From: Ardenticatenales bacterium | GTDB lineage: Bacteria > Chloroflexota > Anaerolineae > Epilineales > Epilineaceae | Assembly (NCBI GenBank): GCA_020853525.1 | Contig: JADYYS010000065.1 | Coordinates: 1 to 64,000 of the forward strand | Length of the DNA stretch: 64,000 nt | Reading direction: 5' to 3' | Shown: positions 1-64,000 of the stretch, piece by piece | Layout of the letters: every line of letters begins with the position of its first letter | Numbering within the stretch: the stretch's first letter is position 1 | The notes under the pieces: generated by a model | What the model was told of the DNA's origin: nothing | The model's input: only the letters and a program-made list of their open reading frames with translations | Databases searched by the model: none | Translations under genes and position numbers: made by a program

Positions 1-108
1 AACAAGTTCCGCCGCCTGAGGATCCGCTACGAGCGCAGCGACGACATCCATCAGGCCTTCCTTGTGCTCGGCTGCTCTCTCATCTGCTGGAACTTCCTGC
101 TGTGGTAG
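1..108 (+). mobile_element. 3' end of an IS5/IS4-type transposase (partial)
   Basis: The first 35 codons read in frame to a TAG at 106-108. They begin NKFRRLRIRYERSDDIHQAF and end CWNFLLW, which is the usual C-terminal tail of IS5-group DDE transposases: a basic FRRL-R-E block followed by a short hydrophobic helix. The catalytic part lies outside the window. About 20 bases after the stop a CRISPR repeat starts abruptly at its tenth base, so the element appears to have inserted into a CRISPR repeat and removed the array to the left. The family is assigned from the tail only and the terminal inverted repeat was not delimited. Confidence 0.6.
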
Positions 109-128
109 GTATTGTTAGGAGCTCTAAT

Positions 129-300
129 GGCGTGTTCCCTGTAGAGGGATTGAAACGTTTAGTTGATAAGCAACTCCTTCTTCAGCCTAGGGCTGAGGGA
201 TGTTGCTAAGGGCGTGTTCCCTGTAGAGGGATTGAACCTTGCTGAGGTCGCGGAAGTCGTCTGGCCATCGTAACGCTTGCCAAGGGCGTGTTTTCTGACC
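129..300 (+). CRISPR. Decayed CRISPR remnant (three degenerate repeats)
   Basis: Bases 129-156 match positions 10-37 of the main array repeat exactly (GGCGTGTTCC...GGATTGAAAC). A second copy at about 202-236 has a corrupted 5' end (GTTGCTAAGG for GTCGATAAGG) and loses one A near its 3' end. A third fragment at 282-292 keeps only AAGGGCGTGTT. The intervals between copies are longer than the roughly 37-base spacers of the main array. This looks like the leader-distal, eroding end of an array in the same orientation as the main one, cut on the left by the IS. The rest of the stretch to 546 holds no supportable gene. Confidence 0.75.
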
Positions 301-546
301 GCAACCATGGCTATGGGCACATGAAGCCGGATCAGATGTCGGAATGGACAGGCGGCAGCCGGGTCGAGCGAGACATCCTCCGCTGCCTCCCTGGACAGCC
401 GCGGGTTGCCTGCAGATGCGCATGCGGGTCAGCCGTCGCGGCCGTCAGTTCTCCTGCTCGACGCACCCCCGCGCCTCGTCCGTAGCCAGCTCCCGCATGA
501 GTTCGCCCTGGCGCGTCGCCGGACAGGACGTGCTACCATCTCAGAC

Positions 547-996
547 ATGATTGATGGGCGTCCAGTAGTGGATCTTGCAGTCGCTGGCCTGGCGAGCGGC
601 CTTGGCGACGACCTTTTGAGCGTTGTGGTCTACGGATCACGCAGCCGCGGAACAGCGCGAGTGGATAGCGACTGGGACGTGCTTGTGATCGCCCGCGGGC
701 TGCCCGCCCGCGTTCTTGCGCGGCACGTGTTATTGAAGCGGATGTTGCCGTCGTCGGTGCGCGGGATGGTGGCCATATACGCCCTTACGCCGGAAGAACT
801 CAGCACGGCTTGGCCGCCTCCGGCGCTGCATTTGGACATCGCCCTTGATGCCGAGGTGGCGTATGACCCGTCCAGGTTGGCCGCAACCTGGATCTCGCGG
901 GTACGGGCGGCGATCGATGCGGAGGGACTGTGCCGTGTGGATACGGCCTTTGGCAAGCAGTGGCGCCGATTAGGCTCCGTAACCCAAGTTCCGTAA
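547..996 (+). CDS. Minimal nucleotidyltransferase (MNT) antitoxin-like protein
   Basis: This 149-residue protein has the Pol-beta-type nucleotidyltransferase signature GSRSRGTARVDSDWDVLV (residues about 33-50), i.e. GSxxRG followed by the DxD metal-binding pair. MNT proteins of this kind pair with HEPN proteins in toxin-antitoxin modules, where some MNTs AMPylate the HEPN toxin. A HEPN-like gene follows 29 bases downstream, which supports that role. I chose ATG 547; an in-frame extension to 406 has poor codon character. A 14-bp tandem duplication (TCCGTAACCCAAGT, 976-1003) covers the stop codon and may have altered the C terminus. The pair lies between the CRISPR remnant and cas2 and may stabilise the locus. 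Confidence 0.8.
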   Translation: MIDGRPVVDLAVAGLASGLGDDLLSVVVYGSRSRGTARVDSDWDVLVIARGLPARVLARHVLLKRMLPSSVRGMVAIYALTPEELSTAWPPPALHLDIALDAEVAYDPSRLAATWISRVRAAIDAEGLCRVDTAFGKQWRRLGSVTQVP

Positions 997-1003
997 CCCA
1001 AGT
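976..1003. repeat. 14-bp tandem duplication across the MNT stop codon
   Basis: Two perfect back-to-back copies of TCCGTAACCCAAGT (976-989 and 990-1003). The TAA that ends the upstream gene lies in the second copy. Confidence 0.9.
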
Positions 1004-1025
1004 ATCGACCCGCTGAGTCTCAGCC

Positions 1026-1493
1026 TTGACGAAGGAGACGAAGGAGTCGGCGTTTCGAATCCGTCTGGCCGAGGGATTCCTCCAGGAGGCGCGCCAGGAC
1101 TTCGACCTGGAACGCTGGCGCTCCTGTGTCGACAACAGTCAGTTGGCGACGGAAAACGCTGCCAAGGCCGTATTGGCCTTGCTCGGACCACTCAGCCGCA
1201 CGCATAGCCCGGCGCCGCTCTTGCGTGCCGGACTTGATGGGAACGACTTCCCCGACTCGCAGCGTGCAGATATTGCCGCTCTGGCGGAGTGCGCGGAAAT
1301 GCTCGGCCCCGATGTTCATAGTCGTTCCGACTACGGCGACGAGATTGGCGGATTGACGCCGTGGCAACTCTTCCGGAGAGACGATGCTGCTGAGGCTTTG
1401 GCATGGGCGGAGCGCGCACTGTCGCTCGCAGCCGGATTGGCGATAGACACGACGGGCGCTTCGCCAGAGGACTCGCCGTCACAGGCCATGTGA
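1026..1493 (+). CDS. HEPN-domain protein, partner of the MNT
   Basis: This 155-residue, largely alpha-helical protein has the layout of small HEPN proteins. It has an N-terminal helix with RLAEGFLQEARQDFDLERW, then a segment CVDNSQLATENAAKAVLAL, which is the region seen in HEPN proteins that pair with MNT nucleotidyltransferases. The gene follows the MNT gene by 29 bases on the same strand, so the two are probably co-transcribed as a HEPN/MNT module. HEPN proteins are often RNases. The start is uncertain: TTG 1026 has no clear Shine-Dalgarno sequence, and no better in-frame start keeps the first helix. A canonical RxxxxH motif is not obvious, so RNase activity is not established. Confidence 0.7.
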   Translation: MTKETKESAFRIRLAEGFLQEARQDFDLERWRSCVDNSQLATENAAKAVLALLGPLSRTHSPAPLLRAGLDGNDFPDSQRADIAALAECAEMLGPDVHSRSDYGDEIGGLTPWQLFRRDDAAEALAWAERALSLAAGLAIDTTGASPEDSPSQAM

Positions 1494-1517
1494 CGACCCA
1501 ATGTGACGCCGCAACCC

Positions 1518-1805
1518 TCACACGATCCGAAACGCCTCCACCCGCACCACCCCACCCCGCCCCATCACTCCGATCCGCCTGAAATCCGCCTCGCACAGCG
1601 CGTAAAACCGCACGCTGTCCGCCCGCGCGTCGATCTCGCCCTTCAGGCGCGCCTTGAGGCGGCGCAGCGCCTTGTCGTCCAGATCGCACTCGAAGACGCT
1701 GTACTGGACGCGGGCGCCGTAATCCTCCATCGCCTTCATCACCTTCGTGCGGCGGCGGTCGTCGGCGATGTCGTAGCAGATCACGTAGAACATAGAACTG
1801 GACAT
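1518..1805 (-). CDS. cas2: CRISPR-associated endonuclease Cas2
   Basis: This 95-residue protein has the standard Cas2 ferredoxin-like start MFYVICYDIADDRRRTKVMK, with the catalytic-site Asp in YDIADD, and a YSVFECDLD segment typical of the second strand. Cas2 forms the Cas1-Cas2 integrase complex that inserts new spacers. Two in-frame ATGs exist, at 1805 and 1793. I chose 1805 because AGAAGGGAG lies directly upstream. It is the last gene of a long minus-strand unit, 20 bases after the RemA-like gene and close to cas1 and the reverse transcriptase, so it belongs to the adaptation module. Confidence 0.95.
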   Translation of the reverse strand: MSSSMFYVICYDIADDRRRTKVMKAMEDYGARVQYSVFECDLDDKALRRLKARLKGEIDARADSVRFYALCEADFRRIGVMGRGGVVRVEAFRIV

Positions 1806-1825
1806 GCTCCCTTCTGCCGCGCTCG

Positions 1826-2083
1826 TCAGGATTCGCCTCCGCGACCCGCCTGCAGCGCACCGCGCCAGCGCTGAACGGCCGTCTCCGGCGCCAGTCCCAC
1901 CAGCGCCACGTGCCCGCTGTCCAGGAACAGCGCCGCCCGCGCCCGCCGGCCGAACGTCAGGTCGATCAGCCGCCCGTGCCGTTCGGCCTCCGCCATGACC
2001 CGCTGCACCGGCGCGGAGCGCAGGTTGCCGACCGCCACGATCCGACCCGCCGCCACTGCAGCGCCAAAGCCCACCGACACCAC
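1826..2083 (-). CDS. remA: RemA-like (DUF370) DNA-binding protein between cas1 and cas2
   Basis: This small protein of about 85 residues lies between the cas1 stop (2128) and the cas2 start (1805). It has the conserved pattern of the RemA/YlzA (DUF370) family: VGFGAAV-AAGRIVAV near the N terminus, then SAPVQRVMAEA, then GRLIDLTFGRRARAALFLDS and GHVALVGLAPET. Family members are about 85-90 residues, so the length fits. RemA in Bacillus subtilis is a DNA-binding regulator of biofilm matrix genes. The family is widespread in Firmicutes and related lineages, but I know of no role for it in CRISPR. I placed the start at GTG 2083, so that the protein begins just before the conserved VGFG. GTG 2080 is equally possible and no strong ribosome binding site is seen. 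Confidence 0.8.
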   Translation of the reverse strand: MVSVGFGAAVAAGRIVAVGNLRSAPVQRVMAEAERHGRLIDLTFGRRARAALFLDSGHVALVGLAPETAVQRWRGALQAGRGGES

Positions 2084-2127
2084 GCCGCCCGCCGCCCATA
2101 CCTCGTCCGCACCGGCAGTACCGTGAC

Positions 2128-3144
2128 TCACCGCGCCGTCACCGGCACGTACGCCGCGTCGGCCGACGTACACGCCGCCGCGATCTGCCGTACCTGGAGC
2201 TCGATGCAGCGCCGGTACGTGTTCCGCCGGCCTTCCAGCGGGTGCATGATCCGCGCCGCCATCCGCTCCTCGTACGTCCGCAGCACCCGCTCCAGCGCGC
2301 TTGCACCCAGCTCCACCGGGCGATCCGTTCGCCCCGTCTGCACGAAGTCCTCGGGCGTCAGCTGGCCGGTGGCCACCATCCCCAGCAGCGGGCCGTCGAC
2401 GACCAGCGGGCGAAACTCCTCCATCACATCGAGCGCCAAGGAGGGGCGGCCGTAGTGGATCGCGTGGAAGAAGCCCAGGTAGGGGTCCATCCCCACCAGC
2501 TCGACCGCCGCTAGCACGTCCTTCAGGAGGAGCGCGTAGCCGAAGCTCAGCGCCGCGTTGAACGGATCGGGCGGCGGGTGGTACGCCCGACCGGCGAACC
2601 GCCACTCGGGACCCACCAACAGCTTCAGGCCTCCGAAGTAGTACGCCCCGGCCTTGCCCTCGTAGCCGCGCAGGCTGTCGATGTCCTTGGCGGCGCCCAT
2701 CGCCGCCTGCATCCGGGCGATGCCGTCCACCGCTCGCTCAAATCCCTCCGCCAGCGCCGGTTCCGTCGTCGTGCGCAGCCGCCGCTGCAGCAGCGTCCGC
2801 TGGTTGGCGATCTTCCCCGCCACGATGCGCGCCGCCAGCGCCCGTGATCTGCCCTCATCGCTCATCGCCCGCAGCTGCGCCTGGCGGAGCGCCGCCAGCT
2901 TGGACCCCGAGCCCGTCAGCCGACCGCGGTACCGGAACGCGCCGGAGTAGAACACCACGTCGATGTCGCGCTCCAACAGCGCCGCCATCGCCTGCGTGCT
3001 CACCTGGACATTGCCCACCACCGCCAGCTGCTCCACATGCAGCAGCGGCACGTCCAGCAACTCCGTCCTGTCCTTCGTGACCACCAGCCGCTCGCCCTTG
3101 CGGCGGACCGTGGCCCCTTGCTCCCGCACATAGATCGTCGTCAT
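2128..3144 (-). CDS. cas1: CRISPR integrase Cas1
   Basis: This 338-residue protein is a complete Cas1. The N-terminal beta domain starts MTTIYVREQGATVRRKGERL and includes the LLHVEQLAVVGNVQVS stretch. The C-terminal helical domain holds the metal-binding residues: the Glu in LRGYEGKAGAYYF, the His in GFFHAIHYGRPSL, and the Asp/Glu of LALDVMEEFRPLV. Cas1 with Cas2 catalyses spacer integration. The ATG at 3144 lies 12 bases after the reverse transcriptase stop, so the two are probably translated from one message. Unlike many RT-associated systems, the RT here is a separate protein and is not fused to Cas1. Confidence 0.97.
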   Translation of the reverse strand: MTTIYVREQGATVRRKGERLVVTKDRTELLDVPLLHVEQLAVVGNVQVSTQAMAALLERDIDVVFYSGAFRYRGRLTGSGSKLAALRQAQLRAMSDEGRSRALAARIVAGKIANQRTLLQRRLRTTTEPALAEGFERAVDGIARMQAAMGAAKDIDSLRGYEGKAGAYYFGGLKLLVGPEWRFAGRAYHPPPDPFNAALSFGYALLLKDVLAAVELVGMDPYLGFFHAIHYGRPSLALDVMEEFRPLVVDGPLLGMVATGQLTPEDFVQTGRTDRPVELGASALERVLRTYEERMAARIMHPLEGRRNTYRRCIELQVRQIAAACTSADAAYVPVTAR

Positions 3145-3156
3145 GTCGCTCCCCCC

Positions 3157-4209
3157 CTACAACGGGTAATGCTCCCGCCGCACAAAGAAGTACCCCAGGA
3201 ACTTGAACCCCTCGTCGAAGTGCACCAACCGCGTCTTGAACGGGTTCAGCTCCAGCTTGAGAGTGGCCAGCTCCGCGGCCGCCGCCTGCAATGCCGCCTC
3301 CGCGTCGGCCCGGCGCGGCGCGAAGCAGACGAAGTCATCCGCATAGCGCACCAGCGGGATCCGCCGGCGGGCCATCGCCTCGTCGAAGGCGTGCAGGTAG
3401 ACGTTGCACAGCAGGGGCGACAGCGGCCCGCCCTGCGCCGCGCCCGCGGCCACCATCCGCCCGTGCGCGTCCAGCACCCGCACGTCCAGCCATCGTCGGA
3501 TGAGCTCGATCAGCCGCCGGTCCTTCACCCGCTGCCGCACCAGCTTGAGCACGATGGCGCTGTCCAGGCTGTCGAAACAGTCCTTGATGTCGGCGTCCAC
3601 CACCCAGCCATTGCCCGCGTCGCGCGCCTTGATCACCGCCCTGACGGCCGTCTCCACCGATCGGCCCGGCCGAAAGCCGTGGCTGCACGGCAGGAACTGC
3701 GGATCGAACAGCGGCTCGAGCAGGTCGTAGACGGCGCGCTGTGCCACGCGATCCCGCAGCGTCCACATCGCCAGTGGCCGAAGACCCACGCCGGACTTGG
3801 GCACGAAGATCCGCCGCACCGGCCGCGGCCGGTACGTCCCCGACCCGAGCTCGCGCGCCAATACGTCCAGCTCCTCGTCCAGCCGCTCGGCAAACGACGC
3901 GATATCCACACCGTCCACTCCCGCCCCACCGCCGTTCGCCTCGACCTTGCGCCAGGCGCGTTGCATGGCGGCCACCGAGAACGCTCCGTGGCGGGAACGC
4001 GGGCGCGGCAGGCGGGCGGAAACGCGACGCCGTTCGTCGCCGTCCGGCCGTGCGCCATTCGTTGGGGTCGACGTCGACCTCGACGACGCCGTCGCAGGCC
4101 GGCTGGAGGGCTGTGCCCGCCGCTCCGCCAGCCAGTCGGCCAACGGACCGGCCAGCCGGTTCGCGAGACGATCGGCGAACCAGCGGCGGGGACCGTTCAG
4201 CCGGTGCAT
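3157..4209 (-). CDS. Stand-alone CRISPR-associated reverse transcriptase
   Basis: This 350-residue protein has the group II intron-like RT order: YRPRPVRRIFVPK-SG-GLRPL (motif 1), VVDADIKDCFDSLD (motif 3), GAAQGGPLSPLLCNVYLH (motif 4), VRYADDFVCF with the catalytic YADD (motif 5) and LNPFKTRLVHFDEGFKFLGY (motifs 6-7). It ends directly after FLGYFF, so it lacks the maturase (X) and endonuclease domains of intron proteins. RTs next to cas1 in type III systems can support acquisition of spacers from RNA. The gene overlaps the upstream GTPase gene by 13 bases and ends 12 bases before cas1. The start at ATG 4209 adds about 80 residues with no recognised domain before the RT core, so a later start is possible. 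Confidence 0.9.
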   Translation of the reverse strand: MHRLNGPRRWFADRLANRLAGPLADWLAERRAQPSSRPATASSRSTSTPTNGARPDGDERRRVSARLPRPRSRHGAFSVAAMQRAWRKVEANGGGAGVDGVDIASFAERLDEELDVLARELGSGTYRPRPVRRIFVPKSGVGLRPLAMWTLRDRVAQRAVYDLLEPLFDPQFLPCSHGFRPGRSVETAVRAVIKARDAGNGWVVDADIKDCFDSLDSAIVLKLVRQRVKDRRLIELIRRWLDVRVLDAHGRMVAAGAAQGGPLSPLLCNVYLHAFDEAMARRRIPLVRYADDFVCFAPRRADAEAALQAAAAELATLKLELNPFKTRLVHFDEGFKFLGYFFVRREHYPL

Positions 4210-5366
4210 GGAGCGTCGTCGTCCGACGACGGATGCTGCGATCGAAGGAAACGTCTGCCGTGCGTCCGCGCGCGGAGTCGCGCGACGAATCCATCGCGGT
4301 AGTGCTTCCCGAAGCCCACCCGTCCAACAAATCGCCGCAGTCCCGCGGCCCGTCCCCCCGGCGTCCGACCTCCCCGCTCGTGATGCCGGATGAGCGCCTG
4401 CCCCAGCACCAGTGTGAACACCCCGCTCAGCGCACCGCTCGCCACCCAGCCGATGCCGGGCACCAGCTTGACCACCTGCTGCACCGCCAGCCGGACCGCC
4501 AAGGCGCTGGCGGTCGACAATGCCAACTCGCGCGTGCCGTCGCCGTCGGCGTCGCGGCCGTAGAGCGTGGCCAGGCGGGCGACGAGGCGGGACTGGGCGG
4601 CGATCAGGATCGGGATGTCCAGCAACGGCACCGGTTCCAGGCCGACGGCGAGCGACAACAGCGCGGCCTGCCGCGCCGCGCGCTGGGCTGCCACGCGGCG
4701 CACGGACGTGAAGTCGCGGCCCAGCGTGACGGCCACGGCCGGGCAGGCATCGATCATCCGCGGCACGAGCTGCTCGGCGACGGACGCGCCGCTCAGCGCG
4801 GACACCGGGACCACGGAGCATGCCAGGCGATGCGCGCGCTCGGCCTCGATGTCACCAACGGCCCCGCCCAGCGCGTCCTTCTTGTTGCCGGCCACCACGT
4901 ACGGCCGGCCGAGCGCCCGCATCCGGCTGAACCAGCGGTACTCGGCCGGATCGAGGTCATGGCTGAGGTCGGTGACGAAGACCACCAAGTGCGCATCGAC
5001 GACCTCGCCCAACAGATCCGTTCGCCGCAGCTCGCCGTCCGCGTCGTCGTCCAGTGGCAGATCGACGATGACGAACGAGCCGAAGTCCTCGATGTCGCAG
5101 CCGTGGAAGCCGGTGTCGTCGCCGTGAATGCCGATGACGTCGCTGCCGCCGCTGCCGCACTGCGACAGTTCCCAGCCGCACAGCCGGTTGCACAGCGTGG
5201 ACTTGCCGGCGCCGCGGCGCCCGACGAAGACCGTTCGGCACAGGCTTTCCTGTCGCACGTCGCCGCGCATCCGGTGCCAGTCCAACGCCCAGCCGCCGGC
5301 GCCGGATACGGCCCGCGGCAGCGCGGCCCACGAGCCGCTGTCGTCGAATTCAGGCTCGCGCATCAT
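4197..5366 (-). CDS. Dynamin/Era-like GTPase with hydrophobic C-terminal (DUF697-like) region
   Basis: This 389-residue protein has a P-loop GRRGAGKSTL (about residues 52-61), a G3-like VDLPL, and a G4 motif NKKD, so it is a Ras-like GTPase. The second half is rich in Ala/Leu/Val (LEPVPLLDIPILIAAQSR; AVRLAVQQVVKLVPGIGW) and resembles the membrane-associated DUF697 region found in YcjF-type GTPases. The start ATG 5366 overlaps the upstream stop as ATGA, with GGGAG just upstream, and its 3' end overlaps the RT gene by 13 bases. Makarova and Koonin (2010) proposed a membrane-remodelling system in diverse prokaryotes built from a tubulin-like protein, a vWA protein and a distinct GTPase. This gene fits the GTPase role. 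Confidence 0.8.
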   Translation of the reverse strand: MMREPEFDDSGSWAALPRAVSGAGGWALDWHRMRGDVRQESLCRTVFVGRRGAGKSTLCNRLCGWELSQCGSGGSDVIGIHGDDTGFHGCDIEDFGSFVIVDLPLDDDADGELRRTDLLGEVVDAHLVVFVTDLSHDLDPAEYRWFSRMRALGRPYVVAGNKKDALGGAVGDIEAERAHRLACSVVPVSALSGASVAEQLVPRMIDACPAVAVTLGRDFTSVRRVAAQRAARQAALLSLAVGLEPVPLLDIPILIAAQSRLVARLATLYGRDADGDGTRELALSTASALAVRLAVQQVVKLVPGIGWVASGALSGVFTLVLGQALIRHHERGGRTPGGRAAGLRRFVGRVGFGKHYRDGFVARLRARTHGRRFLRSQHPSSDDDAPCTG

Positions 5367-7495
5367 CCCGCTCCCGTCCATGTCCAAGCCGATGCCCAAG
5401 CCGACGCCGATGCCGATGGCGAGGCCGATGGTCCGTCCCCTGTCCGCGCCTCTCCCGTCCCCAGCCCCCGCACCTCGACGACGACGCCGATGCGCAGCGG
5501 ATCGCGGTTATCGATCACGGCGTGCCAGTCCTCCTGCCGCACCGCCTGCCACAGCGCCGACCGGGCGCCGCCCGCCACCGCCAGCACCCACCTTGTCTCC
5601 AACGGTGCGCCCTCGACCGGGGACAAGGCCGTGCCGTCCCACGTGAGCCACGGCACCGCGGCCTGACGCAGCAGAGCCGTCGCCGCGATGGCCTCCGCGA
5701 TGTCCGGAGCCGGTGACGTTCCGGCGCGGGCCAGCGCGTCGTCCAGCGACTGTCCGACGACCCGCCGGGCCGCGTCGAGGACGGTCGAGGCCAGCTCCGC
5801 CGCCGGCGGCGCGTCGTGCCACCACGCCGCCGCGTCGACCAACGCTGTTCCACCGCCGTCGCCGGGGCGCGCGTCGAGCGCCGCTTGGACGACGGCGGCG
5901 ATGCCGTCGACCGGCAGCGACAGCTCGAAGCACGGCGCCGTGCCGACGGACCCGCCATCGGCCGGGCCGGCGGCATCGGCGACGATGGCCTGCGCGCGGA
6001 GCAACGCCGCCGTCAGCCCGTACGCCCGCGCATGCGCCTCGCCGACCCGCTCCGCTGCGGCGCCGGCGGCTTGGGCGGCAGAGCATTGCGCACACGCCAT
6101 TAATACGGCTTCCCGCTTGGCGTCGAGCAGCGCCGTGACCGCGGCCGCCGCGCCGACGAACTGCGCGCGGGCGCGGGCGGCGGCGCAGCGACGCAGGAAC
6201 GCGCGCATCCGGAAGCGACAGCCGGACGGAGGCCGGACCGTCCTGTCCGGCGCGAGCCGGCTCAGCGCTGCCGCCTCCTCTTCCAGTGCCGCATCGATCG
6301 CGGCGATGTCGTGCTGCACCGCGGCGGCGGCCGACACGGCGGCCGCGCGTGTCGCATCGCACGCCGTGCGCAGCGCGTCCAGGCTGCGGGCAACGGCGCC
6401 GAGGCCGTGCGCCGCCAGCCCAGCCACGGCGCCGTCGAGGGCTGTGTCGAACGATTCCTCCCAGTGCCGCAGCAGCGCCGCGGCACCGTCGTTCAGCGGC
6501 TCCGCCTGCGCTGCGGCCCACGCCAGCCGTGCCAGCGCCGCCTGCACGGCCGCGTGCGGATCGGAGGTGCGCGGATCAGCGGCGTGCGGATCGCCCGACG
6601 GGCCGGCGCGGACGTCGAGCGGTCCCGCGAGCCCGTCGATCAGACCGGCGGCGGTCGGCAGGCCGGCGACGCCGTCGAACGATGGCGGCACGGCCGATCC
6701 GCGATCGTCGTCGACATCGCCGAGCAGGCGCGCGATGTGATCCAGCGCCACGCCGCGGGCCGCGTGCTCCACCGCCGCGTTCCGGTCCACGACCCCCAGT
6801 GCCAGGCCGGCCGTGCGGACGTCGGCCGCGGGGTCGGGTACGAGGTCCGGCCAGCGGTCCGGGCCGAGGAGCGCCAGGTGGAGCACGAGCTCCGCCGCGC
6901 CGGCGATCCGATCGGCGCGGCGCGGGAAGCGCCAGCCGGCGGCCGTGACGGAGGCCAGCACGATCCGGCCGCCGTCGAAAACGGCGTCTTCGTCCCGCGC
7001 CGGCGGACCGTCGGCGTCGTCCGCCTGCTGCCCGACGGGCGACGAAGCGACCGCACCCGGCCGCCCGGCTGCCGGCGCGAGCAGGACCGCCGTCACGGAC
7101 GTCGATGCCGCGAGGCGGGCTGCAATCGCGCCCCGCACCGCCGTGACGACGTCGGCCAGGTGCGCCGCCTGCCCGTCGGTCGGCAGCGACGCGACGACGA
7201 TCGTCGCCACGTCGGGCGGCATCCCGTCGCCCGACGTCGTCCAGCGGACGGCGCGACCCACCGCCGCGCCATCCAGCCGGGGCGGCCGCGCCAGCCGTTC
7301 GAGCGCCGGGTCGAGCGCCCCGTCCACGGGCCCTTCCAGCCGAACGAACGCCGCGCCCGCCGGCAGCCGCCAGCGCTCCCGCGCCCGGCGGCGCGCCTCG
7401 GTCACCACGCGCATGCCCAGCGGGCCGACGCCGATCCAGACCGTGCGCCGGGCGAGGGGCATGGGCGGGTGGTTCGCGGCCGGCGCCGGTGTCAA
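5363..7495 (-). CDS. Large uncharacterised partner of the tubulin-like protein
   Basis: I do not recognise this 710-residue protein with confidence. The N terminus (RRTVWIGVGPLGMRVVTEARR) has a GxGxxG-like turn after a beta strand, similar to the first Rossmann turn of the neighbouring tubulin-like protein, so it could be a divergent tubulin-like paralogue or regulator. The rest is Ala-rich and helical with possible coiled coils (residues about 370-520). No second nucleotide-binding motif is visible. The TTG start at 7495 overlaps the previous stop as TTGA, and ATG 7462 is an alternative. Its 3' end overlaps the GTPase start, so all three are tightly coupled. Confidence 0.65.
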   Translation of the reverse strand: MTPAPAANHPPMPLARRTVWIGVGPLGMRVVTEARRRARERWRLPAGAAFVRLEGPVDGALDPALERLARPPRLDGAAVGRAVRWTTSGDGMPPDVATIVVASLPTDGQAAHLADVVTAVRGAIAARLAASTSVTAVLLAPAAGRPGAVASSPVGQQADDADGPPARDEDAVFDGGRIVLASVTAAGWRFPRRADRIAGAAELVLHLALLGPDRWPDLVPDPAADVRTAGLALGVVDRNAAVEHAARGVALDHIARLLGDVDDDRGSAVPPSFDGVAGLPTAAGLIDGLAGPLDVRAGPSGDPHAADPRTSDPHAAVQAALARLAWAAAQAEPLNDGAAALLRHWEESFDTALDGAVAGLAAHGLGAVARSLDALRTACDATRAAAVSAAAAVQHDIAAIDAALEEEAAALSRLAPDRTVRPPSGCRFRMRAFLRRCAAARARAQFVGAAAAVTALLDAKREAVLMACAQCSAAQAAGAAAERVGEAHARAYGLTAALLRAQAIVADAAGPADGGSVGTAPCFELSLPVDGIAAVVQAALDARPGDGGGTALVDAAAWWHDAPPAAELASTVLDAARRVVGQSLDDALARAGTSPAPDIAEAIAATALLRQAAVPWLTWDGTALSPVEGAPLETRWVLAVAGGARSALWQAVRQEDWHAVIDNRDPLRIGVVVEVRGLGTGEARTGDGPSASPSASASAWASAWTWTGAG

Positions 7496-10311
7496 GCGCC
7501 GCCGTCCCGTGCGCGCAGCCGGGCGTTGCGCCCGATGAGCGTGGCGTAGTCGCGGGCCAGCCGCTTGAGGGCGCGCTCGAGTTCATCGTCCGCCGGATCG
7601 GCCGTCGACCACGCATCCAGAGTCTCGACGGCGTGCGCCGTGCCCACCGCCTCGACGTGGTCGTCGACGCGCAGCACGATCTCCCGCACCAGGTCGGCGA
7701 GCTCGGACAGGCTGCGCAGCGTGCGCTCGCCGCCCTGGCCCAGCCGGATCTCGCGTGCCAGCGTGTCGGCGGGCTGGTAGTAGAACCAGGCGCCGCGGTT
7801 GTGGATGAGCCCGAAGGCCAGCCCGAGCGCGAGCGCCAGGCGGTGCTCCTGCGGCCGCGTCTGGAAGCCCGGCAGCGTGTGGAGCGGGCGGCGGCCTTCC
7901 TCGCGCTCATAGGCGCGCACGTACTCCGGCCAGGCCTGCAGCGCACTGTACGGCAGCCCGACGCTGAGCGTGAGCACGGTCACGGCGTACGGGTCGTGCG
8001 TCGAGACCAGGCTCGTCGCCTCGCCGGCCAGCAGCGTGGCGCCGGCGTTCGGAACACCGACGACCTCGATCCGGCGCAGCGCGGCGTCCCCGCCCGGCAG
8101 GCGGGTGAGGTCGATGTTCACCGCCGGCATCGCCGCGGCGCGCAGCGCCGCCAGCCGCGAGCGCGGCGAGACGTCCGGCCGCTCGGCCATCGCCTGCTCC
8201 ACGGTGAACGCGCGGATGGGCTCGAACGGCACGCGGCACACCGCATCCAGGTGGACCGCCGCATCCTCGGGCTCTTCGGCCAGGGCCGCCAGGTGCCCGC
8301 CCGCCGCCGCCAGCCAGCGCGCCTCGACGACGGCCGCCGGTGAGCGGTGGCGCGCGTACAGCGTGTCCAGCAGGGCGTCATCCACGAGCCGCAGCGCCGG
8401 GTCGCCCGAGCGTTTGGCCACCGCCGTCACCATCTCGGCGCTGCGCTGCCGGGCGTCCTCCAGCGCGCGGCCGAGGCGGGCCGCCAGCAGGCCGAGGCGG
8501 CCCAGGCGCTCCGCGGCGGCGTCGTTCAGATCGCCCACGGCCGCCAGCGCCTGCTGGTGGGCCGCGCGGTCCAGCACGGCGAGGCCGACACGCTCGGCGA
8601 ACCGGACGTAGTCGTCCGCCGCGGCCAGCAGCCGCGCGCGGCGGAAGGGCCAGGCGACCGCGGCGGCGGCCACCATGTCCGCCGATCGCGCCGCCAGCGC
8701 GGTGCGGGCCGCCTTCTCGTCCGCCTTCGCTTTCTCCAAGCCGATGCCGAGCTCCGCGTTCAACAACGCCAGCTGGTGCTGCAGCGCTTCGAGGCGTGCC
8801 ACCGACCCGCTGACGCCGCCGATGCCGGCCAGCGATCCGTGGCCAAGCCACGCGGCCAGCCGGTTCCGCCACGCCAGCGCCGTCGCCGTCCCGTTCTGCT
8901 CGATCCAGACCGTGAAGTCGCCGGCCACCTGGACGCGCTCCCACTCGCGCACCCACTGTTCCGCCTGGCCGGGCAGCGCCTCGGCCGCGGCATCGCGGAT
9001 CCGCGGCGGCAGCTCGAGGGCCACGCCGAGCGGCGTGCCGGCCGCGTCGCGCATGAGGCGATCGCGCAGCTGGCTGCTGCGGATCCCGGCGGCGTCGCAC
9101 CACTCGGCCACGGCGGCGGTCACGATGTCCGCGTCCGCCGGAGCGAGCACGTCCTCGGCCAGGGTGTCCGCCACCAGCCGCGCCGCCAAGCCGTCGGCGA
9201 TCCTGCCGGACGGGAACTCCAACCGGGCGAGGCCGATGCTGCCGAAGAACGTCGCCCGCCCGTCGGCCGTGCGCTCGGTGAGGACCTCGTCCAGGTTGTC
9301 CATCTGGACGTCGCCCTGCTCGCCCAGTCGTGTGGCGCAGACCACCAGCAGGGACTGGGCGATCATCCGGCAGAGGTCGTCGCGGCTGACCCAGGTGCGG
9401 CCGCCCTCGTCGACGGCATCGACGAGCAGGTACATGTCGAACGGCGGGCGTGAGGGCTCGAGCACGGTGCCGTTGCGGTAGCGCAGCGGCGGCGCGCCGT
9501 CGATCATGACGGACTCCAGCTCGCGCAGCGCGGCCACGGTGTTGGGCGCCAGGCTCGGGCTGTTCGTGCCCCGGAACGCGCCGGGCAGCATCCCCATCCC
9601 GATGCTGACGCAGGCGTCGCCGAGCGTCCCGAGCGCCTCCATCTCGGCGCGCAGCAGGTAGCCGAGGTCGAGGAACATGCCGGAATTCGTGCCGCCGCAC
9701 AGCGATCCGACCTGCACCACCTTGACCCCTCGACCGGCGTCCACGTGCAGCCGCTCGTCGCCGTGGTTGTCCCGGCCGGCCAGCACCCACAGCGCGCGGC
9801 GGACCTGGTCCTGGATGGCCGGGAACTGCCACTGGAACGCCAGCGCGCCGACCGGCCGGAGTGCCTTGGCGGCGTGGGCGGTGCTGATCGGCGGCAGCTC
9901 GGCCAGCGCCGGCAGCCGCTCGCCGATCGTCGGGTGGTTGGCCAGGTGCTTGCGGATGCGCGCCACCGGGATCGGCCCGAGCGAGAAGCGTTCCGCTCCC
10001 TCTTCCAATGTGATGATCCGGTCGCCGAGCGCGACGGAAAGGCTCTCGTTGTCGATGTCGAACAGCAGCAGCCGGATGCCGGCCGGCACGGCACCGTAGA
10101 TGGCCACGAGCTGCGCCTTGAGCGACAGGAGCACGCGGTGCCCCACGCCGCCCGCGCCGACGATCAGCGCCGGCTGGGCGACGAACCCGGGCTCCGCCGC
10201 GGATCGGGGGTCATCCGCGTGGCCGTGGGCCATCTGGGCCATGGCCAGCGCGTGCGGCAGCGGTCCACCGAAGGTGGGGCGAGCGGGACGAGCGCCATCG
10301 CGCACGGTCAT
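7492..10311 (-). CDS. Tubulin/FtsZ-like protein (TubL-type)
   Basis: This 939-residue protein opens with a Rossmann-type strand-turn PALIVGAGGVGHRVLLSLK (about residues 48-66). It then has a tubulin-type glycine box, VGSLCGGTNSGMFLDLGYLL (near residue 205), close to the GGGTGSG loop that binds GTP phosphates in tubulin and FtsZ. Family members with this architecture occur with vWA and GTPase genes in a predicted membrane-remodelling system. The remaining 600 residues are helical and may form a filament-associated extension. ATG 10311 has GGAGGA six bases upstream. It lies 46 bases after the vWA gene and overlaps the next gene by four bases, so it is the core of a co-translated set. Confidence 0.85.
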   Translation of the reverse strand: MTVRDGARPARPTFGGPLPHALAMAQMAHGHADDPRSAAEPGFVAQPALIVGAGGVGHRVLLSLKAQLVAIYGAVPAGIRLLLFDIDNESLSVALGDRIITLEEGAERFSLGPIPVARIRKHLANHPTIGERLPALAELPPISTAHAAKALRPVGALAFQWQFPAIQDQVRRALWVLAGRDNHGDERLHVDAGRGVKVVQVGSLCGGTNSGMFLDLGYLLRAEMEALGTLGDACVSIGMGMLPGAFRGTNSPSLAPNTVAALRELESVMIDGAPPLRYRNGTVLEPSRPPFDMYLLVDAVDEGGRTWVSRDDLCRMIAQSLLVVCATRLGEQGDVQMDNLDEVLTERTADGRATFFGSIGLARLEFPSGRIADGLAARLVADTLAEDVLAPADADIVTAAVAEWCDAAGIRSSQLRDRLMRDAAGTPLGVALELPPRIRDAAAEALPGQAEQWVREWERVQVAGDFTVWIEQNGTATALAWRNRLAAWLGHGSLAGIGGVSGSVARLEALQHQLALLNAELGIGLEKAKADEKAARTALAARSADMVAAAAVAWPFRRARLLAAADDYVRFAERVGLAVLDRAAHQQALAAVGDLNDAAAERLGRLGLLAARLGRALEDARQRSAEMVTAVAKRSGDPALRLVDDALLDTLYARHRSPAAVVEARWLAAAGGHLAALAEEPEDAAVHLDAVCRVPFEPIRAFTVEQAMAERPDVSPRSRLAALRAAAMPAVNIDLTRLPGGDAALRRIEVVGVPNAGATLLAGEATSLVSTHDPYAVTVLTLSVGLPYSALQAWPEYVRAYEREEGRRPLHTLPGFQTRPQEHRLALALGLAFGLIHNRGAWFYYQPADTLAREIRLGQGGERTLRSLSELADLVREIVLRVDDHVEAVGTAHAVETLDAWSTADPADDELERALKRLARDYATLIGRNARLRARDGGA

Positions 10312-10357
10312 GTGGTCCTCCGATCGGGCACTGTCCGAGGTGTGATCGTCTGTAGCG

Positions 10358-12190
10358 TCATCGGCGTGCCGCGCCGTCCCACGTGCCGCCGGTGCGCGCC
10401 CGCGTGCCCGGCTGCATCACGTTCTCGTAGCGGCCGCGCCAGCTTCCGACGGCGATGTCGTCGCCGTGCACCAGGCCCCGCCGCGCGCGAATGGGTTCGC
10501 CGTTCACCGTTACGAGGCCGATGCCGAGCCCGTCCTCGATGATCAGATCGGCCCCAGCCCCGGCCCCGGCCCCGCCGTGCGGCGCCACGAGCGCGGCGCG
10601 GATCGGCGCTGCATCCGGGCTGTCGACCACGATGTCCGCGCCGGGCGCCGTCCCGATCAGGAGTCGGCTGCGCCCATCGAGTCGGATGGGTTGGGCGACG
10701 GCGCCGTGGCCGGACTGCGCGACGAGGGGGCGGAGCGAACCTTCGAGCGACGCGCGGGACATGCGGCCGCCGGGCCATAGCCGGCTGGGCCTGCCGAGCA
10801 GACCGGGCTGGCGGACGACGACGGCGGCGGTCGCACCAATGACGCCGACGAGGAGCAGGGTGGCGATGAGCGCGAAGCCGAGCCGGCCGCGGCTTCCGGG
10901 TTGCCCGGCAGCGCCGGCGAACCTTGCCGCCGCAGCCGCCGTCGGAGTGACGATGGACGGCGCGGTCCGTGCGGACGTTGCGGTCGCCACCAACGGCGCG
11001 GTCGCGGTGGGCGTCGTGTTCACGGGGGACGACGTGCGCGCGGTGGACGTCACCGTCGCCATGTCCGCCCATGCCTGGTATGCCGCCCCGTCGTCGGACC
11101 GCAGCCGCCACGTGCCCGCTGCCGGCTGGTCGAGCGACCAGATGGACGAACGGCCGTCCGGGCTGCGGTGAACCGCGAGGACGTCGTCGTCCGCGGCGGC
11201 GACCGCGGTGAGGGATGGGCGCACGAGGTCGACGTCGACCGCTCCGTCCGGCCCGGCGGCGACGACCTTCATGCGGCGCGTGCCGGGAGCGACGGCGATC
11301 GGCCGGCCGCCGGCGGCGATGTCGGCCGGGGCGGCGGTGGGCAGCGGAACGGATGCGTGGCCGACCAGATCGCGGGCGATGGTGTGGTAGACGCCGAGCA
11401 GGTCGGCGGGTGCGGTGGCCACGAGGAGGCGGCCGTCACGGCGGGCGGCGACATCCGTCCAGATGGCGGTCCATGCCGCGCGCTCCGCGGCCGGCGTCGT
11501 GGCGTCGGCGGGGGCGAGCAGCACCGTGATCCAGGCGGCGCCGTGGTCGACGAGCCGCGCGAGGTCGCGATCGAGCGCGCGGCCGGCGTTGTCGCTCGGC
11601 GCGGCGCTGGGCGCATCGGCCGTCTGGGGCAGGCCGTCCGTGAAGAGGACGATGGCGACGCGGCGGCCGGACTGGGTGCGCGGGCTGTCGAATGCCTCCG
11701 CAATGGCAGCGTCGAGCGCGGCGCCGATGGCCGTCCAGCCTTCGGGGGCGGGGCTTGCGAGACCGGCCAGGAGCGCGTCGCGGCCGTCGGGGGTGGACGG
11801 ATCGGTGAGCGGAACGGCCAGCCGGGCGCGCGTCCCGAAGTGGACGATGCCGATCCGCCAGACACCGGGCGCGGCCTCGGCGCCGAGGTAGTCCACCAGC
11901 AGGCGCGCGCCGGACATCCGCAACAACGCGGGATCGGAGGCCCGACCGTTCGATCCGAAGAGCGAGCCACTCTGGTCGAGGACGATGACGACGTCCGTGC
12001 CGTCGAAGCCGCCGATGTCGGCCAGCGGGGCCGGAGTGGACACGGCCGGCGCGGCGCTCAGCTTGGCCATGCCCCAGCCGAGGCCGACGCACGAGCCGAG
12101 GGCCAGCACGAACCCGATGATGGCGACGGCCAGGCAGCACCCCGTTGCCCCTCGAGCCGCCGTGCGCAGACGCACGGGCCAGTACCGCAT
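10358..12190 (-). CDS. Membrane-anchored vWA protein with C-terminal FHA domain
   Basis: This 610-residue protein has one N-terminal membrane segment (AVAIIGFVLALGSCVGLGWG, about residues 21-40), then a von Willebrand A domain with a MIDAS motif DQSGS near residue 70 and FTDGLPQ near 185. A second membrane helix follows (FALIATLLLVGVIGATAAVVV, about residues 430-450), and the C terminus has an FHA-like fold (SRLLIGTAPGADIVVDSP, then VNGEPIRARRGLVHGDDIAVG). FHA domains bind phosphothreonine, so a kinase-regulated role is possible. ATG 12190 is chosen because AGAGG lies five bases upstream; GTG 12196 is also open. It precedes the tubulin-like gene and corresponds to the vWA component of the proposed membrane-remodelling system. 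Confidence 0.8.
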   Translation of the reverse strand: MRYWPVRLRTAARGATGCCLAVAIIGFVLALGSCVGLGWGMAKLSAAPAVSTPAPLADIGGFDGTDVVIVLDQSGSLFGSNGRASDPALLRMSGARLLVDYLGAEAAPGVWRIGIVHFGTRARLAVPLTDPSTPDGRDALLAGLASPAPEGWTAIGAALDAAIAEAFDSPRTQSGRRVAIVLFTDGLPQTADAPSAAPSDNAGRALDRDLARLVDHGAAWITVLLAPADATTPAAERAAWTAIWTDVAARRDGRLLVATAPADLLGVYHTIARDLVGHASVPLPTAAPADIAAGGRPIAVAPGTRRMKVVAAGPDGAVDVDLVRPSLTAVAAADDDVLAVHRSPDGRSSIWSLDQPAAGTWRLRSDDGAAYQAWADMATVTSTARTSSPVNTTPTATAPLVATATSARTAPSIVTPTAAAAARFAGAAGQPGSRGRLGFALIATLLLVGVIGATAAVVVRQPGLLGRPSRLWPGGRMSRASLEGSLRPLVAQSGHGAVAQPIRLDGRSRLLIGTAPGADIVVDSPDAAPIRAALVAPHGGAGAGAGADLIIEDGLGIGLVTVNGEPIRARRGLVHGDDIAVGSWRGRYENVMQPGTRARTGGTWDGAARR

Positions 12191-12196
12191 GAGCAC

Positions 12197-12353
12197 CTCT
12201 CTTGCCGGGATGGGCGGTGGATGAGGTGCAGTATGCGGGGCGGGCGGGGGCTTGGGTTGGGTGGTTCGTCCTGGGTTTTGGGGGGAGGTTGCGGCGGGTG
12301 CGGTGGGCGATATGGCTATCCGTCGTCAACGGCTGAAGCCGTCGCACCTACGC
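12197..12353. other. Gap between the CARF-HTH and vWA genes
   Basis: This gap of 157 bases is the largest in the minus-strand unit. It contains a small hairpin, ACGGCTGAAGCCGT (about 12327-12340), that could act as a weak terminator or processing site. No gene is seen, and no promoter could be assigned with confidence. Confidence 0.4.
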
Positions 12354-13313
12354 CTACGCCGACATCTCCAGATCGAAGTAATGCGGCGCGAACAGCCCGA
12401 TCAGGACATCCGACGTGAGGCGTGCGTCGCCGAGGTCGAAGGTGGTGCGGAGCTTGAGGAGGATGTCGGCGAAGCGGTTGCGGATCGTGCGCTCGGCCAG
12501 GATGAGGTCGGCGGCGATGTCCTTGTGGGTGGGGCTGCGGTGGCGCGTCAATACCTGGTGGAGGAGGTGGGCGGCGAGGCGGCGTTCCTCGGGGGTGAGG
12601 ACGTCGTCCAGGAAGCGCTGGCAGCGGCGGCGCTGGTCGGAGGCAAGCGCGGCGCGATGGGCCAGGAGGACGGTGTCCGGGTGGTGGGTGGTGAGGAGGT
12701 CGGCCAGTGGGCCGAGATAGACCATGCCCATGGACAGGACCGGGACGGGCACGAGCGCGGCATCGGCCGGGGCGGTGGGGTGCATGGCGCCCGATGCGAG
12801 GAAGCGCTCGGTGCTGATGAGGTGCCAGAGGTGGTCCTGGTGGTCGAAGAGGAGCTGGGCGACGGCCATGCCGTAGACGGAGATGGACTTGCGGCCGCCG
12901 GCGATGGACAGATGGACCAGCTGGCCGAGCCGCTTGCGGTCGCGCACTTCGGCGTGGATCGTGCGGAAGACGCTGGCGGCGTCGTCGGCCGAGCGGATGT
13001 CGAAGATGGGTCGGTTGCGGCTCCCGACGAGGGCGACGCGGCGGTAGCGCAACGGCCAGTTGCGGCCGGCGTGGCGGTACGTGCCGCCGGCGAACGCGGC
13101 GTCGACGGCGGCCACGGCGCGCTCCAGCGCCTCGGCGTTGGGCAGCGGCCGGGAGACGGTGTTGTGGGGCGGTGTGGTGTGGATGACGACGACCTCGGCG
13201 ATGATCCGGCCGGCGGCCAGGAGGAGGTCGAGGGCGGTGGTGACGACCTGGGGTTGGAGGCCGAGGGTGGCGATGAGGACTTCTTCGCGGTGCGGGTCGG
13301 GGGGCGGGGGCAT
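12354..13313 (-). CDS. CARF-like CRISPR protein (NE0113/Csx-type) with C-terminal HTH
   Basis: This 319-residue protein starts EEVLIATLGLQPQVVTTALDL, a Rossmann first strand typical of CARF proteins. It contains VHLSIAGGRKSISVYGMAVA (about residues 135-155), matching the SGGRK-T/S loop of the CRISPR NE0113/Csx family. CARF domains bind cyclic oligoadenylates made by Cas10. The last 65 residues (SPTHKDIAADLILAERTIRNRF) form a predicted winged or LuxR-like helix-turn-helix. No HEPN or nuclease domain is visible. The likely role is a cyclic-oligoadenylate-responsive transcription factor, comparable in logic to Csa3, or a ring-nuclease-like sensor. It heads the minus-strand unit leading to the membrane-remodelling and adaptation genes and is divergent from the HU-like gene. 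ATG 13313 is the start. Confidence 0.75.
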   Translation of the reverse strand: MPPPPDPHREEVLIATLGLQPQVVTTALDLLLAAGRIIAEVVVIHTTPPHNTVSRPLPNAEALERAVAAVDAAFAGGTYRHAGRNWPLRYRRVALVGSRNRPIFDIRSADDAASVFRTIHAEVRDRKRLGQLVHLSIAGGRKSISVYGMAVAQLLFDHQDHLWHLISTERFLASGAMHPTAPADAALVPVPVLSMGMVYLGPLADLLTTHHPDTVLLAHRAALASDQRRRCQRFLDDVLTPEERRLAAHLLHQVLTRHRSPTHKDIAADLILAERTIRNRFADILLKLRTTFDLGDARLTSDVLIGLFAPHYFDLEMSA

Positions 13314-13562
13314 AGCGGGGGCTCCGGTGAGTGGGGTGCGTTTGGGCCGCGACCATATGTTAAGTCGTCGCGGGTCGTGAAGGGAGGGGCGCAGCGACGG
13401 CGACGGCAGTGCGACGGTTTCGCGGTCCGAGCGTCGGGTAAACGGCGGCGGCGCGGCGGTTTGGCGGCGTTCAAGAGGGGCTGGGAGCTTGTACGCTGTG
13501 GCCGTCCCGCCGCATCGGCGTCGGGCCGGACCGGGAGAGATCCAAGAAGGAGATCTGCGACT

Positions 13563-14156
13563 GTGGCTACTCTGATTCAAGCCGTCTCCGCCTACCGTCC
13601 CCGCGTGACGACGAATCGCGTGGTGGACCTCGACGAGCTGGCTGCGCGCCTGGCGCGTGGCTCGCTCGTCACGCCCAGCATCGCCCGCATGGTGCTGTCC
13701 GATCTGGCCGACGAGCTGATGTACTTTCTGCGCACCGGCGCCAGCGTCCGCCTGCCGGGCATCGGCGTCTTCCGCCCCGAGCTGCGGATCGACGGCGAGA
13801 TGCACACGGTGATCCGCATGGACCCCAAGCTGCGCCGCAACCTGGCCCACGTGAACGACTTCGTCGGCGAGGTCGAGGGCCGTGAGGCGATCGGGGTGGA
13901 TGTGGTGGCCATCAAGGCACGGTGGGACGCGGAGCATCCGGATGATCCGGTGGTGTTGCCGGTGGGGCGGGGGGGGCGGGCGGGCTCGCAGCCGGTGACG
14001 GTGGTGGAGGCGTCGGCGCCTGCAACGTCCGTCGCGCAGTCAGAGGCGGAATCGAAGTCGATCGAGTCTGAGCCGGTCCGTGGCGGTGCTGGGCGTGGGC
14101 GGTCCGGGGGCGGTGTGGCCGTGGCGGGCGATGAGGTGAGCGACGGCGAGGGCTGA
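13563..14156 (+). CDS. HU/IHF-like DNA-binding protein next to the CRISPR leader
   Basis: This 197-residue protein has an HU-fold N-terminal domain: LVTPSIARMVLSDLADELMYF (helices) followed by GASVRLPGIGVFRPELR, the beta-ribbon start typical of HU-like proteins. The C-terminal 70 residues are a low-complexity Ser/Glu/Gly tail. Start GTG 13563 is chosen because AAGAAGGAGAT lies at 13544-13554 with a 9-10 base spacing. It is divergent from the CARF-HTH gene and points toward the CRISPR leader. IHF bends the leader during spacer integration in type I-E systems, so a similar architectural role here is a reasonable guess but is not shown. Confidence 0.7.
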   Translation: MATLIQAVSAYRPRVTTNRVVDLDELAARLARGSLVTPSIARMVLSDLADELMYFLRTGASVRLPGIGVFRPELRIDGEMHTVIRMDPKLRRNLAHVNDFVGEVEGREAIGVDVVAIKARWDAEHPDDPVVLPVGRGGRAGSQPVTVVEASAPATSVAQSEAESKSIESEPVRGGAGRGRSGGGVAVAGDEVSDGEG

Positions 14157-14219
14157 TCGGCCTCATCGCCGGTAGCAACCGGACAGCACGAGCGGATGCG
14201 ACACAACTGAATGGCTAGT

Positions 14220-14257
14220 GCGACACGGGGGTGGTCTGCGGACCACCCCCGTGTCGC
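14220..14257. terminator. Strong 17-bp hairpin downstream of the HU-like gene
   Basis: A perfect inverted repeat, GCGACACGGGGGTGGTC, loop TGCG, GACCACCCCCGTGTCGC. It begins 64 bases after the HU-like stop codon. There is no T-tract on either side, so it could be a terminator, an insulator between the gene and the CRISPR leader, or a mobile palindrome. Confidence 0.6.
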
Positions 14258-14377
14258 GTTGGCTTGCCGCCGGTGGCGTGCTCGGCGGGCATGCGCATGT
14301 GCGCTTCCCACGCACCGTCGCTTTCCTCGTCCAACCCGGGTTCTGCGCGCGGGGAGTTCAGCATCCGCAGCGGCGGA

Positions 14378-14465
14378 GTTCCTTGCCTGTAGCGGCAAGG
14401 TTCCTTGCTTGTCGTCACCGGGCTCCTTGCCTGTCGTATCCGGGTTCCTTGCCTGTCGCCGCTGG
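14378..14465 (+). repeat. Four tandem 22-bp repeats upstream of the CRISPR leader
   Basis: Copies at 14378-14399, 14400-14421, 14422-14443 and 14444-14465 share the core TTCCTTGCCTGTCG (the second copy has TTGCTTGTCG and the first TGTAGCG). The unit length is 22 in all four, close to two helical turns, so bound proteins would lie on one face of the DNA. Its place between the HU-like gene and the array suggests a protein-binding array or a decayed repeat. Confidence 0.85.
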
Positions 14466-14814
14466 GATCGTAACTGGTAGCCGGCGCGGGTATCCTTGTC
14501 CGGCGCCAGAACACGCTGGCGCCACGTCGCCACTCCACACCAGCGACGGGTCTTCTCCCGGCGGCTGCGCGCCGCCAGCCTAGCCTGCAAACGCCGAACG
14601 AGCTTGCAGCGCCCGCGCTGAACGCGTATGATCGCGATTGAGGGCGTCTGAACACGTTTCCGGCCTCTGGCGGTTTCGCCGGACGGCCCCGGAAGGAGCG
14701 AAAATAGCCGATTTCACCGTCCTTCGCCGGACCCCGCGCTAGCCGCGCAGGCGAACGCGTCCGGAGGCGAATGAGGGCGAATGAGGGCGATTGAGACGGG
14801 GGCGACAAACTGCG
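14466..14814 (+). promoter_or_regulatory. Presumed CRISPR leader
   Basis: This non-coding stretch of about 350 bases abuts the first repeat. The repeat ends in ATTGAAAC, the usual crRNA 5' handle in type I/III systems, and the degenerate repeat lies at the far right, so the leader should be here and transcription rightward. The last 60 bases contain direct repeats of GCGAATGAGGGCGA/GCGATTGAG, which partly echo the repeat itself. No promoter could be fixed with confidence. Confidence 0.65.
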
Positions 14815-17800
14815 GTCGATAAGGGCGTGTTCCCTGTAGAGGGATTGAAACGAAGATCTCGTACAAGGTTCACCTCGTGTTGTCTTCGTCGATAAGGGCG
14901 TGTTCCCTGTAGAGGGATTGAAACGGGATGCTGATGCCGTCGCCGATCCAGAGATCGGGGCGTCGATAAGGGCGTGTTCCCTGTAGAGGGATTGAAACCT
15001 GAAGGCGCCGATGACAGTGAAGATGGAGGCCAGCAAGTCGATAAGGGCGTGTTCCCTGTAGAGGGATTGAAACTTCGGTTAGATGGGTCGACCTTCCTGG
15101 TCGAGCCCGATGTCGATAAGGGCGTGTTCCCTGTAGAGGGATTGAAACTGCTACTCCTGGGCAGGTGGCGGATCAATGACGTCCTCATGTCGATAAGGGC
15201 GTGTTCCCTGTAGAGGGATTGAAACTTGTCATCCCCGACTAGATCGGGGATCTGTTTTTTGGGTCGATAAGGGCGTGTTCCCTGTAGAGGGATTGAAACC
15301 AGAACAGCGTCATCAGCAGTGTGTTCGTTCCGCTGCCGAGTCGATAAGGGCGTGTTCCCTGTAGAGGGATTGAAACGTTGAGCCGGCGCTTCGGGTCCCT
15401 GCGGGGCTTGGTCGATAAGGGCGTGTTCCCTGTAGAGGGATTGAAACCTGTGTAGCCCCTCAGGGCCATCCAGGTAGCCATCGTCGATAAGGGCGTGTTC
15501 CCTGTAGAGGGATTGAAACACCATCTCATCCCGAAGGACGGTGGTGCCGTTACGGCGTCGATAAGGGCGTGTTCCCTGTAGAGGGATTGAAACCGGTCAT
15601 CGAGATGAACTGTGCGCGGTAAGCATCGGTCGATAAGGGCGTGTTCCCTGTAGAGGGATTGAAACGGTGGTCCTTCGAGCGCGAAATGGATTCCACATGA
15701 TCTTGTCGATAAGGGCGTGTTCCCTGTAGAGGGATTGAAACTCGCACTCGCGAATGGAACCCTTGGCTTCTGGGCAGTCGATAAGGGCGTGTTCCCTGTA
15801 GAGGGATTGAAACGGCCGATCGGGTTTCGGCGTCGGAAGGGGTGGCGGTGTCGATAAGGGCGTGTTCCCTGTAGAGGGATTGAAACCCGTGACGGGCGAT
15901 CCGTTGGGCCAGGTGGCCAACGTCGTCGATAAGGGCGTGTTCCCTGTAGAGGGATTGAAACATTGATCCTCTGTCATCCCGAGCGAAGTCGAGGGAGTCG
16001 ATAAGGGCGTGTTCCCTGTAGAGGGATTGAAACTCTGAAAAGAACGAATGATCAAATGCAAAATAAACCTGCGTCGATAAGGGCGTGTTCCCTGTAGAGG
16101 GATTGAAACACTCGGTCCCGTCGTCTCCGTCGGGGTCGGCGTCTTCGTGTCGATAAGGGCGTGTTCCCTGTAGAGGGATTGAAACGGTTGCACCAGCAGA
16201 GCTCAGAATCCTTCTTGCCACGTCGATAAGGGCGTGTTCCCTGTAGAGGGATTGAAACCAGAGATCGTCGGTAACGAAGGCTTCGCCGGAGCTGAAGTCG
16301 ATAAGGGCGTGTTCCCTGTAGAGGGATTGAAACTCACCACGGCTCGCCAACGTGACGAGACGGCCCGTGAGTCGATAAGGGCGTGTTCCCTGTAGAGGGA
16401 TTGAAACCAGAAGCGCAACCGCACGTTTTTTTCGGCGGCATGTCGATAAGGGCGTGTTCCCTGTAGAGGGATTGAAACACGATCTTACCATACGTCAAGG
16501 ACAATACGTAGTCGTCGATAAGGGCGTGTTCCCTGTAGAGGGATTGAAACTTCCAGTCGCGGTCAAGCCGCCACATGTTACCAAGTCGATAAGGGCGTGT
16601 TCCCTGTAGAGGGATTGAAACGTGATCCAGAGACCACACCAGGCGCATCGCACTGCGAGTCGATAAGGGCGTGTTCCCTGTAGAGGGATTGAAACCAGAA
16701 CTGCCAGGAGGACCTTGTCCACAAAGTCCAGTCGATAAGGGCGTGTTCCCTGTAGAGGGATTGAAACATCTTGAGTTGCTCCTCGTGTAGATCCTTCGCC
16801 GCAAGTCGATAAGGGCGTGTTCCCTGTAGAGGGATTGAAACCTTGCCATGCGCCTCTCCACGATGTAAAGGTCGCCATACGTCGATAAGGGCGTGTTCCC
16901 TGTAGAGGGATTGAAACGAACCACCTGGCAAGTAGAACGGCGTCGGTTCCGGCGGGTCGATAAGGGCGTGTTCCCTGTAGAGGGATTGAAACAGGTGCTC
17001 CCGGTCAAGGGATTGTTCGAAGGTTGCGAGTCGATAAGGGCGTGTTCCCTGTAGAGGGATTGAAACATTTGCAGTCCGTTGCATTACCACTATGCTACCC
17101 CGGTCGATAAGGGCGTGTTCCCTGTAGAGGGATTGAAACACGACAACGTCGCCACTGCGGTTGGTCGAACCAACCGTCGATAAGGGCGTGTTCCCTGTAG
17201 AGGGATTGAAACATGTAGTACACCCCGTTGCTGCTGATCGTCGGTAGGAGTCGATAAGGGCGTGTTCCCTGTAGAGGGATTGAAACAGGAGTCCGACCAT
17301 CCTCCACCCTTGACGCAGGTGATGTCGATAAGGGCGTGTTCCCTGTAGAGGGATTGAAACGCAAACATGGTACGTCTCCTGGTCAGTCTGAGTCACGTCG
17401 ATAAGGGCGTGTTCCCTGTAGAGGGATTGAAACGATCTCCCGCCGGCTTCAGGAAAATGAACCCAGCAGTCGATAAGGGCGTGTTCCCTGTAGAGGGATT
17501 GAAACTGCTTGTCCTTGGTGACCAGGTCCGGATCGCTCCACTCGTCGATAAGGGCGTGTTCCCTGTAGAGGGATTGAAACGAGAAACAAACGCGCGCGCT
17601 TCATGGCATGCCTCCTGAGTCGATAAGGGCGTGTTCCCTGTAGAGGGATTGAAACTCCGTCTCGGTGAGCAGGCGAGAGACGTCTCCGACGTCGATAAGG
17701 GCGTGTTCCCTGTAGAGGGAGTGAAACACGAACCACGAACCGTACCATTCGAGCTTGTGCCCCGTCGATAAGGGCGTGTTCCCTGTAGAGGGATTGAAAC

Positions 17801-20800
17801 CACTAGGTCTCCATCATCCTCGTCCATGAGTCCGACAGTCGATAAGGGCGTGTTCCCTGTAGAGGGATTGAAACGTCGTGATCGACGGGTGCGCGGTGAC
17901 GAACGCCGTCAACTGTCGATAAGGGCGTGTTCCCTGTAGAGGGATTGAAACACCCGTCCCCCTTGTAGCGGAGGCACGAAACGTCGAGTCGATAAGGGCG
18001 TGTTCCCTGTAGAGGGATTGAAACTCGAACATGATGGTCTCCTCGCGCTTTCGCGCATGTCCGGTCGATAAGGGCGTGTTCCCTGTAGAGGGATTGAAAC
18101 AAGCGGAGAAGTATCCCCACCTCGCCGGCACTGCTGCCAGGTCGATAAGGGCGTGTTCCCTGTAGAGGGATTGAAACAGCGATACCCCCAACGCGGGGGC
18201 CGGTAGCGAGGCCAGGTCGATAAGGGCGTGTTCCCTGTAGAGGGATTGAAACGCGTGGTTGGCATTTCGCCAAACATCGGGCAAATGTCGATAAGGGCGT
18301 GTTCCCTGTAGAGGGATTGAAACCTGATCCCCCAGACCACAACGATGGCAATCACCACCCGTCGATAAGGGCGTGTTCCCTGTAGAGGGATTGAAACCTG
18401 GTGAGGACGGCAGTCACGAGTGCGCCAAGTGCTGTGTCGATAAGGGCGTGTTCCCTGTAGAGGGATTGAAACGGACGCGTACCGAATGACGTCCGAGGTG
18501 ACGAAGTCCTTGTCGATAAGGGCGTGTTCCCTGTAGAGGGATTGAAACCACCTGCAGTCCGAGGGCGCGCGCGACCGACGCGAAGGTGTCGATAAGGGCG
18601 TGTTCCCTGTAGAGGGATTGAAACGCTTGCTGGAGGGCACGCCCCCCAACGCACGCCTTCTGTCGATAAGGGCGTGTTCCCTGTAGAGGGATTGAAACCC
18701 GCCCGCGCGAACGCGGACGCGGCCCAACAGTCGTGTCGATAAGGGCGTGTTCCCTGTAGAGGGATTGAAACGGTCATCTGCGAGATCATGCCTGAAGAAT
18801 GCGACTGTCGATAAGGGCGTGTTCCCTGTAGAGGGATTGAAACAGGACACCGATCCGGCTTAGGCCGTCTGCTAGCTGTGAGTCGATAAGGGCGTGTTCC
18901 CTGTAGAGGGATTGAAACTCGATGGTCGACTTGCCGCCGGTCTTGGACGATCCGGTCGATAAGGGCGTGTTCCCTGTAGAGGGATTGAAACTGTAGGTGA
19001 AGAGCTCCTCCACGCGACATATGGCGAGTCGATAAGGGCGTGTTCCCTGTAGAGGGATTGAAACGGATGTTCCCCCGCCCGGCTCGTTTGCTCCGGCAAT
19101 GGTCGATAAGGGCGTGTTCCCTGTAGAGGGATTGAAACCGTTTGCTCCGGCAATGCCGGAGCGCCGCAGGCTGAGTCGATAAGGGCGTGTTCCCTGTAGA
19201 GGGATTGAAACCAAACCCAGCACTTGATCAAACCGAACATGATACGCTGTCGATAAGGGCGTGTTCCCTGTAGAGGGATTGAAACGTGTAGGCCATGAAA
19301 TCCGTCACCGTCGACCACTGATCGTCGATAAGGGCGTGTTCCCTGTAGAGGGATTGAAACAGAGTCGCAGGGGTCCTTCGGGACCGGAAAGTAGGCACGT
19401 CGATAAGGGCGTGTTCCCTGTAGAGGGATTGAAACGATCGACCCCCAGTCTGTAGATTGCAAGTGCATCGGGTCGATAAGGGCGTGTTCCCTGTAGAGGG
19501 ATTGAAACCAACAGTTCGGACAAAGTCGTTGTCGGCGCATCTTGTCGATAAGGGCGTGTTCCCTGTAGAGGGATTGAAACCCGCTACCGCAGCCGGCTCG
19601 CATATCGATCTGGTCGTGTCGATAAGGGCGTGTTCCCTGTAGAGGGATTGAAACGCGACGCCCCCCATTACGGGTACCGCTACGGTCACGTCGATAAGGG
19701 CGTGTTCCCTGTAGAGGGATTGAAACCGACGAAGCGCCAGTCGGATGCGTTCAGCAGCCGCCGTCGATAAGGGCGTGTTCCCTGTAGAGGGATTGAAACG
19801 CTGTCTCTCCGAGCCGACCGGCTCGTTGAGGGCCAGTCGATAAGGGCGTGTTCCCTGTAGAGGGATTGAAACGGTAGTGGTGTTCTCGCGCGAGCAGCTG
19901 TTGCGATGTGTCGATAAGGGCGTGTTCCCTGTAGAGGGATTGAAACATCGTCGGACCCATCGTGCTCCTCGGCCTGTGCGCGGTCGATAAGGGCGTGTTC
20001 CCTGTAGAGGGATTGAAACGATGTCGGGGTACGTCTTCCGAATGGTCGCCAACATGGTCGATAAGGGCGTGTTCCCTGTAGAGGGATTGAAACCGTCTGG
20101 ACCGTTCCGGTGTACATGTTGTGGTCGGCGAGTCGATAAGGGCGTGTTCCCTGTAGAGGGATTGAAACTTTTAGTCAGGAAGGCAGGTTGGGAACGGGCA
20201 GGTCTTGCGTCGATAAGGGCGTGTTCCCTGTAGAGGGATTGAAACGGTCTCTCCCGGATTGCAAATCCAGGGCGGGACCCACGGTCGATAAGGGCGTGTT
20301 CCCTGTAGAGGGATTGAAACGTTCACAACGACAGGGCGAAGATCGCGACGTACGTCGTCGATAAGGGCGTGTTCCCTGTAGAGGGATTGAAACGAGAAGC
20401 GAACGGAATGAACGAGCCGATGAATTTTGAGGTCGATAAGGGCGTGTTCCCTGTAGAGGGATTGAAACTCGTGCTGGGCTCGCCTTGCGGCTTGCTCAGC
20501 CTCCTTGTCGATAAGGGCGTGTTCCCTGTAGAGGGATTGAAACACGCGAGGCAACAGTCTCCAGTTCAGGTAGAGTAACAGGTCGATAAGGGCGTGTTCC
20601 CTGTAGAGGGATTGAAACTGTCATACCTTCGCGAGTTCACCTGCGAGCGCAACTGTCGATAAGGGCGTGTTCCCTGTAGAGGGATTGAAACCTTCCGTCC
20701 TCAAAAATAGTCCAGTCGAGTGAGTATGTCGATAAGGGCGTGTTCCCTGTAGAGGGATTGAAACCCGGTGGCAGAATGCCTACCCGGTTATGAATACGGG

Positions 20801-21883
20801 CCGTCGATAAGGGCGTGTTCCCTGTAGAGGGATTGAAACCCGCGTTACGGGCTCGGTTGCCCGGGAGCCCGTTCCGGGTCGATAAGGGCGTGTTCCCTGT
20901 AGAGGGATTGAAACTAGCGGCTGCCGCCCTGGACCTTCGGGATCAGCAAGAGTCGATAAGGGCGTGTTCCCTGTAGAGGGATTGAAACCGTTAGCGGTAC
21001 GTCAGGACGTACTTGAACACGAGGGTCGATAAGGGCGTGTTCCCTGTAGAGGGATTGAAACAGCCTGAGAGCACGATGCTCTCACGCTCGTCATAGTTGA
21101 GTCGATAAGGGCGTGTTCCCTGTAGAGGGATTGAAACAAGAAGGCTACCTGCCTCGTATGGGTGTGCTTTTTCGAGTCGATAAGGGCGTGTTCCCTGTAG
21201 AGGGATTGAAACCTCGTAGCTGCTGGGGACTGTCAAAGTACCCCCAGCAGCGTCGATAAGGGCGTGTTCCCTGTAGAGGGATTGAAACAGTACGATGATG
21301 GTCGTGTTGAAGTAGTTCCTTTCGACCAGGGTCGATAAGGGCGTGTTCCCTGTAGAGGGATTGAAACAAGTCACGGAAGCCCTGGACGACCTGGTCCACC
21401 AGTCGATAAGGGCGTGTTCCCTGTAGAGGGATTGAAACGAGCGTTGCCCATCCTGCGATGTACCCTGCCCGCAAGTCGATAAGGGCGTGTTCCCTGTAGA
21501 GGGATTGAAACTACCGTTCAAGTTCTGAACGAACGGGTTGCCGAATTCGTCGATAAGGGCGTGTTCCCTGTAGAGGGATTGAAACGATGGTTCGGGGTTG
21601 AAGTGCCCGGAGCAACTTCATCGTCGATAAGGGCGTGTTCCCTGTAGAGGGATTGAAACACGATGATCCAGACAATGAAGGCGTAGATGGACAGCCTTGT
21701 CGATAAGGGCGTGTTCCCTGTAGAGGGATTGAAACTCGCAACAAGCCGTTCTGGTTTCCCGCGATTGGGAGCCAGTCGATAAGGGCGTGTTCCCTGTAGA
21801 GGGATTGAAACAGTAGCGGCGGCAGCCAGGGCGTCGGCGGCAGCACGTCGATAAGGGCGTGTTCACTGTAGAGGGATTGAAAC
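14815..21883 (+). CRISPR. CRISPR array, 96 repeats and 95 spacers
   Basis: By hand count there are 96 copies of a 37-base repeat that starts GTCGATAAGGGCGTG and ends GAGGGATTGAAAC. Spacers are 34-41 bases (mean about 37). Nearly all repeats are identical. Exceptions are copy 40 (17691-17727; GGAGTGAAAC for GGATTGAAAC) and the last copy (21847-21883; TTCACTG for TTCCCTG). The ATTGAAAC end predicts transcription left to right, with the leader on the left. The array is shared by the RT-Cas1-Cas2 module and the Cmr effector. No cas6 is seen in this window, so pre-crRNA processing must use an enzyme encoded elsewhere. Open frames inside the array are repeat artefacts. Confidence 0.99.
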
Positions 21884-22028
21884 GACGGGACCGGGGTCTG
21901 ACTCGCCGGCACGGGCCCGCGTTCAGATCAACCCGACCCCACTGCGCCAAGCCAGCGCACGCGTACAGGTGCCGGAGCCGTAAGGGCGCCCTTGACACCC
22001 GTAAGTGCACGTGCCATTCTTCGCGCCC
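21884..22028 (+). promoter_or_regulatory. Array trailer and candidate promoter for the hydrolase gene
   Basis: This 145-base stretch holds no gene. It contains a perfect palindrome AAGGGCGCCCTT (21982-21993) and, overlapping it, a sigma70-like promoter: TTGACA at 21992-21997, 17 bases, then CATTCT at 22015-22020. Transcription would start about at the ATG 22029, implying a leaderless or near-leaderless message. Confidence 0.45.
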
Positions 22029-23789
22029 ATGCCACGCCAAGCAGTCGTCGTCATTCACGGAATGGGCGAGCAGCAGCCGATGGATACGCTGCGCCGGTTC
22101 GCCGCGGCTGCGCTGCCGCCGCCGGGGGAGGGCTTTGCGCCGTACTTCAGCAAGCCGGATCAGCTGCTGGACTCATTCGAGCTGCGCCGGCTCAAAGTGC
22201 CGAAGCGCAAAGGCGGCCTACCCGAGACCGACCTCTTCGAGTACTACTGGGCGCACCACATGTCCGGCAACTCGCTCGGGCACGTCTTGCCGCTGCTGCG
22301 CACGTTCATGCTGCGCAGGCCGTCGCGCGTACCGCCATCACTCCGCGCGTTCTACGTACTCCTGTGGCTCATCGCGCTCTTGGCGTTGGTGGTGGGCACC
22401 GTCGTCGCGTTCGGCGCACCGGCCTTCGCTTGGCTGGCACAGATTCGCAGCTCATCGTCGTGGCCCGTACGCATCGCGGCCGGGATCGTTGCGCTGCTCG
22501 CGAGCCTTCCCGTCGTGTCAACCGTCGGCCTGATCGTGCTCTGGCTCGTGCGCCGCGTCGGCGGGTCGGCGGTGCGCAATACGTTCGTCGACGTGGCGCG
22601 CTACCTGAATCCGGCGCCCGTGAACATCGAGGTGCGCCAGAAGATCCGCGCCGGCGCCGTCGAGCTGCTGGACCGGCTGCACCGGCAGGGGAAGTACGAT
22701 CGCATCATCGTCGTCGGGCACAGCCTGGGCAGCATCATCGGGATGGATGCGATCTATTACCTCTGGTCGAACGTCCACAAGCAGCGGCACAACCTCAAGA
22801 TGAGCCGGCCGGCGGCGCTCGCGCGCCTGGAGAGGCGTGCCGGCGCGCTCAGGTCCGCCGTCAAGCTGGCCCCCCCGAACGAGGCGGCGATAGCGATGGC
22901 GCGGGAACGCTTTCGCGAAGCGCAGTCAGCCCTCTGGATCGAGATCATCCAAGGCGGCTGCCCGTGGCGCATCTCCGACTTCGTCACCCTCGGCAGCCCG
23001 CTGACCCATGCCGCGGTGTTCATGGCCGAGAACCTCGACGAACTCCGCGCCCGGCGCATGGACCGCGACGTGCCCAGTTGTCCGCCGGAGTCAGAGCCGG
23101 TGTGGAAGGGCGGTGAACCCGTCGGTGAGACGGAGGAGAGCGAACGGTACTCCGCCTCCTACCTCTACAGCGGCGGCCGCGGCGACCCCGCCGTTCCGCC
23201 GCGCCGCCTACTGCCGCACGCCGCCGCCTTCGCCCCCACCCGCTGGACGAACATTTGGTTCCCGTCCAAGGGCTACGTTTTAAAGGTGTTCGGCGACTGG
23301 TTCGGCGGCCCGCTGGCGCCGTACTTCGGCCCGGGAATCGAGGACCGGCCGGTGACCGCAGGGCCGTGGGGGCGGTGGTGGCCGGTGGTGCCGCATACGC
23401 ATTACTTTGACGCGTTTGCGGGGGATGGGGTGGGGGAGATCGAGGCGGTGGCGGGGGTGGAGGGGTCGGCGTTGTATTGGCTGCGGCAGGCGCTGCGGCT
23501 CAGCGATCACGCGATCGTCGAGGGCGCGGCAGAGGCGGCGAGGTGGCGGGTGAACCTTAATGAGGCGGATGTGGCGGAGTTGCAGATGCTGCCGGGGATT
23601 GGGGCGGTGCGGGCGGCGAGCGTCGTGGCGCATCGCGCGGGGAGGGCAGGCGGGTTTGGGAGCGTCGCCGATCTGGCGTGTGTGGTCGGGATGTCGCCTG
23701 AGGTTGTTGAGCAGATCGTGTGGTCCGGGCTGGCAACGGTGGGAACGCGTCCGAAAGCACCGGCACGGCGGGCGGCGGGCGGAGCATGA
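22029..23789 (+). CDS. Membrane alpha/beta hydrolase with C-terminal helix-hairpin-helix
   Basis: This 586-residue protein starts PRQAVVVIHGMGEQQPMDTL, an oxyanion-type HGxGEQ loop, and has the nucleophile elbow VGHSLGSI (Ser at about residue 232). Two predicted membrane helices lie between them (about residues 108-135 and 150-175). Late candidate His residues occur in PHTHYFDA. The last 75 residues (NLNEADVAELQMLPGIGAVR) form a ComEA-like double helix-hairpin-helix, a DNA-binding fold that is unusual on a membrane lipase-like protein. The gene lies between the CRISPR array and the SIR2-ATPase-Cmr operon on the same strand. It could be a lipid-cleaving effector of the type III response, but this is inference from position. 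ATG 22029 is preferred over GTG 22005 or 22011. Confidence 0.7.
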   Translation: MPRQAVVVIHGMGEQQPMDTLRRFAAAALPPPGEGFAPYFSKPDQLLDSFELRRLKVPKRKGGLPETDLFEYYWAHHMSGNSLGHVLPLLRTFMLRRPSRVPPSLRAFYVLLWLIALLALVVGTVVAFGAPAFAWLAQIRSSSSWPVRIAAGIVALLASLPVVSTVGLIVLWLVRRVGGSAVRNTFVDVARYLNPAPVNIEVRQKIRAGAVELLDRLHRQGKYDRIIVVGHSLGSIIGMDAIYYLWSNVHKQRHNLKMSRPAALARLERRAGALRSAVKLAPPNEAAIAMARERFREAQSALWIEIIQGGCPWRISDFVTLGSPLTHAAVFMAENLDELRARRMDRDVPSCPPESEPVWKGGEPVGETEESERYSASYLYSGGRGDPAVPPRRLLPHAAAFAPTRWTNIWFPSKGYVLKVFGDWFGGPLAPYFGPGIEDRPVTAGPWGRWWPVVPHTHYFDAFAGDGVGEIEAVAGVEGSALYWLRQALRLSDHAIVEGAAEAARWRVNLNEADVAELQMLPGIGAVRAASVVAHRAGRAGGFGSVADLACVVGMSPEVVEQIVWSGLATVGTRPKAPARRAAGGA

Positions 23790-24187
23790 TGAGCGGCGAA
23801 AATGGTGCGCCGGCGGTGTGTATGGCGGTGTGTATATTGGGTCTGCGTCCCTATGTAGCGCCGCCCGGTAGGGCAGCGGTGTTGTCGCTCGCCGTACCGC
23901 TGCAACCCCTGCCCTTCAGAACCGCAACCTCTTCGACTACCTGGCTGCTCGGATTGTCGCCCACTCCGTCGGGCTGGCCGCGCTTTCCTGGCTACCTGCA
24001 GCTCAGACGGCGTGAATGGTCTACCAGGGGCTGTTTGACCATTCTTTGAAAGCGGGCATAATCGCGTTGGGCGATGCGGGCTATTGCGCCATGCGCGAAG
24101 GGACCCATTCTTGAAAAGCCGCCCAGTGATCGAGGAACAGGGCACAAGATAGTAGCGTGAGTAGAGTCCAACATCGGCAGGAACGTG
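23790..24187 (+). promoter_or_regulatory. Intergenic region with candidate promoter for the SIR2-ATPase-Cmr operon
   Basis: About 395 bases without a supportable gene. On the plus strand TTGACC (24035-24040), 16 bases, then CATAAT (24057-24062) makes a good sigma70-type promoter about 125 bases before the SIR2 start. AGGAA at 24179-24183 is the ribosome binding site. No CARF-HTH operator could be identified by eye. Confidence 0.5.
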
Positions 24188-25861
24188 ATGGCAACGGCTG
24201 ACGAGCGCTGGGGTTACTTGGTGAAGGACCTGCTGGAGCGGCGATTCGTCCCATTCGTCGGTGCGGGTGTGTCTCTTGAGTGTCGCGATCCACATGATGC
24301 GTCCTTCGAGCCAACGGTCGGCTGGCTTGAGAAGCAGGTGCGTGAGACGTTCCATACGGGAGTTCTGGACACGCTGAGTTTTACGGCAGAAACGGCGGCA
24401 CGCACGGACGGCTATGAAAGCGTCTTCGCATCCATGCGCATCAATTCCTTCGCGCGCCTCATGTCGGCACCTTTTCATCGCTATCTGGCGCGCCTATCTC
24501 ATGAAGGATGGATACGTGACGTCGTCACTACCAATTGGGACACTTGCATAGAGGCTGCATGGCGTGCCGATCCTGGCCGGGCTCGAGCGCGATCTGGTAT
24601 GCACGTTGCACACAACACCCGCACATGCCGACGTGACGGTGCAGTGCGATTGACAGTGCACAAGATTAATGGATGTGCGGAACGATCTGCGCATGACGCT
24701 GTGTCTATTCTTGTCACCGACAAACAACTCATCGGCGACAGATCCAGTCGATCCAGTGTGTGGAAATACGAATTGTTGAAGGAACGACTACGCGCATATG
24801 CCGTGGTGTTTGTCGGCTTCGGTGGAGAGGAAGCTCAGGTCCGCCAGATCGTTGAAGAAGTTGTTCGCGAGTCGAGTGAGGCGGCAAGGACAGACGAGGC
24901 GGGCACAGACCACTTCGTGCTGTGCTTCAGTCCGGAGCTTAGCAAGTACCACAAACAAATCCTCGGCGCGGACGAAAATGCACGCAATCGCCATCTGTGC
25001 GGCAAAGATATCGAACATCTGACCGGCGAGACTGGGATGGTCAATCTTCCGGCAGATGAAATCTGGCGAATGCTCTACGTTGCGGCCCTGTCACATTGTA
25101 TTGTGAAAGATATCAGAGAAGTAAATACTGGGATCCGGGATTGGCTTCGCGATGTTGGTGCTGGGCACACCGGTAAAGACGTAGTCCTGCGGACGTTGTC
25201 GGCGTTGCCCGAGCCCAAACGTCCAGCGTCACTGCGTCCAAGTGCTGAAGATGCACTCTTCCCTGCCCTGTGGTTTGAGCCGGTTGACGATCCACCAGAC
25301 AACGAGCGTACTCTCCCCTGGCAGCGCGCCTTGTGGATCGCCCGCATGGGAACTCCACCCTCGCGACCGAGACATGTGCAGGCGCCCTATCCTTGGGAGG
25401 TGTACGTTCCGCACTACGAACAGGCACAAGCCGCAAGTGCGCTGGCGTTGCTGGTGGCGCATCCTGCGTATGATCCAAAGCCCGACGTGCTCAGGGAAGG
25501 ACGGATGCCGCTGCACGCTTCTGGCGACGGCGATGACACGGCCCCTCCAGACAGGCAAGCCATCCTCCTATGGGAGGAGGGGACCGAGCACCGCGAGCGC
25601 ACTATTGTCGCCGCACCGGAGGCGCCTGGACTTCCAACGCATGCCATCGCATTCCCGAGGCGTAAGGGGTCTCGGCCTCTCCGGGTGCGGCTCATTCGCG
25701 GGGCGACGATACGAGTTTTCGAGGTGCCGTGCCTGGACCTCGCTGTCGCGCTCGGCATCCAGGAGGTTGTGGGCGAAGACGCGCCGCCGCTAGGCATTGC
25801 CGAGCGCATGTGTCGTCGCGGTCTGATGTTGAGGCCTATCCAGCCCGCGGCGGTGGGCTGA
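24188..25861 (+). CDS. SIR2-domain protein, first gene of the cmr operon
   Basis: This 557-residue protein has an N-terminal SIR2-like domain: RRFVPFVGAGVS (Gly-rich NAD loop, residues 19-29), VVTTNWDTCIEAA with the conserved Asn/Asp (N116, D118), and TVHKINGC with a candidate catalytic His (H158), then VVFVGFGGEEAQVRQIVEEV. In antiphage systems such domains usually act as NAD+ hydrolases that stop growth on infection. The C-terminal half (residues about 300-557) has no recognised domain; I see no CARF or SAVED signature there. The stop overlaps the ATPase start (TGATG), and that gene overlaps cmr1, so it is probably translated with the Cmr complex. ATG 24188 is the start, with AGGAA upstream. 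Confidence 0.85.
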   Translation: MATADERWGYLVKDLLERRFVPFVGAGVSLECRDPHDASFEPTVGWLEKQVRETFHTGVLDTLSFTAETAARTDGYESVFASMRINSFARLMSAPFHRYLARLSHEGWIRDVVTTNWDTCIEAAWRADPGRARARSGMHVAHNTRTCRRDGAVRLTVHKINGCAERSAHDAVSILVTDKQLIGDRSSRSSVWKYELLKERLRAYAVVFVGFGGEEAQVRQIVEEVVRESSEAARTDEAGTDHFVLCFSPELSKYHKQILGADENARNRHLCGKDIEHLTGETGMVNLPADEIWRMLYVAALSHCIVKDIREVNTGIRDWLRDVGAGHTGKDVVLRTLSALPEPKRPASLRPSAEDALFPALWFEPVDDPPDNERTLPWQRALWIARMGTPPSRPRHVQAPYPWEVYVPHYEQAQAASALALLVAHPAYDPKPDVLREGRMPLHASGDGDDTAPPDRQAILLWEEGTEHRERTIVAAPEAPGLPTHAIAFPRRKGSRPLRVRLIRGATIRVFEVPCLDLAVALGIQEVVGEDAPPLGIAERMCRRGLMLRPIQPAAVG

Positions 25862-28257
25862 TGCCCGCTGCCACGAGGCTTGGTAGCCACGCGCGCCTGA
25901 GGCTTGTGGGCCGTCCGACGATCTCACCGGTCGCCGTTGGTGTTCGGGCGCGCCTGTCCGGCGACGCTGACGAAGATGCCCGCAGCGCGGTGCAGAACGC
26001 GCACTTCAGGTTGAGTGAGGCGCTGGCTGATCACAAACTTGTCCGCCCGGTCGTGCTGGTGGTCGAAGGCCCGTTAGGCGTCGATGTTCAAGTGAGTGCC
26101 CTCCCGGCATTGGCGGCCGGCACTTGGGTCGTCGGTCCTGGCCAGGCAGATGCCACCTTGTCGGCGTTGACGAGCGAGGCGCTACCAGAGGTTCCGTTCC
26201 GGCCGACGACCCTCCTCGATGTGCGCGAGGCGATCACGGGCCTATTAGGACACTGCCCGTTGATGCGGCCCTGGTTGGGCGAGCTCTTGACCCTCGTCTC
26301 TGCGGACATTGATGCTTTGGGACAAACAGCGTACGAACGCGCCAGCGCCCTCCGTCGGTTAGTAGAAGACCGCCTGTACGCGCGTCTGTTGTCCCTGCGC
26401 GAGGAGAGGCCGCCGCCACCTGCGTCTGTAGCGCGGGTCGAAGGTGCGCTCGGCGAACCCACGGCGCTCAAACCACCATGGCGGCTGAAGCAACTCTCTC
26501 TCGCCAACCTTGGCGCCTTTCAGGACTTGACGCTTGATCTGGACGCTGATGTCGTCTTGATCTACGGCCCCAATGGCAGCGGCAAGACGACTGTCACCAA
26601 GGCCCTGTCCTACCTGCTCAATGCGGAAGGCCCACCACAGGCTACACCGCGCCGGCAACGGCAAGACGGAGCAGTAAGCATCGCGCGTGCCGACTTCGTT
26701 GGTATCGAAGGCGGCTGCGCCACGGTTCATGAGTGGTCGCCGGACTCCGAAACGCGACCACTAATTGGATCGGCCGATCCTAGAGATCCCTTCACGCCTG
26801 AACTACGCTACCGGCTCTCCGTGTTGTCGGACCGTCACGTGAACGATGTGTTAGAGGGGCGACCTGAGTCGCTTCCGATCGGCCAGGCCATGGTCGGGGT
26901 GCATGCGCTGGGAGAAGCCATCACTGGGGCCGTAGTACAGGCGTTGGATGGTGTGATCCAGGACCATTTCCGGGCCATCGACGACGAGGAAACGCAGGCG
27001 GCGCAAGTTCCGGCGATCGAGCATCGCCTTGCCCAACTTTTGCTAGGTGGGGCCAAGGTGATCACCGAGAGGCTGAACGACGACGACCTCGACGAAGTGG
27101 ACGGGATCACTGCTGCCGTGACGCAGCAGCTGGCTGCGGGAACCGCCACGCGCCCCGTCTTGATTCATGTTCGGAACCGGCTTGAGGCCGATGCGCGCAA
27201 GCCCGCTGGGAGGCGCAGCGCCTTGGCGCGCCGCTCCCAGCTTGTGACGACGCTGACGAGTTTGCAGGAGCTGGTTGCGGCGCGTGGCTCGGTGGTAGCC
27301 GCACAGCCTTCGGCCAGCGCTCGCATCGTTCGCGACGCCCTTGATGCGATCGATCGCGACGCACTGAATCGACTCGTCGCGGTAGCACGGGAGATGGAGA
27401 GCGCTAGCGCCGTGCCCCCAGCGGACGTGCCCCTTGACCCAGAGCGAACGAGCCGCCTGGCAACAGCACGACTCGCGCTAGATCGCTGGCTGGGCGACCA
27501 TGTCGAGACGCTGCGCTTCCTGGAGGATGATCTCGCCCAAGCGCGCCGCGTGGCGGCTCGCACTGACCGAGCCGAACGCCGGACCCGACTCGATTCCGCG
27601 GCGGACGAGCTTCGGACGATCAGCAGCGCAATCCCGGAGACCGATTGGGTGGCATTCGCTTTAACGCTGACCGAGTCGACAAGTTCCATCGTTAGCCGAT
27701 CTCAGGCGATCCGTCCGCTCGTCGATTCTGTGAAAGGCGACAGCGCAAGCTTCGTGAAGGTGACCATCGACCCGACATCGAGGGCGACGAAGTTCAGTTT
27801 TCCAGACGACCGCAAGCTCGAAGACCTCTCGTCCGGTCAGCGCCAACAGTTTGCATTGGCCTGGATGCTCGTGCAGCGGATGCTGCTTCACAGCAATGAA
27901 GCGGCGCGGGCGTGGCTAGGTCATGCCTGCCTGGTGTTGGACGATGCCGCGGCGGCCTCCGATCTCGACAGCATTGGCCGCGAGGCCATCGCGCTGCGCC
28001 AGATCGCTTACGGCAGCGAGCCGCGCATTCAGCTCATCGTGATGACGCATGACCGCGAGTTGGCGGATCGCTACCTGCAGTTGTTGGCACCGCCTGCCGG
28101 CTGCAAGATGCTGTATCACGAGCTCCCGCGAATTGGTCATGGCGCGCCGCCGGTGACGAGCTACGAAGTGGAGGCGCAGTCGGAGCCGTCGGCTGCCGCG
28201 ATCGACACGATCGTCCGCCATCTCGGTGGGAGCGATACGGACGAGGAGGACCCATGA
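25861..28257 (+). CDS. ABC/SMC-type ATPase coupled to SIR2 and cmr1
   Basis: This 798-residue protein has about 220 N-terminal residues of unknown fold, then LKQLSLANLGAFQDLTLDL and a Walker A YGPNGSGKTT (residues 235-244). The middle region is partly coiled coil. The C-terminal lobe has an ABC signature LSSGQRQQ (656-663), a Walker B CLVLDD (690-695) and an H-loop IVMTHDRELAD. This is the layout of RecF/Rad50/PtuA-like ATPases that sense or process DNA. The ATG at 25861 shares bases with the SIR2 stop, and its stop overlaps the cmr1 ATG. In known defence pairs an ATPase of this kind controls a toxic partner, so it may regulate the SIR2 protein. Direct coupling to Cas10 signalling is inference. 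Confidence 0.85.
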   Translation: MPAATRLGSHARLRLVGRPTISPVAVGVRARLSGDADEDARSAVQNAHFRLSEALADHKLVRPVVLVVEGPLGVDVQVSALPALAAGTWVVGPGQADATLSALTSEALPEVPFRPTTLLDVREAITGLLGHCPLMRPWLGELLTLVSADIDALGQTAYERASALRRLVEDRLYARLLSLREERPPPPASVARVEGALGEPTALKPPWRLKQLSLANLGAFQDLTLDLDADVVLIYGPNGSGKTTVTKALSYLLNAEGPPQATPRRQRQDGAVSIARADFVGIEGGCATVHEWSPDSETRPLIGSADPRDPFTPELRYRLSVLSDRHVNDVLEGRPESLPIGQAMVGVHALGEAITGAVVQALDGVIQDHFRAIDDEETQAAQVPAIEHRLAQLLLGGAKVITERLNDDDLDEVDGITAAVTQQLAAGTATRPVLIHVRNRLEADARKPAGRRSALARRSQLVTTLTSLQELVAARGSVVAAQPSASARIVRDALDAIDRDALNRLVAVAREMESASAVPPADVPLDPERTSRLATARLALDRWLGDHVETLRFLEDDLAQARRVAARTDRAERRTRLDSAADELRTISSAIPETDWVAFALTLTESTSSIVSRSQAIRPLVDSVKGDSASFVKVTIDPTSRATKFSFPDDRKLEDLSSGQRQQFALAWMLVQRMLLHSNEAARAWLGHACLVLDDAAAASDLDSIGREAIALRQIAYGSEPRIQLIVMTHDRELADRYLQLLAPPAGCKMLYHELPRIGHGAPPVTSYEVEAQSEPSAAAIDTIVRHLGGSDTDEEDP

Positions 28258-29618
28258 CGCTGCACCGCCCGTTCGCCATCGACCTGCGCTACGAGGTCGT
28301 CACGCCGCTCTATCTGGGCGGATCGGACGCTGAAGTACCGGAGCTGCGTCCGGCCAGCCTGCGGGGCGCAGTCCGGTCGTGGTATCGGGCCATCGATCCG
28401 CGGTTCAAGGAGCGCGAGGGGCACTGGTTCGGCGCGGCGGCGGATGGCGCTGACGAGCGCGCCGGCCGACCGGGCCCGTGGCGGGTACGGGTCGTCGGTT
28501 CGACGCTTGAGCCGGGCTTCAAGCTCGAACGGAGTGAGTATCGTCGCTTCGACAGCGGCGTGCCGCCAATGAAAACGAACGGCGTGCTCTACACCGGCTA
28601 CACGCTCATGGACCGCTTCAACGCGCGTACCGGGTTTTACCCCAGTGACGCCAGGGCCGTGGCCACGTTCGATGTGCGACTCACGGTTCTTCCCCACCTT
28701 GTCCGGGCTGACGATCCGGCCGACTTCTACTGGGCACTGCTAGGAAGCCACTGGCTCCTCGGGCACCTTGGCGCGCTCGGCAGCCGCGCACGCCGTGGGT
28801 GGGGCAGCGTCCAGCTGCGATCCGTGACGCCAGCCGCCAACAGCCAGGCGCACCTCCCACCGGCTGTCGAGCCGATCCTTGCGGCCCTTGGCGCGGCACG
28901 CACGACGCGGGCCGCGGATTGGCTGGCCGACGTGCACGGCGTGCTCACCGTCCTCGCCGAGCGGTTTCCGGGCACGCGCGCCGGAGCCAGTGCCCAGACT
29001 CCGCACCTGGGGCGGCGGCGGCGCGTGTTGGTCCTGCAGCGCGGCCATAAGGATTGGGCCGGCGCGCTCGATCACGTGGGCGCTGACCTGCAGCGGTTCC
29101 GCCGCGATCAACACCGGGACCGTGAGGCCGTGGCGCAGCAGCTCCTAAACCTCGACCGGCCCGGCGCCGGCCAGCCGCTGTCTCACGCACCGGTGCGCGC
29201 GGCCTTCGGCCTGCCACTCACGTTCCGATTTGCCCTCACCCCACGGCGGATACGGGAACTGGGCATCGAGCGCCTCCGGCATGACGCCATCGAGTTCCAA
29301 CCGGCCGAGGAATGCGACCGCAAGGTCCTGACGCGCTACCCGGGTCCCGCATCACTGCGCGTGGTGCGCCTCGACGACGGCTGGCACGGGGCGATCGTCA
29401 AGCTGGACGGAGCGCCGGTCGGCTCGCCGGATCCCCCCAAAGAGGAGGGCGGCTCGGTCACGGCCAGCGTCAAGGGCAACGTCCTGTCGGGCAACCGCTC
29501 GGTGGGCCGCGTGCCCAGTGACCGTGATGCGGCGCTGGAAACGATCGGCCGCGGCATCGTCGACTTCTGGCTGGATAGCTTGACAAAGGCGGCCATCGAG
29601 GCGCCGCGACCGCAATGA
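28254..29618 (+). CDS. cmr1: Type III-B RAMP protein Cmr1
   Basis: This 454-residue RAMP protein has YEVVTPLYLGGSD near the N terminus followed by LRPASLRGAVRSWYRA, the Cmr1 signature. A Gly-rich RAMP loop region (LLGHLGALGSRARRGWGSVQ, about residues 163-182) follows. Cmr1 caps the Cmr effector and contacts the 3' region of the target. It overlaps the ATPase stop and the cas10 start by four bases each. The length is within the family range for two ferredoxin-like RAMP folds. Confidence 0.93.
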   Translation: MTLHRPFAIDLRYEVVTPLYLGGSDAEVPELRPASLRGAVRSWYRAIDPRFKEREGHWFGAAADGADERAGRPGPWRVRVVGSTLEPGFKLERSEYRRFDSGVPPMKTNGVLYTGYTLMDRFNARTGFYPSDARAVATFDVRLTVLPHLVRADDPADFYWALLGSHWLLGHLGALGSRARRGWGSVQLRSVTPAANSQAHLPPAVEPILAALGAARTTRAADWLADVHGVLTVLAERFPGTRAGASAQTPHLGRRRRVLVLQRGHKDWAGALDHVGADLQRFRRDQHRDREAVAQQLLNLDRPGAGQPLSHAPVRAAFGLPLTFRFALTPRRIRELGIERLRHDAIEFQPAEECDRKVLTRYPGPASLRVVRLDDGWHGAIVKLDGAPVGSPDPPKEEGGSVTASVKGNVLSGNRSVGRVPSDRDAALETIGRGIVDFWLDSLTKAAIEAPRPQ

Positions 29619-32600
29619 GCACCGTAAACTGGCGCCTCAAGATCGCGGCGCTGCTGCACGACGGCGTGATCAAGCACGATGCGGTCTACTACTCGTACGA
29701 AGACAAGGACGACAAGGAAGGCGAGGAAGAAAAGAAGGGCAAGAAGGGCAAGAGGCGGAGAGGGCACGGCGCCGCGGCGCGCCTGCTCGGGCAGGCGCTC
29801 ATCACGGGCGGCGAAACAAGTGAGGATGCGACCGATCTGGACATCGAGAAGTTGGCCAAGCCGGCTGACCTCTGGTCCTCCGCCGGTGATCGCCCTGAGT
29901 TGTTCTGGCGCAAGCGTGTCTTCGTGTCCTGGCGCAGCGAAGGCCGTGTCACGCACCCCCTATGTGAATCGTCACTGCATCTCCTGCCGGAAGATCGCGC
30001 GCCGTTTGCCCCCTCCAAGCTCGTCGATCAGCTTATCGCCGTCATCCTGGGCGAACTGAAGCGGCCCACGCTTCCCACCACGCTGGAGATGGAGTCTGCC
30101 GCGACCGCCTGGCACTGGTTGTGGCGCGCCCAACGGGGTGCCCTGCATCGGGCAAGGCCAGCGGACATCGCGGAAGCTACTTGGTCCCGGTACCTTGACC
30201 TCCACCCGGCCGACACCCGCTGCCCGGATGTCAGCCTCTGGGACCACGTGCGGATGGCGTCCGCTCTATCGTGGCCAGACTTTCCGGAGCACAAGCCCTA
30301 TCTGTTCCATGCGGACGTCGGCCCGGTCAGCCGCTGGCTGCGCGAGGCGCGCACGACGCGCGACACATGGCTGGGGTCGATGCTCCTGTCCGAGCTCTCG
30401 CTGGCCGCCATGCGCCCGGTGATCGATGTCTGCGGTCCGGACGCGATCGTTTACCCGGACCTGGCGCGCAATCTGCGTTACGACCGCGACCTCGCGCGGC
30501 GCCCGGATGCCCGTGTCCTGCTCACCGACGAGGAAATGGACGTACGGACCCGCGCCGCCCTCATCCCCAACCGTTGGCTCGCCATCGTCCCCGAGCGGCC
30601 GGGCGGGAGCGACCTCGCCGACCTCGGCCGACGATGCCAAGAGGCGGCACAGGATGCGTGGCGCGACCTGAGCGAGCAGGTGCTGTCCGGCTTCCTCGAT
30701 CACGCCATGCCGGATGGGGTGATCGAGGAAGATCGTGACGCTGTCGCTCGCATGTGGCGCGCGCAGTGCATGAGGGAGGGCGAGCTCTTCGTGCACTTCG
30801 CTGCCGTGCCGTGGCATCCGGCGCCGGATCCGCCGCCTCAGGTCGGACGTCCGTCCACCTTGCCGGCACAGCAGCGGGATGCCGACATGGATCGGGCCTG
30901 GCGGGACACCCGTCGTGCGCTGCTGCCATGGGTTCAGGAGGGTGCCCTACAGCTACACGATGCCACGGTCACAGCTTGGCGGAAGCACCTGACTCGCAAG
31001 CGGGAGGGCAGTGACTATGCGGCCTGGCAGCACATCGCCCGTGCCGCCCTCGCCGCTCGCGCCACGGCGCGCACCTTCGCCGCTGACGCTGTGCCGCCCG
31101 GTGACGCCTGCACGGTCTGCGGCCATCGGACCGCTCTGGCTGCAGGCTATGCGGATGCCGACCGCCAGCGGCGCACGGCCGGCGCGTTCTGGGGAGATGT
31201 GGCCAAGCGATTCAACTGGGACGACGGCGAGAAGGAGCGGCTGTGCGGCGTGTGCGCCACGCGGCGGTTCATCGTGCCGCCCTGGAATGCCGCGCTGCCG
31301 CCCGACAACGCAACGGACGTCCTGGCGAGATTCCACCACGTCTGGGCGCGCGCCAAGGTAGACGAAGGTACCAAGGGGCTCCAACTACCCATGCCGTCGA
31401 CGGCCGCCATCGCCGCCGGGCACTGGCTGTGCAAGATGCTGACGGACGATGACCTCGCTCAGGCGCGTGAAGCAGCCCTGGCTGCCATCGGCAACCGCTG
31501 GCCCAAGACGCACTTCCCGCGCGCACTCCAGGTCGTCGGCGGCAGCGTCGAGGCGAAGGACGAGTTTACTTGGTATGAGCCGTCCATGTACTTCCCCGGT
31601 CCCCGCCTTGCCGAGCTGGCGGCACGAGACTCGGCGCGCGCGCAAGAGACTGACACGGTCATCCGGCAAGCGCTTCAGCCGATCCTGCGCAAGCACGGAC
31701 GCCCACCCAGCCGCTTCGCGGTGATCGCCGTCGACGGTGACAGGCTAGGTGATCTCCTGCTCGGCCGCAGCATCAAGGCGACGTGGCGCATGGTGCTCCA
31801 TCCCAAGGCGGTGGCGCGGATCGAGCAGGAAGCTACCAAGGCGGTGCCTGAACCGTGGGCCGTCGCGTGGCTCCCGTTCCTGGACCAGCCGCGCCTCGTG
31901 GGTCCGTCCCTGCACGCCTTCATCAACCGGGCGCTGACCGCGTTCGCCAACCGAATCGTGCCGTGGGTCGTCGAGCGCGAGTTCGGTGGCCGCCTCATCT
32001 ACGCCGGCGGCGACGACGTGCTAGCCTTGGCTCCGGCCGACGATGCGCTGGGCATCGCCCATCGTCTTCAGGAGCTGTGGTCGGCGCCCTGGGTGCACGA
32101 CACGCGCCCGGAAGCGCAAGCCTGGGGGGCCGGAGCGCCATGGGTTCCGGATGACGACATGCTGCGGTTCGAAGCCCACCACGATGGCCACCGGCTCGTC
32201 GGCTTGCCGAAAGTCGGCGAGATCGTCCCGATGCTCGGCCCCCACCACAGTCTGTCCGCCGGGATCGCTTACGCCCACTTCAAGACACCGCTCGGACTCG
32301 TCATCGATGCCGCGCGCCAGGCCCTGAAGGAGGACGCCAAGCAGGGCGCAGGTCGCAGCGCGTGCGCCGAGCGATTGTTCACGCGCGGTGGCCCCAAGCT
32401 GCGGTCCGTGTTTCAGTGGTCGGAACCGGGCGTCGACGCAGTAGTCGCCATTCGAAAGGCGTTTCGAGACGGCACGCTCTCGGCGCGAATGCCCTACAAA
32501 CTGCGTGGCCATGCGGCCGCGACTAAAGCTGTGGATGACGAGATGCGTGACCACCTCGTCCGCGGCATGGTCCGGATCGCACAGGACGGAGACACTATCC

Positions 32601-32719
32601 TGGCCGACAGCCTTGCGCGACTTTGGTCCGAAGGCATTCGGGCCTTCGACGACGCCGACGTGGCGCTGGGCAATCTCCTCTTGTGCCGCGCGCTTGCCAG
32701 CCCCGAAGAGGATGCCTGA
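29615..32719 (+). CDS. cas10: Cas10/Cmr2, type III-B large subunit with GGDD cyclase motif
   Basis: This 1034-residue Cas10 has an N-terminal HD-like region with LLHD at residues 12-15, interrupted by a Lys/Glu-rich insert (about 28-52). A zinc-binding pair CTVCGH and CGVCAT lies near residues 495-550, a Palm domain follows (FAVIAVDGDRLGDLL), and the cyclase motif GGDD is at residues 798-801 in IYAGGDDVLAL. Intact GGDD means it should make cyclic oligoadenylates on target RNA binding, which the CARF protein could sense. The HD nuclease is less certain because only LHD is clear. It overlaps cmr1 and precedes cmr3 by two bases. Confidence 0.96.
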   Translation: MSTVNWRLKIAALLHDGVIKHDAVYYSYEDKDDKEGEEEKKGKKGKRRRGHGAAARLLGQALITGGETSEDATDLDIEKLAKPADLWSSAGDRPELFWRKRVFVSWRSEGRVTHPLCESSLHLLPEDRAPFAPSKLVDQLIAVILGELKRPTLPTTLEMESAATAWHWLWRAQRGALHRARPADIAEATWSRYLDLHPADTRCPDVSLWDHVRMASALSWPDFPEHKPYLFHADVGPVSRWLREARTTRDTWLGSMLLSELSLAAMRPVIDVCGPDAIVYPDLARNLRYDRDLARRPDARVLLTDEEMDVRTRAALIPNRWLAIVPERPGGSDLADLGRRCQEAAQDAWRDLSEQVLSGFLDHAMPDGVIEEDRDAVARMWRAQCMREGELFVHFAAVPWHPAPDPPPQVGRPSTLPAQQRDADMDRAWRDTRRALLPWVQEGALQLHDATVTAWRKHLTRKREGSDYAAWQHIARAALAARATARTFAADAVPPGDACTVCGHRTALAAGYADADRQRRTAGAFWGDVAKRFNWDDGEKERLCGVCATRRFIVPPWNAALPPDNATDVLARFHHVWARAKVDEGTKGLQLPMPSTAAIAAGHWLCKMLTDDDLAQAREAALAAIGNRWPKTHFPRALQVVGGSVEAKDEFTWYEPSMYFPGPRLAELAARDSARAQETDTVIRQALQPILRKHGRPPSRFAVIAVDGDRLGDLLLGRSIKATWRMVLHPKAVARIEQEATKAVPEPWAVAWLPFLDQPRLVGPSLHAFINRALTAFANRIVPWVVEREFGGRLIYAGGDDVLALAPADDALGIAHRLQELWSAPWVHDTRPEAQAWGAGAPWVPDDDMLRFEAHHDGHRLVGLPKVGEIVPMLGPHHSLSAGIAYAHFKTPLGLVIDAARQALKEDAKQGAGRSACAERLFTRGGPKLRSVFQWSEPGVDAVVAIRKAFRDGTLSARMPYKLRGHAAATKAVDDEMRDHLVRGMVRIAQDGDTILADSLARLWSEGIRAFDDADVALGNLLLCRALASPEEDA

Positions 32720-32721
32720 CG

Positions 32722-33897
32722 ATGTGGACCACGACAACGTTTCTGGCTGTGCCCGACGAGGCGCTGTTCATCGGACCCCCGCGCTCACAGGTCAAGGGCG
32801 AGGCCCATCATGCCGAGACGATCTTCCCGCCGCCGCCGAGCACATTCCAGGGCGCCGTTCGGACGCGCATCCTAATGGCCAGCGGCGTGTCATTGGACGA
32901 CAAGGCCGCGATCCAGCGATGCGTCGGCACTTCGTCTGCCATGCCGAGCGGTTGGCAGCTCGCCGGGCCATGGGTGGCTGAAGTGCAGGACGGCACGGTC
33001 GTGCCGTGGGTCCCGCTGCCGGCGTGTGCCGGGTCACGCGGCGGGCTCTGGAGCGTGTGCGGGACCCGCCCCCGGGGTGACATCCTGCTGGACGGCGCGG
33101 CACCGCCGGAACTCCCGGACGCGGCGATCGTGGCCGCGTTGAGCGACCGCCGCCATCCACATTGGATCGACGCACGTGCGCTGTTCACGCTCCTCGCAGG
33201 CGGCGCAACGCCGCTGGACGTCGGTGCCAAGCCGCCGTTCGCCGACGAGACGCGCGTCGGCCTGCAGATCGACGACGCTACGCGCGGCGCCCAGCGGGCC
33301 AACCTCTACTTCCGTCGGACCGTTCGGCTCGGCCGCTCTACGGGTGCCGGGGGGCTGTTGGGTAGTCTGGAAGTCCCGGATGGCGACTCGGCGCCAACGA
33401 CAGCGCTCACGACGGGCTGGCTGAACATGGGCCGCCGCCATCGCCCGCTGGCGCTACAGCCGGCGCCGCCCATCGCGGCGGCATGGCAGGACGTCGTATC
33501 GGGTGCCCATTTGGATGAGATCGAGCCGGCAGACGGTGCGCTGTTCTGGTTGGTGTTGGCGAGCCCCGTGAGCTTGCCCGATGAACGGGCCACCGGCACG
33601 CCCGCCCGGCCGCGCCTGCCGGACTTCAGCGGCTGCCGGGCTGACGTCGTCGCGGCCGTTCACCTGCCGCCCGTCGTGATCGGCGGCCTGGACCTCGCCA
33701 CGCGCCGTTCCAAGCCGAACCGGGCGTTTCTCATGCCGGGAACGGCGTGGGGCGTGCGGATCACCGGCGGCGGTCCGGACGAGCGGCGCACGGCTCTGCG
33801 CGCGCTGCACCACCGGTGCACTCTCGGACCCGCGGAGGATCGCCCATTCGGCTTCGGCCGGACGTGGATCGCTCGCCCCCACATGGAGACGTCATGA
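32722..33897 (+). CDS. cmr3: Type III-B protein Cmr3
   Basis: This 391-residue RAMP protein starts with TFLAVPDEALFIGPPRSQ and PPPPSTFQGAVRTRIL, the Cmr3 pattern (equivalent to Csm4/Cas5), and later has the Gly-rich LMPGTAWGVRITGGG. Cmr3 binds the crRNA 5' handle next to Cas10. ATG 32722 begins two bases after the cas10 stop, and the gene overlaps cmr4 by four bases. An upstream in-frame extension runs into cas10 and is not coding. Confidence 0.93.
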   Translation: MWTTTTFLAVPDEALFIGPPRSQVKGEAHHAETIFPPPPSTFQGAVRTRILMASGVSLDDKAAIQRCVGTSSAMPSGWQLAGPWVAEVQDGTVVPWVPLPACAGSRGGLWSVCGTRPRGDILLDGAAPPELPDAAIVAALSDRRHPHWIDARALFTLLAGGATPLDVGAKPPFADETRVGLQIDDATRGAQRANLYFRRTVRLGRSTGAGGLLGSLEVPDGDSAPTTALTTGWLNMGRRHRPLALQPAPPIAAAWQDVVSGAHLDEIEPADGALFWLVLASPVSLPDERATGTPARPRLPDFSGCRADVVAAVHLPPVVIGGLDLATRRSKPNRAFLMPGTAWGVRITGGGPDERRTALRALHHRCTLGPAEDRPFGFGRTWIARPHMETS

Positions 33898-34778
33898 CCA
33901 GCCTGCTTACCCTCCAGTACACGCTCACCGAGACGCATGTGGGCGGCGCCGGCGCGGTCGGGGCTGTCGACCTGCCGATCGTCCGCGAGGCCACCACCGG
34001 CTTGCCGTTTCTGCCTGACACGGCGCTAAAGGGAGTCGCGCGCGATGCTGGTGATCGGGTAAAGAACGAGGATCTCGTCAATCGGCTGTTCGGGCCGACG
34101 GGCGAGGGGACCGAGTTGCACGCCGGGAGCCTGGTATTCACGCAGGGTCATTTGCTCGCGTACCCGCTCCGGAGCCTCCAGCGGCCATACGTGTACGCTA
34201 CATGCTCGCTCTTGCTGTCACGCCTGGATCGCCTGGCGCGCGCGTTCGGCATCACCCTGTCCAATGCGAAGGCGTGGCAAGGCTTGTTGGCGGATGACGC
34301 CGCGGTGCGCGTTGGAACGGCGTTTGCGCCGAAGGCGCTGCTGTTGGAGTCCTGCCCGTTCGGTTCGCTCCGCCCGGACGCGGCCGTGGACGCACTCGGC
34401 GACGTGTTGCGCGGCTGGATGCCGGCGGACGAGGGCGAGACAGGCGGGCGGGTGAAGGCCGACCTCGTGGTCGTGCCCGACGCCGACTTCACCGCGCTCG
34501 TCGGAAGCGCGGCGCCCGTCCGGGCGCGGATTCGATTGGACCCCGAGACGGGAACCACCTCTGGGACCAGCGGCAACCTCTGGTACGAAGAGATGCTACC
34601 CACCGACTGCCTGTTCTGGTCGCTGATCAGCGAGCGCGACGAACGGCAGAATGGCAAGGCGGTGCACGACTTCCAAACCTTGCTCATGCCGTCCCTGCGC
34701 CACACACAGATTGGCGGGGGAATGACCACTGGCCACGGGCGCATCTGGTGGTGGCCAGTGGTCGGAGCCCGAGCATGA
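33894..34778 (+). CDS. cmr4: Type III-B backbone protein Cmr4
   Basis: This 294-residue protein has the Cmr4/Cas7 layout: YTLTETHVGGAGAVGAVDLPIVRE at the start and GLPFLPDTALKGVARD, the RAMP Gly-loop. It ends with MPSLRHTQIGGGMTTGHGRIWW. Cmr4 polymerises along the crRNA and its conserved Asp cuts target RNA at 6-base intervals. The Asp in the EATTG-D segment could not be singled out by eye. It overlaps cmr3 and cmr5 by four bases each. Confidence 0.94.
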   Translation: MTSLLTLQYTLTETHVGGAGAVGAVDLPIVREATTGLPFLPDTALKGVARDAGDRVKNEDLVNRLFGPTGEGTELHAGSLVFTQGHLLAYPLRSLQRPYVYATCSLLLSRLDRLARAFGITLSNAKAWQGLLADDAAVRVGTAFAPKALLLESCPFGSLRPDAAVDALGDVLRGWMPADEGETGGRVKADLVVVPDADFTALVGSAAPVRARIRLDPETGTTSGTSGNLWYEEMLPTDCLFWSLISERDERQNGKAVHDFQTLLMPSLRHTQIGGGMTTGHGRIWWWPVVGARA

Positions 34779-35491
34779 CCGGCGACCGAGACCGGCTGGC
34801 ACATGCGCTGGCCGCCGCCAAGCGGGTGCAGGAGTCGGGTCCGCTCAAGGCACTACCGATGCAACTCCGGACGCTGGGCCTCGGCCAGGTGGCGTCGATG
34901 CTGCTCCAGCAGGACAAGGCAGGGATCACCGACCCGTTGCTGCGTTGGGCGGGCCGTGTCCACGCGTTCCGCGCAACGGGTCCGGGCCCGTTCTTGAGCG
35001 AGTGGTGCTCCGTGACGGACCCGGCCGTGATCCGGAGCGTGGAGGGCGCCGTGGTGGCGTGGGCCGTTGATGTCCGGCTCATGCGCGAACTCATCGACGT
35101 TCAGGACGGTCCGCGTCCGACGACGGCTCTTCCATGGGCGAATCGTGCCGGACAGGCGGTCGATGTTGCGCGCGGAATCGCGGCGGACCACGCCGGTCTC
35201 GTTCAGACGCTGCACAACCTCCCCTATGCGCTGACCACGGACGGCCTTGTTCGTACGCTCGGCTGGCTGGCGCGTTCGAAGGAAAAGGACCACCACCCGC
35301 TTGTGCGCATCATTCATGACCGCGTTCAGGCGATACCCACGTTGACCATCCCGCAAGGGCTCGGAGCGTTCGTCGACTGGATCGTCGACCGGGCGAACCA
35401 AGATGCAGCGGTGGCTGCAGAAGCCGAGGCCCTCATGTGGGTCGTCTCCCTGAAGCAGTACGCCCGCGCGTTCGAGGAGGCGGCCGCATGA
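34775..35491 (+). CDS. cmr5: Type III-B small subunit Cmr5, longer than usual
   Basis: At 238 residues this is longer than typical Cmr5 (about 120-170). The first 130 residues match the small subunit: RDRLAHALAAAKRVQESGP, then MQLRTLGLGQVASMLLQQ, a helical protein in the position always held by Cmr5. The extra residues (about 140-238) include TLGWLARSKEKDHHPLVRII and another helical stretch. The extension may be a second Cmr5-like bundle or a locus-specific addition. It overlaps both neighbours by four bases. Confidence 0.85.
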   Translation: MTGDRDRLAHALAAAKRVQESGPLKALPMQLRTLGLGQVASMLLQQDKAGITDPLLRWAGRVHAFRATGPGPFLSEWCSVTDPAVIRSVEGAVVAWAVDVRLMRELIDVQDGPRPTTALPWANRAGQAVDVARGIAADHAGLVQTLHNLPYALTTDGLVRTLGWLARSKEKDHHPLVRIIHDRVQAIPTLTIPQGLGAFVDWIVDRANQDAAVAAEAEALMWVVSLKQYARAFEEAAA

Positions 35492-36351
35492 CGCTGTACG
35501 TGCACGCGCCGGTCGGCACCACGCTGGTATCAGGCGGGAGCACCCGGCAACTCACCCCCGACCAGCTCACCGGGCCTCTCAGCCTCTCCCTCCTCCATCA
35601 GCGCTTCGCCGGGCGTCGAACGGACAGCGGCTCTGGCGACAGCAGTCGCGGGTCACCGCTCAAAGATGCCTGTGACGCCTTGGTAAGCGTGTTCGCTTCC
35701 CAACGCACGCATGCGGAGCCGTTGCTCAAGGCCCTGCACGGTCGCCTCGACCGTTCCAACGGCGTGCCGGTTGACCGCCTGAGCGCCACGGACGACTGGG
35801 ACCATGCGTGGCGCGATGTGCGGTTAGTGACGCGACTGGCGATCGGCCTCGGCAACGACCACCCGTTCGAGAACGGCCTGACCCTCCATCACACCGTCGG
35901 TGTGCCGATGATCCCCGGCACGACGATGAAGGGCCTTGTCCGGGGCTGGCGCAACATCGTCCTCGAGGGCGAGGCGCACGACCGGTCGACGCGCGAGCTG
36001 TACGGGTGGGAGTCGGAGGACCGGAAACGGCTCTACGCCGGCCAGCTCTACTTCCTGGACGCGTTGCCGTTGACGTGGCCGCGACTGACGACCGAGATCA
36101 TCAACAATCACCTACCGGCGTACTACCAGGGTCGCGCCAACCCGGGCGCCGTACCGAAGGAGAGTCCTGTTCCGGTGTTTCTGCTGGTGATTGAAGCGGG
36201 GACGATGTTTCGATTTCGTGTAGGCGCTTCTAAGAAGCTCCTTGATCGGGCAAGCCACGTGCGTCAGGCCATGGATGAACTGGTCGACGCGCTCTCACTG
36301 GTCGGAGTCGGAGCCCGAAAAGCCAACGGCTTCGGGATCTTCGAGGACTGA
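35488..36351 (+). CDS. cmr6: Type III-B RAMP protein Cmr6
   Basis: This 287-residue RAMP protein has LTLHHTVGVPMIPGTTMKGL (about residues 130-150), the Gly-rich crRNA-binding loop, and ends with VGVGARKANGFGIF, a typical Cmr6 C terminus. Cmr6 sits at the 3' end of the Cmr4 backbone next to Cmr1. It is the last gene of the overlapping operon. No T-rich terminator is obvious after 36351. Confidence 0.92.
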   Translation: MTLYVHAPVGTTLVSGGSTRQLTPDQLTGPLSLSLLHQRFAGRRTDSGSGDSSRGSPLKDACDALVSVFASQRTHAEPLLKALHGRLDRSNGVPVDRLSATDDWDHAWRDVRLVTRLAIGLGNDHPFENGLTLHHTVGVPMIPGTTMKGLVRGWRNIVLEGEAHDRSTRELYGWESEDRKRLYAGQLYFLDALPLTWPRLTTEIINNHLPAYYQGRANPGAVPKESPVPVFLLVIEAGTMFRFRVGASKKLLDRASHVRQAMDELVDALSLVGVGARKANGFGIFED

Positions 36352-36405
36352 ATACTGGCTTGATGCCTACAGGCCGATGGTCCAGAAGTACACGGAGTCC
36401 GCACG

Positions 36406-36728
36406 ATGAACGTGCCACGACAACCTTTGCCCTCCCGCACCGCCGCCATGCCTCTCATCCCCGCCTCCGCCCTCGCTCCTGTCCGCGTCCCATACGGCGG
36501 CGACGTTGCCGAGTTGGCGTCGCTCATGGCCAAGCTGGGTGCCGTGCTGGCAGTGCGCGCCACAGCGCAAGCAAGAACACGCGCGTCGAGCGACACCCGA
36601 TCGTGCATGGTGTATCGGGGATACACGCGGACCTCACTGGTGTGCCGGTCGAGACCGTGAAGGTGGCGCTCTCCGGGGCCGGTATCCCGCTGGTGGCGCG
36701 CATCTGTGTCGATGAGCAGAGCGCCTGA
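36406..36728 (+). pseudogene. Possible small frameshifted ORF downstream of cmr6
   Basis: A reading frame from ATG 36406 runs to 36660 with reasonable codons at first (VPYGGDVAELASLMAKLGAV). Coding character then appears to pass into the next frame, which ends at 36728 (HADLTGVPVETVKVALSGAG). This pattern is what a single frameshift would leave. I do not recognise a family, and the whole stretch could be non-coding. Confidence 0.3.
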
Positions 36729-37029
36729 GCGGGGGCGTCAGGCACGCCGTACGTGCGCCACCTGCAATGGCGCGCTATCGCGGAGTCCGACGGCCGGGCG
36801 AGCCGAACGCCGCGGGTGCTATCACGCGATCAGCCGGCCGCACCAGCCGTACGAGCCCGCCAAGAAGCGCGCGGCCACCGCGCGCCGTCACATGCAATGG
36901 TGGATGGCTGGATCGGTGCTGGACGCGATGCATAACGATTACGACCATCAACGCTTCGATGATATCGCCGTCGTGATCGTCGCTGCCTACGACCCCACCC
37001 GCCGCGCCCGTCGAATGGAGCGATCGTGA
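36706..37029 (+). CDS. Unknown small protein, low confidence
   Basis: A 107-codon frame ends in TGA at 37027-37029, which overlaps the GTG start of the next gene (GTGA), a hint of coupled translation. It contains CATCNGALSRS with one CxxC pair and a later Cys, so a zinc-ribbon fold is possible, and it ends QRFDDIAVVIVAAYDPTRR. No family is recognised and the start is unclear. It may instead be decayed sequence between the CRISPR operon and the chromosome. Confidence 0.3.
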   Translation: MSMSRAPERGRQARRTCATCNGALSRSPTAGRAERRGCYHAISRPHQPYEPAKKRAATARRHMQWWMAGSVLDAMHNDYDHQRFDDIAVVIVAAYDPTRRARRMERS

Positions 37030-38308
37030 CCGCGCCCGCCCTGTCCGAGCGACGGTCCGTGTCCCGCGTTGGGACGGTGCTCGGCTTCCTCGCCGTGAGC
37101 ACCCTCCTCTGCGGGTGCACGGACCACTGCGCCGGCTGCCCGGGACTGCCGCCCACCGTCAACAGGCCGACGCCCACCACCGGGCCGGACGCAACCCCCG
37201 CGTTCGCCGGTTCCGCTCAAGATCCCTCCCCGCCGGCCGCCCCCCTCCCCACCCCCAACGCCCCCCCACCCTAACCCGCGCCCTAGACCGCATCCTCACC
37301 CGCGCGTTCGACGCGGACACCCCCGGCGCCGCCGTCCTCGTCACCCAGCGCGGCCACGTCCTCTACGCCGCCGCCCGCGGCCTCGCCGACCGCCGCACCC
37401 GCGTGCCGATCGACATCGACACCGCCTTTCACGCCGGTTCCGTCGGCAAGCAGTTCACGGCGCTGGCCGTCCTGATGCTCGTCGATGACGACCTGCTGGC
37501 GCTCGACGACCCGATTGGCGCGCACCTGCCTGAGCTGCGCAAGCTCGGCCGCGGCGTGACGCTCCGGCGCCTGCTCGGCCACACGGCCGGCATCCCGGAC
37601 GTCTACGACGCGCTATATGACGTCGCTTCCGCCGCCGAGGCCGAGGACGCCGCCGCGCCCGGCGCGCCGCGCAACGCGGATCTGGTGGCCGCGGTCGCCA
37701 CGGCCATCGACGGTCCCGACGATCTCGACTTCGCGCCCGGGACCGCGTACGCGTACAGCAACACGGGCTACGATCTTCTCGGAGCCGCCATCGAGCGGGC
37801 AAGCGGGCAGGCGTACGGTGACTTCCTGGCAGCCCGCGTCTTCGTGCCGCTCGGCATGACCGGCACCTTCGCATGGGACGCGGAGCGGCTGGCCACCGCA
37901 CACCGGGCGCGCGGCTACGCGCCGACATCGGCAGGCGGTTGGAAGGTCGTCGACCACGACCCGCTGGACGCGCTGAACGGCTCCGGCTCGATCTACACGA
38001 CCGTCGCCGACCTCTACCGTTACGAGCAGGGACTGCGCGCCGGTACGCTGCTGTCCGCGGCCTCAGCGGCCGAGTGGACGTCGCCCGCCACGCTGGCGGA
38101 CGGCACATCGACGGACTACGCCCTCGGCTGGGAGGTCTGGCAGCAGGACGACGGCGAGCCGGTGATCTCGCACGACGGCCTGTGGCTGGGGTACAGCGCC
38201 TACGTGGCCCGGTTCCCAGAGCGCGATCTCATGGTGGCGGTGTTGTGCAACAATGCGGACGCCGATCCCGAGACGGTGGCGTGGAAGATCGCGGCGGAAC
38301 TTGATTGA
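37026..38308 (+). CDS. Serine beta-lactamase/esterase-family lipoprotein, split by a frameshift
   Basis: The first frame (GTG 37026 to TAA 37274) encodes a signal peptide with a lipobox-like LAVSTLLCGC and a Pro/Thr-rich linker. The catalytic domain lies in another frame ending at 38308 and has the class C beta-lactamase/DD-peptidase motifs: SVGK (SxxK), YSN (YxN) and a later HDG near the third motif. The two parts join if one C is restored in a run of seven C at 37261-37267. This is either a real frameshift or a homopolymer sequencing error. The product would be a membrane-anchored serine hydrolase acting outside the cell membrane. Confidence 0.75.
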
Positions 38309-38382
38309 GTACGTTCGCCGATCAACGCACAAGCATGGTCGAACAGAATCCGTCTTCGACCGACCCTCCAACCCGTGATCCT

Positions 38383-38410
38383 CCCCCTCCCCCAGACTTG
38401 GGGGAGGGGG
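38383..38410. terminator. 12-bp hairpin between convergent genes
   Basis: CCCCCTCCCCCA, loop GACT, TGGGGGAGGGGG. It lies between the ends of the serine hydrolase gene (plus) and the HEAT-repeat gene (minus) and could stop transcription from both sides. It lacks a T-tract, so it may simply be a common extragenic palindrome. Confidence 0.45.
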
Positions 38411-38445
38411 TCGGGGGGTGAGGGCCGTAGGCCGGCCGGTTCCGC

Positions 38446-39675
38446 TCAGATCCGCGCCAGCAACGCCCGCGTGAACTGCGCCTTCTTCGCCGGATCCTTC
38501 AGCAGGTGGTAGAGCTCGAACTCTTCCTCCGAGATCACGCTCGAGCCGGGCTTGGAGACGGCGAGGATGACCTCGATGTCCGTCGGTAGGTCGACGCGGT
38601 CCTGGATGTAGAACCACCACGTCTGGCACTGGCTGAACTCGTGCGGGTCGACGATGAACAGCCGGACGGTGTACGGCTTGCCGCCCTCCACCGGCACCAG
38701 CAGGTTCGGCAGCGGCGGCTCGTCGGACGGCAGGGGCAGCATCCCGATGAGCGCCGCCCGGCGACCCGCCGCCGCCGCGTTGCGGGCCGCCTCGAGCGCA
38801 GCGATCTGCTCCTCGGGCAGCATGCGCGGCGTCGCGAAGTGCATCTCGACGTCCGGCAGCGCCTCCTCGAACACACCGCGGCGCGCCGTCGCCCAGTTCG
38901 TCGGTTCGGCGCCGACGACGATCGTGAGCGTGTGGGCGCTCTCCTTGATCTCATTGGCGACGTACTTCGACAGCGAGAGGGTGGGCTCCGCGATCCGCGG
39001 CGCCGTCACCGACACCCGCGCCGGTACCGCGCTGGCGTCGCCGAGGAAGCGGTCCAAGTGGTCCTGGATGCTCTCGGCCGCTGCGGGCAGGTGCTCGAAC
39101 TCGTGCAGCGTGTGGAGCGCCAGCCGGCGCGCGATCGGATCGTTGGTCTGCAGGTCGTAGTCCAGGCGGCTGATCCCGTTCATGTCGCCCAGCCGCGCCA
39201 GCGCCGCCGCGGCACGCGACCGGACGAGCGGATCGGGGTAGTCCAGGTTCGTCCGCACGACGTTCAGGACGTCGTCGTCGCCCGAGACGCCCATCACGTC
39301 CATGATCCGTGCCCGCCGCTCGCCCTCGTTGCTCACGTCGTCCGCCAGCGTGCGCGCGGCGCCCGTCAGATCGCCCCCGTACTGGCGCAGCGCCTCGAGC
39401 GCCGCGGCGTCGCCGTGCATGAGGTAGGCGTTGATCAACGGCCGCATCGCCGTCCGATCGCCCAGCTGGCCCAGCCGGACTTCGACGGCCTCGCGGATCG
39501 TCGAGTTGCCCGTGCCGAGCTGGCGGGTCAGTTCCTTGACGCTCATCTCCTCCACCGGCGGCGTCTCGACGTGCCTCGGATCGGGCGCGAACGAGCGCTC
39601 CTCGGGCGGCACGCGGCGGGCGGGGGGCGGCGGCGTCTTGTCCTTGCCGCCGAAGAGCTTGCCAAGAAACCCCAT
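38446..39675 (-). CDS. HEAT-repeat protein of unknown function
   Basis: This 409-residue soluble protein starts MGFLGKLFGGKDKTPPPP and has several HEAT-like repeats in its first half (for example IREAVEVRLGQLGDRTAMRP and VRSRAAAALARLGDMN, residues about 60-200). The second half is alpha/beta (YTVRLFIVDPHEFSQCQTWW) and not recognised. HEAT proteins act as scaffolds. No operon partner is visible: the gene is convergent with the serine hydrolase and has about 370 non-coding bases upstream. Confidence 0.7.
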   Translation of the reverse strand: MGFLGKLFGGKDKTPPPPARRVPPEERSFAPDPRHVETPPVEEMSVKELTRQLGTGNSTIREAVEVRLGQLGDRTAMRPLINAYLMHGDAAALEALRQYGGDLTGAARTLADDVSNEGERRARIMDVMGVSGDDDVLNVVRTNLDYPDPLVRSRAAAALARLGDMNGISRLDYDLQTNDPIARRLALHTLHEFEHLPAAAESIQDHLDRFLGDASAVPARVSVTAPRIAEPTLSLSKYVANEIKESAHTLTIVVGAEPTNWATARRGVFEEALPDVEMHFATPRMLPEEQIAALEAARNAAAAGRRAALIGMLPLPSDEPPLPNLLVPVEGGKPYTVRLFIVDPHEFSQCQTWWFYIQDRVDLPTDIEVILAVSKPGSSVISEEEFELYHLLKDPAKKAQFTRALLARI

Positions 39676-40042
39676 CTCACGTCTCCTCGCGTCGTGCGGC
39701 GAACCGGGGCGGATGCCGACGTATGGACCGTTGGGCCTGAGGATAGGGCAGATGGGCGATCGGTGCCAGCGGTCTGTTGGGGGAGTGCGAGTCCGCCGGC
39801 TACTCCTTGACCGGCTGGTACACCGTCACGATTCGCATTGCGGATGACGAAGCGCCGGCGGCTGAAGCCGGCCGGCTGAGGGCCTTCGGCCATGGCGCCC
39901 GCCTCCGCGGGCGCTTCGGACTTCTGGGTGCCCGCGCAGGCGGGCACCATGGCGGCCCGTCAGGGACGCCTGCAGCCGGCGAGCTTTAGCTGCCGGAGGA
40001 TTGCGACTCGCCGTTATCCATAGATCGTCTCATGACGGCGTA
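39676..40042. repeat. Intergenic region with stacked palindromes
   Basis: No gene. Two perfect hairpins lie close together: GCGCCCGC-CTCC-GCGGGCGC (39895-39914) and GGTGCCCGC-GCAG-GCGGGCACC (39927-39948). They are preceded by a GGCTGAAGCCGG-type element at about 39856. These look like repetitive extragenic palindromes. The HEAT gene promoter should lie at its left edge but was not identified. Confidence 0.55.
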
Positions 40043-41086
40043 CTAGGCGTTCACATCGACCACCACCCGCCCCCGCACCCCCCCCGCCAGGATCGCCTCG
40101 GCCAGCGCCACGATGTCCCCGAGCGGCCGCACTGCCGTCACGTCGTCCAGTCGATCCCGCGGCACGTCCCGCGCCAGCCGCGCCCACGCCGCGCGGCGCT
40201 TGTCCATCGGGCACGTGTTGCTGTCGATCCCGAGCACGCTCACGCCGCGAAGGATGAACGGGAACACCGTCGTATGCAGCTCGCTGCCGCCCGCCAGGCC
40301 GCACGACGCGACGGCGCCGTGCACGCCGGTCTGCGCCAGCAGCGCGGCCAGCGTCGCGCCGCCGACGCTGTCGACGGCGCCGGCGTAGCGCGCCTTGTCC
40401 AGCGGCTGGGCGGGCCCGCCGCCGAGCACGGCGCGGTCGATGACGTCGGCCGCACCGAGCGCGCGCAGGTAGTCCCCCTCCTGCGGCCGGCCCGTCGAGG
40501 CCAGCACCCGGTATCCGGCCGCCGCCAGCAGCGCCACCGCGATGCTCCCGACCCCGCCCGCCGCCCCGGTCACGACGATGTCGCCGTCCCCCGGCCGGAC
40601 GCCATGGTCCTCGAGCGCCGTGACCGCCAGCGCCGCCGTGAAGCCCGCCGTGCCGAACGCCATCGCCGTCCGTGCGTCCAGCCCCTCGGGCAGTGGAACG
40701 ATCCAGCCCGACCGCACGCGCGCCACAGCCCCGTACCCGCCGCTCCACGTTTCGCCGATGCCCCAGCCCGTGACGAGGACGGCGTCGCCGACACGCACGT
40801 CGCCATCCGTTCCATCCGCCACCGCCCGGACCGTCCCGGCCAGGTCGATCCCGGGCACGATCGGGAAGCGACGGAGAACGGTGCCCTTGCCCAGGACGGC
40901 CAACCCGTCCTTGTAGTTCAGGCTCGAGTACGCCACATCGACGACGACATCGCCGTCGTCCGGCCAGGTCGGCAGGTCGTCGAGCGTCACCGTCCGCAGC
41001 GCGGCAGGGAGCTGGCGGCCGTCGGCGTCGCGATCGACGACGAGGGCGCGGAAGGAACCGATCGAGTCGATATCCATAGGGCTCAC
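40043..41086 (-). CDS. acuI: AcuI/YhdH-family NADPH-dependent acrylyl-CoA reductase or quinone oxidoreductase
   Basis: This 347-residue medium-chain reductase has SSLNYKDGLAVLGKG (the YhdH/AcuI signature), PGIDLAGTV, a Rossmann motif VVTGAAGGVGSIAVALLAA, and SCGLAGGSELHTTVFPFILRG near the end. AcuI reduces acrylyl-CoA to propionyl-CoA; YhdH/YhfP homologues belong to the same family. The GTG start at 41086 overlaps the aat stop as GTGA, and ATG 41077 is an alternative. It follows aat as a coupled gene. Confidence 0.85.
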   Translation of the reverse strand: MSPMDIDSIGSFRALVVDRDADGRQLPAALRTVTLDDLPTWPDDGDVVVDVAYSSLNYKDGLAVLGKGTVLRRFPIVPGIDLAGTVRAVADGTDGDVRVGDAVLVTGWGIGETWSGGYGAVARVRSGWIVPLPEGLDARTAMAFGTAGFTAALAVTALEDHGVRPGDGDIVVTGAAGGVGSIAVALLAAAGYRVLASTGRPQEGDYLRALGAADVIDRAVLGGGPAQPLDKARYAGAVDSVGGATLAALLAQTGVHGAVASCGLAGGSELHTTVFPFILRGVSVLGIDSNTCPMDKRRAAWARLARDVPRDRLDDVTAVRPLGDIVALAEAILAGGVRGRVVVDVNA

Positions 41087-41910
41087 CCTTGTCCGTGTAC
41101 GTCGTCGGGTTCATCGACGCTATCGACGCTATCGACGCTATCGACGCTATCGACGCTATCGACGCTATCGACGCTATCGACGCCATCGCCGACCTCATCG
41201 ACCTCGTCGACCCGCCACGGCCCGAGCCGGGTCGGCTGCCGCATCGCCTCGGCCAGGCGGGCCAGGAACACGTCGCGCGGCCAGGGGGCGGCGCCGAACC
41301 GGACGACGTGCGGCGTCTCGACCTGGACATCGACGAGCCGGATGCCCCAGGCGGCCAGCTGGCGGACGAGCGTGACGAACGCCACCTTCGATGCGTCCGA
41401 CGCACGCGTGAACATGGACTCGCCGGCGAACATGCCGCCAAGGCTCACGCCGTACAGGCCGCCGACCAGACGTCCGTCCCGCCACGCCTCCGCCGAGTGC
41501 GCCATGCCCAGCGCGTGCAGCCGCTTGTACGCCCGCGCCATCGCCGGCGTGATCCACGTCCCGTCGTCGGCGCCGTCCTCACCGACCCGCGGCACCGACG
41601 CACAGGCGTCGACGACGTCGTCGAACGCCGTGTCGAACGTCACCGTGAACCGGCGGCTCCGGATGGTCCGCTCCAGTCGCCGCGGGACGTGCAGCGCGTC
41701 CGCCGACAGCACGTAGCGCGGGTCGGGCGAGAACCACAGCAGCGGCCAGCCCGGGTGCGGCCATGGGAAGATGCCCTGGCCGTACGCCGCCACCAGCCGT
41801 TCGGGCGAGAGGTCGCCGCCGACGGCGACGATGCCGTCGGCGGAGGCGGTGTGGGCGGGGGGGAAGAACAGCGCGGCTGGGGTGGGGCGACGTCGGCCAG
41901 GGTGTGCCAC
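41083..41910 (-). CDS. aat: Leucyl/phenylalanyl-tRNA-protein transferase
   Basis: This protein of about 275 residues has the Aat core: IVAVGGDLSPERLVAAYGQG and GIFPW near the N terminus, LWFSPDPRYVL, then AYKRLHALGMAHSAEAW and GESMFTRASDASKVAF. Aat adds Leu or Phe to N-terminal Lys/Arg proteins, making them ClpS/ClpAP substrates. The GTG start at 41910 has a GGGGA stretch upstream and lies just after the previous stop. The C terminus carries a Ser-Val-Asp repeat tail encoded by a 9-bp tandem repeat, which is unusual for the family. Confidence 0.9.
   Translation of the reverse strand: MAHPGRRRPTPAALFFPPAHTASADGIVAVGGDLSPERLVAAYGQGIFPWPHPGWPLLWFSPDPRYVLSADALHVPRRLERTIRSRRFTVTFDTAFDDVVDACASVPRVGEDGADDGTWITPAMARAYKRLHALGMAHSAEAWRDGRLVGGLYGVSLGGMFAGESMFTRASDASKVAFVTLVRQLAAWGIRLVDVQVETPHVVRFGAAPWPRDVFLARLAEAMRQPTRLGPWRVDEVDEVGDGVDSVDSVDSVDSVDSVDSVDSVDEPDDVHGQG
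41113..41184. repeat. Eight tandem 9-bp repeats in the aat 3' end
   Basis: ATCGACGCT repeated eight times (the last copy ends CC). The unit is a whole number of codons and encodes Ser-Val-Asp on the minus strand, so copy-number change keeps the frame. Confidence 0.95.
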
Positions 41911-41936
41911 GGCGTAAGGTCCCCAACCCCCGCCCG

Positions 41937-42806
41937 TTACCGCGTCGCCGTCGCCCGCGCCGTCCCTGCCGGCGCCCCCGGCGTTCCCGTCGCTCCGGGC
42001 GTTCCGGACGCCGCGGGCGTTCCGGACGCCGTCGCCGCCGCCGTACCACCCTCGACCGTCACGACCCACTCGGCCGACTCGGCCTTGTTCTGCGGTCCGC
42101 CGGTCACCTCGACCTTCAAGCGGTGCGTGCCGGCGCTGAGGTCGGGCAGCGGGAAGGACCAGCGGCCGTTCGCGTCGGACTGCGTGGCGCCGACGGGCGT
42201 TCGGCCTTCCCAGAAGCGGATGTCCGCGCCCGGAGCGGCGGAGCCGACGAGGGTCGGCATGTTGCCGGCGGACAGCGCGCCGTCGAGGACGGGCCAGACC
42301 ACCGAGGCCGGGTCCGTCAGGTCGATGAACGGCACATCGGCGCCGGCGAGGTTGAACGTCGGGACGGTCGGCATGGCCGTCGGCGTCGGGGTGGCCGAGG
42401 CGATCGTCAGCGTGAACGGCGTCGAGGCGGCCGTCTGGCCGAGCGCGTCCTCGACCGCGACGACGAGGCGGTGCGCGCCGTCCTTCAGGCCGGTCGGTGC
42501 GCCGACGGACCAGTTGCCGTCGGCGTCGGCCGTGACCTCGGCCTTCGGGACGCGGGCGTCGTTGTCCAGCAGGCGGACCGTCAGGCCCGGCGCCGCCTTG
42601 CCGGACACCGTCACCGGCATGCCGGCGGCGATGACGGCGGCGGGCGGCGTCGAGATCTCGGGCGCGCGCACCGGCTTCGGACCGCTGTCGCCGCCGCAGC
42701 TGCGGAGGAGGGACAGCAGGACGACGAGGGCAAGGCCGACGCCGACGGCGGCGAGCTTGGGTCGGTCGAGGGGCGATTCCCAATAGGGGGGCGGTAGCTC
42801 GGGCAT
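41937..42806 (-). CDS. Membrane-anchored protein with bacterial Ig-like repeats
   Basis: This 289-residue protein has an N-terminal membrane helix (KLAAVGVGLALVVLLSLLRS) followed by two repeats of a beta-sandwich type. The first contains PVTVSGKAAPGLTVRLLDND and DGNWSVGAPTGLKDG; the second contains LVGSAAPGADIRFWEG and NGRWSFPLPDLSAGTH. The linker and C terminus are Thr/Pro/Ala-rich (TPTPTAMPT). The Ig-like domains suggest a surface or periplasm-facing adhesin-like or scaffold protein. ATG 42806 starts six bases before the previous gene ends, so it follows the HhH protein in an operon. Confidence 0.7.
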   Translation of the reverse strand: MPELPPPYWESPLDRPKLAAVGVGLALVVLLSLLRSCGGDSGPKPVRAPEISTPPAAVIAAGMPVTVSGKAAPGLTVRLLDNDARVPKAEVTADADGNWSVGAPTGLKDGAHRLVVAVEDALGQTAASTPFTLTIASATPTPTAMPTVPTFNLAGADVPFIDLTDPASVVWPVLDGALSAGNMPTLVGSAAPGADIRFWEGRTPVGATQSDANGRWSFPLPDLSAGTHRLKVEVTGGPQNKAESAEWVVTVEGGTAAATASGTPAASGTPGATGTPGAPAGTARATATR

Positions 42807-42810
42807 CGGG

Positions 42811-43362
42811 CTAGACCTTCTGGGCCAGCTCGGCCGCTTGCCGGATCCAATCGTAGAAGTCGTAGTTCTGCCAGTCCGCGGGTTGGATGATGGCCGCGAT
42901 CTCCTCCGCCGACGTGCCGGCCAGCGCGCCGTACGTGGTGATGCCGGCCTCGAACAGCTTCTCCTCGAACACCTCGCCGATGCCCTTGATGGCCTTGAGG
43001 TCATCACGGCGCGGCGAGCGGCGCGAGGTCACGACGGGCACATCGGCCGCGGGGGCCGGGGCGTCGACAGGGGGCGATGCGGCACCGCCCGATGCGACGG
43101 CACTCGATGCGGCAGCACCGGCTCCGGCACCACCGGCGGCCGACTTGGCCGGCGCGGCCGCGGCGGCGCCCGCCCTGCTGCTCGTCGTCGGTACCCGACC
43201 CGCTGCGCCGACGAGCGATGCCCGGCGCACTTCTTCTTCGAGCTCGCGGATGCGGGCCTCGAGCGGCGCGGTGAAGCGGCTGGCACGCTGGCCGCGCCAG
43301 TACCACATCTCGATCGCCCATTCGATGGCGAACCCCACGATCAGCCAGAAGAGCCAGGACAT
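42811..43362 (-). CDS. Membrane protein with C-terminal helix-hairpin-helix
   Basis: This 183-residue protein has an N-terminal membrane helix (SWLFWLIVGFAIEWAIEMWY), a short coiled coil (LEARIRELEEEVRRA), an Ala-rich linker, and a C-terminal helix-hairpin-helix of the kind seen in DUF4332-like proteins: LKAIKGIGEVFEEKLFEAGI followed by TTYGALAGTSAEEIAAII. This fold binds DNA or protein. The gene comes just before the Ig-like protein. Confidence 0.75.
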   Translation of the reverse strand: MSWLFWLIVGFAIEWAIEMWYWRGQRASRFTAPLEARIRELEEEVRRASLVGAAGRVPTTSSRAGAAAAAPAKSAAGGAGAGAAASSAVASGGAASPPVDAPAPAADVPVVTSRRSPRRDDLKAIKGIGEVFEEKLFEAGITTYGALAGTSAEEIAAIIQPADWQNYDFYDWIRQAAELAQKV

Positions 43363-43469
43363 CAGCGGTCTCCTTGTGCGCGCCGCTCTTGGAGCGGACG
43401 GCGTCGCGTCGGCAAGAAGGATGCCGCGCATTCGCCGTTTGCGCCAGCGACGCCGCCGGGACGACCCCC

Positions 43470-44855
43470 CTATCCCCCCACCAGGCGCCCCAACCGCCCC
43501 ATCACCTCGGCCCGGATCTCGGCCTCGTCCGCCACGACACCGCTCTCCATCAACACCTGCCCGTCGCAGACCGTGCTCTGGACGGCGCGGCCGTTGGCGC
43601 TGTAGATCACGTCGGCGGCCAAGTCGTGGCCCGGGAACATCATCGGGTGCGTCAGGTCGATGAGGACGATGTCGGCCAGCAGGCCGGGGGCGATGCGGCC
43701 GATCGGCAGCCGGAGCGCGTCGGCGGCGGCGGACGTGGCGAGGCCGAGGGCCTCGCCGGCCGGGAGGACGGTCGGATCGCCGGTGGCGTGTTTGGCCAGC
43801 AGCGCGGCGAACTGGAGCTCCTCGAACATGTCCAGGCTGTTGTTGGAGGCCACGCTGTCCGTGCCGACGAGCACGCTGACGCCGGCCGCGCGCATGTCGC
43901 GGTAGCGCATCGGGCCGCCGCTGGCGAGCTTGAGGTTGCTCTTCGGGTTGTGGAGCGCGTGCACCCCGCGCTCGGCCAGCAGCGCGATCTCGGTGTCGTC
44001 CAGGTGCACGCAGTGCGCGGCGAACGTGCGCGGCCCGAGGACGCCGAGACTGTCGAGGTAGGCCGGCGGACGGAGGCCGGTATCGCGCGCGCAGTTCGCC
44101 ACCTCGCCCGCCGTCTCCGACAGGTGGATGTGCAGCGGGATGTCGGCGGCGGCGGCGGTCTCGGCCAGCCAGGCCAGCGTCGCGCCGCTCACGGTGTAGT
44201 TGGCGTGCGGCCCGAAGGCCAGCGTGATCCGGCTGCCGAAGCGATCGCGGGCGGCGACGACATCGCGTGCCACCGCCTTCTGCTCCTCCGCGCGATCCGC
44301 CGCGCCGAAGTCGGCCAGCGCCGCCGCCAGCTGGGCGCGCATCCCGCTGTCCCGCACCGCGGTCGCGGTCTGTTCGAAGTGCCAGTACATGTCGCTGAAG
44401 CACGTCGTGCCGGTCCGGATCATCTCGATGCAGCCGAGGCGGTTGGACCAGTAGACGTCCTCGGGCGTCATCCGCGCCTCGAACGGCCAGATCTTCTCCT
44501 GCAGCCACGGCATGAGCGGCATGTCGTCGGCGTAGGAGCGCATGACCGTCATGCCGTTGTGCGTGTGCGCGTTGATCAGCCCCGGCAGCGCGGCCGTGCC
44601 GCGCGCGTCGAGAACCTGCGTCCCGGCGGCCGCCGGGCGATCCGGCCGGTGCGGCTCGATCGCGCGGATGCGGCGGCCCGCGACAATGATGTCGACACGC
44701 TCGCCCGCCCCGCTGATGCGCGTTGCGCCGGGCGCCGTCCAGCGGCCGTCCTGCGCGCCCGGCGGGACGAGCGCGCCGCTGACGATCAGCGTGTCGGCGG
44801 CGTCGGGGGCGGCCGACGCGCCGGCACCGGGGTTGGACGTCGGGTGATGGAGCAT
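43470..44855 (-). CDS. mtaD: TRZ/ATZ-family amidohydrolase (S-adenosylhomocysteine/methylthioadenosine deaminase-like)
   Basis: This 461-residue metal-dependent hydrolase has the HxH site in PGLINAHTHNGMTVMRSYAD, a GTTCFSDMYWHFE stretch, HIHLSETAGEV (metal His), AHCVHLDDTEI and VLVGTDSVASNNSLDM with the catalytic Asp. These are the features of the MtaD/SsnA group, which deaminate S-adenosylhomocysteine or 5'-methylthioadenosine or related adenine derivatives. Substrate cannot be decided from sequence alone. ATG 44855 is preferred; it is divergent from the DoxX gene. Confidence 0.75.
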   Translation of the reverse strand: MLHHPTSNPGAGASAAPDAADTLIVSGALVPPGAQDGRWTAPGATRISGAGERVDIIVAGRRIRAIEPHRPDRPAAAGTQVLDARGTAALPGLINAHTHNGMTVMRSYADDMPLMPWLQEKIWPFEARMTPEDVYWSNRLGCIEMIRTGTTCFSDMYWHFEQTATAVRDSGMRAQLAAALADFGAADRAEEQKAVARDVVAARDRFGSRITLAFGPHANYTVSGATLAWLAETAAAADIPLHIHLSETAGEVANCARDTGLRPPAYLDSLGVLGPRTFAAHCVHLDDTEIALLAERGVHALHNPKSNLKLASGGPMRYRDMRAAGVSVLVGTDSVASNNSLDMFEELQFAALLAKHATGDPTVLPAGEALGLATSAAADALRLPIGRIAPGLLADIVLIDLTHPMMFPGHDLAADVIYSANGRAVQSTVCDGQVLMESGVVADEAEIRAEVMGRLGRLVGG

Positions 44856-44986
44856 GACGTGACGGCCTCCTCGACCGATGGGGCGGCCGGGACGGATGCG
44901 CCCGGGCTGCGCGTCTGCAGGCAAAGCGGATTATCCTATCGCGGCCGCGGGATCGCGGAAAACATTTACCTGGCGAGGAGGGTGGG

Positions 44987-45370
44987 ATGAGACGCTACGG
45001 GCTCTGGCTGGCGCAGATCGTGCCGGCGGTGATCATGGGGATGACGCTCTTCTTCAAGTTCACGGGTGCGCAGGAGTCGGTGGACCTCTTCACGACGCTC
45101 GGCGTCGAGCCGTGGGGGCGGATCGGGACGGGGGTGCTGGAGCTCGTCGCCGTCGTGCTGCTCCTCGTCCCGGCACCGTACCTCGGCAAGCACGCCTGGG
45201 GTGCCGCGCTCGGTGCCGCCCTCATGCTCGGCGCGCTCGGCGCGCACGTGGCCAAGCTCGGCTTCAGCGGCGCCAACGCCCAGCTGGCGGTGATGGCGAC
45301 GGTGGCGCTGGTGTGCTGCCTGTACGTGGTGTGGGAGCGGCGGGGGGAGCTGCCGTTCATCGGGGGCTAG
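44987..45370 (+). CDS. DoxX-family membrane protein
   Basis: This 127-residue protein has four predicted membrane helices and the DoxX-like start LAQIVPAVIMGMTLFFKFTG, with GRIGTGVLELVAVVLLLVPA following. DoxX proteins are small membrane oxidoreductase-associated proteins of poorly defined function. GAGGAGG lies before ATG 44987. It is divergent from the deaminase gene and is followed by the CDF transporter gene. Confidence 0.8.
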   Translation: MRRYGLWLAQIVPAVIMGMTLFFKFTGAQESVDLFTTLGVEPWGRIGTGVLELVAVVLLLVPAPYLGKHAWGAALGAALMLGALGAHVAKLGFSGANAQLAVMATVALVCCLYVVWERRGELPFIGG

Positions 45371-45400
45371 GGCCGAGCGGCACGACGACCCGGAAACACC

Positions 45401-46816
45401 ATGGACACGGCCGCCCGCTCTGCGGAGATCCAGCGCGTCCTGCTCATCACGCTCGGCATGAACGTGCTGGCGGCGGCGGTGAAGCTGAGCGCCGGCGCGT
45501 GGTCGGGCAGCCTCTCCCTGCTGGCCGGCGGCGTGGACGCGGCGTTCGACGGGCTCGCCAACGTGGCCGGTCTGGCCGCGACGCGGTTCGCATCGCGGCC
45601 GGCAGATGCGGACCACCCGTACGGCCACCGCAAGTACGAGACGTTCGTCGGCGTGGCGATCGCGGCGCTGCTCTTCCTGACGTGCTGGCGCCTGGCGAAC
45701 GAGGCGCTCCAGCACCTCGGCCTCATGGCGCCGGGCAACGCGGATCGGTCGCTGATCGCCGCCGCCGACGTGCACTGGCTTGTGCTCGTCGCGCCAGCCG
45801 TAGCCGCCACGATCAACTGGGCAACGGCCCGCTACGAGGCGCGCCGCGGCGTGACGCTCGGCAGCGAGCTGCTGGTGGCCGACGCCGGTCACACGCGCTC
45901 CGACGCCTGGGTGTCGCTGGCGATCGTCGGCGGGTTGGTGGCTGTGCGGGCGGGGCTGTTGTGGGTCGACCCGGTGCTGGCGCTCGGGATTGCCGTCGTC
46001 GTGGCCTGGACGGGCTGGCGGATCGTGCGCGACACCGCCGCGATCCTGTCGGACCGGGCCGTGCTCGACCCGCAGGCCGTGTCCGAGGCGGCGCACGGCG
46101 TGCCGGGGGTCGTCGGCACGCACGCGATCCGCAGCCGCGGCACGCCGGACGCGACGGCGCTCGACCTGCACGTCCAGGTGGATCCGCACCTCGGCATCGG
46201 CCGGGCGCACGCGATCGGCCACGCCGTGAAGGACGTGCTGGCCGATCGGTTCCCGGGCACGACGGACATCGTCGTCCACGTCGAGCCCGATTGGAACCTG
46301 GCCGGCAACGGTGTCGTCGCCGCGGTCCGCCGCGCGCTGGACGGCTTCCCGGTGGAGGCGCACGACGTCCACGTCCATGTGGACGCCGCCGGCCGGACGG
46401 AGGTGGGCCTTCACCTCGAACTCGACCCCGACCTCTGCCTGGCCGACGCCCACGACATCGCCACCGCGGTCGAGTCCGCCGTGCGGGCCGAGGTGCCGGC
46501 GGCGGTCCGCGTCGTGACGCACCTGGAGCCGCGCCCGACCACCGCCGACCGCGCCGCCGCCGCCGACAGCGACCGCGACCGCGACTGGGAGGGCCTCGTC
46601 GCCGCGGCCGTGGCAACGATCGCCGGGCTGTCGCACCCGCACGACCTGAACGTCGTCCGCATCGCCAGCGGCGTCCGCCTGTCGATCCACATCGATGCCG
46701 CGCCGTCCCTCCCGCTGGCGAGCGCGCATGCGTTGGCCGAGGCGCTGGAAGCGCGGTTGAGGGTGGTGGCGCCGGAGTTGGAACGGGTGACGATCCACGT
46801 GGAACCGGGATCGTAA
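45401..46816 (+). CDS. Cation diffusion facilitator (CDF) transporter with long C-terminal domain
   Basis: This 471-residue CDF protein has AGGVDAAFDGLANVAG in helix 2 (GG-D-x3-D metal site), DHPYGHRKYETFVG between helices 2 and 3, and DAGHTRSDAWVSLA (HxxxD) in helix 5. The first 230 residues are the transport domain. The last 240 contain two or three cytoplasmic ferredoxin-like CDF_dimer units (for example ALDLHVQVDPHLGIGRAHAI), longer than the usual single unit. It exports divalent metals (Zn, Fe, Mn or Co). Confidence 0.88.
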   Translation: MDTAARSAEIQRVLLITLGMNVLAAAVKLSAGAWSGSLSLLAGGVDAAFDGLANVAGLAATRFASRPADADHPYGHRKYETFVGVAIAALLFLTCWRLANEALQHLGLMAPGNADRSLIAAADVHWLVLVAPAVAATINWATARYEARRGVTLGSELLVADAGHTRSDAWVSLAIVGGLVAVRAGLLWVDPVLALGIAVVVAWTGWRIVRDTAAILSDRAVLDPQAVSEAAHGVPGVVGTHAIRSRGTPDATALDLHVQVDPHLGIGRAHAIGHAVKDVLADRFPGTTDIVVHVEPDWNLAGNGVVAAVRRALDGFPVEAHDVHVHVDAAGRTEVGLHLELDPDLCLADAHDIATAVESAVRAEVPAAVRVVTHLEPRPTTADRAAAADSDRDRDWEGLVAAAVATIAGLSHPHDLNVVRIASGVRLSIHIDAAPSLPLASAHALAEALEARLRVVAPELERVTIHVEPGS

Positions 46817-46911
46817 CCCGCCATTCCCACGCCCCCGTAGGGGCAGGTCCCCGTGCCTGCCCGCAGGCCGTCCGCCCCCTCAACCGACATCCGCCTCAAC
46901 CAACAAGCCCC

Positions 46912-47487
46912 TTAACCCCCATCCGCCTCCGCCAACAGCGCCCCGACGTCCAGCCGCTCGAGGACCATCGCCAGCGTGCCGTCCGCCAGACGCGGCCACT
47001 CGTCCTTCGGCCGGTCGCGATAGAGCTCGATGCCGTTCTGGTCGGGATCGCGCAGGTACAGCGCCTCGCTCACGCCGTGGTCGGAGGCGCCGTCGAGCGG
47101 GATGCCGGCGGCGACGAGGCGGCGGAGGGCGTCGCCGAGGGAGGGGCGATCGGGGTAGCGGATGGCGACGTGATAGAGGCCGGTCGTGCCGCGGGGGGGC
47201 GGGGGGCCGCCGCGGCTCTCCCAGGTGTTCAGGCCGATGTGGTGGTGATAGCCGCCGGCGCTGATGAACGCGGCCGTATTGCCCATCCGCTGCTGGAGTT
47301 CGAAGCCGAGGACGCCACAGTAGAAGTCCAGGGCGCGCTCGAGGTCGGCGACCTTGAGGTGGACGTGGCCGATGTCGACGCGCGGGTCGATGGGGGCGGG
47401 CGTCGGATCGGGCATCGGATCGAGCATCGGATCCGGCTGCGGATCGGTGATCGGATCGGGCATCGACTCGGTCATCGACTCGGTCAT
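46912..47487 (-). CDS. VOC-family (glyoxalase/extradiol dioxygenase-like) protein
   Basis: This 191-residue protein has IGHVHLKVADLERALDFYCG (first metal-binding His), GGYHHHIGLNTWES, YHVAIRYPD and DPDQNGIELYRD, the VOC repeat layout seen in CatE-type extradiol dioxygenases and glyoxalase-like enzymes. The N terminus (residues 1-35) is a low-complexity run of DP and ME repeats of no known function and may be misassigned; a start just before DIGHVHL would also give a complete VOC domain. Substrate is unknown. Confidence 0.8.
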   Translation of the reverse strand: MTESMTESMPDPITDPQPDPMLDPMPDPTPAPIDPRVDIGHVHLKVADLERALDFYCGVLGFELQQRMGNTAAFISAGGYHHHIGLNTWESRGGPPPPRGTTGLYHVAIRYPDRPSLGDALRRLVAAGIPLDGASDHGVSEALYLRDPDQNGIELYRDRPKDEWPRLADGTLAMVLERLDVGALLAEADGG

Positions 47488-47609
47488 GGGGGCCTCCTGC
47501 GGTGTCGGTCGACGGTTACGATAGACGATCGGGCCGGCGCGAGAGGATCAGCCCGACGCGGCCGGAGCCGGTGCGGCGTCGACCTTCCGACGGTTCGACT
47601 CCCCGGTCT

Positions 47610-48590
47610 TCAGCCGTGCCCCAGCACCCGATGCGGCACGTACGCCGCCTCCAGCGCCGCGATCTCGTCCGCGCCCAGCACGACGTCCAGCGCCGCGACG
47701 GCGTCCTCGAGGTGCGGCAACTTCGTCGCCCCGACGATCGGCGCGACGACGCCGGGCTGCCGGAGGAGCCACGCGAGCGCGATGCGGGCGGGCGGTTCGC
47801 CGCGGGCATCGGCCACGCGGACGAGGGCGTCGACGATGTCGAAGTCGGCGTCGGTGTAGTACATCTCATCGGCGAAGGGGTCGTTCTGTGCCCGCACCGT
47901 CGTTCGCGGGTCGTTCCTGCGCCGCGCGCCGGCCAGGAAGCCGCGCGCCAACGGGCTCCAGGGGATGACGCCGACGCCCTCGGCGCGGCAGAGCGGGAGC
48001 ATCTCGCGCTCCTCCTCGCGGTAGGCCAGGTTGTAGTGGTCCTGCATGCTGACGAAGCGCGTCCAGCCGTGTGCGTCGGCGGTGTAGAGGAGGCGCGCGA
48101 GCTCCCAGGCGAACATGCTGCTGGCCCCGAGGTAGCGGACCTTGCCGCTGCGGACGAGATCGTCCAAGGCGCGCAGGATTTCCTCGGCGGGGGTGTCGTG
48201 GTCCAGGCGGTGGATCTGGTAGAGGTCGATATAGTCCGTGCCGAGCCGCTTGAGCGAAGCGTCGACGGCGGCCAGGATGTGCTTGCGCGACAGGCCGCCG
48301 CGGTTCGGGCCGTCGGCGTGCGGGAAGAAGACCTTCGTGGCGATGACGACGTCCTCGCGCGCCGCCATCTCGCCGAGCAGCCGGCCGGTGATCTCCTCGC
48401 TCGCGCCTCTGGAATACATGTCCGCCGTGTCGAAGAAGTTGATCCCGAGCTCGAGCGCGCGTGCGACGAACGGCCGGGCGGCGGCTTCGTCCATGATCCA
48501 CGGGCGCCAGGATGGGTCACCATAGGACATCATGCCGAGGCAGATCCGGGAGACCTTGAGGCCGGATCGGCCGAGGGAGGCGTGCTGCAT
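47610..48590 (-). CDS. Aldo/keto reductase
   Basis: This 326-residue AKR has GINFFDTADMYSRGASEEIT (catalytic Asp and Tyr), FFPHADG, DYIDLYQIHRLDHDTPAEEI (the His of the AKR tetrad) and GVIPWSPLARGFLAG. It is an NADPH-dependent reductase of the YghZ/Tas-like group. Substrate cannot be fixed. It is divergent from the secreted protein gene at 48799 and shares a 208-base control region with it. Confidence 0.9.
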   Translation of the reverse strand: MQHASLGRSGLKVSRICLGMMSYGDPSWRPWIMDEAAARPFVARALELGINFFDTADMYSRGASEEITGRLLGEMAAREDVVIATKVFFPHADGPNRGGLSRKHILAAVDASLKRLGTDYIDLYQIHRLDHDTPAEEILRALDDLVRSGKVRYLGASSMFAWELARLLYTADAHGWTRFVSMQDHYNLAYREEEREMLPLCRAEGVGVIPWSPLARGFLAGARRRNDPRTTVRAQNDPFADEMYYTDADFDIVDALVRVADARGEPPARIALAWLLRQPGVVAPIVGATKLPHLEDAVAALDVVLGADEIAALEAAYVPHRVLGHG

Positions 48591-48690
48591 TCGCCTTCTG
48601 TCCTTTGGGTGGGGCGCCGTGGTTGCGCGCGCGGAATCCCTTTTTCGCCGGGGACGATGTCGCTATCCTACATGCGGTGGCGACGATCGC

Positions 48691-48739
48691 TCGTGTCGCG
48701 GACACGATGTCGCGGACGCCGGGTTGCAGACATCGTGTC
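48691..48739. promoter_or_regulatory. Cluster of TCGTGTC inverted half-sites between divergent genes
   Basis: TCGTGTC-GCG-GACACGA (48691-48707) is a perfect inverted repeat. GACACGATGT (48701-48710) and ACATCGTGTC (48730-48739) form a second inverted pair 19 bases apart. The site sits between the AKR gene and the secreted-protein gene and looks like an operator for a repressor. Confidence 0.45.
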
Positions 48740-48798
48740 GCAGAGTCCGGGTTCTGTGCGATCTGCTGCGCCACGCCAAGGCGAACGGGAGGACCATC

Positions 48799-50220
48799 GT
48801 GCCATCGCATCGTCGCCGATCCGGACCGTCCGCAGCCGTCGTGTGGACGGCGACGGCGATCACGTTCGCCGTCTCGTTCGGGGTTCGGTCGCACCGGCCG
48901 CTCGATCCGGCATCCGCCCAACCGGCCCCGACGGCGACGCCGACGCCGAGCGTCGTCCAGCGCGTGATCGGCGCACCGATCGAATGTGACGTGCGGTTGC
49001 TCGTCGAGCCGCGCGACAGCGCGGTCACCGTCGGTACACGGATCACCGTCGCCGTCGCCGAGGAGGTCGCGTGCCCGAACCACCTGCAGGACGCGGCCGT
49101 CGTCGTCTTCCTCGGCGGCGCCGAGCCGGCCGCGCAGCCCGCGATCGCCGCGGCGATCGACGTCCTCGGGCGCGTGATCGACGACAGTCCGGACACGCCG
49201 CTGGCGGTCATCGATGCCGCAGCGCCGGCATCGCCGGTGGCGTGGGCGAACACGCATGCAACCCGCCGGGCGGCACTCGACGCGCTCGCCGCGGGGCCGT
49301 TCGATCGGCGACTGAGCGGCGAGCGCTGGGCGATTGGGCTGCGGGCGGCCTCCGCGGCGCTGGCAGCCCGGCCGCCGAACCGGCGTCCGGTGCTCGTCGT
49401 CCTGGATGGGCTCCGTCCGCCCGCGTTCGAAGTGCAGGCCAGAACGGAGCTGCAGTCGGTGGCCGCCGCCGTGCGCGACGGCGTCGGTCGATCGCTGCTC
49501 ATCGACCTCTCGGCGGACGGTTGGCTGGCGTCGTTCGTCGGACAGATCGCATCGCTCGCCGTCACCGGCTTCGATGGGCGCGGACTGCGCGAGCCAGCCG
49601 TCGTGGCCGAGGGCGTGCAGCGCGCAGCCGACGGGCTCGCCGGAAAGTTCGACGGAATACTGCTCGTCGTCAGCTGGGTTGCCGGCCTTTGGCAGTCCGT
49701 GCCCGGATCCGCGTCCCCGCTGCCGAGCAGCGAGTTCGAGGGCTTCGCCCAATGGCGCATGTCGCCGCGATCCCGTCCGGGAAGGGAGGAGTTCGCCATC
49801 GTCCTCGAGTCCGTTGCGACCGGATCGGCCCCGTTCAACGTTGTGTTCTTCGCCATACGCGATTCGAAGGTCGTCGCGCAGCGCTCCGTACAGCGCAACG
49901 CGTGCATCCACCCGCCCGGTGCGGACGCGACGTTCTGCCTCCCGACGCCGGAACCGACGATCACGTCCGGCCCGTCGCCGACGCGCATGCCGACCGGAAC
50001 GGGGGATCCGACGCGCACGCGCACGCCCACGCCCGCGCCCACACGTACGTCACGGCTGACGCCGACGCCGACGCCGACGCGCACGCCACGGCCGACGCTG
50101 ACGCGACGGCCGACGGCAACGGCCGTCGTGCATGGGGTTGTATGGCTGCCGATCGGCTATGTGATGTCGGATCTGGAACCGGCCGCAGGATCGACCGCCG
50201 CAGGATCGACCGCCGATTGA
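48799..50220 (+). CDS. Secreted protein with Pro/Thr-rich C-terminal linker
   Basis: This 473-residue protein has a membrane/signal segment (AAVVWTATAITFAVSFGV) near the N terminus. A globular region of about 350 residues follows with alternating strands (DAAVVVFLGGAEPAAQPAI, RRPVLVVLDGLRPPAFE, RSLLIDLSADGWLASFV) that resembles a vWA/Rossmann fold without an obvious MIDAS. It ends in a TPTPTPTRTPRPT-type linker typical of Chloroflexota secreted proteins. GTG 48799 has GGGAGGA five bases upstream. I do not recognise a family. Confidence 0.65.
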   Translation: MPSHRRRSGPSAAVVWTATAITFAVSFGVRSHRPLDPASAQPAPTATPTPSVVQRVIGAPIECDVRLLVEPRDSAVTVGTRITVAVAEEVACPNHLQDAAVVVFLGGAEPAAQPAIAAAIDVLGRVIDDSPDTPLAVIDAAAPASPVAWANTHATRRAALDALAAGPFDRRLSGERWAIGLRAASAALAARPPNRRPVLVVLDGLRPPAFEVQARTELQSVAAAVRDGVGRSLLIDLSADGWLASFVGQIASLAVTGFDGRGLREPAVVAEGVQRAADGLAGKFDGILLVVSWVAGLWQSVPGSASPLPSSEFEGFAQWRMSPRSRPGREEFAIVLESVATGSAPFNVVFFAIRDSKVVAQRSVQRNACIHPPGADATFCLPTPEPTITSGPSPTRMPTGTGDPTRTRTPTPAPTRTSRLTPTPTPTRTPRPTLTRRPTATAVVHGVVWLPIGYVMSDLEPAAGSTAAGSTAD

Positions 50221-50876
50221 TCGTCCGGGGCGAGGATCGCGGATCGCCGCAACACGTATGCTCGGCGCTCCGCCTCGTACGCGTTCAGGCGTCGGTGGGA
50301 TAGCACCAGGCCGATGATCGCCGGCGACAGGAATACGGCCGAGCCGCCGAGGCACAGGAGACCCATCACCCAGCTGCCGTTGAGGATGAGCGACGCCGCA
50401 TAGTTCAGCGCACAGCCGACCACCGGAACGAGGATCAGCAGACCGAGCAGGTTCACGTTCCGCCGCATCACCGACGCGTCGATCCAGCGCGGTGCCGCCG
50501 CGTCGCCTTGCGCGTCGGGCGCGGCCGGGACCATCGGGGCCATCAGCCGACCGGTCCGACCGGCGAACGCCACCCCCGCCTGTGTCAGCGCGTCGCGCTC
50601 GAGGGCTTCGAGGTCGATGCGTCGCTTGAGAGCTTCGTATTCCTCACGCGAGACGTATTCCTCGCGCGGGACGTTCGCCGACGGACCGACTTCAGCCTCA
50701 CCGACGCCCTCTCCGGCGCCCTCACCGTCGCCGATGACCTCGGTCCAGGCGGCGGTGTCCGAACGCCGGACGGCCAGGCGCGCGCCGCAGCGGCCGCACG
50801 TGGCGAGCGCGGCCTCCGGGGGGATGTCGATCCGGGACCGGCACCGCTGGCAGGAGATGGCGATGAGGTCGGGCAC
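50157..50876 (-). CDS. Membrane protein with N-terminal zinc ribbon
   Basis: This 239-residue protein has a CxxC pair and a later CxxC (ISCQRCRSRIDIPPE...ATCGRCGARLAVR), a zinc ribbon near the N terminus. An acidic linker and two membrane helices near the end follow (LLGLLILVPVVGCALNYAAS and LLCLGGSAVFLSPAIIGLVL). Start GTG 50876 has GGAG six bases upstream. The 3' end overlaps the end of the convergent secreted-protein gene by 64 bases. Function is unknown. Confidence 0.6.
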   Translation of the reverse strand: MPDLIAISCQRCRSRIDIPPEAALATCGRCGARLAVRRSDTAAWTEVIGDGEGAGEGVGEAEVGPSANVPREEYVSREEYEALKRRIDLEALERDALTQAGVAFAGRTGRLMAPMVPAAPDAQGDAAAPRWIDASVMRRNVNLLGLLILVPVVGCALNYAASLILNGSWVMGLLCLGGSAVFLSPAIIGLVLSHRRLNAYEAERRAYVLRRSAILAPDDQSAVDPAAVDPAAGSRSDIT

Positions 50877-51121
50877 GGGGCGCTCCGCGGTTGCGGTCGG
50901 GGAGTGGGTGCGGTGGGGATTCAGTGTTCGTTGCCGGCGCATGGGTGTATACGTCGGCAGAGGGGGTACGGTTGTGTGCTCGCAGGCGAGCCACCAGCTG
51001 ATGGGTCGGCGTTCGCCGTTGAGCGTTGCGCCAGGAATAGGTATTACCGATGACCAGTCCACTGGGAACGCAGGCGATGTCCTATGTATTGCCGGGCGCC
51101 GATCCACCGCATAACGCCCGC

Positions 51122-51508
51122 TCAGCCTGAACGCCGCGCGGCGTCCGGCCGCTCGGCCAGCCACCGCAACTCCTTCGCCATCGTAGCTGCAAAGCGGTCG
51201 CCGACACGCTGCCGCTCCGTCCATTCGTCGACGGTGTAGACGATCAGGTCACATGCGACCGGCAGAGAGACGGTGTCGAACGCGAGCGGGCGCATGAGGA
51301 ACGGCCCGGGATCGCCGTCGACGATCACGACGAGGTCGAGGTCGCTGCCGACGCCCCAGTCACCGCGCGCGTAGGAGCCGAACATGCCGATGCGTTGGAC
51401 GGAGGGGTGGTTGGCGAGGATCGCATCGGACCACGCCTGCGCGGCGCCGATGACCGTCTGGGCATCAGGCCACTTGAGGACGGGCGAACTCAACGATCGC
51501 ACCGGCAT
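51122..51508 (-). CDS. MNT-family nucleotidyltransferase (second HEPN/MNT pair)
   Basis: This 128-residue protein has the MNT signature GMFGSYARGDWGVGSDLDLVV (GSxxRG and DxD). It is the antitoxin-like half of a second HEPN/MNT pair. It starts inside the HEPN gene: the two overlap by 44 bases, with HEPN first. Compared with the first pair (547-1493), the gene order is reversed. Confidence 0.85.
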   Translation of the reverse strand: MPVRSLSSPVLKWPDAQTVIGAAQAWSDAILANHPSVQRIGMFGSYARGDWGVGSDLDLVVIVDGDPGPFLMRPLAFDTVSLPVACDLIVYTVDEWTERQRVGDRFAATMAKELRWLAERPDAARRSG

Positions 51509-51854
51509 GCTCTACCGCCTCTCGGCTCTGTAATGGGCCGTAGTGCTCCCACGGCGATCCTTCGGGATGGCTGTCTGGATATCGCGGCGGAATATAGTAG
51601 GTGTCCAACACCTGTGCGCTGTCTCCCAGTTCCGATGGAACCGTCACTACCTCCGGCAACTCCGAGAGCAGGCGACCGACGCTGTGGCCCCAGGCCTCTT
51701 GCCCATGATGCAGGTGGATGGCCTTCACCGCTTTTTCCGCCGCCTGATGGGCGGCGAAGCAAGCCCACTCATGGAAGCCGTCAGCCGCGGCCGATCGAGC
51801 GAGCGCCAGATCCCGCTCGGCTTGGCTATACCAGTCGTTGGCGCGGTTCGGCAC
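51465..51854 (-). CDS. HEPN-domain protein (second HEPN/MNT pair)
   Basis: This 129-residue protein has the small-HEPN helical core: ANDWYSQAERDLALARSAAA near the start and HEWACFAAHQAAEKAVKAIH, the signature helix of HEPN proteins that pair with MNT. HEPN domains of this kind are often RNases held in check by the MNT partner. The partner overlaps its 3' end by 44 bases. Confidence 0.8.
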   Translation of the reverse strand: MPNRANDWYSQAERDLALARSAAADGFHEWACFAAHQAAEKAVKAIHLHHGQEAWGHSVGRLLSELPEVVTVPSELGDSAQVLDTYYIPPRYPDSHPEGSPWEHYGPLQSREAVEHAGAIVEFARPQVA

Positions 51855-51944
51855 GGCATGTCTCTCCCGCGGCTCGGCTTCCGGGTGCGATTATAGCTGG
51901 GCCGGGGAGGGTCTGCTCCGTCACGTCAGGGCGTTATGCCCCCC

Positions 51945-52940
51945 TCAATCCCAAACCAACGCCCCCCCCGTCTGATACTCCGTCACCCGCGTCTCGAAGA
52001 AGTTCTTCTCCTTCTGCAGGTCGACCGATTGCGCCATCCACGGGAACGGGTTGGGCGTGCCGTAGCGCTTGGGCATGTCCAGGCGCTCCAGGCGGCGGTC
52101 GGCGATGTGCTCGACGTACTGGCAGAACTGTTCGGCGTTGATGCCGAGCAGGCCGCGCGGGCAGGCGTCCCAGGCGTAGCGCTGCTCGAGGTCGACGGCG
52201 CGCTCGATGAGGGAGAGGATCTCGGCCTCGAAGGCGGCGGTCCAGACGCCGGGGTTCTCGGCGCGGATCGTCTGGATGAGGTCGCAGCCGAAGGCCAAGT
52301 GGATGCTCTCGTCGCGCATGATGAACTCGAACTGCTCGCCGATGCCGACCATCTTGTTCTGGCGGCGCATGGCCAGCATCATCGCGAAGCCCGCGTAGAA
52401 GAAGATGCCCTCCATGATCACGTAGAAGCCCACGAGGTCACGCAGGAACTTGCGGACGTTGTCGTCCCCTTCCGTCGAGAACGTCGGGCTGAAGACGGAT
52501 TGCGTCAGGCTGACGACGAACGCGTCCTTGTCCTTGATGGACGGGATCGTCTCGTACATCGTGTAGATCTCGTCGGGATCCAGGCCGAGCGTGTCGCAGC
52601 AGTAGATGAACGTGTCCGTGTGGACGGCCTCTTCGTACGCCTGGCGCAGCAGGTACTGGCGCGCCTCGGGCGCCGTGATGTGGTGGTAGACCGCCAGGAC
52701 GATGTTGTTGGCCGTCAGGGACTCGGCGGTCGAGAAGAAGCCGAGGTTCCACAGGACCATCCGGCGCTCATCGGCCGTGATGACGTGGTCGCTCTTCCAC
52801 TGCTCGACGTCCTTTTGCATGCTGACTTCCTCGGGCACCCAGTTGTTGGCGACGCCGGCCTTGTAGTGGCGGCGAGCCCAGGGGTAGTGGAGGGGGAGGA
52901 TCTTGTTGGGGTCGGTCTTGGTGCTGTTGATGACGGGCAT
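51945..52940 (-). CDS. nrdB: Ribonucleotide reductase beta subunit, class Ic type
   Basis: This 331-residue R2 protein has the di-metal ligands of class I RNR, including E104 and H107 in YEEAVHTDTF, a later EGIFFYAGF (Glu) and RDESIHLAFG (Glu, His). The usual radical Tyr (E. coli Y122 position) is Phe 111, and the Asp of the first ligand (E. coli D84) is Glu 73; spacing is conserved (31 residues from E73 to E104). This Glu/Phe combination is the mark of class Ic (Chlamydia-type) R2, which uses a Mn/Fe cofactor and no tyrosyl radical. It lies just downstream of nrdA. ATG 52940 is the start. Confidence 0.92.
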   Translation of the reverse strand: MPVINSTKTDPNKILPLHYPWARRHYKAGVANNWVPEEVSMQKDVEQWKSDHVITADERRMVLWNLGFFSTAESLTANNIVLAVYHHITAPEARQYLLRQAYEEAVHTDTFIYCCDTLGLDPDEIYTMYETIPSIKDKDAFVVSLTQSVFSPTFSTEGDDNVRKFLRDLVGFYVIMEGIFFYAGFAMMLAMRRQNKMVGIGEQFEFIMRDESIHLAFGCDLIQTIRAENPGVWTAAFEAEILSLIERAVDLEQRYAWDACPRGLLGINAEQFCQYVEHIADRRLERLDMPKRYGTPNPFPWMAQSVDLQKEKNFFETRVTEYQTGGALVWD

Positions 52941-53006
52941 GGGTGGGCGTCCATTTCGTCGCGGGGGCCGGGCGAGGGCCGAGGGGGTGATGTGGCGGGG
53001 GTGGAC

Positions 53007-53018
53007 GACGCATGCGTC
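53007..53018. repeat. Palindrome GACGCATGCGTC between nrdB and nrdA
   Basis: A perfect 12-bp palindrome in the 132-base nrdA-nrdB gap, next to GCCCCTACG. The same GTAGGGGC-type sequence flanks palindromes at about 46840 and 56336, so it belongs to a family of extragenic repeats. Confidence 0.55.
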
Positions 53019-53072
53019 GCCCCTACGCGGGGGATGGATGGGGGTGCGGCGGCATGACATCTTGGGGGGTGG

Positions 53073-56021
53073 TCATTGGCAGGCCTCGCAGTCGGGATCG
53101 TCGATGCGGCAGAGCTTGGGGCCGTCGTAGGTGTCGGGTGCGGTATCCGTGCCGTTGCCGTTGCTGGGACGATGCCCGTTGCCGTTGATGTACACCGCCG
53201 GTTGCAGGCCCCGGTTGTCGCTCACGCGCGCCGGCGCCAGCGGCACGGCGATGTCGGGCGCGGGGGCGGCAGTCGGCGGCGCGGGTGATGTCGCCGCCGC
53301 CGTCGCGGCCGACGTCGCGGCCACAGGCGCGGGGGCTTCCTGCTCGCGCATCTGCGTGAAGCCGAACTTGGCGGCGTCCAGCGTCGACTTCTCGACGCCG
53401 CTGACGGCCATCGTGCGCAGGTAGTACGTGGTCTTCAGGCCGGCGCGCCAGGCCTGGAGGTAGACGTCGGCCAACTGCTTGCCCGAAGTGCCGCGCAGGA
53501 AGATGTTCAGCGACTGGCTCTGGTCGATCCACTTGCCGCGCGCGGCGGCCAGCTGGACCATCCAGGCCGGGTCGACCTCGAACGCTTCCTGATGCTTCAG
53601 GCGCAGGGCTTCCGGGATCCGCTCGATCTGGTCGAGGCTGCCGTCGCGGAACTTCAGCTCGTCGAGCATGTCCTGGTCCCACAGCCCGAGCGCTTTCAGG
53701 TCGTTCACGAGGTAGTGGTTCACGACGACGAACTCGCCGGAGATGTTCGCCTTCACGTACAGGTTCTTGAAGATCGGCTCGATGGACGGGTAGCAGCCCG
53801 CGATGTTCGAGATCGTCGCGGTGGGGGCGATGGCCATCGTGTTCGAGTTGCGCATGCCGTGCGCGCGGACGTGGGCGTATACGCCTCCCCAGTCCAGACG
53901 GCGCGTGCGCGAGACCTCGATGTCCGAGCCGCGCTCGGCGGCGAGGAGGTCGAGCGTGTCCACCGGGAAGATGCCGCGGTCCCACTTGGAGCCGGCGTAC
54001 GACGGGTATGTGCCGCGCTCGGCGGCGAGCTGCGAGCTTGCCTGGATCACGTGATAGCTCACGAGCTCCATGCTGTAGTCGGCCCATTCGAGCGCGGCCG
54101 GGTCGCTGAAGCCGCAGCCCAAGCCGTAGAGCATGTCCTGGAAGCCCATCACGCCGAGACCGATCGGCCGGTGGCGCATGTTGGACGCCTTGGCCTCCGG
54201 CGTCGGGTAGTAGTTGATGTCGATCACGTTGTCGAGCATCCGGATGGCGGTCGTCACGGTGTCGGCGACGAGCGCGGCGTCGAGCCGTCCGTCCACGACG
54301 TGGCGGCCGAGGTTCACCGAGCCCAGATTGCAGACGGCGGTCTCGTCGCGCGACGTGTTCAGCGTGATCTCGGTGCACAGGTTGGAGCTGTGGACGACGC
54401 CCACGTGGTCCTGCGGCGAGCGGACGTTGCACGGGTCTTTGAACGTGATCCACGGGTGGCCGGTCTCGAAGAGCATCGTCAGCATCTTGCGCCACAGCGC
54501 GCGGGCCTGGATCGTCTTGTAGAGCGCGATCTCGCCGCGCCGGGCCCGTGCCTCGTACACGCCGTAGCGTTCGGCGAACGCGCGGCCGTACGTGTCGTGC
54601 AGGTCGGGGACCTCATCCGGAGAGAACAGCGTCCACTCGCCGTCCTCCGCCACGCGCTGCATGAAGAGGTCGGGGATCCAGTTGGCCGTGTTCATGTCGT
54701 GCGCGCGGCGGCGCTCGTCGCCGGTGTTGCGGCGCAGGTCGAGGAAGTCCTCGATGTCGTAGTGCCACGTCTCCAGGTAGGCGCACGTGGCGCCGCGGCG
54801 CTTGCCGCTGCGGTTGATCGCCATCGTCACGTCGTTGGCGATCTTGAGGAACGGGATCACGCCCTGGCTCTCGACGTGCGTGGAGTGGATGGCCGCGCCG
54901 GTTCCGCGGACGTTCGTCCAGTCGTTGCCGAGGCCGCCGGACCACTTGGAGAGCTGCGCGTTGTCGGCGTAGCTCTTGAAGATGTGGCCGAGGTCGTCGT
55001 CCACGGTCGTGATGTAGCAGCTGGACAGCTGCGGGTGCGACGTGCCGGCGTGGAAAAGGGTGGGCGTGCTCGGCACGTAGCGGAGCGACGAGATGAGGTC
55101 GTAGAACCGGATCGCCGTCCCCTCGCGGTCCGCCTCCGCGACGGAGAGGCCCATCGCCACGCGCATCCAGAACGCCTGCGGCAGCTCGAACGGGCGGCCG
55201 TCGCGGCGGGCGAAGTAGCGCTCGTAGAGCGTCTGGGCGCCGAGGTACTGGAACAGCGTGTCGCGCGACGGATCGAGCGCGGCGGCGAGCCGATCGAGGT
55301 CGAACTCGCCGAGGCGGGCATCGAACTGGCCGTCGCGCACCGCCAGGCGGATCTGGTCGATGAACGTCTGGCGGTAGGCCGCGTCGACATCGGCCGGTGC
55401 GAGCGAGCGGCCGATGACCTCCTTGCGCAGCTTTTGCAGGAGCAGCCGCGCGGCGAGCGTGCTGAAGTCCGGCTCGCGCTCGATGTACGTCGCGGCCGCC
55501 ATGACCATCGCCTGCTCGATCCGGCCCGTCGGGATCCCGTCGTATACGTTGTGCACGACCTCGCGCACGACGTCGTCGACATCGCCGTCGCCGATCTCCA
55601 GGTCGTGCGACAGGCGACGGACGGTCTCCGCGATCGGCTTAACGTTAAAAAGGACGACGCGCCCATCGCGCTTGACGACGGTCAGCTTGCCGAGCTTGGC
55701 GCTCTCGACGGCCTGCTGGCGCGCCTGCTCGCGGACGTTCTGGCGGTCGGCGCGGTAGAGGATGTAGGCCTTGGCGACGTCGTAGAGCCCCTCGCGCATG
55801 AGGTGCTTCTCGACGATGTCCTGGACGTTCTCGACGTTCGGATAGAAGTCCGTGAACCGCTGCTCGACCTCGTCGCACACGCGCTCGGCCACGCCAAGCA
55901 CCTGGATCTCCGGAATCGCCACGCCGGTGGCCGCCACAGCCTTGCCGATGGCGCCGGCGATCCGCTCGGCATCGAACTCCGCGACCTCTCCATTGCGCTT
56001 GATGACCTTGAGATCGAGCAT
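53073..56021 (-). CDS. nrdA: Ribonucleotide reductase alpha subunit with two ATP-cone domains
   Basis: This 982-residue R1 has two ATP cones at the N terminus (LKVIKRNGEVAEFDAERIAG near residues 3-22, and LTVVKRDGRVVLFNVKPIAE near 113-132). The catalytic barrel includes LSSCYITTVDDDLGHIF and NLCTEITLNTSRDETAVCNL, with the Cys/Asn/Glu active-site residues; GSVNLGRHV and MRNSNTMAIAPTATISNIAG follow. It ends DPDCEACQ, the Cys pair that is re-reduced by thioredoxin or glutaredoxin. Several ATP cones are also found with class Ic enzymes. Start ATG 56021, with nrdB following 132 bases later. Confidence 0.95.
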   Translation of the reverse strand: MLDLKVIKRNGEVAEFDAERIAGAIGKAVAATGVAIPEIQVLGVAERVCDEVEQRFTDFYPNVENVQDIVEKHLMREGLYDVAKAYILYRADRQNVREQARQQAVESAKLGKLTVVKRDGRVVLFNVKPIAETVRRLSHDLEIGDGDVDDVVREVVHNVYDGIPTGRIEQAMVMAAATYIEREPDFSTLAARLLLQKLRKEVIGRSLAPADVDAAYRQTFIDQIRLAVRDGQFDARLGEFDLDRLAAALDPSRDTLFQYLGAQTLYERYFARRDGRPFELPQAFWMRVAMGLSVAEADREGTAIRFYDLISSLRYVPSTPTLFHAGTSHPQLSSCYITTVDDDLGHIFKSYADNAQLSKWSGGLGNDWTNVRGTGAAIHSTHVESQGVIPFLKIANDVTMAINRSGKRRGATCAYLETWHYDIEDFLDLRRNTGDERRRAHDMNTANWIPDLFMQRVAEDGEWTLFSPDEVPDLHDTYGRAFAERYGVYEARARRGEIALYKTIQARALWRKMLTMLFETGHPWITFKDPCNVRSPQDHVGVVHSSNLCTEITLNTSRDETAVCNLGSVNLGRHVVDGRLDAALVADTVTTAIRMLDNVIDINYYPTPEAKASNMRHRPIGLGVMGFQDMLYGLGCGFSDPAALEWADYSMELVSYHVIQASSQLAAERGTYPSYAGSKWDRGIFPVDTLDLLAAERGSDIEVSRTRRLDWGGVYAHVRAHGMRNSNTMAIAPTATISNIAGCYPSIEPIFKNLYVKANISGEFVVVNHYLVNDLKALGLWDQDMLDELKFRDGSLDQIERIPEALRLKHQEAFEVDPAWMVQLAAARGKWIDQSQSLNIFLRGTSGKQLADVYLQAWRAGLKTTYYLRTMAVSGVEKSTLDAAKFGFTQMREQEAPAPVAATSAATAAATSPAPPTAAPAPDIAVPLAPARVSDNRGLQPAVYINGNGHRPSNGNGTDTAPDTYDGPKLCRIDDPDCEACQ

Positions 56022-56139
56022 GGGGGGCGTCCTCCAAATGGCAATCGGTTCGTCGGCCGAGGCGACGGCCGGAAGGGGGCGGGAGCGCGGCGACGACGGC
56101 ACCCGGCCGCAGCGCGGCGACCCGGGCGCGTGACGGGCG

Positions 56140-56168
56140 ATGGTACCGTATGTTGTGGTGTGTGACAA
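56140..56168 (-). promoter_or_regulatory. Candidate nrdA promoter
   Basis: On the minus strand TTGTCA (56168-56163), 17 bases, then TACCAT (56145-56140). It would start transcription about 110 bases before the nrdA ATG 56021. I see no clear NrdR-box pair. The rest of the 56022-56361 gap has no gene. Confidence 0.5.
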
Positions 56169-56335
56169 CCGGACCCTACGACATGCGGGACGATCGGTGC
56201 CGGAGGTTTAAGAGTGAGCGTCGGTGAGGCGGGGAAGTGTGCGGAGCGGCAGACGCAATCTTGTCGGTTCCGGCCCGCCTGCGCGCCGCCGGACCAGCCG
56301 AACCTCGACCGTTTCGCGCATCCACCGCCATGTAG

Positions 56336-56355
56336 GGGCACGGCATGCCGTGCCC
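56336..56355. repeat. 20-bp perfect palindrome near the end of the metal-binding protein gene
   Basis: GGGCACGGCATGCCGTGCCC, preceded by TGTAG. It lies just past the stop (56362, minus strand) of the metal-binding protein gene and may act as its terminator. It belongs to the GTAGGGGC-type palindrome family described in the findings. Confidence 0.7.
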
Positions 56356-56361
56356 GAAGGC

Positions 56362-57438
56362 CTACCGCAGCGCCTCGACGATCGTCGTGACGTTGTGGTG
56401 CATGAACGCCACGTACGTCCCCGCCGGTCCGTCCGGCGCCGAGAGCGCTTCCGCATAGATCGACACGAGCCGCGTCCCGGTATCCGCGGCGACGCGCTCG
56501 CCGAGCGCCGTCGGCACGGTCTCGCCGGTGAAGATGGCCGTCACGCCGTGCGCCGCGATGGCCGCCTCGAGCGCGGCGAGGTCCTTGGCCGACGGCTCGG
56601 CCTCCGTGCTCACGCTCGGGACGACGGCGCCGATCTCGGTGAAGCCGTAGGCGGCCGCGAAGTAGCCGAGCACTTCGTGGTCCGTCACGAGCACGCGGCG
56701 GTCGGGCGGGATCGCGCTCGTTTGCGCGCGGATCCAGATGTCGAGCGCGTCGAGCTCGGCGGTGTAGGCGGTGGCGTTCGCCTGGTAGACGGCGGAACCG
56801 GGCGGGTCGGCGGCAGCCAACGCGGCGGCGATGTTGCGCACCCAGACCTTGACGCGCACCGGGTCCCACCAGACGTGCGGGTTGTCGGCGGGGTCCGCCG
56901 GTGGCGCACCGCGCATCGTCGCGATGCCGTCCGACACCGCGATGCGCTGCGCACCGCGGTCACCGGCAGGGTGAAAGGACGCGAGCAGAGGTTCGAGCGA
57001 GACCTCGAGGTGCAGGCCGTTCTCGAAGACGATCGTCGCCGCCTCGATCGCCGCCAAGTCGCCGGGGCTTGGCTTGTAGTCGTGTGGGTCGCTGTCCGGG
57101 CCGATGAGGACGTGCACCGCCACCCGCTCGCCGCCGACGGCCTTCACGACGTCGCCGACCAGGGACGTCGTCGCGATGACGTCGAGGGTCGGCGAGACGA
57201 CGGCGGTGGGGGCGGGCGCCGGGGCGAGCGGCGGGACGGCGGGGTGGGACGCCATCCGGGTCGGGGCGACCGGGGCGATCGGGGCGGCGGTGGGGGTGCG
57301 GCAGGCGGTGGTCGCGACGAGTAGGAGGAGGCCCGGCAGGGCGATCGCCCTGCCGAACGACCTTCCGGCGATGGCGCACGACCGGAGGCGATCGCCGTCG
57401 GGGGCGGCGTCGCCGCGGCGGTGCAGCGCAGACGGCAT
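56362..57438 (-). CDS. Zinc/manganese ABC transporter substrate-binding lipoprotein (ZnuA/TroA family)
   Basis: This 358-residue protein has a lipobox LLLVATTAC near residue 46 and the ZnuA/TroA fold: GPDSDPHDYKPSPGDL (metal His), DNPHVWWDPVRVKVW (metal His), RVLVTDHEVLGYFA (metal His) and SVSTEAEPSAKDLAAL (Glu ligand region). It should bind Zn or Mn outside the membrane. No permease or ATPase gene lies next to it in this window. A Fur-type box sits 22 bases before ATG 57438. Confidence 0.85.
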   Translation of the reverse strand: MPSALHRRGDAAPDGDRLRSCAIAGRSFGRAIALPGLLLLVATTACRTPTAAPIAPVAPTRMASHPAVPPLAPAPAPTAVVSPTLDVIATTSLVGDVVKAVGGERVAVHVLIGPDSDPHDYKPSPGDLAAIEAATIVFENGLHLEVSLEPLLASFHPAGDRGAQRIAVSDGIATMRGAPPADPADNPHVWWDPVRVKVWVRNIAAALAAADPPGSAVYQANATAYTAELDALDIWIRAQTSAIPPDRRVLVTDHEVLGYFAAAYGFTEIGAVVPSVSTEAEPSAKDLAALEAAIAAHGVTAIFTGETVPTALGERVAADTGTRLVSIYAEALSAPDGPAGTYVAFMHHNVTTIVEALR

Positions 57439-57459
57439 CGGTCACCTCGCATCCAGCAA

Positions 57460-57474
57460 TGAGAATCATTCTCA
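57460..57474. promoter_or_regulatory. Fur/Zur/Mur-type operator
   Basis: TGAGAATCATTCTCA, a perfect 7-1-7 inverted repeat that differs from the Fur consensus TGATAATNATTATCA at two positions. It lies 22 bases upstream of the metal-binding protein start on the minus strand and should mediate metal-dependent repression. Which Fur-family member acts cannot be told. Confidence 0.75.
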
Positions 57475-57509
57475 GTAGATGCGGCCAGTCTAGGACCATG
57501 CGCTTGGCC

Positions 57510-57569
57510 GGTCAAGTGCCTGGTCAAGTGCCTGGTCGAGTGCCAGGTCACGTGCCTCGTCGCGTGCCT
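57510..57569. repeat. Five tandem 12-bp repeats
   Basis: Five imperfect copies of GGTCAAGTGCCT (57510-57521, 57522-57533, 57534-57545, 57546-57557, 57558-57569) lie between the divergent metal-binding protein and aspartoacylase genes; a further partial copy is at about 57578-57589. Confidence 0.85.
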
Positions 57570-57694
57570 GAAAGTCTCGTCACGTCCCTGAGAAGTTTTG
57601 TACCCGACCGCAACGCTGTGTTATGGTGAATCAAGCGCTGCCGCCTCCGGTTCTGGGTCGTCAGGCACGGGCAGCGCGCGAGGAACACCGTCTC

Positions 57695-58816
57695 ATGTCC
57701 AACGAAGGTGATGGCCCTGGCGAACGCCTCGGCCGGGCCCGCATCGGTTTGGAGATCGCCGGGCGGCGCGTCGGGCTGGGCGAGACCCGCGACCTGTCGC
57801 TCGAGATCGCCCGCAACGCCAGCGGGCGGTCGATCAGTCTCCCGTTCCGCGTCTGCCGCGGGCCGGCGCCCGGCCCGACGGTCTTCGTCGTCGGCGCGGT
57901 GCATGGCGACGAGCTGAACGGGACCGGGATCGTGCGGAGCGTGATGCTCGACGCACCGTTCACGCTCCGGCGCGGATCGCTCGTGCTCGTGCCGGTCGGG
58001 AACATCCTCGGCTTCGAGGATCGCTCGCGCTACCTCCCCGATCGCCGTGACCTCAACCGCAGCTTCCCGGGCGGCCCCGACGGCAGCCTGGCCGGCCGAA
58101 TGGCCCACACCCTGTTCCACGAGATCGTCCTCAAGTGCGACGCCGGCATCGATCTGCACAGCGCCGCCGTGGGCCGGACGAACTACCCGAACATCCGGGC
58201 CGACATGAGCGATCCGTGGACCGCCCGGCTGGCGAAGTCCTTCGGCAGCCCGTTGATCGTGACGGGCACCGGGCCGGGCGGCTCGCTGCGGCATGCGGCC
58301 GTCGCCGCCGGCGTGCCGACGATCGTCCTCGAGGCCGGTGAGGTCTGGAAGGTCGAGCCGAGCGTCGTCGCCTACGGCGTGCAGGGCATCGCCAACGTCC
58401 TCGCGGGGCTCGGGATGATCGACGGGCCGCCGGCCACGCCGCCGTTCCAGGCCGAGATCACGCGCACCGTCTGGGTCCGCGCCGCGCACGGCGGTTTCCT
58501 GCGCTTCCACGTGGCGCCGGGCGACCTCGTCGAAGCCGGCCAGCCGATCGCGACGAACGCCGATCTGCTCGGCCACGAGCTCGGCGTCCTCGTCGCGCCC
58601 GAGGAGGGCGTCGTGCTCGGCATGTCGACGCTGCCCGTCGTGCTGCCCGGCGAGCCGGTGTGCCACATCGCGATGCCCGCGGGCGGCATCGCCCCGATCC
58701 GCCGCGCCCTGCGCCGCCCGGCCGACCGGCACGTCCACGCTCGGCTGCGGGATCACCTGGCGACGAACCTCGCGGTGACGGCGCCGCCGGAGCTCGAGGT
58801 GGCGGCGGCGTCGTAG
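57695..58816 (+). CDS. Succinylglutamate desuccinylase/aspartoacylase-family hydrolase
   Basis: This 373-residue protein has the zinc site pattern of the AspA/AstE family: VVGAVHGDELNGTGIV (His, Glu), the catalytic region RRDLNRSFPGG, and DAGIDLHSAAVGRTNYPN (third metal His). The C-terminal domain (LRFHVAPGDLVEAGQPIA) has the beta-barrel extension common to bacterial members often found with ATP-grasp (RimK-like) ligases, though none is here. ATG 57695 is chosen (AGGAA nine bases upstream); a promoter-like TTGTAC-18-TATGGT at 57598-57627 would rule out the earlier ATG 57623. Confidence 0.8.
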   Translation: MSNEGDGPGERLGRARIGLEIAGRRVGLGETRDLSLEIARNASGRSISLPFRVCRGPAPGPTVFVVGAVHGDELNGTGIVRSVMLDAPFTLRRGSLVLVPVGNILGFEDRSRYLPDRRDLNRSFPGGPDGSLAGRMAHTLFHEIVLKCDAGIDLHSAAVGRTNYPNIRADMSDPWTARLAKSFGSPLIVTGTGPGGSLRHAAVAAGVPTIVLEAGEVWKVEPSVVAYGVQGIANVLAGLGMIDGPPATPPFQAEITRTVWVRAAHGGFLRFHVAPGDLVEAGQPIATNADLLGHELGVLVAPEEGVVLGMSTLPVVLPGEPVCHIAMPAGGIAPIRRALRRPADRHVHARLRDHLATNLAVTAPPELEVAAAS

Positions 58817-58836
58817 CCCTTGGTGCGCGGCGGCGA

Positions 58837-60195
58837 CTACCGCCCCATCGCCAGCAGCGCGATCACGATCCCGAGCGCGGACACGATGGCCATCACGACC
58901 GCAGGCCAAACGGCGCGCCGGCGGCCGAAGGCCACAAGGATTCCGGTCTTGACGATGTTGTTGCCGGAGATCGCGATGACGATCGCCGCTGCCCGTTCCG
59001 CCAGCGCCGGACCGTCGGCCCGGCTCAGGCTGATCACGAACGGATCGAGGTCGGCGACGCCGACGATCGCGGCGAGGCCGTAGAGGCCCGTTCGGCCGTA
59101 CCGCGCGCGCGCCCATTCCGTGGCGATCGTGATCACGACGAACAGGCCGGCGAATGCCAGTGCCGCCCAGATCTCCAGCGGGTTGCCGGCGTGCTCCCGC
59201 AACTCCGTGCCTTCCGCGCCGTCGTCGCCGCGCGCCTTGAACCACCATGCGGTGAGCAGCGTGGCGACGAACGGTGCCGCGAGCCACGGGATGAGGGTCA
59301 GCGCCAGGGCCGGGTTGAAGATCGCCGTCACGACGCTCACCCGCACGAACATCACGGCCGTGGCGATGAGGGCCGCCGCGTTCAGGTCGGCGGCCGGCGC
59401 GCTGCTGGCGCCGAGCCGTCGGGCGACGACGGCCGTCGCCGCCGTCGAGGAGTAGAGACCGCCGAGCGCGGCGCCGGCGATCACGCCGTGGCCGGGCGAG
59501 AGGTACCGCTGCAGGAGGTAGCTGCCGTACGAGAGCGTGCTGATCGCGACGACGGCGAGCCAGACCTCGTACGGCGAGAGGCTCGTCAGGCTGGTGACCG
59601 GGCTGCGCGGCAGGAGCGGCAGGATGACGCCGGCGAGGACGAGGAACCGGGCCAGCGTGAAGATTTCGGCGCGCGGGAAGCGTCGGACGAAAGCGTACAG
59701 CCGCTCCTGGCCGCTCAGCAGCCCGACGACGGCCACCGTGAGGCCGATGACCGCCCACGGCGGCGCGACGAGCGGCAGCGGTCCGAGGCAGTAGGCGACG
59801 AGGGCGCAGGCCGGGATCATGATCTCGGCCCGCCGCAGGTGATGGCGGTGTCGGCGGGGGCGCGGGGCCTCGGCGGCGACGATCGCGCGCCCTGCGCCCG
59901 CCGCGTCGACCTGCCCGCTCGGCGCGCGCGAGTGCGTGTGCGTCTCGGCGCCAGAGTCGCCGATCAGCCGGGCGCGGTACCACGTCCACATCCAGCCGCC
60001 GAGCACCGCCAGCCCGGTGGCGAAGCCGATGAGCCGCACCGGGTCGAGCACGTAGAGCGCGAGGCCGAGGAGCGCGAGGAGCGGGAACGTCCGCACGCCG
60101 CCGGGCCGGTTGGGCTCCGCGGCGTAGAAGTCCTCGAAGGCGAGGCCGAACAGGAACGCGAGGCCGAGGCTGAGGGCGAGGCCGAGCGGCGTCAC
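58837..60195 (-). CDS. DUF4010 / MgtC-like multi-pass membrane protein
   Basis: This 452-residue protein has about twelve membrane helices. It starts TPLGLALSLGLAFLFGLAFE, contains a His/Arg-rich loop near residues 95-120, and has the DUF4010 core (RAEIFTLARFLVLAGVILPL, GGLYSSTAATAVVARR, GVADLDPFVISLSR, ISGNNIVKTGILVAFG). This family is fused or related to MgtC-type proteins; its function is not known. GTG 60195 has AGAGG seven bases upstream. It is divergent from the arr gene. Confidence 0.8.
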   Translation of the reverse strand: MTPLGLALSLGLAFLFGLAFEDFYAAEPNRPGGVRTFPLLALLGLALYVLDPVRLIGFATGLAVLGGWMWTWYRARLIGDSGAETHTHSRAPSGQVDAAGAGRAIVAAEAPRPRRHRHHLRRAEIMIPACALVAYCLGPLPLVAPPWAVIGLTVAVVGLLSGQERLYAFVRRFPRAEIFTLARFLVLAGVILPLLPRSPVTSLTSLSPYEVWLAVVAISTLSYGSYLLQRYLSPGHGVIAGAALGGLYSSTAATAVVARRLGASSAPAADLNAAALIATAVMFVRVSVVTAIFNPALALTLIPWLAAPFVATLLTAWWFKARGDDGAEGTELREHAGNPLEIWAALAFAGLFVVITIATEWARARYGRTGLYGLAAIVGVADLDPFVISLSRADGPALAERAAAIVIAISGNNIVKTGILVAFGRRRAVWPAVVMAIVSALGIVIALLAMGR

Positions 60196-60449
60196 TGCGG
60201 CACCTCTTGGGGTGGGGTGGGTGAGCGGCGTGGGTGGGGGCAGGATATCACCGTTTGGCGGATGGCGTGCCCCGGTTCGGATCGCCGGACCACAATCACC
60301 GCGCAGGGGAGCGGTGGGCGCCGGTCGGGATCGCGTCGTCCGCCGGGGGCGGGATCGGCAGAACGCGCCCCGCGACGATCGTGCGCTATCCTGTACCGTT
60401 GCACCCGGGCCATTTGCGCCCACGATTGACCCACGACAGGAGCAAGCCA

Positions 60450-61172
60450 GTGACGACAAGCGACGCCGTGAGGTCTGCCGACCTCTACCACGGCACGCGG
60501 GCGAACCTGAAGCCAGGCGACGTGATCGAGCCCGGCCTGCCGGCCGAAGTCGGTGCGCGGGACGGGGCGACGGCCTATGTCTACCTGACCCCGCATCTGG
60601 ATGCGGCGATCTGGGGGGCGGAGCTGGCGCCGGGCGACGGTCCCGGACGGGTCTACGTCGTGGAGCCGACCGGCCGGACGGAGGATGACCCCGAGCGGCC
60701 AGGCCAACCGCCGTCGGGCCATCCGATGATGGCCTGCCGGACCCGGGAGCCGGTGCGGGTCACGGGCGAGGTCACGGAGTGGCGTCTCTACCATGGCACG
60801 AGGGCGGACCTCAAGCCGGGCGACTTCATCCAACCCGGCTACACGCCGAACTTCGGTGCGCCGGATCGGACGACCACCTACGTTTACCTGACCCGCACGT
60901 TGGATGCGGCCACGTGGGGTGCGGAGCTGGCCGCCGGCGACGGACCGGGCCGCATCTACATCGTGGAGCCCACAGGTCCGATCGAAGAGGACCCCAACCT
61001 GACGGATCAGCGGTTTCGGGGGAATCCGACGAAGTCCTTCCGCGGGCGGGACCCACTGCGCGTCCTGGGCGAGGTCACGGATTGGCAGGGGCACGCCCCC
61101 GAGGTGCTCCAAGCGATGAAGGACGGCTTGGCGCGACTCGAGCAGCAGGGCGTCAAGCCGATCGACGAGTGA
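60450..61172 (+). CDS. arr: Tandem-domain rifamycin ADP-ribosyltransferase (Arr-Arr)
   Basis: This 240-residue protein has two Arr domains in a row. Domain 1 (about residues 8-112) has YHGTRANLKPGDVIEPG, a second-strand YVYLTPHLDAA and GPGRVYVVEPTGR. Domain 2 (about 112-240) has YHGTRADLKPGDFIQPGYTP, YVYLTRTLDAATWGAE and GPGRIYIVEPTGPIEEDPN. Arr enzymes transfer ADP-ribose from NAD to rifamycins; known Arr proteins are single domains of about 140 residues. Domain 2 is closer to the canonical sequence, and domain 1 is more diverged, so only the second may be fully active. GTG 60450 has AGGAG seven bases upstream. Confidence 0.9.
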   Translation: MTTSDAVRSADLYHGTRANLKPGDVIEPGLPAEVGARDGATAYVYLTPHLDAAIWGAELAPGDGPGRVYVVEPTGRTEDDPERPGQPPSGHPMMACRTREPVRVTGEVTEWRLYHGTRADLKPGDFIQPGYTPNFGAPDRTTTYVYLTRTLDAATWGAELAAGDGPGRIYIVEPTGPIEEDPNLTDQRFRGNPTKSFRGRDPLRVLGEVTDWQGHAPEVLQAMKDGLARLEQQGVKPIDE

Positions 61173-61223
61173 TGATCGGACCGCGTGGTCATCGAGACCA
61201 ACGCGACGCGAGGTTCCGCCCCC

Positions 61224-63029
61224 CTACCACCCCGCCACCCCCCGCCCCACCTCGAACGCCACGAGCCGCCCGTCCCCCAGCGGCACGCGGCTGACCAGCG
61301 CGCCGTCGACGGCGGCGGCGAAGGGGCTGTCGGCGGGGCTGTCGGCGGGGAGGCCGGCGAAAAGGCGGGTGGCGGTGCCGTCGGCGGCGTTCAGGCCGAC
61401 GATGTCGCCGCCGGCGCCGATGGCGAAGGGGCCGTTGGGTGTGGCGACGAGCCGCGGCAGCCGGCGGCCGAGCGTGGCCGCGTCGCGCTCCCAGACGAGC
61501 GCGCCGTCGGGGCCGAATCGCAGCAGCCGCCGGACATCCGGCCCGCGATGGGTGACGAGCGCGCCGCCGTCCGGCAGGCCGACGATCTGGCCGGTCTCGA
61601 GGCGGCCTTCGGCCAACGCATGTACGCGCGGCGGCTCGGGGGCGACGAGGCTGAGCCACGTCACGCCGCCCGGCGTGTGGAAGAAGACGCCGTCGCCCCC
61701 GAGCACCGGCTCGCCGGCCAGCCCGGGGCGGACGACGGTGCGATCACCGGCGGGCGACGGCCAGGCACCGGCGTGCCCGGCGCCGGCAAGGACGAGCCAG
61801 CGCGCCGAGCCGGCCAGCGCCGTCACGTCGCCGACGCCGTCCACGCGCCAGCGCTCGGCGCCGTCGGGTCCGATCGCGCGCAGCGTGCCGTCCGCGGCCA
61901 CGGCTGCCCCGCCGTCGGGGAGGGCGAGGAGCACGGGGCGGCCGGCGGTGGGGTGGCGCCAGAGCGGCGCGGTCGAATCCGCGAACGTCGATGTGCCCGG
62001 TGCCGGCGCCGCCGACCCCGCCGCGGGAACGCCCGCCGGGCCGTCGAGGGCGTACGCCGCGACGGCCTGCGGGTGCGCGACATAAACGACCGTGCCGGAC
62101 GCATCGAGCGCGGCGGTCCGGATCGGCGCGTCGAGGACGATCCGCCAGGCGGGCTGTCCGTCGGCGAGGTCGAGGCCGACGAGGACGCGATCCGCGGTGT
62201 GGACGACGAGCCGCCCGTCGGCGGCGCGGCCGAGGGCGGTCGTGAGCGTCGGCGTGAACGGGGCCAGCCACCGGACGCCGGGGGTGGCGCGGAGGCGGTA
62301 GGTCAGCAGGAAGGCGCTGGGATCGTGCCAGCCGACGCGCGTCGGGTCGGTCGGCCAGTAGCCGGGCCCCGGCGTGTCCGGCATGTGCGACCGGATCTCG
62401 AAGTGGAGGTGCGCGCGGCCGCGGGGCTTGCCGACGGCGGCGATCCGCTCGCCGCGCACGACGCACTGCCCCGCGGCGACCGCGACGCTTCCAGGGTCGA
62501 CGTGGCCGTAGAACGACAGGATGCTCGCGAGCGGCCGGCCGTCGTCGTCGATGCGGCCCGGCGGGAAACGGTGGCGGACGATGATCACGCCCTGGTCCGT
62601 GCCCCAGCCCCACGGCTGCGCGTAGACCACCTGGCCGTGCCCGACCGCATGCACGCTCTGCCCGAAGCTGGTGCCGGCCAGCGCCAGCCAGTCCTCGCCG
62701 GCGTGCAGCTTGCCGCCGTAGCGGTTGCTGACCCGGCCGAACGGATAGCGGGCCTGAAAACCCTGCCCGTCGGGCGGGCCGAGCGGCGCGTCCAGCGTGT
62801 CGACGTAGCCGCACGGCGCGTCGGCGGCGGCGTCGGGGGGGGCGTCGGGCACGCGGGCGGCGGCGTCCGTGAGGGCGAGAGGCGGGGCGGCCGCGTCGCG
62901 CACGGGCTCGGGCGCCGGAAGCGGGATGTCGAGGGGTCCGATATCCGCCCCGTCGCCGCCGCACCCGGCCAGGGCCAGGGCGAGCGCGGCCCCGAGGACG
63001 ATGCTCGCAGCGCGTTGGTCCGTCGACAT
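61224..63029 (-). CDS. M23-family metallopeptidase lipoprotein with beta-propeller
   Basis: This 601-residue protein has a lipobox (ALALALAGC) near residue 23, then an M23 domain with GKLHAGEDWLA (HxxxD) and RAHLHFEIRSH (HxH), the zinc ligands of LytM-type peptidoglycan hydrolases. The C-terminal half (residues about 260-600) has PQQ-like or WD-like repeats (for example GRAADGRLVVHTADRVLVGLDLADGQPAWR). Fusion of an M23 domain to a beta-propeller is unusual. It is convergent with arr, with about 50 bases between them. Confidence 0.85.
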   Translation of the reverse strand: MSTDQRAASIVLGAALALALAGCGGDGADIGPLDIPLPAPEPVRDAAAPPLALTDAAARVPDAPPDAAADAPCGYVDTLDAPLGPPDGQGFQARYPFGRVSNRYGGKLHAGEDWLALAGTSFGQSVHAVGHGQVVYAQPWGWGTDQGVIIVRHRFPPGRIDDDGRPLASILSFYGHVDPGSVAVAAGQCVVRGERIAAVGKPRGRAHLHFEIRSHMPDTPGPGYWPTDPTRVGWHDPSAFLLTYRLRATPGVRWLAPFTPTLTTALGRAADGRLVVHTADRVLVGLDLADGQPAWRIVLDAPIRTAALDASGTVVYVAHPQAVAAYALDGPAGVPAAGSAAPAPGTSTFADSTAPLWRHPTAGRPVLLALPDGGAAVAADGTLRAIGPDGAERWRVDGVGDVTALAGSARWLVLAGAGHAGAWPSPAGDRTVVRPGLAGEPVLGGDGVFFHTPGGVTWLSLVAPEPPRVHALAEGRLETGQIVGLPDGGALVTHRGPDVRRLLRFGPDGALVWERDAATLGRRLPRLVATPNGPFAIGAGGDIVGLNAADGTATRLFAGLPADSPADSPFAAAVDGALVSRVPLGDGRLVAFEVGRGVAGW

Positions 63030-63038
63030 GCCGGCATT

Positions 63039-63797
63039 CTAGCGCGGTGCGGATGAGCGCCGCGTGAGCGCGGGCGGCTGCGGCGCCGCGTCCGCCGCCG
63101 ACACGGTCCGGGCGTTGTTCAGGACGGTGATCTTCTGCCAGATCTTCGTCGAGAGCCCCGTGGCCAGCTGCTCGACCTCGTTGACGGCCGCCAGCACGAC
63201 CGGATCGGACCGCCGCTCGCTGAACAGGGCGGCAACCTTGCTCGTCAGGCTGAGGAGCTCGCTGCAGTAGTCCAGGTAGCGGCCGAGCGCTTCGATCGAC
63301 ATCTCGGGGCGCGGCGACGAAGCGGTGGCGGAGCGGTCGGCGCGCACCCGGTCGGGGTCCTTCGTGAGCTGGTGCATGTCGACGATGTGGGCGATGCCGC
63401 GCAGGCGGTGGATGAGGGCCAGCGCCTGGCGGCGCTTGATGCGCTGTTCGAGCGAGATCAGGAAGTAGATGGCCAACCCGAGGAAGACGGCGTCGTTGAT
63501 GCCCGACTCGATCGTCTGCAGCATGTCCGCGACGCTGTCGATGCCGCGCGGCACGCGCAGGCCGCGCAGCGCCAGCACGAGGAGCGCCGTGCCGAGGACG
63601 ACGATGCACCCGACGCCGATGCGGATCACCCAGTACGGCCGCTGCAGCCGCGCGCCGGCCGCCGCCGCCTCGCGGGCGAGCGCCGCAAGGTCGGTGGCCA
63701 CCCGGCCGAGGCCGGCGTTCGGGAAGCGCTCGTCGATGCGCAGGGCCAGGCGCTCGATCGTCGAGATGATGTGGCTGGCGTCGAGTCGGTTGGGCAT
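63039..63797 (-). CDS. Unknown two-helix membrane protein
   Basis: This 252-residue protein has two membrane helices near residues 53-73 (YWVIRIGVGCIVVLGTALLV) and 96-112 (AVFLGLAIYFLISLEQ). A cytoplasmic helical region follows (RRQALALIHRLRGIAHIVDM, and later LSLTSKVAALFSERRSDPVV). No domain is recognised. It lies nine bases after the M23 lipoprotein start on the same strand and may be co-transcribed with it. Confidence 0.6.
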   Translation of the reverse strand: MPNRLDASHIISTIERLALRIDERFPNAGLGRVATDLAALAREAAAAGARLQRPYWVIRIGVGCIVVLGTALLVLALRGLRVPRGIDSVADMLQTIESGINDAVFLGLAIYFLISLEQRIKRRQALALIHRLRGIAHIVDMHQLTKDPDRVRADRSATASSPRPEMSIEALGRYLDYCSELLSLTSKVAALFSERRSDPVVLAAVNEVEQLATGLSTKIWQKITVLNNARTVSAADAAPQPPALTRRSSAPR

Positions 63798-63900
63798 CGG
63801 CGGTACGTGCTCGTCGGCGGTCGAGGTGCGGCAGCGGGGCCGGGGGCGGCGACGTCGCTATTATGGTGACGGACGAGCGTCCGTGCAGGTTCAGCCATCG

Positions 63901-63937
63901 TCGTCGGCAACCGTCGGCAACCGTCGGCAATCGTCGA
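63901..63937. repeat. Short tandem CGTCGGCAAC repeat
   Basis: Three to four 10-bp units (CGTCGGCAAC or CGTCGGCAAT) in the gap upstream of the final gene. No gene is seen between 63798 and 63972. Confidence 0.8.
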
Positions 63938-63972
63938 CTTATCTTCGGCAGCAAAGGGATGGGGAGGCGGCG

Positions 63973-64000
63973 ATGGCCGGTGAGCGGATCCTGGTGGTCG
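63973..64000 (+). CDS. Start of a gene that leaves the window
   Basis: ATG 63973 opens a frame reading MAGERILVV, with GGGGAGGCGG upstream as a ribosome binding site. The GERILVV start is typical of response-regulator receiver domains, but nine residues cannot establish it. Confidence 0.4.

What the first reader, a model, noticed from the sequence alone, without database searches (positions are those of the whole stretch)
4197..13313. Adaptation module (RT-Cas1-Cas2) is translationally coupled to a tubulin-like/vWA/GTPase membrane-remodelling module headed by a CARF-HTH gene
From 12190 to 1518 the genes are nearly gapless: vWA-FHA, tubulin-like, companion, GTPase, RT, cas1, RemA-like, cas2. 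Several junctions overlap, and the GTPase-RT overlap is 13 bases. Makarova and Koonin (2010) proposed this tubulin-vWA-GTPase set as a membrane-remodelling system, but I know of no published link to CRISPR adaptation. A CARF-HTH gene upstream suggests that cyclic-oligoadenylate signals could control it. The module could be a membrane response to infection or could tie spacer acquisition to membrane events.
Basis: partly seen in the sequence, partly recalled or inferred. Interest (0 to 1): 0.85.

Follow-up and report, generated by a model that had tools for sequence, protein, structure and literature searches.

The report
Cytoskeleton-like genes wired into CRISPR spacer capture
In many Chloroflexota bacteria, the genes that record viral memories for a CRISPR immune system sit in one tightly packed operon behind tubulin-like and membrane-protein genes; this recurs in at least 31 loci, which suggests that memory-making in these cells is tied to a membrane-anchored, cytoskeleton-like structure, a link listed only in passing in earlier surveys.

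Summary
On the minus strand (13313 to 1518) lie CARF-HTH, vWA membrane protein, tubulin-like, companion, GTPase, RT, cas1, RemA-like and cas2. From vWA to cas2 the gaps are at most 46 nt and four junctions overlap (GTPase-RT by 13 nt). The window also holds a 94-repeat array and a type III-B cmr operon.

The neighbourhood is not unique. The same gene order, with RT of one clade, recurs in at least 31 Chloroflexota loci, nearly all in the window's class (Anaerolineae). In 396 genomes of the class, 15 of about 129 Tubulin_2 genes lie just 5' of cas1 on the same strand; chance gives about 0.16. Tubulin and GTPase distances track Cas1 (Mantel r 0.87 and 0.81).

New here: the companion is a second, degenerate tubulin-like protein. 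The DUF697-type GTPase is specific to the CRISPR version and abuts RT (median gap -4 nt). The upstream regulator is swappable: CARF-HTH, often with csx15, or a kinase plus LuxR response regulator. The FHA claim is not shown for the window protein.

A published link exists at list level (Altae-Tran 2023). Mechanism is inferred: a membrane scaffold produced with, and probably positioning or gating, RT-Cas1-Cas2.

The parts
12354..13313 (-). CARF-HTH regulator (Cas_NE0113 / CARF3 family)
   Evidence: PF09623 E 7e-29, PADLOC CARF3 E 3e-66
12191..12353 (-). intergenic gap CARF-vWA; candidate regulatory region (short palindrome ACGGCTTCAGCCGT by eye; no inverted repeat of 8 nt or more)
   Evidence: sequence; the repeat finder negative
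10358..12190 (-). membrane-anchored vWA protein: two predicted TM helices (about 15-42 and 437-462), MIDAS DQSGS, beta-rich C-terminal domain (possible degenerate FHA)
   Evidence: PF00092 2e-10; TM and MIDAS; AlphaFold + Foldseek vWA fold E 1e-8
7492..10311 (-). TUB1: Tubulin_2 / FtsZ-like-1 protein with T4 loop variant GGTNSG
   Evidence: PF13809 E 4e-41; motif table
5363..7495 (-). TUB2 ('companion'): second, degenerate tubulin-like protein, no GTP-binding T4 loop
   Evidence: hhalign with TUB1 family prob 99.8, E 1.4e-29; N-terminal halves alone 97.7, E 1.7e-12, controls 0.2-0.4
4197..5366 (-). GTPase with DUF697 C-terminal hydrophobic region (open frame extends to TTG 5399)
   Evidence: DUF697 1e-8, MMR_HSR1 8e-6; G1 GRRGAGKS, G4 NKKD
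3157..4209 (-). group II-intron-like reverse transcriptase, YADD intact, separate from Cas1
   Evidence: RVT_1 1e-34; TIGR04416 290 bits; alignment
2128..3144 (-). Cas1
   Evidence: PF01867 1e-87
1826..2131 (-). RemA-like (DUF370) protein
   Evidence: PF04025 9e-21
1518..1806 (-). Cas2
   Evidence: PF09827 3e-26
14815..21811 (+). CRISPR array, 94 exact copies of GTCGATAAGGGCGTGTTCCCTGTAGAGGGATTGAAAC
28254..36351 (+). type III-B effector operon cmr1, cas10/cmr2 (GGDD), cmr3, cmr4, cmr5, cmr6
   Evidence: RAMPs, Cas10-Cmr2_palm2, Cas_Cmr3, Cas_Cmr5; translation

Best explanation
It is an RT-containing type III CRISPR adaptation operon of Anaerolineae in which RT-cas1-cas2 are expressed as the distal part of a vWA / tubulin-pair / GTPase operon. 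Most likely mechanism: (1) infection raises cyclic oligoadenylate made by Cas10, sensed by the CARF-HTH regulator (in other loci a kinase and LuxR response regulator take this place), which switches the operon on; (2) the vWA protein, anchored by two membrane helices with vWA outside and its beta-rich C-terminal domain inside, organises a polymer of an active and a degenerate tubulin-like subunit at the membrane; (3) the DUF697-type GTPase, encoded directly against RT, docks RT-Cas1-Cas2 on this scaffold, so that capture of RNA- or DNA-derived spacers happens at the membrane, where phage nucleic acid enters, or only when the scaffold is assembled. Shown here: gene content, order, overlap, recurrence, co-divergence, tubulin kinship of the companion, CRISPR-specificity of the GTPase. 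Inferred: every step of (1)-(3).
For: Recurrence in 31 distinct loci with the same order and strand. 15 of about 129 class Tubulin_2 genes sit 5' of cas1 on the same strand against about 0.16 expected. GTPase directly 5' of RT in 29 of 29 loci that have it, median gap -4 nt. Tubulin-Cas1 distance correlation 0.87, GTPase-Cas1 0.81, RT-Cas1 0.90, all p <= 0.0005. All 31 linked RTs fall on one side of a branch, 0 of 18 unlinked RTs among them. GTPase present only in the CRISPR version: no cas-free tubulin module fetched has it and 15 of 15 nearest non-CRISPR GTPase relatives have no RT, cas1 or tubulin beside them. CARF-HTH upstream in six loci, csx15 in four of these (csx15 tested in two). cas10 on the same contig as the module in at least six other genomes. 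Membrane helices in nearly all vWA proteins.
Against: Nothing shows contact between the modules. Cas-free vWA-tubulin-tubulin modules are common, so the cytoskeletal part can work without CRISPR. GTPase G1 and G4 motifs are lost in several loci (L024, L096, L187-L190, L107; by motif search), so GTP switching is not obligatory. L011 and L087 lack the GTPase. The window's TUB1 T4 loop is GGTNSG rather than GGTGSG. No -35/-10 or terminator evidence either way; several loci have long gaps between GTPase and RT (up to 751 nt, L024, where an MNT/HEPN-like pair is inserted). Shared vertical descent alone would also give correlated distances.
Confidence: 0.45

Rival explanations
1. The vWA/tubulin/GTPase set is a separate effector (membrane remodelling or abortive response, or physical containment of infection) that is switched on together with adaptation by the same infection signal; RT-Cas1-Cas2 merely share the operon and do not touch it.
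For: CARF-HTH and csx15 or two-component genes lie upstream. Related vWA-tubulin-tubulin modules exist without CRISPR. Kaur et al. 2020 (PMC7159879) interpret GTPase/tubulin/vWA sets as conflict systems that assemble cytoskeleton-like complexes at the membrane.
Against: The GTPase, the gene that distinguishes the CRISPR version, is coupled to RT rather than to the regulator, and the module is fixed to the adaptation genes, not to cas10/cmr, which lie elsewhere in many genomes. An effector would be expected to be linked to type III loci without RT as well.
Confidence: 0.33
2. Gene-order hitchhiking: an ancient operon fusion inherited with the locus, without functional connection between the halves.
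For: All 31 loci are in Chloroflexota and the RTs form one clade, so part of the recurrence is common descent.
Against: Divergence is deep (tubulins 20-50% identical) yet order, strand and overlap are kept, while regulators and small genes around (RemA, RNase H, MNT/HEPN, CARF or kinase) come and go.
Confidence: 0.1
3. The reverse direction: RT-Cas1-Cas2 serve the cytoskeletal system, for example as a recorder or as a DNA-processing component, rather than supplying the type III effector with spacers.
For: cas10 is on another contig or not detected in several genomes with the operon (17 of 25 genomes have the Cmr2-type palm family).
Against: The window has a 94-repeat array and a complete cmr operon beside it; arrays or cas6 lie next to other copies (L011, L094, L185).
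Confidence: 0.05
4. Chance neighbourhood or assembly artefact of one genome.
For: The window belongs to a 76-contig assembly.
Against: 31 independent loci in many assemblies, including named GenBank records.
Confidence: 0.01

Closest known systems
RT-associated type III CRISPR adaptation modules (Silas et al. 2017 PMC5513706; Toro et al. 2018 PMC6013744)
   Same: group II-intron-like RT with intact YADD next to cas1 and cas2, beside a type III-B effector and array
   Different: RT is a separate gene behind a vWA/tubulin/GTPase set; tubulin does not occur in the Silas text, and the library holds no paper with both 'RT-Cas1' and 'tubulin'
FtsZ-like-1 (FtsZl1) / vWA / GTPase membrane-remodelling operons (Makarova and Koonin 2010, PMC2875224)
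   Same: Tubulin_2 protein with long helical C-terminal part, vWA gene beside it with intact MIDAS and TM helices, GTPase
   Different: second degenerate tubulin-like gene, DUF697-type GTPase abutting RT, CRISPR adaptation genes in the same operon; no OmpA-like gene or kinase in the module
vWA/tubulin proteins at CRISPR loci (UAS list of Altae-Tran et al. 2023, PMC10910872)
   Same: reports vWA-related systems with tubulin, kinase, phosphatase and TM proteins associated with CRISPR loci, and vWA among new adaptation-module associations
   Different: named only as list entries in the main text; gene order, RT clade, tubulin pair and GTPase are not described there. Supplement not readable here, so one UAS may be this operon
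GAP1-N2 GTPase-centred conflict systems (Kaur et al. 2020, PMC7159879)
   Same: two tubulin-domain genes, vWA with extracellular topology, GTPase
   Different: those have GAP1 and FNIII components, GTPases with zinc ribbons, are in Firmicutes and Actinobacteria for the tubulin type, and no CRISPR genes are described with them in the section read
CARF-HTH regulators of family NE0113 (Makarova et al. 2014, PMC4012209)
   Same: family assignment; predicted to regulate transcription directly because it lacks an effector domain
   Different: target operon here would be a cytoskeletal/adaptation operon; not tested

Membership tests
RT-type III CRISPR adaptation module | catalytic RT (YxDD) next to cas1 and cas2 | tested here: met
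   YADD, RT-cas1 gap 12 nt, cas2 follows
RT-type III CRISPR adaptation module | type III effector with Cas10 and array at the locus | tested here: met
   cmr1-6 incl. Cas10 palm with GGDD; 94 repeats
RT-type III CRISPR adaptation module | acquires spacers from RNA | not testable with these tools
   needs an acquisition assay
FtsZ-like-1 / Tubulin_2 | tubulin-like N-terminal domain followed by long helical region | tested here: met
   PF13809 over residues 49-382 of 939; helical tail not modelled for TUB1, known for the family
FtsZ-like-1 / Tubulin_2 | GTP-binding T4 loop GGGTG(S/T)G | tested here: inconclusive
   window has CGGTNSG; GGTGSG in several other loci; companion lacks it
FtsZl1/vWA/GTPase operon (Makarova and Koonin) | vWA gene with MIDAS next to FtsZl1 | tested here: met
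   DQSGS in window; DxSxS motif in the vWA genes directly 5' of the tubulin gene (in L086 only at an atypical place)
FtsZl1/vWA/GTPase operon (Makarova and Koonin) | P-loop GTPase in the operon | tested here: met
   motifs lost in some relatives
CARF-HTH NE0113 | CARF domain of PF09623 with C-terminal HTH and no effector domain | tested here: met
   PF09623 7e-29, CARF3 model over residues 10-312; HTH itself only by sequence reading
CARF-HTH NE0113 | binds cyclic oligoadenylate and DNA | not testable with these tools
   no solved relative found by sequence
GAP1-N2 GTPase conflict system | GAP1 protein and FNIII component in the neighbourhood | tested here: inconclusive
   no such Pfam assignment to any gene of the operon, but no GAP1-specific profile was run
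UAS systems of Altae-Tran 2023 | identity with a listed UAS gene set | not testable with these tools

The most novel reading that the evidence does not exclude
CRISPR memory formation that is guided by a cytoskeleton: a membrane-anchored filament of paired tubulin-like subunits, with a GTPase adaptor, recruits or gates an RNA-capable RT-Cas1-Cas2 complex at sites of phage entry, under cyclic-nucleotide or two-component control.
Probability: 0.3. Interest if true: 0.93.

Novelty: new variant of a known kind. Interest (0 to 1): 0.74.

Why it matters
How spacer capture is positioned and timed in the cell, and where RT-containing systems get their spacers, are open questions (Silas et al. 2017 call the spacer source enigmatic). 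A fixed operon that couples RT-Cas1-Cas2 to a membrane-anchored tubulin-like pair gives a concrete, testable candidate for spatial control of adaptation, and gives the unexplained FtsZ-like-1 family a defined biological context in antiviral defence.

Tried and rejected
AlphaFold of the companion with six sequences failed (mean pLDDT 37.5), so its tubulin kinship rests on profile comparison only. The AlphaFold model of the vWA protein confirmed the vWA fold but the listed matches did not name an FHA fold for the C-terminal domain. A shared operator for CARF-HTH was sought in the CARF-vWA gaps of six loci: L078, L185 and L189 have inverted repeats, L080 a terminator-like hairpin (14-nt arms, T run), the window none of 8 nt or more, and no common motif emerged. 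Consensus promoter/terminator scan found nothing above chance, and Chloroflexota promoters are not covered. PF13809 tubulins were first seen as isolated; only after Cas1 was mapped in the same genomes did the linkage appear. The idea that the GTPase is a general partner of FtsZl1 in this class was rejected: the cas-free modules fetched lack it. GTPase relatives just below the CRISPR group (L192-L197, L199-L207) were checked and have no RT, cas1 or tubulin (L199-L207 have short flanks). No solved structure matches TUB1's tubulin domain by sequence.
Full report
What is in the window. The window is contig C65 of a 4.27 Mb, 76-contig genome, 69% G+C. Relatives with names are Chloroflexota, mostly Anaerolineae (contigs of 12,570, 48,652 and 11,336 bases have the lengths of the G447, G414 and G415 contigs of the window's class). 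On the minus strand run CARF-HTH (12354-13313), vWA (10358-12190), tubulin-like TUB1 (7492-10311), companion (5363-7495), GTPase (4197-5366), RT (3157-4209), cas1 (2128-3144), RemA-like (1826-2131) and cas2 (1518-1806). On the plus strand are a 94-repeat array and a type III-B operon cmr1-cmr6 with a Cas10 whose palm reads GGDD.

Is it more than one genome? A Pfam Tubulin_2 search of 396 genomes of the class gave about 129 genes in 90 genomes. Mapping Cas1 in the same genomes showed 15 tubulin genes with cas1 about 4-8 kb downstream on the same strand: G000, G112, G331, G391, G414, G415, G433, G447, G456, G466, G513, G565 (two), G630, G634. About 0.16 would be expected by chance (my own rough rates, not corrected for shared descent). 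Profiles built from the window's proteins then showed the same order in these loci. A scan of GTDB genome contigs with the RT alignment and a class search with the GTPase alignment, followed by fetching, raised this to 31 distinct loci. In 29 the GTPase gene is directly 5' of RT, median gap -4 nt (a few of the large negative gaps come from taking the longest open frame). In two (L011, L087, one genus) the GTPase is absent. The RT hits next to cas1 but without the module (L113, L114, L138, L151, L152) are more distant (37-42% identity), and a tree puts all 31 linked RTs on one side of a branch, though with weak support (78). Distances of vWA, TUB1, GTPase, RT and Cas1 correlate (TUB1-Cas1 0.87, GTPase-Cas1 0.81, RT-Cas1 0.90), as expected for genes inherited as a unit.

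What the parts are. TUB1 is an FtsZ-like-1 (Tubulin_2) protein. The companion had no family, but profile-profile comparison with TUB1 gives probability 99.8 and E 1.4e-29 over 646 columns; with the N-terminal domain alone it is 97.7 and E 1.7e-12, and unrelated controls give 0.2-0.4. In a cas-free module the gene after TUB1 is itself a Pfam Tubulin_2 protein (L009, 1e-16). So the operon encodes a tubulin pair in which the second partner has lost the GTP-binding loop. The vWA protein has two predicted membrane helices in the window and MIDAS motifs in nearly all loci; its model matches solved vWA domains. An FHA domain is clear only in a cas-free relative. The GTPase carries a DUF697 region; its nearest non-CRISPR relatives have no RT, cas1 or tubulin beside them (15 of 15), and no cas-free tubulin module fetched carries it. 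A divergent subclade (L182, L183, L184, L186, L189, L191) keeps a shorter tubulin, a coiled-coil partner and a two-helix membrane protein ahead of the GTPase, in the loci where the contig reaches that far.

Control genes. CARF-HTH lies directly upstream in six loci (window, L078, L080, L185, L186, L189). A csx15 gene is next to it in L078, L080, L186 and L189 (PADLOC models in L078 and L186), and cas6 in L185 and L189 (Pfam for L185). In L077, L094, L097, L183 and L081 the place is taken by a histidine kinase and/or a response regulator, LuxR-type where tested clearly (L097 below the Pfam cut-off, L081 by sequence reading). One genome (G565) has two copies, one with each kind of regulator. NE0113-type CARF proteins were predicted to regulate transcription (PMC4012209). 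cas10 of the Cmr2 palm family is present in 17 of 25 genomes with the operon and on the same contig in at least six. No common operator was found.

How it probably works. The position of the CRISPR-specific GTPase, coupled to RT, and the constant association with adaptation genes rather than with cmr genes favour a role in spacer acquisition: a membrane-anchored vWA protein organises a tubulin-pair scaffold on which the GTPase docks RT-Cas1-Cas2. This is inference. The main rival is a separate membrane or containment effector that shares the infection-triggered promoter, as proposed for GTPase/tubulin/vWA conflict systems (PMC7159879). Loss of GTPase motifs in several loci argues against an obligatory GTP switch.

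What is known. Makarova and Koonin 2010 (PMC2875224) described the FtsZl1/vWA/GTPase operons; CRISPR does not occur in that paper. Altae-Tran et al. 2023 (PMC10910872) state that vWA-related systems associate with CRISPR loci alongside tubulin-domain proteins and show vWA among new adaptation associations. So a link has been noted, but not this architecture in the text I could read, and no paper in the library holds both 'RT-Cas1' and 'tubulin'. I therefore rate it a new variant of a known kind, with the caveat that one of the UAS entries may be this operon.

Noticed in passing
window 13563-14156 (+): HU-family DNA-binding protein (PF18291 HU-HIG, E 1.4e-10) lies between the CARF gene and the CRISPR array; a candidate leader-bending factor.
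   Followed up: partly
window 1826-2131; also L072, L078, L080, L081, L097, L104, L180, L181 (after cas1), L011 and L087 (before RT): RemA-like (DUF370) gene recurs inside the adaptation operon in 11 loci; in L024 its place between cas1 and cas2 holds an RNase H-like gene (RVT_3).
   Followed up: partly
window 24185-28257 (+): SIR2-like protein (PF13289) and an SMC/RecF-like AAA ATPase (PF13476) sit between the array and cmr1; possible extra defence pair.
   Followed up: no
window 406-1493 (+); L024 6007-6802; L080 13786-14480: MNT nucleotidyltransferase / HEPN toxin-antitoxin-like pair (Pfam in the window) beside cas2; similar-looking pairs between GTPase and RT in L024 and upstream of the CARF gene in L080 (sequence reading only).
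   Followed up: partly
window 102-247: Two further copies of the CRISPR repeat (partly degenerate) near the contig end, beyond cas2, 14.6 kb from the main array.
   Followed up: no
window 7492-10311, residues 828-885 of TUB1: C-terminal patch of TUB1 matches the RecA C-terminal domain model (PF21096, E 3.3e-6; RecA chain 3hr8) and is conserved in the full-length TUB1 rows.
   Followed up: partly
L080 and L097 (both genome G565): One genome carries two copies of the operon, one with CARF-HTH upstream and one with a response regulator and a large neighbouring protein.
   Followed up: no
L024 RT (5060-6025): RT active-site motif reads YADN instead of YADD in this locus, while Cas1 and Cas2 are intact.
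   Followed up: no
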